A stretch of DNA of 26,750 bases, from the IMG/VR virus record IMGVR_UViG_3300006641_000146, positions 1-26,750 of that record; one strand, written 5' to 3'. Below are positions 1 to 26,750 of the stretch, piece by piece. The first letter of the stretch is position 1; the number at the start of each line of letters is the position of its first letter. This DNA is from a virus. Under the pieces are notes generated by a model. The model saw only the letters and a list, made by a program, of their open reading frames with translations, was not told the origin of the DNA and did no database searches. The position numbers and the translations under genes were made by a program.

Positions 1-941
1 AGCACCGAAGTACCCAGCGCCATGGAAGCCACCATGAAGGTGCCCTGCCACAGAGCGTGGACGTCGGAACCGGTCATTTCGGTCTTCAGATCCATCAGCT
101 TCACCGTACCGACGGACATCGGGTTCCAGACCAGAGCCACGGAATCAGTGAAGTTGGCGCTGTAGTCGTTGTTCTCACCGGTAGCCGCGGAGCGGTTGGT
201 GGTGGGAAGGTGGTTCGACTTGATGATCTGGATGCCAGCGACACGCAGCACGGTGCCGTCGGCATAGGCGCCTTGACCGCCCCAGTCACGATTGATGACG
301 TCAGTGGTCTGCGCCAGCTTGTAGTACTCAGCAGGAGCCAAGCAGCAGTAACGATCACCCTCGGGGAGGTTGTTCTCGTCCATCTTCTGCGCTGCAGAGA
401 ACAGCGCAGTAGCCAGCTGGGCACCAGTGATTGCAGTCTTGGAAGCTGCAACGATCTTGATGCGAGTACCGCCGGGCAGATCGGTGTTGAAGTTGGTCGC
501 AGTACGAGCGGCCTTGGCAATCTGAGCCGCTACGTTCCGGTCAAACGTGTAGGCCAGAGCATTGCCCATCTCAGTGGTGTACTGAGAGCGCACGTCGTAG
601 TGATTCTTGGCTTCATCAATGTCTGCGATGAAAGCCTGAGACACCAGCTTGTCATCGATTTTGATGACAGCTTCTGCGTGCTTCACCTGGTTGCCCACCA
701 GCATGGTGCCGGGGGTGTGATAGGCAGCACTGTTGAGGCCGATGATCGGGAAGGATGCCGATTTGCCGGAAGAAATAGTGCGAACCTTATGCAGGCCCTC
801 AAACACCGTTGCCTTACGGAAAGCGGTCAGCACTTCGCCGCCGTAGACCTGGAGGAACAGAGCGTTATCGCCCGCCCAGGAACCACCACCGGCATTGTTG
901 ACTAGGCCAAGACGCGAAGCGTCAAAATTAGGGGCAGCCAT
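1..941 (-). CDS. Major capsid protein (T7 gp10A-like), 3' end outside window
   Basis: This gene encodes the shell subunit of the icosahedral head. It starts at ATG 941, preceded by a good Shine-Dalgarno site (AGGAG, 10 nt upstream). The frame stays open to the left edge, giving 313 visible residues; T7 gp10A has 345, so only the C-terminus is missing. The N-terminus reads MAAPNFDASRLGLVN, followed by a stretch with FRKATVFEGLHKVRTISSGK and later AYHTPGTM, AKNHYDVRSQYTTEMG and YKLAQTTDVINRDWGG, the usual pattern of T7-type capsid proteins. It is the last visible gene of the leftward late operon and follows the scaffold gene after about 180 bp that hold a terminator and a possible phage promoter. 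The family call is from recognition of sequence pattern and gene order, and is firm. Confidence 0.93.
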   Translation of the reverse strand, partial: MAAPNFDASRLGLVNNAGGGSWAGDNALFLQVYGGEVLTAFRKATVFEGLHKVRTISSGKSASFPIIGLNSAAYHTPGTMLVGNQVKHAEAVIKIDDKLVSQAFIADIDEAKNHYDVRSQYTTEMGNALAYTFDRNVAAQIAKAARTATNFNTDLPGGTRIKIVAASKTAITGAQLATALFSAAQKMDENNLPEGDRYCCLAPAEYYKLAQTTDVINRDWGGQGAYADGTVLRVAGIQIIKSNHLPTTNRSAATGENNDYSANFTDSVALVWNPMSVGTVKLMDLKTEMTGSDVHALWQGTFMVASMALGTSV

Positions 942-981
942 TGCTGTACTCCTAGAAGAATTGGGTTGTTACCCGACTCCT

Positions 982-1004
982 TCTCCCTTTCACTCTGGGT
1001 GTCC
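982..1004 (-). promoter_or_regulatory. Possible phage RNA polymerase promoter before the capsid gene
   Basis: On the minus strand a 23-nt stretch ends in AAAGGGAGA, which matches the +1 to +6 GGGAGA start of T7 class III promoters. The upstream half matches the T7 consensus poorly. The position, about 40 nt before the capsid start and just after a terminator, is where T7 carries phi10. I found no second copy of the element in the window, so this is an inference from one partial match. Confidence 0.25.
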
Positions 1005-1072
1005 TCCGCAGAGGGCCGTCGCTTCCGTGAGCGGGTCTAGGTATCGGAAGTGTAGACACAAGGCAAGGCAAC

Positions 1073-1095
1073 AAAAAGGCCCCGTTGCCGGGGCC
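1073..1095 (-). terminator. Rho-independent terminator between scaffold and capsid genes
   Basis: Read on the minus strand, a perfect 7-bp stem GGCCCCG / CGGGGCC closes a 4-nt loop and is followed directly by TTTTTGTTG. It lies 25 bp after the scaffold stop codon and 130 bp before the capsid start. It would end, or partly attenuate, transcripts carrying portal and scaffold before they reach the capsid gene. Confidence 0.85.
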
Positions 1096-1120
1096 GCCGC
1101 CATCTCCAGAAGGCTCTCGA

Positions 1121-1954
1121 TCAGAAGATAGAGGAACGAGCAAGCTTTTCCTCAATCTTCCGCCTATATGCAGGATCTGCCGAATACCGCGGATCCTTCA
1201 TGGCTTCCACCAGTTGAGCCGTGGACTCGAACTTGTCGGTGCTGGCCTTCGGCGCCCGGCCCCCAATGAGCTTTGGTTCGACGCCAGCCTTGGATGTGTA
1301 CTTGGCGTAAAGGCCAGACACTGCCATGCGAACAGCAGCCATGGTGCTGTTGCCGGTGACGATCTCGTTGAAGCCCTTGATCTCCTCTTCGCTGAGGTTC
1401 TCAGCGGCCCACTCCAGCATGTCGCTGTAGCCCTTGTCGCCGCCGTACTCCTGCTTGAGGGCAGTGATCTCCTTGACCGTCAGGGCAGTGTCCTGTGCGG
1501 CCTTGTACTGCAGCCCCGAGAGGTAGGCATCGACCATGTCCCGGGTGAAGCCAGCCTCCTCAAGCTGGGTGTAGTCGTCATCTGCCAGCTGGCCAGTCTC
1601 CTGCCAGCGGGTGTTCATGGCAGTGAAGTCAATCTCGGCTTCTTCAAGGCGTGAACCAATGAAGTCGCCGTAGATCTCCTTGGCATCGGCGGACTGAGGT
1701 TTCTCCTCCTCGGAGTCGTCGGCTTCCGCAGCCTCATCCTCAATCTCTTCGACCTGACCGCGCTGGCTCAGCTTGCGCTGGGCTTCTTGGTAGGCCTTTT
1801 CCAGGTCCTCGACGGACTTGTACTTGCCGGCCAGGAGCGGTTGCTCCTCGGCTGCTGTGGGATCACCCCCCGATTGGAGGGCTTCCAGCATTTGTTCGTT
1901 TTCAGGCGACAGAGCAGGAGACTCTGCGCCAGCAAAAGTAACGGGTTCCGGCAT
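1121..1954 (-). CDS. Capsid assembly (scaffolding) protein, T7 gp9-like
   Basis: This 277-aa acidic protein is predicted to be the internal scaffold that guides capsid assembly and leaves the head before DNA packaging. The N-terminal half is rich in E, D and A (SPENEQMLEALQSGGD, then IEDEAAEADDSEEEK). The middle carries the gp9-type pattern ALTVKEITALKQEYGGDKGY and EEIKGFNEIVTGNS. The C-terminus is helical and basic (YRRKIEEKLARSS), as expected for a capsid-binding tail. T7 gp9 is 307 aa. The ATG at 1954 has no Shine-Dalgarno site but is preceded by ACTCACCAC, close to the ACCCACCAC motif of the early genes. It lies between the portal and capsid genes, the standard T7-like order. Confidence 0.88.
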   Translation of the reverse strand: MPEPVTFAGAESPALSPENEQMLEALQSGGDPTAAEEQPLLAGKYKSVEDLEKAYQEAQRKLSQRGQVEEIEDEAAEADDSEEEKPQSADAKEIYGDFIGSRLEEAEIDFTAMNTRWQETGQLADDDYTQLEEAGFTRDMVDAYLSGLQYKAAQDTALTVKEITALKQEYGGDKGYSDMLEWAAENLSEEEIKGFNEIVTGNSTMAAVRMAVSGLYAKYTSKAGVEPKLIGGRAPKASTDKFESTAQLVEAMKDPRYSADPAYRRKIEEKLARSSIF

Positions 1955-1962
1955 GTGGTGAG

Positions 1963-2142
1963 TTACTTGATGGTGATAGAGCCGTCGTCGTCAACGACGA
2001 CAACAGGTGCAGGGCTAGGTGCTGCCACCGGCTTTGGATCAACCTTGCCGATGACGATTTCTTCAGAAGGGCCGTACTGCTCGACGTCAGCCGGCGGGCC
2101 CTGAAGGGATACCGGGTTCTGATTGGGCTTCTGGGAGGGCAT
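1963..2142 (-). CDS. Small virion-module protein between portal and scaffold
   Basis: A 59-aa product with ATG 2142 and AGGAG 9 nt upstream. An alternative ATG at 2196, also with AGGAG, would give 77 aa but would overlap the portal gene by 110 bp instead of 56. The protein is proline-rich in the middle (KPVAAPSPAPVVVVDDDG) and ends in DDDGSITIK. I recall small proteins ending in this way between portal and scaffold in T7-like cyanophages, but I know no function for them. A structural or assembly role is inferred only from position. Confidence 0.7.
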   Translation of the reverse strand: MPSQKPNQNPVSLQGPPADVEQYGPSEEIVIGKVDPKPVAAPSPAPVVVVDDDGSITIK

Positions 2143-3835
2143 TGGGCACTGCTCCTGGGGCGCTGGGGTCGCTGCCCTCTGGGAATTGCGGGCCATAGGG
2201 GGCTCCTGGTTGGGTGTAGTTGGCGGCCACCTGTCCCAAGGCAGGGGACTTGAGGCCGGTCATGATCAGCTCTCGCTGTAGATCCTGCTGACGCAGGTCC
2301 TGTTGCTGCTGGCTTTCCTGGTTCAACTGGTCAGGGGTCTTCACCAAGTTAGTGGTGTCGATAGATTCGGCCGCCGCCAGTCGACGTAACGCCTCATCAA
2401 GGTTTAGGTACTTCTGCGCAATCTCTGGGCCAAGAGTTTGAGTTGCAGTAGTGATGAACTGCACCAGCTTGTTGCGATCATCGCCGCGGCCGATGGCTTC
2501 CAGGCCAGTAACAGGCTTTGGATTGACCAATGCTTGACCGTTCTGCCCCTTAGGGAAGGGGGATAACTTGCGTTGACGACGCAAGATGTGCATCAACCGT
2601 CGCACCAAGGGCAGTTGTAGTTCCTGGGTGAGGATGGAATACAGGCCGCCAATGCCAGCTTCAAGTTCCTGTGACATGTAGCGGATTTCTTCCGCAGTCA
2701 CCCGTTCACCAGGACGCTGAATAGCGGTGTTCAACAGGAAGGCAAACTGCAGTCGACCTTCAATGCGGTCGATGGTGTTCTGCGCAATGCCCAGGTCTTG
2801 CGACTTCTGGCTCTGAATGACGGAGACGTCGTTGGCGTTGCCCTGGACGATGGCGCCATTGGGCGCATTGGCCAGAGTGCGAGGCCTGGTGGTGCCGTTG
2901 GGATTGACCAAGAACAAGATCTTGGCCGCGGCTGCAGCACCTTCAAGCACCGATTGGTACAGCGACTCAAGGGCCAGGAGGTCGCCGTAGTACTCCTCAA
3001 TGTAAGAACGGCCGTACTCTTCGCCGTCTACGCGATTGAAGCGCAGGGGGATAAACGGCGACACCTCGGCATCACACATGCCGTGGGAACCAGGGATCTC
3101 CTTATTGCGGGCCTCCTGCCACCAATGGCACTTGCCCTGCTCAAACTCAACGCGGGTGTAGATCTTGACCGTCTTGGACCCACTGCGGCCGGTGCTGTAC
3201 TCAGCCGAGTCCTCCTCGGGGTCCACCTCGTCATAAAGACCAGGCGGCAGGGCGTCGGGGTAGACCTCCTCCTCGACGATGATCTCCGTCAGGTTCCCCA
3301 TGGGATCCCGACAGGCCACGAACTGGTTGAAATGGATGACGCGCAGGCCCTGCTCGCCGATGTAGAGCAGGACGTTGCCGCCCACCAGCAAGTGCTTGAA
3401 AGCTTCGTGCATGGCGGCGCGGCCACCTGCCGTCTCAAAGACGGACATGACGGCACGCTCCACCTGGACGAGAGCGGTGTCCAGTTCAGTCTTGATCTCA
3501 GGCCCGGCCTCTGCGACGCGCAGGGCCAGGTCGTCGATCTCCAGCTTGAAGAAGCTGGAGTTAGGAGGGAACAGGCTGATTAGCAGCTTGCTGGCCAGGT
3601 AGTTCACGCCCCGGGCGCCCAGGGATTGATAGGGCGTCTTGAGCCGACCGCGGTCAGTACCCCCTGCCTCAGGGATCAGGCCAGGGATTGTGACCTTCGA
3701 GCAGTCCCTAGCGCGATCCAGAAAGGAATCCCGATTCCCGACCAGCTGCTGGTAGCGAGCAGCAGCTGTACCAAGCTCCTCTTCGTTGTACGGCTGCCGT
3801 TGACGGTCAACGCTGCCGGTCAGGTTCAGGTCCAC
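2087..3835 (-). CDS. Head-tail connector (portal) protein, T7 gp8-like
   Basis: A 582-aa protein (T7 gp8 is 536 aa) that forms the dodecameric ring at the capsid vertex through which DNA is packaged and to which the tail attaches. Family features are the N-terminal YQQLVGNRDSFLDRARDCSK, GARGVNYLASKLLISLFPP near residues 75-95, and the central FIPLRFNRVDGEEYGRSY. The C-terminal portion is rich in Q, P and G and probably disordered. The start appears to be GTG 3835, because the frame closes at a TAA 20 bp further upstream and no ATG lies nearby. There is a 4-bp gap to the preceding gene, which suggests translational coupling. The last 56 or more bases overlap the next small gene. Confidence 0.93.
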   Translation of the reverse strand: MDLNLTGSVDRQRQPYNEEELGTAAARYQQLVGNRDSFLDRARDCSKVTIPGLIPEAGGTDRGRLKTPYQSLGARGVNYLASKLLISLFPPNSSFFKLEIDDLALRVAEAGPEIKTELDTALVQVERAVMSVFETAGGRAAMHEAFKHLLVGGNVLLYIGEQGLRVIHFNQFVACRDPMGNLTEIIVEEEVYPDALPPGLYDEVDPEEDSAEYSTGRSGSKTVKIYTRVEFEQGKCHWWQEARNKEIPGSHGMCDAEVSPFIPLRFNRVDGEEYGRSYIEEYYGDLLALESLYQSVLEGAAAAAKILFLVNPNGTTRPRTLANAPNGAIVQGNANDVSVIQSQKSQDLGIAQNTIDRIEGRLQFAFLLNTAIQRPGERVTAEEIRYMSQELEAGIGGLYSILTQELQLPLVRRLMHILRRQRKLSPFPKGQNGQALVNPKPVTGLEAIGRGDDRNKLVQFITTATQTLGPEIAQKYLNLDEALRRLAAAESIDTTNLVKTPDQLNQESQQQQDLRQQDLQRELIMTGLKSPALGQVAANYTQPGAPYGPQFPEGSDPSAPGAVPNALPEAQSEPGIPSGPAG

Positions 3836-3839
3836 TTGA

Positions 3840-4211
3840 TTAGACAGCGGGGATGCTTAGGCCGCCGGCGCCACCGGCAACAGCTGGAATATCAGTCCGC
3901 AGGCGACGGCGCCCAACGCCAGCCCGCAGAGGGATTGCCATGTCCATTGCTGCACCAGGAATGCCTGCAGCACCTGCAGCGGTAGGCGAGGTTTCAACGG
4001 CGGAGGCCGCAGCAGTGGCGACAGCCTCCGGAGCCGGCGGCGGAGGAGCGGTAGCGATGGCTTTTTGCTCAGCCATCTGCTGGCGCTGCAGTTCAAACTG
4101 CTGTTCAAACTGCTGACGCTGCAGTTCCATCTGCTCACGAGCCAGCTTCTCCTGGCGCTTCGCAGCCCTCTTGGCGTCATCACTGGCCCTGTTACCACCA
4201 CCGCCGCACAT
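3840..4211 (-). CDS. Virion-associated MCGGGG-type small protein (gp7.3-like position)
   Basis: A 123-aa protein starting MCGGGGNRASDDAKRAAKRQ. A long Q/E/R-rich amphipathic helix follows (residues about 20-50, REQMELQRQQFEQQFELQRQ), then an Ala/Pro linker and a short C-terminal end RTDIPAVAGGAGGLSIPAV. ATG 4211 has GAGGAG upstream. Proteins with an N-terminal MCGGGG, a Q-rich coiled segment and a C-terminal G-L-x-I-P motif precede the portal gene in many T7-like cyanophages. They occupy the position of T7 gp7.3, a tail-assembly or ejected protein. The role is inferred from that position and not from a recognised domain. Confidence 0.75.
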   Translation of the reverse strand: MCGGGGNRASDDAKRAAKRQEKLAREQMELQRQQFEQQFELQRQQMAEQKAIATAPPPPAPEAVATAAASAVETSPTAAGAAGIPGAAMDMAIPLRAGVGRRRLRTDIPAVAGGAGGLSIPAV

Positions 4212-4214
4212 AGG

Positions 4215-4397
4215 TCAAAGCTCCTCTTGCTGCTCAAGATAAACGGCTCGCAACATGCGAACCACCGACCGCGACCCGACATACATCCAGATCTCTCTGT
4301 CGGAGGCGTTGATGTCAGGGCATTTTTCGGGGATGACTTCTTCCAAGCGATTGATCAAGGCCTCGTCAAGTGGAGGCCAAGCCACGTCGTCAGTCAT
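4215..4397 (-). CDS. Small conserved phage protein, function unknown
   Basis: A 60-aa acidic protein beginning MTDDVAWPPLDEALINRLEE and containing a CPDINASDREIWMYVGSRSVVR segment. ATG 4397 overlaps the TGA of the preceding small gene (ATGA coupling), and 3 bp separate its stop from the next start. I recognise the D-R-E-I-W-x-x-x-G-x-R-S-V-V-R pattern from T7-like cyanophage genomes but know of no function. The position between lysin and portal genes suggests a virion-morphogenesis accessory. Confidence 0.7.
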   Translation of the reverse strand: MTDDVAWPPLDEALINRLEEVIPEKCPDINASDREIWMYVGSRSVVRMLRAVYLEQQEEL

Positions 4398-4555
4398 CAC
4401 TTCTTTTTCTTGGCAGTTTTGGCGGATTCTTTGAAAGCCTTGGCGGTAGGTGCGCCTTTTTCGCCAGGCTTGCGCATGCGTTCCCCGGATCCAGCCTCAA
4501 TGCGCTCCCGCTTGCGGTGGATGTTGATGTAAAGGCCGTCGCGCGGGCTTGGCAT
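4397..4555 (-). CDS. Small basic protein with YINIHRKRERIEAGSGERMR motif
   Basis: A 52-aa, strongly basic product starting MPSPRDGLYINIHRKRERI and ending KAFKESAKTAKKKK. Short proteins with the order N-I-x-x-K-R-x-R-I-x-A-G-S-G-E, then M-R-K-P-G and A-P-T-x-x-A-F, recur in tailed phages and are sometimes virion components. No enzyme domain is visible. ATG 4555 has no Shine-Dalgarno site; the bases before it read ATACCCACC, a match to most of the ACCCACCAC motif. The stop overlaps the next start (ATGA). Confidence 0.75.
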   Translation of the reverse strand: MPSPRDGLYINIHRKRERIEAGSGERMRKPGEKGAPTAKAFKESAKTAKKKK

Positions 4556-4565
4556 GGTGGGTATT

Positions 4566-5135
4566 TCAGTAATCCCAGCGTATCCGTGGGCGACCAGGGC
4601 GGATGCCGACGTGAATGAAACCTTTCGGTGCGCCGTAGCCCAGGGAATAGGGCCATGCGCTATCGGCCCAGCTCTGTAACTCCTTGATCGACATGCCATC
4701 GAGGTAGAAGTCGATGGCGCCAGTATCTGGTGCGTCGTATAGGTGCTCAGAGCGAGTGGAACCACCTACCTGGGCGTTGATCTTGGGCGGCCGGTAGCCA
4801 GATGTGATGATGACCGGCCGATTGAAATGGTCCCTGGCCTTTTGAGCGAACTGGCAGAGCAGCATCGCCGTGTTGCACTGGTGCTGAGCGATGAAACGAC
4901 GCGACTCCGACTGGAGGGTCAGCTCCCCATAGGTGATGTTGGGCGTGACCTGGAGGGAGAAGGGGGCCTGTGGCTGGAAATTGGCGGCCTTGATGGCCGG
5001 ATCAGCGCGATACAGCTCCGCGAAGTCCTTCAGCTGTTGCGGCGTCAGGGCTTCCTGGAGGGCATTCCATGCAGCCAACTGATGGCTGAGGCCCTTGAAG
5101 TGCCGAGCGGCATCAGCGAGACGAATTTGCGCCAT
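4566..5135 (-). CDS. M15-family peptidase, probable endolysin
   Basis: A 189-aa protein predicted to be a zinc D-Ala-D-Ala-type peptidase that cleaves peptidoglycan cross-bridges at lysis. The N-terminal half is helical. The C-terminal half has the M15 fold signature SGYR (112-115), SEH (H131), D142 and a terminal GFIHVGIR with H175, giving an H/D/H zinc triad. The spacing from H131 to D142 is longer than the usual HxxGxAxD because of an insertion (LYDAPDTG). There is no signal peptide or membrane segment, so release would need a holin. ATG 5135 has AAGGAG about 10 nt upstream. It lies next to TerL rather than beside the membrane-protein genes at 24 kb. Confidence 0.85.
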   Translation of the reverse strand: MAQIRLADAARHFKGLSHQLAAWNALQEALTPQQLKDFAELYRADPAIKAANFQPQAPFSLQVTPNITYGELTLQSESRRFIAQHQCNTAMLLCQFAQKARDHFNRPVIITSGYRPPKINAQVGGSTRSEHLYDAPDTGAIDFYLDGMSIKELQSWADSAWPYSLGYGAPKGFIHVGIRPGRPRIRWDY

Positions 5136-5373
5136 TGATCAAGGGCTCCTTGGGGAAAATCTGGACGTTTCTGACCGGGAATGGCAGCTGCTCCCATACA
5201 TCGCAGTCCATGGCCAGCTCCCAGGCCATGTCTTCCGAGGCGGCAACGACGACGGTCTGGAAAGAACCGGTGATCCGTCGGCCATCTGGACCCAAGAAGG
5301 CACCTGGCAGCCTGATAACCCAAGCCCGTGGCCTAATTGGCGGATCGAGCAGGTATCCAGCTTCCTTTGCCAT
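5113..5373 (-). CDS. Hypothetical 86-aa protein after TerL
   Basis: A possible gene whose ATG at 5373 lies inside the end of the large terminase gene in another frame (41-bp overlap) and whose stop lies 23 bp inside the lysin gene. It would fill the otherwise empty 198 bp between those two genes. The product starts MAKEAGYLLDPPIRPRAW and contains GPDGRRITGSFQTVVVAASE and WEQLPFPVRNVQIFP, which looks like a small folded domain. No Shine-Dalgarno site is visible and I do not recognise the family. The frame is open further upstream but only as a shadow of TerL, so the start is uncertain. Confidence 0.55.
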   Translation of the reverse strand: MAKEAGYLLDPPIRPRAWVIRLPGAFLGPDGRRITGSFQTVVVAASEDMAWELAMDCDVWEQLPFPVRNVQIFPKEPLINGANSSR

Positions 5374-7072
5374 TGGCTTTGGGGAGGTCCGCCAGAGCAA
5401 TCCCAAGAAAACGCGCGTCAAGAGCTCCATCGAGATTCCCCATAAAGGCTTCCAGTTCCAGATCCCAAAGTTCAGATTTCCTTTCTGCGATGGCACGGTC
5501 TTCGTCAATGGCGAGGGACTCATTCCAGTACTGGATGGCACCGGCGACTGCATCGAGACGGTCATCGTGCTGAAGACAGTTCTTGTCGACGGTGATGTGA
5601 GTCAGCTGGTGGAACAGCTGATAGCTGAGCTTGACCTCAGCTGCGTCATCATCACGGCCGCGGCTGTCGTTTTCAACGACGGAGCGGTTGACGATCAGCC
5701 GGTGCTGGTTCAAGACCGGCTCCAGGGCTGCAATGATCCGCCGTTCCTTCTGGACGTTCGACCTGACCGGCTCAATGGTGCAGGGGTGCTGCAGTTGCAG
5801 GTGCGGTTTGAGCAGTGCCTCCAACATCCCCTGGCCGAACTGGTCTTCCAGAAGGATCAGGTTGACCTTGTGACGCTTGGCCGCGGCAGCTAGGCCCTCC
5901 AAGACCGGATCGGTGTAGCCCTGACGGAAGGCGCCAACCTCCAGGAGGAACAGGTTGCCGTTGAGATGGGCAACGATTGCGTAAGCCGTCTCGTCAGCAC
6001 CACGACCAGAGGGGTCGATGAACATGACGCAGCCCTGGAAAGGCACCCAGTCGCCATGGATGAAGGCTGGACGGTGGTAGTAGTCCCCTGAAAAGCCAAC
6101 AGTCGGCAGATCAGTGATGCGGTACTCAGCGCCAGACGACCACACCAGCTTCTCTGGGGCATGGTCGCTGACCTCCATGACCATCAGGTCGGAAAGACGC
6201 AGCGGGAATCGCTCTAAGTCGGAAAGGCTGGTATCCAGCTGGAACTGCAAAGCAAAGGCAGAGCGGCCATAGCTCACTTCCCGCTCCAGGAGATCCATCT
6301 CCGAGAAGCGGCCCGGGTCAACCGGCTTGCCTTTCAGCTCCTGGCAGTTCTCTTGGACGACAGGTGCCAGCAGGTCTCCGTATTTCTCCGGCTTGTCGGG
6401 GTATCTGGCCGGCCAAATGCGCGAAGCAAAGCCCTTGTGCAGCAGCTTGTTGTAGATGGACTCCTCTGTCTGAGGCGTCCCAAGGAACATGATGTCCCCG
6501 CCTGGCTTAAGGATTGCGTTGAATTCACCAACGGCAGCCAGCAGCTTCTCTCGCATGCCGACAGACCAACTCGTGAATGGCGTCTCGACGTCGTCAGGAA
6601 GGATCAGGTCGGCACGAGAACCGGTCAACTGACCGAAGACACCGACAGACTTCACTGAAGCTGACTGGTCAGGGATAGCAGGACGCACGTCAAAACGATT
6701 TGACGCCGACCGCTGCTCATCACGATTCGGTTCCAAGCACTGAAGCAGGGGCATCTCCCTGATCAGGCGGATGCAGAACATGGTGAAGTCATCGGCCCTG
6801 GTCTTAGACGCCGAGACCACCATGATCTTTTTCTGTGGGTCGTTACGCAGCAGCCACAAGACGTAGGCCGCGGCCATCCATGACTTGCCGACACCACGAA
6901 ATGCTTCCACGATCCGTCGCTTGGGACCGTGTTGCATGAAGTGAGCAATGTCCAGCTGGACTGGAGTGGGGTCTGGCAGCTTTAGGTGGCGCCATACCAC
7001 CACCAGGAAATACCGAAAGTCCTTGTCGAAAGGATCGGGCAGTGGCTGCCAGCTGACAGATGATTTATTCAT
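5333..7072 (-). CDS. Terminase large subunit (T7 gp19-like DNA maturase B)
   Basis: The DNA-packaging motor and nuclease, 579 aa from ATG 7072 (T7 gp19 is 586). Visible motifs in order are Walker A FRGVGKS (58-64), Walker B DLILPDD with catalytic E163 in DDVE (155-163), coupling motif LGTPQTEESIYN (about 198), the RNase H-like nuclease aspartate FIDPSGRG (D353), LILLEDQFGQG, and the C-terminal acidic cluster DDRLDAVAGAIQYW. It binds the portal, hydrolyses ATP to pump DNA and cuts concatemers. TerS lies about 4 kb upstream in the same operon, separated by the fibre-like cassette, whereas the two are close neighbours in T7. Confidence 0.95.
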   Translation of the reverse strand: MNKSSVSWQPLPDPFDKDFRYFLVVVWRHLKLPDPTPVQLDIAHFMQHGPKRRIVEAFRGVGKSWMAAAYVLWLLRNDPQKKIMVVSASKTRADDFTMFCIRLIREMPLLQCLEPNRDEQRSASNRFDVRPAIPDQSASVKSVGVFGQLTGSRADLILPDDVETPFTSWSVGMREKLLAAVGEFNAILKPGGDIMFLGTPQTEESIYNKLLHKGFASRIWPARYPDKPEKYGDLLAPVVQENCQELKGKPVDPGRFSEMDLLEREVSYGRSAFALQFQLDTSLSDLERFPLRLSDLMVMEVSDHAPEKLVWSSGAEYRITDLPTVGFSGDYYHRPAFIHGDWVPFQGCVMFIDPSGRGADETAYAIVAHLNGNLFLLEVGAFRQGYTDPVLEGLAAAAKRHKVNLILLEDQFGQGMLEALLKPHLQLQHPCTIEPVRSNVQKERRIIAALEPVLNQHRLIVNRSVVENDSRGRDDDAAEVKLSYQLFHQLTHITVDKNCLQHDDRLDAVAGAIQYWNESLAIDEDRAIAERKSELWDLELEAFMGNLDGALDARFLGIALADLPKANGKGSWIPARSAN

Positions 7073-7158
7073 CAAGGCAGATTAGGCGTGCCACCCCAAC
7101 AGAATGGCTAGATATCAGGGAACGGCGCAGTCGGTGGGGTGAGTAGTCATTGCGACTT

Positions 7159-7926
7159 CTAGGGCGCAGGAGGGTTCACTTTGTACGGGTGATTGCTGGG
7201 GAGGTTTGCCGTTAGGCCCCATTTGTGGGCTAGGTAGCCTTCGATGCGTTGGCGAATGTCGGTTGACGCAGGTGCGGTAAGGCACACAACTTCGGCTGCG
7301 TCCAAAGCAGCAACGATGGTAGCCCCGCCATCCGACATATCTCCTAGGGCAAACGGTGTGTTTGTTATTTGATTCGCAAGACTAGATGTAGTACTCCTGG
7401 AAACTGCCTCATAAAACAGCTCGGCATTCGTACCATTTCTATCGTAACCAAATAAATGAAAGTTGGTATTAGGTGTTCCTGAAAAGTCAACAGCATTGCT
7501 TCCCGTAGAAATTGCAGCAGACCTTGTTGAAACACCGTTTTGGTAAATAAGCGTGCGTCCTGCGCTTGCGACTAGGTATTGCCCTGCCCAAGCCGATTCG
7601 CCAGAGGCACTTCTATTTGCTGTAACAGCGTAAATGCCAAAAGACGCAGTTGTATATAGTGCTGATGCGGTTGCGAGTCGGTCGGGTGAGCCTGTTGGAT
7701 CAAAACGGATAATGTTTTTGCCGTTCAACACAGCGCTTGCCACTGTTGGCCTGTTTGCACTTGTTGCTTGACTTACATGACGACCATTGCCACTTTTGTC
7801 ATCCCACTGACTAACACCACCAGATACCGTGGTGATCGTGTTTGCATCAGCAGCATCCAGCCACAACGCAGTCGAAATCAGCGCAGGCGTCCATTGCGTA
7901 AACGACGGCGTAATCGTCCAACTCAT
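7159..7926 (-). CDS. Fibre-cassette protein, concanavalin/LamG-like surface protein
   Basis: A 255-aa protein with the N-terminal pattern TALWLDAADANTITTVSGG, then VSQWDDKSGNGRHVSQ, and the C-terminal pattern RIEGYLAHKWGLTANLPSNH. Together these mark a family of jelly-roll (LamG/concanavalin-like) proteins common at virion and cell surfaces. A carbohydrate- or receptor-binding decoration of the tail or head is the likely role. AGGAGG lies upstream of ATG 7926. It is the third of three successive surface-protein genes and is more AT-rich than the core genes. The 86 bp between it and TerL hold no gene I can support. Confidence 0.7.
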   Translation of the reverse strand: MSWTITPSFTQWTPALISTALWLDAADANTITTVSGGVSQWDDKSGNGRHVSQATSANRPTVASAVLNGKNIIRFDPTGSPDRLATASALYTTASFGIYAVTANRSASGESAWAGQYLVASAGRTLIYQNGVSTRSAAISTGSNAVDFSGTPNTNFHLFGYDRNGTNAELFYEAVSRSTTSSLANQITNTPFALGDMSDGGATIVAALDAAEVVCLTAPASTDIRQRIEGYLAHKWGLTANLPSNHPYKVNPPAP

Positions 7927-7984
7927 CGCTCTACCTCCTGAACACTAGAAGTGGCAGTGTCTAAAAGGTTGTGGTTTGTGTAGT

Positions 7985-8713
7985 TCATCCCAGCACCTCC
8001 GGGAATGGGGCAGTAGGCACAGCAAAGTTAGAGGTGTAGCGAGCTATGCCCTTGGTGATGCGAAGTTCGTCGATGTAGCCAGAGAAACTAAAAAGAGAGT
8101 TGGCTGAGTTCAGTCCATTTTGCCCAATGACAGGACCATTTGATTCTGTTTGATAATTTGACGTGTCTGTCCAAGTCGAACCGCTTTGACTTCCATTGAT
8201 GAACAATCTTGTTGAAGTACCGGACCGCGAGACAGCTAGATGGGACCAAGTATCTAACCCCAAGGTACCGCCCGAAATAACCGTGCTGTTATTTACAAAA
8301 TAACCTATAGACCCGTTTGTGTCATAGTAAAGAAGTGTCGGGAAGGCTCCATTGACAAGTGTTCTAAAGTCGACAACCGGTGCGAATTGTTTCCGACTTA
8401 CCGTTGGGCGTACCCAGCACTCAATGGTAAAGTCGCCAGTGCCAAACGCAAGATTAGAGTTGCCGTTAATCCTTAGAAAATCTACATTCCCTCCGAACTC
8501 AATTGAAGCACCACCATACTTGCTTTGGGCAGTGGTAATTTGAGTGTTTCCAGTCCTAGTAGCTGTTCGAGCATTAGTGCTGCTGTCCACAAAGGTAGTG
8601 CTTCCATTGGCTCCATCACCATGCAAAAGCAGCGAAACGTTGTTGTAATAAGGATCAGCAGCAACTGATTCCTTCTTCAACACCACCTTTCCCGGCACAT
8701 AAATCGGGCTCAT
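7985..8713 (-). CDS. LamG (concanavalin A-like) domain protein
   Basis: A 242-aa protein. After a short N-terminus (MSPIYVPGKVVLKKES) it is essentially one LamG domain: SLLLHGDGANGSTTFVDSS, then FGTGDFTIECWVRP, WSHLAVSRSGTSTRLFINGS, and the closing FSGYIDELRITKGIARYT. Such domains bind glycans; in cyanophages they are carried by tail and capsid-decorating proteins that probably contact the cell surface. GGAGG precedes ATG 8713. Coding density and base composition (visibly AT-richer) resemble its two neighbours. Function beyond a lectin-like fold is inference. Confidence 0.82.
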   Translation of the reverse strand: MSPIYVPGKVVLKKESVAADPYYNNVSLLLHGDGANGSTTFVDSSTNARTATRTGNTQITTAQSKYGGASIEFGGNVDFLRINGNSNLAFGTGDFTIECWVRPTVSRKQFAPVVDFRTLVNGAFPTLLYYDTNGSIGYFVNNSTVISGGTLGLDTWSHLAVSRSGTSTRLFINGSQSGSTWTDTSNYQTESNGPVIGQNGLNSANSLFSFSGYIDELRITKGIARYTSNFAVPTAPFPEVLG

Positions 8714-8759
8714 GACAGTACCTCCACGAGGTGATTAGAGTTATAGACTTCTGTGGGTG

Positions 8760-9533
8760 TCATGGTATTGCTGCTCCGATAGCGGTGATGAGTGCTGTGA
8801 CGCGGGTGTCAAGTTTGGCGAGGTCTAGGGATTCGCCGATGGAGTAGAAGGCGAGGCGGGCACTGGAGTATGACGGAACACCGCCTGAGCGAGCAAATAC
8901 AAATATATTTCCACTGTAAGTAGTTTCAGATGAGCCAGATACTACAGCATTAGATCCGGTAATTCTTGATACATATTCAGCGGGCGCAGACGGGAATCTA
9001 GAATGTCCGACAAATCCAGACAAAGTAGCAGAGCTGGCACTTCTAGAGATACCACGGTTGGCTGTAGATAAGTTTGCCGACGAGGAGATAATGCCATTTC
9101 TACCTGCATCAGTAAAACCGGCCCCAAGCAAAGCTCGTGTATCCGCGATGTTTGGAATTAGGGATGCGTAAATAGCATTGTGGTTGTTGTTTTGTGGATC
9201 AGCATTGTTGTTGCGATTGGTATTTAGATACTTCGTGCTCGCATTTCCCACCAGCCCCGTCTTGCGGTTGTAGTCACCAGAGACAAAGTTGAAGTTTGTC
9301 GGAGCCGTACCAACAAGCGGAGTTAGCGCTCCGGCCAGAGTCCTAGCTCCAGCCAAGATACAACTTGCCTTAATCGCACTCCAGATCCCGTCCTGCTTAC
9401 ACCCAATTACAAAATCATTGATGGCGTAGCGGACACCAGTTTCCAGCGCCTGTGTGTCAGCAGCCTCCACCGCTTCGATGTAAGTGGAGGCATCAGTATC
9501 AAACTGAAACCCCGGCCGCCAAACAAGCGTCAT
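8760..9533 (-). CDS. Putative tail/receptor-binding protein of the fibre cassette
   Basis: A 257-aa protein with the order N-terminal FQFDTDASTYIEAVEAADTQ, central DYNRKTGLVGNASTKYLNTN with Asn-rich NRNNNADPQNNNHNA, and C-terminal RLAFYSIGESLDLAKLDTRV followed by TALITAIGAAIP. This arrangement, with a KTGLVG...KYL...NRN segment and a C-terminal YSIGESLDL end, is one I associate with phage tail-tip or fibre proteins of marine phages. The jelly-roll-like composition (S, T, N, G) fits a surface-exposed beta structure. GGAGG precedes ATG 9533, and the start overlaps the stop of the gene before it. No enzyme motif is visible. Confidence 0.6.
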   Translation of the reverse strand: MTLVWRPGFQFDTDASTYIEAVEAADTQALETGVRYAINDFVIGCKQDGIWSAIKASCILAGARTLAGALTPLVGTAPTNFNFVSGDYNRKTGLVGNASTKYLNTNRNNNADPQNNNHNAIYASLIPNIADTRALLGAGFTDAGRNGIISSSANLSTANRGISRSASSATLSGFVGHSRFPSAPAEYVSRITGSNAVVSGSSETTYSGNIFVFARSGGVPSYSSARLAFYSIGESLDLAKLDTRVTALITAIGAAIP

Positions 9534-9784
9534 ACGTCACCTCCATCGGGCTCAGTAGTGTCGTTGTCTTCGAGGGGGACGGGTGCCACATAAGGGGTGC
9601 CGTCTTGGTTGAAGCGTGGTTCAGGCATGACCCAGTACGGACCCACCTGATAGTCCTGACAAGCCTTATTGGCTGCAGTGGTGGCGTACTCTTGAACGAT
9701 GTCGGTGGGTTGTTTGCCTTCGGTGTAGGCAATAGCGACGATGCCAGGAATCAGCTCGTCGGGGATAGTGATTGTGTAGTCCAT
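9530..9784 (-). CDS. Small fibre-cassette protein
   Basis: An 84-aa acidic protein, MDYTITIPDELIPGIVAIAY, with a helical centre (TDIVQEYATTAANKACQD) and a Pro/Asp-rich C-terminus (VPLEDNDTTEPDGG). It starts 6 bp after the upstream fibre-like gene and its stop overlaps the next start (ATGA). Small proteins with this kind of beta-then-helix N-terminus sit beside tail-fibre genes in cyanophages; a fibre-assembly or chaperone role is possible but not shown by sequence. Confidence 0.65.
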   Translation of the reverse strand: MDYTITIPDELIPGIVAIAYTEGKQPTDIVQEYATTAANKACQDYQVGPYWVMPEPRFNQDGTPYVAPVPLEDNDTTEPDGGDV

Positions 9785-9790
9785 AGTTAG

Positions 9791-10807
9791 TTACCAAGTG
9801 GCGAGGGCAGCACGCTTCCACGTATTTGTGGCCGTGCAAACGTAGATGTAGTCGGCGTCGTAGCGAATATCGCCGGCAGTGCCGGTGGCTGTGGCGTTGG
9901 CTGGGGCGGTGCCTACTGCACGCAGTTGGCCAGAGATTGTGCCGTCTCCCGTGGATCCGTTAGTTACTTTGAGGACACCTGAAGTGGATCTTTCCACTCC
10001 AACATCACTTGCCCCTTGGCCAGCAAATCCAGCTCTAAAGTTAAGAGCGCTACTTGCTAGTTGAAGTTCGCCTGGGCTAAAGAATAGATAAGAGGTTCCG
10101 TTAAGTACAACGCCAAACCGACTAGATGAACCAGTCCCGTATAGAAGCAGGCCATTTGAATCTGTATTGCCAATATCAACATTGGTTTGACTAAAGCTAC
10201 CGCCTGATTTGAGGCGAAGGCGACCTGCAGATGTGATACTGGCTTGACTCGTCCCATTCACCTGCAGATCCAGCAGGTTCCCCGCAAACCCACTCGCTGC
10301 ATTAACACCAAGACCAGTACCACTTGTAGACCACGCAGTGCTGGTGGTTCCAGAGGGTTCAATCAGCAGTTGAGGCTTGGTGGTAGTACCTGTGCCACCA
10401 GTAAACCAAGTGCCAGTGAAGCTAACCGGAGGGGTGCTAGCTGCACCGTTCAAACTCAGTGTGATGTTGCCAGTAGCACCGATGGTTGCAGTGCTCAGAC
10501 CAGCGTATGCACCAGCGTTGTTGTAGATCGGCTGCCCACTAGATCCCGCTACAAGGGCGACGGTGCCCGTTGCATCTGGGAAGCTGATGGTGCGGTTTTG
10601 GGTGGGTGTGACGGTTTGAAGCGTAGTGGTGTAGGTGCCGCCGTCCGACAGGTTCACATCACCCGCCACCGTCATCACTTTGGCGGTCTTGTTCCAGGTC
10701 AGATCGACGTCACCGCCGAACACACCAGCATCATTGAACTGGATCTGGGTATCGCTACCGCCTGGTGTTCCGCCACCAGAACCGCTGCCACCGATAAGCC
10801 GTTTCAT
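9791..10807 (-). CDS. Tail-fibre-like structural protein
   Basis: A 338-aa protein. A flexible Gly/Ser N-terminus (MKRLIGGSGSGGGTPGGSDT) leads into IQFNDAGVFGGDVDLTWNKT. Repetitive beta-rich, T/S/G-rich sequence follows, with segments such as GTVALVAGSSGQPIYNNAGA and SGFAGNLLDLQVNGTSQASI. The end is AGDIRYDADYIYVCTATNTW KRAALATW, a terminal domain common in phage fibre and spike proteins. Trimeric fibre architecture is therefore likely. GGAG precedes ATG 10807. It belongs to the surface-protein cassette lying between TerS and TerL and probably forms an extra fibre besides the gp17-type protein at 24952-26397. Confidence 0.75.
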   Translation of the reverse strand: MKRLIGGSGSGGGTPGGSDTQIQFNDAGVFGGDVDLTWNKTAKVMTVAGDVNLSDGGTYTTTLQTVTPTQNRTISFPDATGTVALVAGSSGQPIYNNAGAYAGLSTATIGATGNITLSLNGAASTPPVSFTGTWFTGGTGTTTKPQLLIEPSGTTSTAWSTSGTGLGVNAASGFAGNLLDLQVNGTSQASITSAGRLRLKSGGSFSQTNVDIGNTDSNGLLLYGTGSSSRFGVVLNGTSYLFFSPGELQLASSALNFRAGFAGQGASDVGVERSTSGVLKVTNGSTGDGTISGQLRAVGTAPANATATGTAGDIRYDADYIYVCTATNTWKRAALATW

Positions 10808-10811
10808 GGAT

Positions 10812-11141
10812 TCACTCCGCAGTAGAAAGGGCCACCTTGAACACGACGGTGGGTGTACCGCCTGAAATGCTTACCAGGCGTCCCCTGACGTAAGGAACCG
10901 GAGCTTGAGCAACGGAATAAGCCGTTGTGCCATTAGCGGTCAACGTGGTATCCAGCTCAACAGGATCCAAGTTGAACCAGTTAGTGGCATCCAAGGAGCC
11001 TTCCAGTCGAATGACGACGTTGGTGCCGATCGACGACACGGTCACTTGAAACACCAAGTTGTCTTGGGTTCCTAGGCCTTGGAAATCAGTAGTCCCTGCT
11101 GATGTCAGGGTGCCCAGCGTTGCAACGACTGGAGAGGACAT
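10812..11141 (-). CDS. Small beta-rich virion protein
   Basis: A 109-aa protein, MSSPVVATLGTLTSAGTTDF, with alternating hydrophobic and T/S residues. It has the central pattern VVIRLEGSLDATNWFNLDPV and a C-terminal end YVRGRLVSISGGTPTVVFKV. Short beta-sandwich proteins with EGSxDGxNW-type motifs are frequent head- or tail-decoration proteins. It lies 4 bp after the fibre-like gene start side and 2 bp from the TerS stop, so it is co-translated with them. The structural role is inferred from composition and neighbours. Confidence 0.65.
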   Translation of the reverse strand: MSSPVVATLGTLTSAGTTDFQGLGTQDNLVFQVTVSSIGTNVVIRLEGSLDATNWFNLDPVELDTTLTANGTTAYSVAQAPVPYVRGRLVSISGGTPTVVFKVALSTAE

Positions 11142-11143
11142 GG

Positions 11144-11389
11144 CTAAGCAACCCTACGGGGTTTCATCTGTACCACCTTATCCAGGTCCGGCAAGGACGA
11201 CACCAGCTCTCCAAAGGGTGTGCCTTCCACTGGTTGAGCACTGATGTTGTTGTCTTTCAAGAACTGCCGAAGAACCGACAACTCAGAACTGGTAATCGAC
11301 CCGTCGTGCAGCTTCTCCTTCAACAAGAGAGCTAGCCCCATATGGAGATCAGCTAGCTGGTCGTTGATGTCGTTCGTCTTCTTGGCCAT
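11144..11389 (-). CDS. Terminase small subunit (T7 gp18-like DNA maturase A)
   Basis: An 81-aa protein (T7 gp18 is 89 aa). The pattern is ADLHMGLALLLKEKLHDGSI, then SSELSVLRQFLKDNNISAQP and TPFGELVSSLP, matching the small-terminase family of T7-like cyanophages (helix, D-G-x-x-x-x-x-E-L, R-Q-F-L-K-D-N, then a short acidic tail). It recognises the phage DNA and brings TerL to the packaging site. ATG 11389 has no clear Shine-Dalgarno site. The 93 bp upstream contain a perfect 8-bp-stem hairpin (11414-11436). Its separation from TerL by five structural genes is unusual. Confidence 0.78.
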   Translation of the reverse strand: MAKKTNDINDQLADLHMGLALLLKEKLHDGSITSSELSVLRQFLKDNNISAQPVEGTPFGELVSSLPDLDKVVQMKPRRVA

Positions 11390-11413
11390 GACGACGTCAG
11401 CAGAAAGGGCTGA

Positions 11414-11436
11414 GAGGGAAGGGCTGGTCTTCCCTC
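11414..11436. other. Perfect 8-bp hairpin upstream of TerS
   Basis: GAGGGAAG and CTTCCCTC form perfect arms around a 7-nt loop. No T-run follows on either strand, so it is not a standard terminator. It lies 25 bp before the TerS start in the leftward leader and could affect mRNA stability or act as a protein-binding site; neither is shown. Confidence 0.5.
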
Positions 11437-11482
11437 CTAGCTAGGCACCCACCACAGGCACCGTCAACACTGTAGGCGGTAG

Positions 11483-11719
11483 TCAACGGCCGCCAGGACG
11501 ACGTCTCGCGTCTTCTGCCCGCCTCTTGGCCAGGTAAGCAGCAAACCCCTGCTCATCCGTCCGCAACCCATCCACAAGGCCGTGCTGCGCCCTCCAAGAC
11601 TTCATCGTCTCCTTGTACGCCCTGCGGTCCTGCCGACTGCCGACCCAGTCCTCGCTGATCACTCGCTGAAGACTGGCCATGTACGTGTTCTGTTGCTGCC
11701 GTTGATAGTCTTGGCTCAT
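11483..11719 (-). CDS. Hypothetical 78-aa protein, first gene of the late module
   Basis: The product starts MSQDYQRQQQNTYMASLQRV and continues with ISEDWVGSRQDRRAYKETMK and a basic C-terminus AYLAKRRAEDARRRPGGR. It is highly charged and probably helical. GGAG lies about 17 nt before ATG 11719. The frame remains open further upstream but only as a shadow of the hairpin region, so this ATG is preferred. I do not recognise the family. Its position, first in the leftward block and just before TerS, might suit a packaging accessory, but this is a guess from location. Confidence 0.6.
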   Translation of the reverse strand: MSQDYQRQQQNTYMASLQRVISEDWVGSRQDRRAYKETMKSWRAQHGLVDGLRTDEQGFAAYLAKRRAEDARRRPGGR

Positions 11720-11790
11720 CGCCTGCTTGCTCCAGGTGGTCGTGGTCGAGGTGCGCCAACACCGTCGACCCCAACAATCTATCCACCCCA

Positions 11791-11815
11791 ACCCCAGCCA
11801 GCACTGGGGTTTTTT
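11791..11815 (+). terminator. Rho-independent terminator, plus strand
   Basis: A 6-7-bp stem (ACCCCAG / CTGGGGT) closes a 6-nt loop and is followed by a run of six T. There is no T-run on the minus side. No plus-strand gene lies upstream within the window, so the transcript it ends is unknown. Confidence 0.75.
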
Positions 11816-11895
11816 CATGCCAACTCCCCTCTTGACACACCCATGTACAGTGGGGGTTAACAATCCCCTTCGGCAAGGGTACATAGTTAATCCAC

Positions 11896-11915
11896 AGGCC
11901 AACGGGCCTTTTTTT
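11896..11915 (+). terminator. Second plus-strand terminator
   Basis: A 5-bp stem AGGCC / GGCCT with an AACG loop runs into seven T. It follows another small hairpin (CCCTT-CGGC-AAGGG, 11866-11879) and lies about 60 bp after a lone TTGACA box (11832-11837). The group looks like the 3' end of a very short RNA, but no convincing -10 box is present. Confidence 0.65.
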
Positions 11916-12120
11916 GTGTCCGTCTCTGTATTGGAAATGGGTCCAGCAACAACGATCCCTCCAATGGTTCCGGGATTGGCCTAACGGCCAATAGCCCTTC
12001 ACTACCTCCTGGTCGCCCCTACAGGGGCTCCCAGACGGCCACACCCCTGCCCCGATGGCCTCACGGCCATCTATACCCCTCAGCCCAACCCCCTCTCAAC
12101 CGGGGGCTCACCAGCGGTTG

Positions 12121-12191
12121 ACCAACTTTTTGCTGGAAAATTCTGAGGGGCACACCCTCGACCAACTTTTTACCGGAAAATTCTGAGGGGC
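12121..12191. repeat. Two 31-bp direct repeats with 40-bp period
   Basis: Copies at 12121-12151 and 12161-12191 differ at only two positions (GCTGG versus ACCGG in the centre). Each has ACCAACTTTTT, then a GG-AAAATTCTGAGGGGC right half, so a T-run and an A-run flank a short centre. The 9-bp spacer with the end of copy 1 forms GAGGG-gcaca-CCCTC. Exact spacing suggests binding sites, promoters or terminal-type short repeats. Confidence 0.85.
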
Positions 12192-12331
12192 TTACGCATA
12201 GTGCGGCAGCCGTCGTCACCCCCCATGGGGGGGCCCTGCGCGGGGTTGATGCGGTGCCCCTGGGGGCCTTGGACAGGCTGGGCCACCCGCTGGACAGCGC
12301 AGACCCCAGTCGTACCAAGGTGTCCTAGGGG

Positions 12332-12364
12332 CCTGCGCACCTGTGTGCATGGCAGGTGCGCAGG
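12332..12364. repeat. Perfect inverted repeat, 12-bp arms
   Basis: Arms CCTGCGCACCTG and CAGGTGCGCAGG are exact reverse complements around a 9-nt loop. No T-tract follows on either strand, so it is not a terminator. It is the longest perfect stem I found in the window and lies in the gene-free region. Confidence 0.85.
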
Positions 12365-12633
12365 GTTGGACAGGGGTCGCCAGGGGTGGGCCCGGAGGGT
12401 GGGGTGCCCTGGTGGGCCTGGTGTGGTGCTGCCTGTTGAAGCGTGCCCGCCCCAGGTCCAACTCGAACCGAGAGGACCGTGGAGGGAACACGGGTCCGCG
12501 GTCGAAACGGTCGCAATCCACCAGTAATGGTGGTAATGTGGAGGAGCAGTGGGCGAAGCCCGCTGCGACCCACCACACGGCAAAGCGGCAGCCCGGAAGG
12601 GCTGGCGGTTTGACCGATACCGCACCTAGACAA

Positions 12634-12786
12634 ATGCAGATCACCGAGCGCGCCTCGAAGGCGGAGATCATCTCCGCTGCCTGCGAGCTGGCGGATAGCC
12701 AGTCTCAGCGGATCGAGGAGCTGCAGCAGCGGCAGATCATCCTCCTAGCCCTCCTGGGCCTGGTGGCTGTACTGGAGCTGCTGTGA
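12634..12786 (+). CDS. Small early membrane protein
   Basis: A 50-aa protein starting MQITERASKAEIISAACELA, with a charged helix (DSQSQRIEELQQRQ) and a C-terminal membrane segment (IILLALLGLVAVLELL). Short proteins with the ERASKAEII-type N-terminus and a terminal hydrophobic helix occur in cyanophages near the early end. ATG 12634 lacks a Shine-Dalgarno site, and an ACCCACCAC motif lies 57 nt upstream. Its stop overlaps the next start (TGATG). As the first rightward gene it probably defines the beginning of the early transcript. Function unknown. Confidence 0.7.
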   Translation: MQITERASKAEIISAACELADSQSQRIEELQQRQIILLALLGLVAVLELL

Positions 12787-13121
12787 TGACGACCGCAACC
12801 ACTGCCACGTTTCAGCGCATCCACGATGCCTGGCAGGCCTTGGTCCTGGATTCCATCCAGGCATGGAAGAGGCCGGTCAGCGTGCCTTACCTGGCGCCGT
12901 TGACAGATGGCCGCTCCCAGGTCGTCTGGGACATGAGCGACGATCCAAGGGGATGGGACAACCAAGCGGTGACCCATCTCCTGCCAGCACTGCTGGCCCA
13001 AGCCAACCGCTACCGGCGGATGGGCTTAGACATCTCCGCTGCTGACTGCTGCTGGCTTGTTCAGCAGCTGAAAAGCGGGGCCATGACCATCGTCGGGTCT
13101 CACATGCTCCCAGCTGAATGA
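12786..13121 (+). CDS. Early hypothetical protein, 111 aa
   Basis: The product begins MTTATTATFQRIHDAWQALV and contains RSQVVWDMSDDPRGWDNQAV and CWLVQQLKSGAMTIVGSHML. ATG 12786 shares its A with the TGA of the upstream gene, which argues for translational coupling. It is a soluble, Trp-rich mixed alpha/beta protein by composition; I do not recognise the family. Two strong hairpins follow the stop codon within 10-50 bp, one with a UUCG loop, and may protect the 3' end of this early transcript. Confidence 0.65.
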   Translation: MTTATTATFQRIHDAWQALVLDSIQAWKRPVSVPYLAPLTDGRSQVVWDMSDDPRGWDNQAVTHLLPALLAQANRYRRMGLDISAADCCWLVQQLKSGAMTIVGSHMLPAE

Positions 13122-13130
13122 CGGCATCCC

Positions 13131-13168
13131 GGAGGGGCTTCGGCCCTTCCCTGCTGCCCTCACAGCAG
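13131..13168 (+). other. Two tandem RNA hairpins, one with a UUCG tetraloop
   Basis: Hairpin 1 (13131-13150) has an 8-bp stem, with one G-T pair, closing the extra-stable C(UUCG)G loop. Hairpin 2 (13151-13168) pairs CTGCTG with CAGCAG around a 6-nt loop. There is no T-run. They lie between two early genes and probably act in mRNA stability or processing. Confidence 0.65.
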
Positions 13169-13170
13169 CA

Positions 13171-13179
13171 ACCCACCAC
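13171..13179 (+). promoter_or_regulatory. ACCCACCAC motif before the 161-aa early gene
   Basis: Exact 9-mer, 14 nt before ATG 13194. No Shine-Dalgarno sequence is present between it and the start. See the finding on this motif. Confidence 0.6.
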
Positions 13180-13193
13180 AACGATTTGCACCT

Positions 13194-13679
13194 ATGAAAA
13201 CCGAAGAACAAAAGGAGCAACTGAGCCACGCCGAGCAGAACGCTGAGAGCTGGTCTGACCAGATCACGGCGGCATGGGAGGCCTATGGCTTCTGCTGCGA
13301 GGAGGGAGAGGGCAAGTACCTCTCTCGTGAGGCGAAGCAAGTGCTCAAGGGCCACGGCTACGACGGCACCAATTACAACCACGTTGCGGAAGGAATTGAA
13401 GAAGCCATGCGGGTGACCGCACTGAGCGTCGAAGTGCGCAGCGGCTGGATGGAGCCAGGCGACGGGGACTCAGTGGACCCCGATGAGTTCCGCATCCTGC
13501 TGTCGACCGGAGGGCCTGCCCTTCGGGTGATGGGGGAGCTGGACCGCTGCGAGCCCTCCCGTTGCTGGCTTGAAATCCAGGATTGGGGAACACCTTGGAC
13601 TCGGTACTTCAGCCGCAGTGCTGAGCGGGTAACGGCCCTCCATTGGTTCGCTTCCCTTTTCTATTACGGGGAGGGCTGA
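13194..13679 (+). CDS. Conserved phage hypothetical protein, 161 aa
   Basis: The product starts MKTEEQKEQLSHAEQNAESW. Its C-terminal half has a distinctive conserved pattern: VEVRSGWMEPGDGDSVDPDE, EFRILLSTGGPALRVMGELD and CWLEIQDWGTPWTRYF, ending in FASLFYYGEG. I recall this R-S-G-W ... I-L-L-S-T-G-G-P-A ... D-W-G-T-P-W ... F-Y-x-G-E pattern from many phage and metagenomic hypothetical proteins, without a known role. The start is ATG 13194 preceded by the ACCCACCAC motif. It is the largest of the early genes before RNA polymerase. Confidence 0.72.
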   Translation: MKTEEQKEQLSHAEQNAESWSDQITAAWEAYGFCCEEGEGKYLSREAKQVLKGHGYDGTNYNHVAEGIEEAMRVTALSVEVRSGWMEPGDGDSVDPDEFRILLSTGGPALRVMGELDRCEPSRCWLEIQDWGTPWTRYFSRSAERVTALHWFASLFYYGEG

Positions 13680-13683
13680 ACCA

Positions 13684-13821
13684 ATGCTGAGCCGCCTGCC
13701 TGTTGCTCTATTCACGGTGGCGGCCAGCTCCCTTTTGTGGCTTATGGCCCTGGAGGAGCTGGCCCGTCAGCCGGTGACCAACACCGGCACCCAACCCACT
13801 ACCCACCACGTCGACCGATGA
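13684..13821 (+). CDS. Tiny early membrane protein
   Basis: A 45-aa product, MLSRLPVALFTVAASSLLWL, in which residues 5-22 form a single membrane helix or signal-anchor, followed by a polar tail (ARQPVTNTGTQPTTHHVDR). The stop overlaps the next start (ATGA), and the start is 4 bp after the previous stop. The C-terminal TTHH codons coincide with the ACCCACCAC motif that serves the next gene. An inner-membrane early protein is likely; function unknown. Confidence 0.55.
   Translation: MLSRLPVALFTVAASSLLWLMALEELARQPVTNTGTQPTTHHVDR
13801..13809 (+). promoter_or_regulatory. ACCCACCAC motif before the 71-aa early gene
   Basis: Exact 9-mer, 8 nt before ATG 13818. It extends to ACCCACCACGTCG, shared with the copy at 14343. 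Confidence 0.6.
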
Positions 13822-14033
13822 ACCAGTTCTTTCTGACCCAAGCCGACTACGAAAGCCGCTGGAATGGCTGGGCCTCTGCCGCCTCTGAGTACTGCCAACG
13901 GGGCTACCCCGTGCATTACGAGGGGGTCGACTGGCAGCAGGCCTGCCGCGATAACGGCTTCTATGGCGCCATCGAAAAGGTGAAGGCCTCCTATCGGATC
14001 CGCCAGCACCGCCGCCGTATGGCCGCCAACTAA
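13818..14033 (+). CDS. Early hypothetical protein, 71 aa
   Basis: The product is MNQFFLTQADYESRWNGWAS followed by EYCQRGYPVHYEGVDWQQAC and a basic end YRIRQHRRRMAAN. It is small, aromatic-rich and basic at the C-terminus, which would suit a nucleic-acid or host-protein binder. ATG 13818 is chosen over the in-frame upstream alternative because it gives an ATGA overlap and sits 8 nt after the motif. A rho-independent terminator follows 9 bp after the stop. Family not recognised. Confidence 0.65.
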   Translation: MNQFFLTQADYESRWNGWASAASEYCQRGYPVHYEGVDWQQACRDNGFYGAIEKVKASYRIRQHRRRMAAN

Positions 14034-14042
14034 ACCACCACG

Positions 14043-14069
14043 GGCCCCAGTAATGGGGCCTTTCCTTTT
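14043..14069 (+). terminator. Rho-independent terminator in the early block
   Basis: A perfect 7-bp stem GGCCCCA / TGGGGCC with a GTAA loop is followed by TTTCCTTTT. It lies between the 71-aa and 63-aa early genes and would end or attenuate transcription by host RNA polymerase. Confidence 0.85.
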
Positions 14070-14078
14070 ACCCACCAC
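14070..14078 (+). promoter_or_regulatory. ACCCACCAC motif before the 63-aa early gene
   Basis: Exact 9-mer directly after the terminator T-tract and 5 nt before ATG 14084. Confidence 0.6.
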
Positions 14079-14083
14079 AAACC

Positions 14084-14275
14084 ATGGCAACCAAACACCA
14101 GCTGGAGCAGCAGATCTACCGCTGCGAAGACGAGATCCTGGAGGCCTGCCGCTCCAACTGCTACGCCCACCTGAAGATGGACAGCGACGCCATCAAACGC
14201 AGCAACGCCAGGCTCTACGCCTTGCGGGTGCTGGAGTCGCAGCTGCATGCAGCGTGGCGTCGCACTCCCGTGTGA
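14084..14275 (+). CDS. Early helical hypothetical protein, 63 aa
   Basis: The product starts MATKHQLEQQIYRCEDEILE and continues SNCYAHLKMDSDAIKRSNAR with a basic end HAAWRRTPV. It appears to be two long charged helices, probably a helical hairpin or coiled coil. The start follows a terminator and an ACCCACCAC motif without a Shine-Dalgarno site, so it may need its own promoter or readthrough. No family recognised. Confidence 0.65.
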   Translation: MATKHQLEQQIYRCEDEILEACRSNCYAHLKMDSDAIKRSNARLYALRVLESQLHAAWRRTPV

Positions 14276-14342
14276 CGGATCGCTACAGCGCCCCTGCCAC
14301 TGCCGGTGGGGGCGCCATGCTGGCGGCGCCGGCAGGACCGGC

Positions 14343-14351
14343 ACCCACCAC
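14343..14351 (+). promoter_or_regulatory. ACCCACCAC motif before a 21-codon frame
   Basis: Exact 9-mer, 6 nt before ATG 14358, again extended to ACCCACCACGTCG. Confidence 0.55.
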
Positions 14352-14357
14352 GTCGCT

Positions 14358-14423
14358 ATGCACCACAGCAATGCGTTGGCTGCAGACCTTGCGTTGGCTG
14401 CAGTATTCACCTGTCCCTATTGA
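14358..14423 (+). CDS. Possible 21-aa leader peptide
   Basis: The frame encodes MHHSNALAADLALAAVFTCP plus Y and ends with TGA overlapping the next ATG (TGATG). The only support is the ACCCACCAC motif 6 nt upstream and the coupling to the next gene. The sequence contains a small internal duplication (GCGTTGGCTGCAG twice). It may be a leader that couples translation to the 64-aa gene, or not a gene at all. Confidence 0.35.
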   Translation: MHHSNALAADLALAAVFTCPY

Positions 14424-14617
14424 TGAAACAACCCCACCTTCTTCTGGTTGAGGCATCAGTCCGTCTCTTTGCTGAAGGTCACGCCGAACTGGCGTATGAC
14501 CTGAGGCAACTGGCCCTTAAGTGGACGCCAGAAAGCGAGAAGCGGCTGATCCATGGGCCGGAACCAACCGATGAAGACAGCGACTTCGACTACCTCTCAC
14601 CCATCCACGACCTATGA
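14423..14617 (+). CDS. Early hypothetical protein, 64 aa
   Basis: The product starts MKQPHLLLVEASVRLFAEGH, followed by a helical segment and an acidic C-terminus (EPTDEDSDFDYLSPIHDL). Small, acidic early proteins often bind host enzymes, but nothing here identifies a target. ATG 14423 overlaps the stop of the tiny upstream frame, and its own stop overlaps the next ATG (ATGA). Family not recognised. Confidence 0.6.
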   Translation: MKQPHLLLVEASVRLFAEGHAELAYDLRQLALKWTPESEKRLIHGPEPTDEDSDFDYLSPIHDL

Positions 14618-14778
14618 CCTCACAACCATCGGATTCAGAACTGCACGAGCTGTATCGCAGCTGGTGGCAGGACTCCTACGGAGCTGTGCCAAACGCGCAA
14701 GCAACAAGCATCGCCGCGGCCTTCGCCCGCCATGTGTTGACTACGTATAAGGAGGGGGCTGATGGCACAGCTACCTGA
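14614..14778 (+). CDS. Early hypothetical protein, 54 aa
   Basis: The product is MTSQPSDSELHELYRSWWQD, then YGAVPNAQATSIAAAFARHV, ending TTYKEGADGTAT. It is helical, with a short aromatic N-terminal segment. The start overlaps the preceding stop (ATGA), and the last 17 bp overlap the next gene, whose Shine-Dalgarno site AAGGAGG lies within this gene. Family not recognised. Confidence 0.55.
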   Translation: MTSQPSDSELHELYRSWWQDSYGAVPNAQATSIAAAFARHVLTTYKEGADGTAT

Positions 14779-15070
14779 ATCGCAGGTGATGGCACGCCTC
14801 AGACATGAGGTGTTGACCGTGCTGTACCAGCAGTTCCCGAAGACACTGACCCACCCTCAGTTGGTGGAGGCAGTGAGCCAGCCATTCCTCACTCGTGACA
14901 AGCAGTGGCTACAGGACGCAGTGAAGGAGCAGACGCAGGTGCTGCACCACGCCAACCTGATACGACCAGCCTCTGGTGGTTACACCTTGACGGAACGTGG
15001 TCGAAGGGATCGGCAACAGGCAGCACGGTTCCTGACCAAGAAGATCAACCCACCACAAGACGCAGCATGA
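14762..15070 (+). CDS. Early protein with winged-helix-like C-terminal half
   Basis: A 102-aa protein, MAQLPESQVMARLRHEVLTV. A helical region is followed by LTHPQLVEAVSQPF, then ANLIRPASGGYTLTERGRRD, which resembles the recognition helix plus beta-wing of winged-helix DNA-binding proteins. ATG 14762 has a strong Shine-Dalgarno site (AAGGAGG), an exception among the early genes. A transcriptional regulator or host-polymerase modulator would fit its place upstream of the phage RNA polymerase, but this is an inference from a short pattern. Confidence 0.6.
   Translation: MAQLPESQVMARLRHEVLTVLYQQFPKTLTHPQLVEAVSQPFLTRDKQWLQDAVKEQTQVLHHANLIRPASGGYTLTERGRRDRQQAARFLTKKINPPQDAA
15048..15056 (+). promoter_or_regulatory. 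ACCCACCAC motif before the 69-aa early gene
   Basis: Exact 9-mer within the end of the upstream gene, 10 nt before ATG 15067. Confidence 0.5.
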
Positions 15071-15276
15071 CCGACCGACAAATCATCGAGCTTTGGGATG
15101 AAGTGCAAGTGCAGTTTTCGTCGATTGATTATTGCAAGCGAGAGCTTGAAGTACTCCCTAAAGGGACTCCCATGATGCCTGATCAGTACAATGCTCTTGT
15201 CAGGGCAGACAGGCGCCGAGAGTGCGACGCCATTGTGGCTTTTGCTCAGCGCCTACTTGCAAAGGACGCAGCATGA
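15067..15276 (+). CDS. Early hypothetical protein, 69 aa
   Basis: The product begins MTDRQIIELWDEVQVQFSSI and contains DYCKRELEVLPKGTPMMPDQ and RADRRRECDAIVAFAQRLLA. It is a small helical protein. The N-terminal MTDRQIIELW resembles the start of the unrelated 51-aa gene at 19857 (MTDQQIIQAA), which may point to a shared small domain. Start and stop both overlap neighbours (ATGA). Family not recognised. Confidence 0.65.
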   Translation: MTDRQIIELWDEVQVQFSSIDYCKRELEVLPKGTPMMPDQYNALVRADRRRECDAIVAFAQRLLAKDAA

Positions 15277-15569
15277 GCAGGATTCAAGAGTTCGACCGAC
15301 GGGCTGAGTCGGTCACCCACGACAGAGCAGCTGACTACGGGGATCCCAACGTCAGCTTCGACCGCATTGCGTTGATGTGGTCGGCCATCACAGGGGCAGA
15401 CATCACTGCCCAACAGGTGGCGCACATGATGATCTGCCTCAAGCTGAGCCGGTTACAAACCAGTCCCAATCACCTGGATTCCTATGTCGACATCGTCGGC
15501 TACGCAAGATGCGGCGTCCTCTGTGGACCCCGTGAAGCCAACACCACTGGAGATCAAGTTTGGGAATGA
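15273..15569 (+). CDS. DUF6378-like early protein
   Basis: A 98-aa protein with RAADYGDPNVSFDRIALMWS, then AQQVAHMMICLKLSRLQTSP and HLDSYVDIVGYARCG. This ordered pattern (D-Y-G-D-P ... F-x-R-I-A-x-x-W ... V-A-x-M-M-I-x-L-K-x-S-R ... D-S-x-x-D-x-x-G-Y) matches the phage family I know as DUF6378. Its acidic and Lys/His residues on helices suggest an all-alpha nucleotide-related fold, but no activity is established. ATG 15273 gives the usual ATGA overlap. Confidence 0.75.
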   Translation: MSRIQEFDRRAESVTHDRAADYGDPNVSFDRIALMWSAITGADITAQQVAHMMICLKLSRLQTSPNHLDSYVDIVGYARCGVLCGPREANTTGDQVWE

Positions 15570-15573
15570 CCTG

Positions 15574-15768
15574 ATGGGTCGTTGCCTTGCTGCCTACTGG
15601 ACTGACCGCCAGGCCCTCATCGACGCACGCAGTCGCATGCGTGCAGTGGTTGAGGTCATCGCCGATGAGGTGCGTCGGTGGGCACCGGACAAAGGCCAAG
15701 CCAAGATCTGCCACTTGGCTATCAATGAAGTTGCTGACCGCCTACTGCGAGACACTAATGACCTATGA
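15574..15768 (+). CDS. Early hypothetical helical protein, 64 aa
   Basis: The product from ATG 15574 is MGRCLAAYWTDRQALIDARS, then RAVVEVIADEVRRWAPDKGQ and AINEVADRLLRDTNDL. It is all-helical. An upstream in-frame ATG at 15484 would give 94 aa but an 86-bp overlap with the DUF6378-like gene; the shorter start leaves a 4-bp gap and fits the packing of this block better. No Shine-Dalgarno site decides between them. Family not recognised. Confidence 0.6.
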   Translation: MGRCLAAYWTDRQALIDARSRMRAVVEVIADEVRRWAPDKGQAKICHLAINEVADRLLRDTNDL

Positions 15769-15919
15769 CCCGAAGTGGCGCATCGAAGACGAGCGCCGAG
15801 TTGAATGGCTGGAGCGTTGCTACCAGCAAGATGGACGACGTGACCCCAAGCATTCCAAGCACGGCACATACACCGGGCTGGTTGATAAGTGGGGCCACCT
15901 GCCCTGGAAGGTGCAATGA
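15758..15919 (+). CDS. Early hypothetical protein, 53 aa
   Basis: The product is MTYDPKWRIEDERRVEWLER, then CYQQDGRRDPKHSKHGTYTG, ending DKWGHLPWKVQ. It is strongly charged, with several Trp residues, and may be a small nucleic-acid or protein binder. The first 11 bp overlap the previous gene and the stop overlaps the next ATG. Family not recognised. Confidence 0.6.
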   Translation: MTYDPKWRIEDERRVEWLERCYQQDGRRDPKHSKHGTYTGLVDKWGHLPWKVQ

Positions 15920-16164
15920 CCAAGCCGAGAGGCAAGGACTGCGCCTTTGTCTTGACCTGGTCGGATGATGAGCAGCCCAACCTGGGTGATGGTGTCAGCC
16001 GCACGTCGGATCCACGGTCTTCCTTGTGGGAAGTGCATGTGTGGTTTGGTGCGGCACGACCCATGAAGGAATCCATCCGGGCAATTAACAACAAGCAAGC
16101 CCTCAAGTTTGCAAAGAACCGCTACCCAACAGCCACTGAAATCAAACTCATCGGAAAGAAATGA
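15916..16164 (+). CDS. Early hypothetical protein, 82 aa
   Basis: The product begins MTKPRGKDCAFVLTWSDDEQ, followed by a beta-rich centre (LWEVHVWFGAARPMKES) and a helix ending FAKNRYPTATEIKLIGKK. This looks like a small alpha/beta fold. ATGA overlaps occur at both ends. I do not recognise the family. Confidence 0.65.
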   Translation: MTKPRGKDCAFVLTWSDDEQPNLGDGVSRTSDPRSSLWEVHVWFGAARPMKESIRAINNKQALKFAKNRYPTATEIKLIGKK

Positions 16165-16493
16165 CCTCAAGACCTGACGCGCTTGGCGAGAACATCTACG
16201 TCTACGCCAAGGACAAGCCAACCAAAGATGACGCCGACCAGAACGGCTATGTGTTGTACTTCTGCCCTGAGTACGGCTGGTACTCCGGCATGTTTACGAA
16301 GGCGCACATGCCGAACACTACGCACTGGACCTACCTGCCACTTCGCCCGCCAGCACTGCCTGATCCCACCGTTGCCCGTGACAGGGAGTTCAACGACTGG
16401 CTAAAGACATTCCCCACCAAGTTTGAGGACAGTGTTATTGCATTGTTCCGTCTTGGTTGGAACGCAGGCTGGGCTCGTGCATCAAGCCGCTGA
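16161..16493 (+). CDS. Early hypothetical protein upstream of RNA polymerase, 110 aa
   Basis: The product begins MTSRPDALGENIYVYAKDKP and has aromatic beta-like segments (GYVLYFCPEYGWYSGMFTKA, HWTYLPLRPPALPDP) followed by a helical tail with DSVIALFRLGWNAGWARASS. It is the last gene of the small early block. ATG 16161 overlaps the previous stop, and the 3' end overlaps the RNA polymerase gene by 17 bp if that gene starts at GTG 16477. Family not recognised. Confidence 0.65.
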   Translation: MTSRPDALGENIYVYAKDKPTKDDADQNGYVLYFCPEYGWYSGMFTKAHMPNTTHWTYLPLRPPALPDPTVARDREFNDWLKTFPTKFEDSVIALFRLGWNAGWARASSR

Positions 16494-18873
16494 TCCACTG
16501 ATTGATAAACAGCTGGATCTTGAGCGGGAGATGTACCTGTTGGGTGCCGACCGTCGTGAGCTGCTGCGCAACCGGCGGATCGTCACCCGGATGGAGTCCC
16601 TTTCGGACTACGGCAATGCCTTGGTCACGCTTGGCATTGACCAGGTCATCAAGGAGATACGCATCCATCGCAAGCGGCTGAAGGATGGTAAGGCAGGGCC
16701 TGGCTACAAGTACCTGGGCCCACTGCTATGCCTTGCCCCGCACCGCATTGCTGCTTGTGCATTGCGTGCCGTCGTCGATCAGATCAGCAGCCCCGTCAAC
16801 CTCGCTGCCCTAGCGCACCACGTTGGGGAGATGGTCTGGATTGAAACCATGCTGGCCCGTGCCAGTAGGTGGGAGATGCAGAACCACAAGCGGGTGCGTG
16901 GTCGCTTCCAGCAGAAGGTGCAGGACATCCATCGGATGAAGAACACCGAGACCTGGTCGCCTCAGGAACGGGCTGCAACAGGTGCATTCCTGGTGATGGC
17001 TATCGCCAGCAAGACCGGACTGATCAAGGTCGACAGGGCCCAGCGCGGGCCACGTCTGATCACTCAGGTGCGGGCCACTGATGACTGCATGGCCTTCATC
17101 GGCAAGGTCAACGACACAGGCATGGCCTTGTGTCCGTTCTCCCTGCCGATGGTGGCTAAGCCCAGGCCATGGACCACGGTCCTGGACGGCGGCTACTTCA
17201 CCGACATCCCCAACAACACCCTGCTCAAGGACGGCGCCGACTTCGTTGCTCAGCACACCACTGGCACGGAGCCCTTCATCCAGGCCGCCAACCACCAGCA
17301 AGGTGTGGCATGGCAGGTCAACCGCTGGATCCTTGAACAGCTGGAGCACGCCTGGGAGAAGAGCATCTCCGTCGGGAAGCTGATGCCAAGGGAAGGGTGG
17401 GCTGTGCCTCCCTACCCAAAGCACCTGCCTGATGACCACCCGGACATCACGCAGTGGAAGTTCAATGCCAGGCAGATCCACGAACGCAACGACAAGACCA
17501 AGAACCAGCGCATTGGTACGGCCAAGCAGCTGTGGCTGGCGCGTCGTTTCGTGGATGAGCAGCGGCTGCACTACCCAATGCAGCTGGACTTCAGGGGTAG
17601 GTATTACTACCGGCCTCCGTTCCTCAACCCCCAGGCCAACGACATTGGCCGTGCCCTGCTGCAGTTCGCTGATGGCAAGCCCATCACGGATGCCAGCCAA
17701 GCCGAATGGCTATGGGTGCATGGTGCCAACCTCTATGGCCACTCCAAGCTGAACTGGAAAGCACGCCTTGACTGGGCACACCAGCACAAGGAAGCCATCT
17801 GCCGGGCCGGCATGGACCCATGGCAGACGACACAGTTCTGGACTGAGGCCGACGACCCCTGGCAGTTCCTTGCCTTCTGTCGTGCTGCCTATCAGTACGT
17901 CGAACAGCGACAGCATTTCATCTGCCAGCTGCCCGTCGTCCTGGACTGCACATGCTCTGGCATCCAGCACTACTCAGCCCTGCTCCGCAATGAGCAGATG
18001 GCTGAGCTGGTGAACCTGATGCCGAGCGACAAGCCGCAAGACATCTACGCCCATGTCCTGCGTGCAGTGCTCCACCAGCTGCGCAACGACGCAGACAATC
18101 CACATGCCCGGGCGTGGCTGGAACTACAGCCCGACCGGTCGTTGGCCAAGCCCGTCGTGATGACGCTGCCCTACTCAGCGACCAGGCAGGCGGTGTTCAA
18201 GCACTGCCAGGTCTGGGCATTTGAAAGAACCCTTGAGCTGTACGGCACGGAGGGGTGGTGCTTCAAGCGTGGCGCTATTGCTGCCATGCACTACATGACC
18301 ACCATCCTGGTGCGTGAAACCAGCAAGATCATCGGCCCTGCCAAGCACGCCATGTCGTGGTTCAAGCAGGTCGGCAAGCTCGCTGGCACTCATGACATTC
18401 CCCTCCAATGGCGCTCACCGTCGGGTCTGCTGGTGCGACAGCAGTACTTCGACTACCGGGGTGTTCGCATCCCGCTGCTCTACCTATCGCCGGTGATCAA
18501 GACCTTTGATTCCAACCACCTGACGAATGGGTTGAATCCAAAGCGGATGGGCAATGGGCTTAGCCCCAACGTCATCCACTCCCTGGATTCCAGTCACATG
18601 GCCTTCGCAACTGTTGATGCGTTTGCCAATGGCGTCACCAACCTGGGCGGTATCCATGACTGCTTCGCTACGACGCCAGCTGAAATGAGCCAAGTGCGCA
18701 ACTCAGTGCGCAACAGCTTTGCTGCGATGTACTTAGAGGATTGGTTCCACACCATCACCACTGAACTGCTGGCCCAACTGCCGGCAGAACTGCACGACAA
18801 GCTGCCAGTCATCCCGCCTGTCGGGGGGCTGGACCTCAACACCGTTCGCAACGCCACTTACTTCATCACCTGA
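16477..18873 (+). CDS. T7-like single-subunit RNA polymerase
   Basis: A DNA-directed RNA polymerase that transcribes phage middle and late genes from phage promoters. All catalytic motifs are present: motif A DCTCSGIQHYSA (D490), motif B KPVVMTLPYS (K558, Y566), and motif C IHDCFATTP (H727, D728), equivalent to T7 D537, K631, Y639 and D812. Length is 798 aa against 883 in T7, with a shorter N-terminal domain, as in cyanophages. GTG 16477 is preferred: it keeps the N-terminal helix LIDKQLDLEREMYLLGADRR and overlaps the upstream gene by only 17 bp; the first ATG (16531) would cut into this helix. It leads the DNA-metabolism block. Confidence 0.95.
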   Translation: MHQAADPLIDKQLDLEREMYLLGADRRELLRNRRIVTRMESLSDYGNALVTLGIDQVIKEIRIHRKRLKDGKAGPGYKYLGPLLCLAPHRIAACALRAVVDQISSPVNLAALAHHVGEMVWIETMLARASRWEMQNHKRVRGRFQQKVQDIHRMKNTETWSPQERAATGAFLVMAIASKTGLIKVDRAQRGPRLITQVRATDDCMAFIGKVNDTGMALCPFSLPMVAKPRPWTTVLDGGYFTDIPNNTLLKDGADFVAQHTTGTEPFIQAANHQQGVAWQVNRWILEQLEHAWEKSISVGKLMPREGWAVPPYPKHLPDDHPDITQWKFNARQIHERNDKTKNQRIGTAKQLWLARRFVDEQRLHYPMQLDFRGRYYYRPPFLNPQANDIGRALLQFADGKPITDASQAEWLWVHGANLYGHSKLNWKARLDWAHQHKEAICRAGMDPWQTTQFWTEADDPWQFLAFCRAAYQYVEQRQHFICQLPVVLDCTCSGIQHYSALLRNEQMAELVNLMPSDKPQDIYAHVLRAVLHQLRNDADNPHARAWLELQPDRSLAKPVVMTLPYSATRQAVFKHCQVWAFERTLELYGTEGWCFKRGAIAAMHYMTTILVRETSKIIGPAKHAMSWFKQVGKLAGTHDIPLQWRSPSGLLVRQQYFDYRGVRIPLLYLSPVIKTFDSNHLTNGLNPKRMGNGLSPNVIHSLDSSHMAFATVDAFANGVTNLGGIHDCFATTPAEMSQVRNSVRNSFAAMYLEDWFHTITTELLAQLPAELHDKLPVIPPVGGLDLNTVRNATYFIT

Positions 18874-18875
18874 CC

Positions 18876-19508
18876 ATGAACTACAACCTCATCTCCGGCA
18901 TCCGTCTCACCACACCTGTCGCCAAGTTCCAGTACCCGAAGCTGGTTGAACCTGAAACCAAGTTCAACCCTGAGGGTGTCTACAAACTGACGGCAGTGCT
19001 TGGTGCAGCCGAGGCCACCGAGATCAGCGAGGCTCTCGACACCCTGCTGAATAGCCACAAGGCCTCCCTGAAGCAGCAGGATCCAGGCAAGAAGGACTGG
19101 AAGCTGGCCGATCTGCCCTACTCCTTCGAGGACTACGACGGCAAGCCATCCTTCATCGTCAAGGTGAAGATGAAAGCCAAAGGCATGGGTCGTGACGGCA
19201 AGCCCTGGACTGCAGCGCCTGCCATCTTCGATGCCAAGGGTCAGCCCGTTCGTGACCGTGAGTCCCTCAAGGGCATGTGGTCTGGCACCACCGGCCGCGT
19301 GTCGTTTGAAGCGCAGCCGTTCTTCCAAGCAGCCATTGGCGCTGGCATTACCCTGCGCCTAAAGGCGGTGCAGATCATCGACCTTGTTGAAGGAGGCGGC
19401 AGTGCCGAGAGCTACGGCTTCGGAGAAGAAGACGGCTGGTCTGGTTCCTCGGAGGCGACGCCGTTCGATAGCTCAACGGCCATCCCCCTCGACGAGTCGG
19501 ACTTCTGA
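18876..19508 (+). CDS. Single-stranded DNA-binding protein (T7 gp2.5-like)
   Basis: A 210-aa protein (T7 gp2.5 is 232) that coats single-stranded DNA and contacts the replisome through its acidic tail. The OB-fold region shows AKFQYPKLVEPETKFNPEGV, YKLTAVLGAA, PSFIVKVKMKAKGM and AAIGAGITLRLKAVQIIDLV. The C-terminus is acidic and ends in LDESDF with a terminal Phe, as required in T7 gp2.5 for polymerase and helicase interaction. It starts 2 bp after the RNA polymerase stop. The coding sequence of the acidic tail overlaps the presumed start region of the endonuclease in the +1 frame. Confidence 0.92.
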   Translation: MNYNLISGIRLTTPVAKFQYPKLVEPETKFNPEGVYKLTAVLGAAEATEISEALDTLLNSHKASLKQQDPGKKDWKLADLPYSFEDYDGKPSFIVKVKMKAKGMGRDGKPWTAAPAIFDAKGQPVRDRESLKGMWSGTTGRVSFEAQPFFQAAIGAGITLRLKAVQIIDLVEGGGSAESYGFGEEDGWSGSSEATPFDSSTAIPLDESDF

Positions 19509-19860
19509 GTACCGCTCCAAGTTTGAGCAGCAGGTCGCTGGCTCACTAAACAAACGGGGCCTGGCCTTTGACTACGAAAGCCAGGCCCTTACCTACACCA
19601 TCACCGCCAGCTACACGCCGGACTTCATCCTGCCCAATGGCGTGATGGTTGAGACCAAAGGCCTGTTCACACCAGAGGATCGCCGCAAGATGCTGGCCGT
19701 CAAGGCGCAGCACCCTGACAAGGACATCCGCTTGTGCTTCATGCGGGCAGATACCAAACTCTCCCGCCGACCTGGCGCCCTGTCGTACTGGCAGTGGGCC
19801 GAGAGGCACGGCTTCATCTGGTGCGAGAAGCAGATACCCACCACATGGTTTAAGCAATGA
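19402..19860 (+). CDS. Endonuclease I (T7 gp3-like Holliday-junction resolvase)
   Basis: A structure-specific nuclease that resolves branched DNA and helps degrade host DNA. The core matches T7 gp3: YRSKFEQQVAGSLNKRGL (Glu equivalent to E20), TPDFILPNGVMVETKG (D, E and K equivalent to D55, E65 and K67), then DIRLCFMRADTKLSRRPGAL and IPTTWFKQ. The basic C-terminal extension of T7 gp3 is missing. The start is uncertain: between the SSB stop and the conserved N-terminus there is no ATG, GTG or TTG. The nearest in-frame candidates are GTG 19402 (used here, 152 aa, 107-bp overlap with SSB) and TTG 19384/19387. A +1 frameshift from SSB, or a non-standard start, is possible. Confidence 0.9.
   Translation: MPRATASEKKTAGLVPRRRRRSIAQRPSPSTSRTSEYRSKFEQQVAGSLNKRGLAFDYESQALTYTITASYTPDFILPNGVMVETKGLFTPEDRRKMLAVKAQHPDKDIRLCFMRADTKLSRRPGALSYWQWAERHGFIWCEKQIPTTWFKQ
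19836..19844 (+). promoter_or_regulatory. ACCCACCAC motif before the 51-aa gene
   Basis: Exact 9-mer inside the endonuclease coding end (codons for I-P-T-T), 12 nt before ATG 19857. The coding constraint weakens this copy. Confidence 0.4.
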
Positions 19861-20012
19861 CTGATCAACAGATCATCCAGGCCGCCACCGACGCCGGCCT
19901 TTGTTTTCCTGAGTGCTGGGCCTTAGACCTCGCACAGCAGGATTGGGACGAACAGGAGCGGAATCAAATGGCCAAGCTGCGTCGCTTCGCTGAATTGATC
20001 CAAGCCCTGTAG
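19857..20012 (+). CDS. Small hypothetical protein between endonuclease and primase
   Basis: A 51-aa helical protein, MTDQQIIQAATDAGLCFPEC, then WALDLAQQDWDEQERNQMAK and a C-terminal helix RRFAELIQAL. ATG 19857 overlaps the endonuclease TGA, and the stop lies 14 bp before the primase/helicase. Small proteins with this kind of N-terminus (a helix followed by an acidic amphipathic helix and L-R-R-F-A) are common in cyanophage replication regions; function unknown. Confidence 0.65.
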   Translation: MTDQQIIQAATDAGLCFPECWALDLAQQDWDEQERNQMAKLRRFAELIQAL

Positions 20013-20026
20013 TCCGATCAACTGCC

Positions 20027-21637
20027 ATGCCATCCAAGTTCCTGCGGCATGAGCCTTGCCCGCAGTGCAACAGCAAGAACAACCTGGCCCGTTACGACGA
20101 CGGTCACGCCACTTGCTTTGGCTGCGGCTACCAAGACCAACCGCCCAAGGGTGAAGCCCTTAAACCCATTGCGCCTATGGCACCACCTGTCACACCACTG
20201 CTGGACTTCATCGACATCAAGGCGCTGGAGAAGCGAGGCATCGACCTCGATACCTGCAAGCTGTACGGCTACGGCTATTCCGTACACAACAACGCCAAGG
20301 TTCAGGTCGCCACTTACCGGGACCAACACGGCAAGGAGGTAGCGCAGCACATCCGTGATGCCGGCAAGCGGTTCCGCTGGTTAGGTGACACGTCCAACAT
20401 GCAGCTGTGGGGGCAACACCTCTGGCGGCAAGGGATCGGTGGCAGTGGTGGGGCCTTTGTCGTCGTCACCGAGGGCGAGATCGACGCCATGTCGGTCAGC
20501 CAGGTGCAAGGCAACCGCTACCCAGTGGTGTCCCTACCCAATGGTGCGCAGTCGGCCAAGAAATACTTGGCCGCCAATGCCGTATGGCTCAGCCAGTTCA
20601 GCCGGATCGTGCTCTGCTTCGACTCCGATGAACCTGGTGAGAAGGCAGCACAAGAAGCGTTGACCGTCCTGCCCCTGGGCAAGGTGGCCATCTGCCGGCT
20701 GCCCCGCAAGGACGCCAACGAAATGCTCAAGGCAGGGGAGGGCGACCTGCTGCGTGACCTGCTATGGAAGGCCACACCATCCCGCCCGGACGGCATCGTC
20801 AATGCCTCCGAGCTATGGGATGAACTGATCAAGCCATCGGCTGCATCGGTCTGCGAATACCCCTGGCCGCAGCTGAACCACATGACCCGTGGCTTCCGCA
20901 AAGGCGAGATGACCACCATCTGCGCAGGCAGTGGTGTGGGGAAGTCGTCCGTCTGCCGAGAGGTGGCCCATCACTTCCTGCGCCAAGGGCTACGCGTTGG
21001 CTACATCGCCTTGGAGGAATCCACCAAGCGCACCATGCAGGGCATCGTCGGCATCGAGCTGAACAAGCCCATCCACCTGGACCCTGCACTGGCCACAGAA
21101 GAGGAGCTGCGCGAGGGCTTCGACCGTGTGTTCGGCACTGGTCGCTGCTTCCTGTACGACCACTTCGGATCCATGGATCCCGAGCATCTGATCAACAAGA
21201 TCAGATACCTGGCTGACGGGGAAGGCGCTGACGTCGTCATCCTTGACCACCTCACCATCGTGATCAGTGGCCTCGCTGACCTCGATGAACGACGGGCCAT
21301 TGACGTCACCTGCACCAAGCTCCGTCAGGTCGTAGAGCAGACAGGCATCGGCCTGATCCTGGTCTCTCATCTCAAGCGGCCAGAAGGCCGCGGCCATGAG
21401 GAAGGGGCACAGACCTCCCTCTCTCAGCTTCGCGGCAGCCACGCCATAGCCCAGCTCAGTGACCTTTGCATCGGGGCAGAGCGGAACCAGCAGGGCGACG
21501 TCGCTGAACGCAATGAGCTACAGCTGCGTGTCTTGAAGAACCGCTTCTCCGGGCAGACGGGACCCTGCGACAAGCTGCTCTACGACCAGGACACAGGTCG
21601 ACTGGTCATCCCCATGTCCCATTACTTCGGCACCTAA
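20027..21637 (+). CDS. Primase/helicase (T7 gp4-like)
   Basis: A bifunctional replisome protein of 536 aa (T7 gp4 is 566). It lays RNA primers and unwinds the fork as a hexamer. The N-terminal zinc-binding domain has C11-x2-C14 and C30-x2-C33. The TOPRIM catalytic residues are TEGEIDAMS (E149, E151) and FDSDEPG (D199, D201). The helicase domain has Walker A GSGVGKSS (301-308), the Walker B-like DVVILDHLTIV, and the segment SHLKRPEGRGHEEGAQTSLS followed by LRGSHAIAQLSD. The ATG at 20027 lacks a Shine-Dalgarno site. In T7-like cyanophages a DNA polymerase gene normally follows; here a zinc ribbon and ThyX do. Confidence 0.95.
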   Translation: MPSKFLRHEPCPQCNSKNNLARYDDGHATCFGCGYQDQPPKGEALKPIAPMAPPVTPLLDFIDIKALEKRGIDLDTCKLYGYGYSVHNNAKVQVATYRDQHGKEVAQHIRDAGKRFRWLGDTSNMQLWGQHLWRQGIGGSGGAFVVVTEGEIDAMSVSQVQGNRYPVVSLPNGAQSAKKYLAANAVWLSQFSRIVLCFDSDEPGEKAAQEALTVLPLGKVAICRLPRKDANEMLKAGEGDLLRDLLWKATPSRPDGIVNASELWDELIKPSAASVCEYPWPQLNHMTRGFRKGEMTTICAGSGVGKSSVCREVAHHFLRQGLRVGYIALEESTKRTMQGIVGIELNKPIHLDPALATEEELREGFDRVFGTGRCFLYDHFGSMDPEHLINKIRYLADGEGADVVILDHLTIVISGLADLDERRAIDVTCTKLRQVVEQTGIGLILVSHLKRPEGRGHEEGAQTSLSQLRGSHAIAQLSDLCIGAERNQQGDVAERNELQLRVLKNRFSGQTGPCDKLLYDQDTGRLVIPMSHYFGT

Positions 21638-21645
21638 CCCACCAC
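21637..21645 (+). promoter_or_regulatory. ACCCACCAC motif before the zinc-ribbon gene
   Basis: Exact 9-mer that starts in the primase/helicase stop codon and ends 1 nt before ATG 21647. The 9-bp gap between the genes is almost only this motif. Confidence 0.55.
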
Positions 21646-21646
21646 C

Positions 21647-21871
21647 ATGAACTGCCCTGAGTGCAACTGCGACGTCCTTCGCACCACGATGACCCGGCAC
21701 TACCGCAAGCACGCCGTCATTCGCAGGAAGAAATGCACGTCCTGCAACCACGCCTGGTACACGATGGAAACCCAGATCCCAAAGGATGCCGTCGTCCATA
21801 ACCGCACCCACGAAGGCATGTCCACCTTTGGCCTGACCAAAGAATTCCAAGGCCTGACCTACCGCCAATGA
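21647..21871 (+). CDS. Small zinc-ribbon protein, NrdR-like N-terminal domain
   Basis: A 74-aa protein with two Cys pairs (MNCPECNCDV, C3-x2-C6, and KKCTSCNHAWYTME, C30-x2-C33) separated by a basic stretch (RHYRKHAVIRRKK). The order C-P-x-C ... R-R-K-x-C-x-x-C-x-x-x-W-x-T-x-E is that of the zinc ribbon of the NrdR repressor, but the ATP-cone domain is absent, so it cannot be a complete NrdR. DNA or RNA binding is likely; a role in nucleotide or middle-gene control beside ThyX is speculation. Its stop overlaps the ThyX start (ATGA). Confidence 0.72.
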   Translation: MNCPECNCDVLRTTMTRHYRKHAVIRRKKCTSCNHAWYTMETQIPKDAVVHNRTHEGMSTFGLTKEFQGLTYRQ

Positions 21872-22494
21872 CTGCATCCTTCGTTCACTGCACCCCCGAC
21901 GCTGAGCTGCTCATCGTCGACATGGCACGGGTCAGCAACCCAGACAACCAAGGCAACTACCAAACAGCACCACGCCTGCTGCAGTACCTGATCAAGCACA
22001 AGCACTGGTCGCCATTTGAGATGGCATCCATGTGCCTGAGGATCCAGACCGAGCGGGACATCGCCGCCCAGATCCTGCGGCATCGGTCCTTCTCGTTTCA
22101 GGAGTTCAGCCAGCGGTACGCAGCGGCCTCGATGCCCATCGTCCCTGCCCTGCGCAGGCAGGACGACAAGAACCGGCAGTCCAGTCACGACGACCTGGAC
22201 CCTGAGCTGAAGGCACGCCTCACCAGTCAGGCCGCCCAGCTGGTTGGCAAGGCCTACGGCATCTACGAAGGGATGCTCGCCCAGGGCGTGGCCAAGGAAA
22301 CAGCACGGCGGATCCTCCCCCTTTGCACCCCGACCACCCTCTACATGCACGGCACGCTGCGCAGCTGGATCCACTACATCGAACTGCGCACCGAGCAAGG
22401 CACGCAGCTGGAGCATCGGCTGATTGCTGAGGCCTGCAAGGACATCTTCTGCACCCAATTCCCGTACACCGCCACTGCCCTTAACTGGCTATGA
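21868..22494 (+). CDS. thyX: Flavin-dependent thymidylate synthase ThyX
   Basis: Converts dUMP to dTMP with methylene-tetrahydrofolate and FAD, supplying dTTP for phage DNA synthesis. The 208-aa protein has the ThyX signature RHR-x7-S at 71-81 (RHRSFSFQEFS), followed by QRY; the upstream HWSPFE (46-51) also belongs to the family pattern. The C-terminal region has PLCTPTTLYMHGTLRSWIHY and LRTEQGTQLEHRLIAEAC, with the substrate-binding Arg/His set. ThyX is common in Synechococcus podoviruses and is placed between replication genes there too. ATGA overlaps join it to the zinc-ribbon gene and to the exonuclease. Confidence 0.95.
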   Translation: MTASFVHCTPDAELLIVDMARVSNPDNQGNYQTAPRLLQYLIKHKHWSPFEMASMCLRIQTERDIAAQILRHRSFSFQEFSQRYAAASMPIVPALRRQDDKNRQSSHDDLDPELKARLTSQAAQLVGKAYGIYEGMLAQGVAKETARRILPLCTPTTLYMHGTLRSWIHYIELRTEQGTQLEHRLIAEACKDIFCTQFPYTATALNWL

Positions 22495-23249
22495 CCCTTC
22501 TTGTTGATGCCGACTGGCTGATCTACACCGCCTGCTCTGCCTGCGAAACAGACATCCGCTGGGATGAATGGATCAACACCTTGCACCTGGAGCAGGCCGA
22601 CGTCCGTGACTTCATCTCCGGCAAGGTCGCTTACTGGAAAGAGCTGACCGGGCACACCGACGTCGTCATGTGCCTGTCGGACTACCCCTCCTTCCGGCAC
22701 ACGATCTATCAGGACTACAAGGCAAACCGGATCGGCAAGCGCAAGCCCCTTGGCATCCGGGACATCAGGCTCTACGTCGAACAGAACTACCCAACCCGCA
22801 CCATGATCGGCCTGGAAGCCGACGACGCCATCGGCATCTTTGCCACCGGCGGGCAGTACCAAGACCCGATCATCGTGTCCATCGACAAGGACATGCGCAC
22901 CCTGCCCTGCCAACTGCTGGCCAATGACACCGTCGAAACCATCCATCAGGTCGACGCCGACCGGGCTTGGATGCTGCAGACCCTGACCGGTGACAGCACC
23001 GATAACTACGCAGGACTCAAAGGCCATGGCCCAGTCACTGCAGCCAAGACCTTGGGTGATGCCGTCGCCCTCAAAGACCTATGGGACAAGGTCGTTGCTG
23101 CCTACAAGAAAGCAGGCAGGTCGTACGCCGATGCCCTGCTCAACGCACGCCTGGCCAGGATCCTTCGCCACGGCGACTACGACTACGACACCAATGAGGT
23201 GCTGCTATGGGATCCGGATACCGACGTCAGGATGAAGGACGCTGACTAG
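22491..23249 (+). CDS. 5'-3' exonuclease (T7 gp6-like)
   Basis: A FEN-type nuclease, 252 aa, that removes RNA primers and degrades host DNA. Metal-binding acidic residues fall in the expected order: VDADWL (D6, D8), CLSDYPSFRHTIYQDYKANR with the conserved Y-K-x-x-R, GLEADDAIG (E109, D111, D112), SIDKDM (D132, D134), and TGDSTDNYAGLKGHGP (D168, D171) leading into the helix-hairpin-helix. It is the last plus-strand gene. The final 23 bp overlap, tail to tail, the end of a minus-strand gene. No terminator is visible after it. Confidence 0.92.
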   Translation: MTLLVDADWLIYTACSACETDIRWDEWINTLHLEQADVRDFISGKVAYWKELTGHTDVVMCLSDYPSFRHTIYQDYKANRIGKRKPLGIRDIRLYVEQNYPTRTMIGLEADDAIGIFATGGQYQDPIIVSIDKDMRTLPCQLLANDTVETIHQVDADRAWMLQTLTGDSTDNYAGLKGHGPVTAAKTLGDAVALKDLWDKVVAAYKKAGRSYADALLNARLARILRHGDYDYDTNEVLLWDPDTDVRMKDAD

Positions 23250-23418
23250 GCATGCCGAGCGTGTCGTAGATCTGCATCAGCCTGGGATCCTGCATCGGCG
23301 CCTTGCCTTGAGGAATGTCCTCCTTGGCAATTTGCATGGCGGTCATGGCCTCAGTCATCCCTTGACCGAGGCCAGCACCAACACCAGCGGCACCACCGGT
23401 CATGGCAGGTGAGCACAT
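23227..23418 (-). CDS. Hypothetical 63-aa protein at the convergent junction
   Basis: The product is MCSPAMTGGAAGVGAGLGQG, then MTEAMTAMQIAKEDIPQGKA and RLMQIYDTLGMPSQRPSS. The glycine/alanine-rich N-terminus with Met-rich spacing might be a small virion or membrane-associated peptide. ATG 23418 overlaps the stop of the DUF6496-like gene (ATGA). Its 3' end overlaps the exonuclease gene on the other strand by 23 bp. Family not recognised. Confidence 0.6.
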   Translation of the reverse strand: MCSPAMTGGAAGVGAGLGQGMTEAMTAMQIAKEDIPQGKAPMQDPRLMQIYDTLGMPSQRPSS

Positions 23419-23573
23419 CAGCGACCCCTCCGCTTCTTCGACATACCAGCTTCGCTTAATGCAATGGCCAGCGCCTGCCTTGGGCTCTTCACCACAGGGC
23501 CGCCCTTGCCGCTATGCAACTGGCCACGCTTGTACTCCCGCATGACCTTGGCCACCTTCTTCTCGCCCTTCAT
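23418..23573 (-). CDS. DUF6496-like small basic protein
   Basis: A 51-aa, very basic protein: MKGEKKVAKVMREYKRGQLH, then SGKGGPVVKSPRQALAIALS and EAGMSKKRRGR. The pattern K-V-M-x-E-Y/F-K-x-G-x-L-H-S-G ... V-K-S-x-x-Q-A-x-A-I-A-L-S-E-A matches the short phage family I know as DUF6496. Members are often next to structural genes, and virion association or DNA binding is plausible from the charge. Start and stop both overlap neighbours (ATGA). Confidence 0.85.
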   Translation of the reverse strand: MKGEKKVAKVMREYKRGQLHSGKGGPVVKSPRQALAIALSEAGMSKKRRGR

Positions 23574-23755
23574 TGCTTGACCTTCCTGGATACGACGCCA
23601 GCCAGGATCTCAATGACGCGATAGATCTTGACCACCAGCTTGCTGTACTTGCTCAGCCGCTCGTTGTCCTTAGGCGTTGGTGTCATGTTCACCCACACCA
23701 ATGCCGCACCATGCAGAGCTACTGCAAGTGCGACGTAGTCAGCAACCCGATCCAT
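23570..23755 (-). CDS. Small membrane protein, holin candidate
   Basis: A 61-aa protein starting MDRVADYVALAVALHGAALV. Residues about 5-23 form one membrane helix, followed by NMTPTPKDNERLSKYSKLVV and a second hydrophobic-amphipathic helix KIYRVIEILAGVVSRK. The H-G-A-A-L-x-x-V-N-x-T-P-T-P-K-D motif recurs in small cyanophage membrane proteins. A holin-type role is possible because the lysin (4566-5135) has no signal peptide, but this is unproven. ATG 23755 is preferred; it overlaps the previous gene by 17 bp. Confidence 0.65.
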   Translation of the reverse strand: MDRVADYVALAVALHGAALVWVNMTPTPKDNERLSKYSKLVVKIYRVIEILAGVVSRKVKQ

Positions 23756-23984
23756 CGTGTTCGTGGCGTTGGCCTCTACTAGCCTGCCAGGCCTCGCCAA
23801 GGTTGTCCGCTGCCTCCCTGGCTAACCACCTACTGATTGCCGCTTGCTGGTTCCACGCTTGATTCAGGATCTCAGCAGCAGCTAGCAATCCCTGCCAGTC
23901 CTGGTCGTCATACAGATCCAGCAACAGACGCTGCGTCGTCTCTTGCCTTAATGAGATCTCCAGTGGGATGTCCAGCTGGTTCAT
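23739..23984 (-). CDS. Hypothetical helical protein, 81 aa
   Basis: The product is MNQLDIPLEISLRQETTQRL, then LLDLYDDQDWQGLLAAAEIL and NQAWNQQAAISRWLAREAAD. It is all-helical and soluble. Similar small proteins (L-x-D-L-Y-D-x-x-D-W ... L-L ... A) are found after tail-fibre genes in T7-like cyanophages. Function unknown. ATG 23984 overlaps the stop of the upstream gene (ATGA). Confidence 0.65.
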   Translation of the reverse strand: MNQLDIPLEISLRQETTQRLLLDLYDDQDWQGLLAAAEILNQAWNQQAAISRWLAREAADNLGEAWQASRGQRHEHDGSGC

Positions 23985-24235
23985 TCCGGGTGCAGCGTCC
24001 GGGCTTCCAGCATCGTGACCCGCTGCTCCACACTGTTCAACCGGCTAAAGGTTTCCTTCCGGTCAGCCTTGATGTCGACGTGCAGTTGCTCCAACCTTGT
24101 CGCCACGTTGTCCACGCTGGCTGCCAGTCGGATCACTGCATCCCTGCCTTCCCTTCCGCGGGTGCCTGCTGCGCCAATACCCATGGCACCCACGGTGATA
24201 GCTGCACCGACGACAGCTGCTGCTACCTCAATCAT
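23981..24235 (-). CDS. Membrane-anchored coiled-coil protein, lysis-module candidate
   Basis: An 84-aa protein. The N-terminus MIEVAAAVVGAAITVGAMGI is a membrane helix rich in Ala and Gly. It is followed by a short basic stretch and a long heptad-like helix (DNVATRLEQLHVDIKADRKE, TFSRLNSVEQRVTMLEARTL). This architecture fits a spanin-like or holin-like accessory. The adjoining genes are also small membrane proteins, consistent with a lysis cluster, but no diagnostic motif is present. A 20-bp triplicate repeat lies just upstream. Confidence 0.65.
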   Translation of the reverse strand: MIEVAAAVVGAAITVGAMGIGAAGTRGREGRDAVIRLAASVDNVATRLEQLHVDIKADRKETFSRLNSVEQRVTMLEARTLHPE

Positions 24236-24281
24236 CGGTCAACGGATCCCCGCCGCAGCCTACCGATAGACGGCAGTCCGG

Positions 24282-24341
24282 CAATTACTCAGCCTTTCGA
24301 CCAATTACTCAGCCTTTCGACCAATTACTCAGCCTTTCGAC
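24282..24341. repeat. Three exact 20-bp tandem repeats
   Basis: The unit on the minus strand is GTCGAAAGGCTGAGTAATTG, present three times head to tail. The unit contains the last codons and the TAA stop of the upstream 84-aa gene, so two further copies of this tail follow as non-coding sequence. The start-side unit also forms an AGCCTT / AAGGCT hairpin. Confidence 0.95.
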
Positions 24342-24579
24342 TAAGGCTGATCAAAGTGGTCAATACGCCCATCATCACCGTGATCGCACGGGCATCAGCG
24401 TCGCTGCATCCCATCGGGGCAGGGTCGATGGCCTTGCCCTGTGGCGTACCAACCCACTTGGCATACCAGGGCCACACCGTCGGCAAGACATAGAACCGAC
24501 AGCTGGCCCATTGCAAAGTCGCAACAACAACGATGGCCATGGAAACCGCAACGATGGATTTCCATAGCCACCTAGGCAT
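24325..24579 (-). CDS. Two-helix membrane protein, holin candidate
   Basis: An 84-aa protein, MPRWLWKSIVAVSMAIVVVA. It has a first membrane helix at about 7-24, then a loop with FYVLPTVWPWYAKWVGTPQG and DPAPMGCSDADARAITVMMG, then a second helix TVMMGVLTTLISLSRKAE. I recall the same loop and second-helix pattern in Synechococcus podovirus proteins. Two membrane helices, small size and closeness to the tail-fibre gene suit a holin, but other membrane roles are possible. The last codons lie in the triplicate 20-bp repeat. Start overlaps the previous stop by one base (TAATG). Confidence 0.65.
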   Translation of the reverse strand: MPRWLWKSIVAVSMAIVVVATLQWASCRFYVLPTVWPWYAKWVGTPQGKAIDPAPMGCSDADARAITVMMGVLTTLISLSRKAE

Positions 24580-24716
24580 TAGCGGCCTTGCCCCCTCGAC
24601 TTCTTACGGCCAGGCCTGGCCTTGGTCCTTACGGAATTGCCGATGCTTGTCTTTTTGTATGGAGCACGAGAGATGTGCTCCACCTTGGTGGCACCGGCTT
24701 TCGCTTTGGTCGCCAT
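24579..24716 (-). CDS. Tiny basic protein
   Basis: A 45-aa product, MATKAKAGATKVEHISRAPY, ending KKTSIGNSVRTKARPGRKKS RGQGR. Almost a third of residues are Lys or Arg. It resembles other short basic phage proteins with an internal S-x-G-x-S-x-R-T-K motif near structural genes, possibly DNA-binding or virion-packaged. Overlaps at both ends (ATGA with the upstream stop, TAATG with the next start) support it as a real gene. Confidence 0.7.
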   Translation of the reverse strand: MATKAKAGATKVEHISRAPYKKTSIGNSVRTKARPGRKKSRGQGR

Positions 24717-24949
24717 CAGCTCAGCCCAAAAAGGTCCTTGAGTTCCTGGACAGTTAGCCCAGCAGCGTTGAGCTTTTGTTCAACCGTTTGCTCGGCTGAA
24801 ATGGCATCTTGCTGAATCGACTCGATTTGATATTGGCCATTGGGATCAGGCACTATCGTGCATCCCTCGGGAGGTTGCCACTCAGTCTGTCCATCCCAGA
24901 CAGTGCGGTTGATGCACTTGCCTTCAGAGTCGAGGATTGCGTAGATCAT
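24716..24949 (-). CDS. Tail-fibre-associated small protein
   Basis: A 77-aa protein, MIYAILDSEGKCINRTVWDG, then QTEWQPPEGCTIVPDPNGQY and a C-terminal helix NAAGLTVQELKDLFGLS. The pattern M-I-Y-A-x-x-D ... C-I-N-R-x-x-W-D-G ... W-x-P-P-E-G is well known directly downstream of phage fibre genes. There it is thought to be a fibre-assembly or accessory protein. It starts 2 bp after the fibre stop. Confidence 0.75.
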   Translation of the reverse strand: MIYAILDSEGKCINRTVWDGQTEWQPPEGCTIVPDPNGQYQIESIQQDAISAEQTVEQKLNAAGLTVQELKDLFGLS

Positions 24950-24951
24950 AA

Positions 24952-26397
24952 TTACCAGCTCCAAACACGAACAATACCGGCAGCACCATTGCCGCCAGCG
25001 CCAGAAGTAAAGCCGTCATCACAGGCAGCGCCGCCACCACCTCCTCCACCAGGGAATGCGCCGTTGCCTGCGTTCATGCCATTTGTGGCTGTTACATAAG
25101 AACCGCCTCCGCCTCCACCACCTTCATTGATAGGCGCGTTTTGACCAGCGCTAATGGTTGCACTTGTTGAGCGAAGAAATGCGTTATAGCCGCCAGCACC
25201 TCCTACTGCAGATGTTGTATTGCCAGCCGTTCTGCCTGCCCCGCCACCACCTCCTGCTCCTCCAACAGGAAACGCAATAAAAAATCCGGCGCCGCCGTTG
25301 CCCAAGAGGCCCGCCCCGCCGACGCTGGCGTTAATGTAAGTGGAAGCTTTGAAAGACACAGAACCCCCAGCGACAGCCACATCTATCCCGCCTAAACCGC
25401 CACCTGCTGCTCCGCTTTCCAAGTAAGAACCGAATTGTGTATTGCCGCCAGAATTGCCGTTATCGCCAGCGGCATTAAATAGTGACACACCAGCGGCACC
25501 TACCCCTCCAGCTCCAATGGTGACGCTAACTGTGGCAGTCAAGCTGGAAGCATTAAACAATTTATACAGACCTGCCCCTCCTGCTCCTCCGCTTCCACCA
25601 CCTCTGGCATTTGCTGTTGGGTTAGTGGCTCCAGAACCGCCACCAGCCCCACCCCCAACAAGCTCTACATAAACCATTGTGCAGTTGGCTGGCTTTGTCC
25701 AAGTACCGTTGCTTGTGAATTCCTGGTAATCACTTAAAAATGTTTGGTTGGAAGCAAATGTGATTGGCCCGGTCATTGTGCCACCAGTCTTAAGCAAGGC
25801 GGCGTCGTAGGTAGTCTTAACACTATTAGGCGTAGCCGCCGTTGTAGTGCTGGTTGAGCTAACAGAATCCGTTAATTGAACAGTACCGCGATCAGAAGTA
25901 GAACCTTGCTGGATTTTGGTGCCAGTAATGGCTGCAGCTGAATTGATGTCAGCGTCAACGATTGTGTCGTTAGCGATCTTTGCGCTAGTCACCGCGCCAT
26001 TGTCAATGGTCCACACGGACCCATTCGCCGACGTCGTGATGTCGCCCTTGTCGCCGTTGGGGATGACGCCAGCAAGGCCATCGGCCAAGCTGTCGTCCAA
26101 CTCCTGCTGCGTGTAGATGGACTGCCTTGCGTTTGTATCCAGGTCTGCCGCTACAAGCGTCGAGCCATCCGTGAAATCAACAAGCGGATTGGTCAGTGGC
26201 GTTTGCCGATACACCCGCACAGTGGCGCCATTGGCTGGCACCACATCCATCTGAATCAAGCTGTCATTGATCCAGGTAAATGTTGCTGGCGATCCGGCGA
26301 CTGTCGCCAGTACATGCTCTCGACGGACGTAACCAAAGGGCACCGCAAACTGAGTTGTCGTACCGTCGCCGGTGTAGACGTTGTAAGAGAAAGCCAT
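24952..26397 (-). CDS. Tail fibre protein (gp17-type N-terminus, glycine-rich tip)
   Basis: A 481-aa adhesin. Residues 1 to about 115 match the T7 gp17 N-terminal tail-attachment domain: MAFSYNVYTGDGTTTQFAVP, FGYVRREHVLATVAGSP, VRVYRQTPLTNPLVDFTDGS and LDTNARQSIYTQQELDDS. The middle is a beta-rich shaft (TGTKIQQGSTSDRGTVQLTD). The C-terminal 250 residues are glycine-rich, with GGG runs, ending GGNGAAGIVRVWSW, a receptor-binding tip type seen in phage adhesins. T7 gp17 is 553 aa. The ATG overlaps the stop of the gene upstream, and the accessory protein follows 2 bp after. Confidence 0.92.
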   Translation of the reverse strand: MAFSYNVYTGDGTTTQFAVPFGYVRREHVLATVAGSPATFTWINDSLIQMDVVPANGATVRVYRQTPLTNPLVDFTDGSTLVAADLDTNARQSIYTQQELDDSLADGLAGVIPNGDKGDITTSANGSVWTIDNGAVTSAKIANDTIVDADINSAAAITGTKIQQGSTSDRGTVQLTDSVSSTSTTTAATPNSVKTTYDAALLKTGGTMTGPITFASNQTFLSDYQEFTSNGTWTKPANCTMVYVELVGGGAGGGSGATNPTANARGGGSGGAGGAGLYKLFNASSLTATVSVTIGAGGVGAAGVSLFNAAGDNGNSGGNTQFGSYLESGAAGGGLGGIDVAVAGGSVSFKASTYINASVGGAGLLGNGGAGFFIAFPVGGAGGGGGAGRTAGNTTSAVGGAGGYNAFLRSTSATISAGQNAPINEGGGGGGGSYVTATNGMNAGNGAFPGGGGGGGAACDDGFTSGAGGNGAAGIVRVWSW

Positions 26398-26750
26398 CAG
26401 CGTTTACCAGGAGTGATGGACCAGGCCTGGGGTTGTGCCTGTTCTGGTTGAGCGGTAGCCCCACCGTACCGACGCATGTATTCCTTTTCACCTTTGTCTG
26501 CTTGGATCACTGCTTCCTCCTGCATGATCAGCTGGCCCTTGGGTGTCGTGGCCTTATAGACAGCCTTGGCTAGCTCCTTGTACCGCTGGATCTCTGCCTG
26601 CAAAGCAGCAGCGCGAAGGCTGACGAAGCGATTGGACGGGCCCTCGATTGGCCAGGACTGGTACTGCGGGGATTCGATCAGCTCCGTCGCTGACTGCTGG
26701 AAGGTACGGCCAAACTCATCCTTCACCGTGGCGAAGGTCATGACGTAGTC
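26397..26750 (-). CDS. Unknown virion-module protein, 5' end outside window
   Basis: The frame is open to the right edge. The visible 117 residues include TFATVKDEFGRTFQQSATEL, then SPQYQSWPIEGPSNRFVSLR, a helical stretch AAALQAEIQRYKELAKAVYK, and the end RRYGGATAQPEQAQPQAWSI. An ATG at 26741 exists but the frame continues upstream of it (Asp-Tyr-Val), so this may be the C-terminus of a larger protein. The position before the tail fibre is where T7 has internal virion protein gp16. Family not recognised; the stop overlaps the fibre start (ATGA). Confidence 0.65.
   Translation of the reverse strand, partial: DYVMTFATVKDEFGRTFQQSATELIESPQYQSWPIEGPSNRFVSLRAAALQAEIQRYKELAKAVYKATTPKGQLIMQEEAVIQADKGEKEYMRRYGGATAQPEQAQPQAWSITPGKR

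Follow-up and report, generated by a model that had tools for sequence, protein, structure and literature searches.

A nine-letter box ahead of early start codons in a T7-like cyanophage and its complement in a candidate antisense hairpin RNA

The early region and its repeated box

The window, by which we mean the whole 26,750-nt stretch of DNA that was analysed, comes from a T7-like virus of cyanobacteria and encodes a T7-like RNA polymerase. Its plus strand carries nine exact copies of ACCCACCAC and its minus strand none, compared with a chance level, both strands together, of 0.33 on average and 3 at most in 100 shuffles. All nine positions, the absence of exact copies on the minus strand and the distances from box to ATG were found again as the original prediction gave them. 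When one mismatch is allowed, matches appear on the minus strand of the window. The near-matches said to lie at late starts are present (1955 and 4554), but only as single cases.

The first candidate target box of the early region (12568-12576, plus strand, as are all those that follow) had been placed in gene-free DNA, but the first early gene (ATG 12634) actually has it in its leader, where a hairpin (12548-12566) and a sequence resembling a -10 element precede it; in most relatives its counterpart is followed by gcacctagacaaATG. The next (13171-13179) is 14 nt upstream of ATG 13194 and stands directly behind two hairpins (13131-13168), a UUCG hairpin at 13131-13150 and CTGCTG-CCCTCA-CAGCAG at 13151-13168. 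Such hairpin pairs are present in many relatives, and one or two stable hairpins are often found ahead of boxes. Further candidate targets are located 8 nt upstream of ATG 13818 (13801-13809) and, after a hairpin at 14042-14061, 5 nt upstream of ATG 14084 (14070-14078). The box at 14343-14351 does lie 6 nt before an ATG, but that ATG (14358) opens a 21-codon ORF that overlaps, and is coupled to, the next gene (ATG 14423); the small ORF is also present in the relatives L004, L006, L007, L056 and L196.

Some copies fall within coding sequence. The candidate target box at 15048-15056 is inside the end of the gene at 14762-15070 and 10 nt upstream of ATG 15067, and one relative (G010) has the same 9-mer there in a different reading frame. 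The copy at 19836-19844 is both within the end of an endonuclease gene and 12 nt ahead of a start (ATG 19857). Its conservation is partly due to the peptide IPTTW, for which a relative without the system (G022) uses other codons. The candidate target box at 21637-21645 is 1 nt upstream of ATG 21647, which begins a gene for an NrdR-like zinc ribbon (PF22811), and it is retained in AT-rich relatives too (L068-L071 and L078).

The starts that follow boxes lack Shine-Dalgarno (SD) sequences, as had been noted: such a sequence occurs at 0 of 7 here and, among 72 non-redundant sites from relatives, at 6, and SD strength is greater at late than at early starts (p = 0.027). In relatives, the spacing between box and ATG is broad (0-18 nt), and the spacers are A/C-rich. 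Predicted folding gives the box a mean unpaired value of 0.80; the window copies at 12568, 14343 and 19836 are partly paired in the predicted folds.

A hairpin upstream of the terminase small subunit gene

The copy at 11447 does lie between ORFs, as the original prediction had it, yet it is antisense to the leader of the gene encoding the terminase small subunit (terS; 11144-11389, minus strand; PF11123, E 5e-14, above cut-off; phrog_891). It is flanked on its other side by a minus-strand ORF (11483-11720), and its position is kept in relatives. Read from the minus strand, upstream of terS, this DNA specifies a hairpin (11444-11462), GGUGCCU-GUGGU-GGGUGCC, in which the loop and 3' arm, GUGGUGGGU (11455-11447), are the complement of ACCCACCAC. 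When the hairpin is folded, its loop exposes just 5 of the 9 seed bases. The copy upstream of terS always has the complement orientation, reading GTGGTGGGT on the terS strand, in all clade relatives examined and in P-SCSP1a/n. The P-SCSP1 phages, which are cultured and have Prochlorococcus MED4 as host, also carry the hairpin.

The stem covaries across lineages on the terS strand, where 85.7% of cells are paired (a value reached in 0 of 500 shuffles) versus 55.4% on the opposite strand. The covariation score on the terS strand is 0.433, versus at most 0.152 for slid controls, and the G-U pairs of the hairpin occur on one strand. In one relative (G016) the hairpin is degraded (GUGGUGGGG, z about 0), yet one exact box is retained.

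It appears that the hairpin belongs to a separate small RNA, for which both a promoter and a 3' end can be predicted. A putative -10 element, TACAGT, is located at 11469-11474 on the minus strand, with a predicted 5' end near 11462. In 14 of 20 lineages a hexamer of this kind (TACAGT, TACACT, TAGGAT or TATGGT, with TAGTGT in the AT-rich pair) precedes the seed by 18-20 nt. The predicted 50-nt RNA (minus strand, 11462-11413) folds into two hairpins with -23.1 kcal/mol, the second of which (11413-11436) resembles a terminator and makes up its 3' part. Across the 20 lineages, the region of this second hairpin has a mean z of -1.6; the T-run that follows it is weak in the window. Alternatively, the hairpin could belong to the leader of the terS mRNA. 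No Rfam family reaches its gathering score in the window, and a search of 11300-12700 gives none with an E value of 1 or less.

The box in related phages and in hosts

On the early strand of 17 related T7-like phage genomes, ACCCACCAC occurs 86 times, and 58 of these 86 copies lie 0-20 nt before a start. In 83 letter permutations of the word, the corresponding means are 9.3 for all copies and 3.3 for start-linked copies, which bears out an enrichment before starts. Only 9 bp are conserved around the early copies, without an extended consensus. In relatives that have structural and early genes on the same strand, copies on the early strand remain concentrated in the early/replication block, and the structural genes and units lack the box. 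Because this clustering persists where structural genes share the strand, the box marks a temporal class and not a strand, and the description of the motif as a mark of early genes holds well beyond the window.

The hosts show no comparable usage. In eight picocyanobacterial genomes, ACCCACCAC does not exceed its reversed-word control and is mostly below it, and in nine host stretches no such word is found ahead of starts. The absence of pairing with 16S rRNA was borne out in two Synechococcus 16S regions, neither of which contains a complementary run of at least 7 bases. A literature search with the 9-mer shows that the string occurs in papers, with no phage-leader paper among the matches listed. 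Among genomes that lack the motif, none has a prominent start-linked 8-mer that could point to a different seed/box pair, and in one clade (G011, G012, G022 and G023) hairpin and boxes are both absent.

Complementarity in genomes with altered boxes

In some genomes the letters of the box have changed and the match to the hairpin has not. The early starts of L270 and L271, which are AT-rich relatives, carry CCACCACCACAGG, the complement of CCUGUGGUGG in their own hairpin; the L271 hairpin is AUCUGUGGUGG, and one target there is CCACCACAGAU. P-SCSP1a/n have no exact early copy of the box, and the initiation region of their first early gene is the second-best non-self match to the hairpin genome-wide; the best in P-SCSP1 (3608) falls within a gene. 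Complementarity kept through changed letters in these two groups, as read with kinship ignored, is what a trans-acting antisense RNA would be expected to show.

With kinship likewise ignored, the mean duplex energy is better than that of shuffled hairpins at p < 0.05 in 10 of 13 genomes, and target flanks fit the hairpin of their own genome better than those of other genomes (permutation p = 0.004 and 0.035). G018, G021 and L269 are weak in the duplex-energy test; L269-L271 are short fragments.

A proposed antisense regulon and its alternatives

We consider it likely that an antisense RNA encoded by the phage has ACCCACCAC as its target box and pairs with most early cistrons at their initiation regions. 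This reading draws on what is present in the sequences themselves, namely the boxes and the hairpin, the bias of its covariation towards one strand, and the complementarity maintained despite changed letters. Because the early tag exactly complements the hairpin loop, one small RNA probably controls a set of early genes, and it would do so in trans. In this model, an RNA read from the minus strand directly upstream of terS would open with the hairpin (loop GUGGU, 3' arm beginning GGGU) and would meet a mostly unpaired ACCCACCAC a few nucleotides ahead of early start codons. The loop would pair first, GUGGU with ACCAC, after which the stem would open to give a 9-bp G+C-rich duplex within the ribosome footprint. 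Such a duplex would block initiation on early mRNAs that have no Shine-Dalgarno sequence and might also expose them to RNase III. The RNA would thus probably repress the early cistrons, and the purpose could be early shut-off, dosage control or the exclusion of related phages. A broader version, in which a virulent T7-like lineage maintains an RNA regulon with one loop-seed RNA silencing most early cistrons and also the early genes of superinfecting relatives, is more tentative, and we would lean against it at present.

The original prediction had suggested an alternative ribosome-loading or regulator-binding element, and it is the second half of that suggestion that fits better. That the regulator is an RNA-binding protein, acting at the box on early mRNAs much as RegA does in T4, with the terS-side hairpin a coincidence or a second site, seems unlikely. 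A short and exact box with wide spacing, often preceded by hairpins, would suit a protein, and the NrdR-like zinc ribbon is encoded directly after one conserved box. However, the terS-side RNA contains the complement of the box and not the box, its covarying stem is on the terS strand, and complementarity outlasts the change of letters in P-SCSP1 and L270/L271. No phage protein family tracks the boxes except g14423 (14423-14617). This gene is the best presence/absence correlate, found in 10 of 11 box-bearing genomes and, among the negatives, only in G024, a contig without the region between terS and g14423; it was rejected as a trans-acting factor, since its product contains no known domain and P-SCSP1 lacks it. 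A DNA operator or roadblock, resembling cluster A stoperators and bound by a repressor at the early genes and upstream of terS, would fit a short asymmetric site in a single orientation at both divergent units, but it is quite improbable: double-stranded DNA needs no one-strand hairpin with G-U pairs, no proximity to a start codon inside coding sequence (as at 15048) and no complementarity preserved through letter changes. The regulator of the box is probably the phage's own antisense hairpin RNA, encoded at copy 11447, rather than a protein.

A loading function would make the box an A/C-only leader, free of structure, on which cyanobacterial ribosomes could load. The SD-free starts, the largely unpaired motif and the A/C-rich spacers are all compatible with it, but hosts have neither excess copies nor pre-start use of the word, the two Synechococcus 16S regions offer no complement of 7 or more bases, an unstructured leader does not need an exact 9-mer, and structural genes of the same phages go without the box; as the whole explanation it is very improbable. 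It may be that loading is a role additional to antisense control, which an open, SD-free leader suits. It is scarcely credible that the box is a promoter or a pause or termination signal of the phage's own T7-like RNA polymerase, even with such an enzyme encoded and a universal copy that has the packaging genes on one side and the early block on the other, since the conserved stretch is merely 9 bp, versus about 20 bp expected of a T7-like promoter, and structural units on the early strand have no copies. T7 primase sites (ACCC or ACCA primers) were also dropped, because the base preceding the box is not fixed.

Relation to known systems

Known phage antisense RNAs mostly have a single target and a role in lysogeny; the CI immunity RNA of P4 is one small antisense RNA that controls phage genes. 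If the antisense model is true, a conserved small RNA facing the whole early set would be a new layer of control in lytic T7-like cyanophages, which belong to a model class of phages, and the absence of Shine-Dalgarno sequences at these early genes would be explained. Were the early genes of superinfecting relatives also shut down, a lytic phage would have an immunity based on RNA. The sar RNA of P22 and the OOP RNA of lambda are likewise small phage antisense RNAs controlling phage genes (PMC12197685). Unlike the system described here, sar, OOP and the P4 CI RNA have one or two targets, serve lysogeny or immunity control and have no target box common to many cistrons. The CfrI RNA of cyanophage S-PM2, a cis-antisense RNA of about 225 nt linked to psbA (PMC12197685), also differs in lacking a common target box.

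By analogy, the nearest kinds appear to be C4 in mechanism and the cluster K SAS in appearance. The C4 antisense RNA of P1 and P7 is a structured phage RNA whose loop complementarity around an mRNA ribosome binding site blocks translation; it has a single target (ant) in a temperate phage (PMC12197685). The window RNA is similarly phage-encoded, with a loop complementary to targets near the ribosome binding site: GUGGU(GGGU) complements ACCCACCAC, 1-14 nt ahead of ATG. It differs in that one loop faces 5-8 early cistrons, the phage is T7-like, the strand opposite to the targets encodes the RNA, and no Rfam covariance model matches it. No antirepressor was found among the window proteins scanned, most of the early ones being without a family.

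The SAS/ESAS of cluster K mycobacteriophages are short asymmetric repeats, in a single orientation, ahead of the starts of non-structural genes (PMC3203893). The SAS is a 13-bp sequence, GGGATAGGAGCCC, which includes the Shine-Dalgarno core and is suspected of a role in translation; it is absent from the host genome, about half of the copies have upstream inverted repeats, for which RNA pairing is not supported, and one odd copy is distant from starts (PMC3203893). The window box is likewise start-linked at non-structural genes and in one orientation. If the antisense model is true, it suggests a testable reading for start-associated repeats elsewhere, such as the SAS. Unlike the SAS, the window box, ACCCACCAC, contains no Shine-Dalgarno sequence, and the hairpin specified by its odd copy covaries and is complementary to the boxes.

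Gene layout of the phage

The window is a phage fragment that makes up the whole 26,750-bp IMG/VR record. Its plus strand carries genes for a T7-like RNA polymerase, a gp2.5-like single-strand binding protein, a primase-helicase, ThyX and an exonuclease; portal, scaffold, terminase, endolysin and tail genes lie on its minus strand. Because its closest named phages belong to the Prochlorococcus P-SCSP1 group (RNA polymerase 47% and primase 59% identical), from which DNA polymerase is absent (PMC9860041), its host is probably a picocyanobacterium. The block of portal, scaffold and tail-fibre genes (window 1-11389) is on the minus strand in the window and in the related T7-like phage genomes G009, G020 and G024, and on the plus strand in G010, G014, G015, G018 and G021, representing a large structural-block inversion.

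A box before early start codons

The 9-mer ACCCACCAC, here called the box, occurs nine times in the window, all on the plus strand as originally noticed, against 0.33 copies expected. It recurs, almost always on the strand of the early genes, in 80 contigs that encode a related primase, and also in contigs retrieved with an early protein. Across 17 genomes and large contigs, 58 of the 86 early-strand copies are start-linked, lying 0-20 nt upstream of an ATG that starts a frame of 40 or more codons. Averages over the remaining 83 permutations of these letters are 9.3 copies and 3.3 start-linked copies, and the highest-scoring permutations overlap the motif itself with a shift; enrichment before starts extends to the relatives. 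In unbiased counts of 8-mers before starts, the motif is at or near the top rank in most motif-bearing genomes. Portal and scaffold genes share a strand with the early genes in several relatives, and there the early-strand copies are confined to the block from terS, the terminase small-subunit gene, to the primase region, with single strays in G010 and G019. The box therefore marks early genes, as had been proposed, together with replication genes, and not a strand.

The Shine-Dalgarno sequences said to be missing at box-bearing starts are indeed missing, and those of early starts as a group are weaker than those of late starts. The suggestion that the box is an alternative ribosome-loading element is not supported, and a host signal was likewise rejected: in eight picocyanobacterial genomes the box is no commoner than the reversed word and mostly rarer, and in the two Synechococcus 16S regions searched it never pairs over more than six contiguous bases, wobble allowed, in keeping with the earlier statement that it does not pair with the 16S tail.

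A fold of -12 kcal/mol or lower ends within 12 nt before the box in 52 of 72 non-redundant start-linked copies (mean 37 and maximum 44 in shuffles), and the folds preceding start-linked boxes have a mean z of -1.9. A recurring layout is a UNCG-loop hairpin, then a second hairpin with the loop NYTCA, then the box, whose mean unpaired probability is 0.80. In the related contigs L056, L063, L193, L195 and L197, different early genes share a further conserved stretch, gcacctagaca, in the interval from box to ATG.

A hairpin upstream of terS

At 11447, the box copy runs antisense to the leader of terS (PF11123; 11144..11389, minus strand), in a hairpin at 11444..11462 on the minus strand. The box complement, GTGGTGGGT, occurs 61-100 nt upstream of terS on the coding strand in all clade relatives examined, AT-rich ones included. 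It also lies close to terS in P-SCSP1a and P-SCSP1n, as the sole exact copy in the genome. The top of the hairpin is CCU-GUGGU-GGG or CC-GUGGUG-GG, and the outer stem pairs covary. In 14 lineages whose loop has five bases, the terS strand gives standard pairs in 85.7% of pair cells and a covariation score of 0.433 (at most 0.152 in slid controls; 0 of 500 shuffles as good), versus only 55.4% of cells paired on the opposite strand, because the terS-strand hairpin relies on G-U pairs. This difference indicates that, of the two possible RNAs, the structured one runs towards terS. A TAnnnT hexamer 18-20 nt upstream of GTGGTGGGT in 14 of 20 lineages would put the predicted first base of the RNA at the hairpin foot. 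The predicted 50-nt RNA of the window folds into two hairpins, this one and another that resembles a terminator, and in G015 a T run follows the first.

Complementarity in diverged relatives

If base pairing is under selection, complementarity is expected to outlast changes of letter. In the AT-rich contigs L269-L271, early starts carry CCACCACCAC(AGG) in place of the box, and CCACCACAGG complements CCUGUGGUGG of their own hairpin; in L271 the hairpin has AUCUGUGGUGG, and CCACCACAGAU lies upstream of one early gene. When the P-SCSP1a hairpin was scanned against both strands of its whole genome, the best non-self match was at 3608, inside the gene after the RNA polymerase, and the next was the initiation region of the first early gene (TCAATCCACCAGGAG; -24.1 versus a mean of -9.9, sd 2.9); in P-SCSP1n, the next match after those is the initiation region of another early gene. 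By mean energy, a genome's own hairpin beats shuffled hairpins at early initiation regions in 10 of 13 genomes (p<0.05), and target flanks fit it better than they fit hairpins from the other genomes (p=0.004 left, 0.035 right), all of these pairing comparisons being uncorrected for phylogeny.

We conclude from these comparisons of sequence that ACCCACCAC is the target box of a putative antisense hairpin RNA. The GUGGU loop would make first contact with ACCAC of the box, and opening of the stem would then yield 9 bp (-16.1 kcal/mol), a duplex that would fall inside the ribosome footprint at an early start and whose natural outcome would be repression. Such repression could serve early shut-off, dosage control or the exclusion of related phages. 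A tree built from RNA polymerase, primase and terminase places the clade G011/G012/G022/G023, which has neither hairpin nor boxes, among relatives that carry them; P-SCSP1a is also nested and keeps the hairpin. G017 likewise lacks both, and G016, with a decayed hairpin and one exact box retained, counts as a weak point of the antisense reading. Another weak point is that the hairpin may instead belong to the terS mRNA.

The loops of the P1/P7 C4 RNA pair around a ribosome binding site (PMC12197685), and the likeness lies in this proposed way of working; the predicted RNA of the window, in contrast, faces many targets and is read from the opposite strand. It matches no Rfam family. The boxes resemble in looks the start-associated sequences of cluster K (PMC3203893), and the present case suggests looking in cluster K genomes for a complementary hairpin, first at odd copies away from starts.

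Coding boxes and neighboring features

Boxes inside coding sequence look selected as nucleotides, since the reading frame of the box at the end of gene 14762 differs between the window and G010, and G022, a carrier-free relative, uses other codons for the same peptide, IPTTW.

Two near-identical 32-bp direct repeats (GACCAACTTTTTGCTGGAAAATTCTGAGGGGC; 12120-12151 and 12160-12191), non-coding and located before the early genes, are possibly phage polymerase promoters; their core was not found in 16 relatives. Between minus-strand genes, a 20-bp unit (CAATTACTCAGCCTTTCGAC), also not found in 16 relatives, occurs as three tandem copies at 24282-24344. A 21-codon ORF (MHHSNALAADLALAAVFTCPY; 14358-14423) lies between a box and gene 14423, which it overlaps at TGATG, and small ORFs take its place in several relatives. 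That gene (14423-14617) encodes a 64-aa protein of no known family, which 10 of 11 box-carrying genomes have and all five box-free genomes covering the region lack. Directly 3' of one box, 21647-21871 encodes a stand-alone NrdR-like zinc ribbon (PF22811), which adjoins ThyX in the window and in other genomes.
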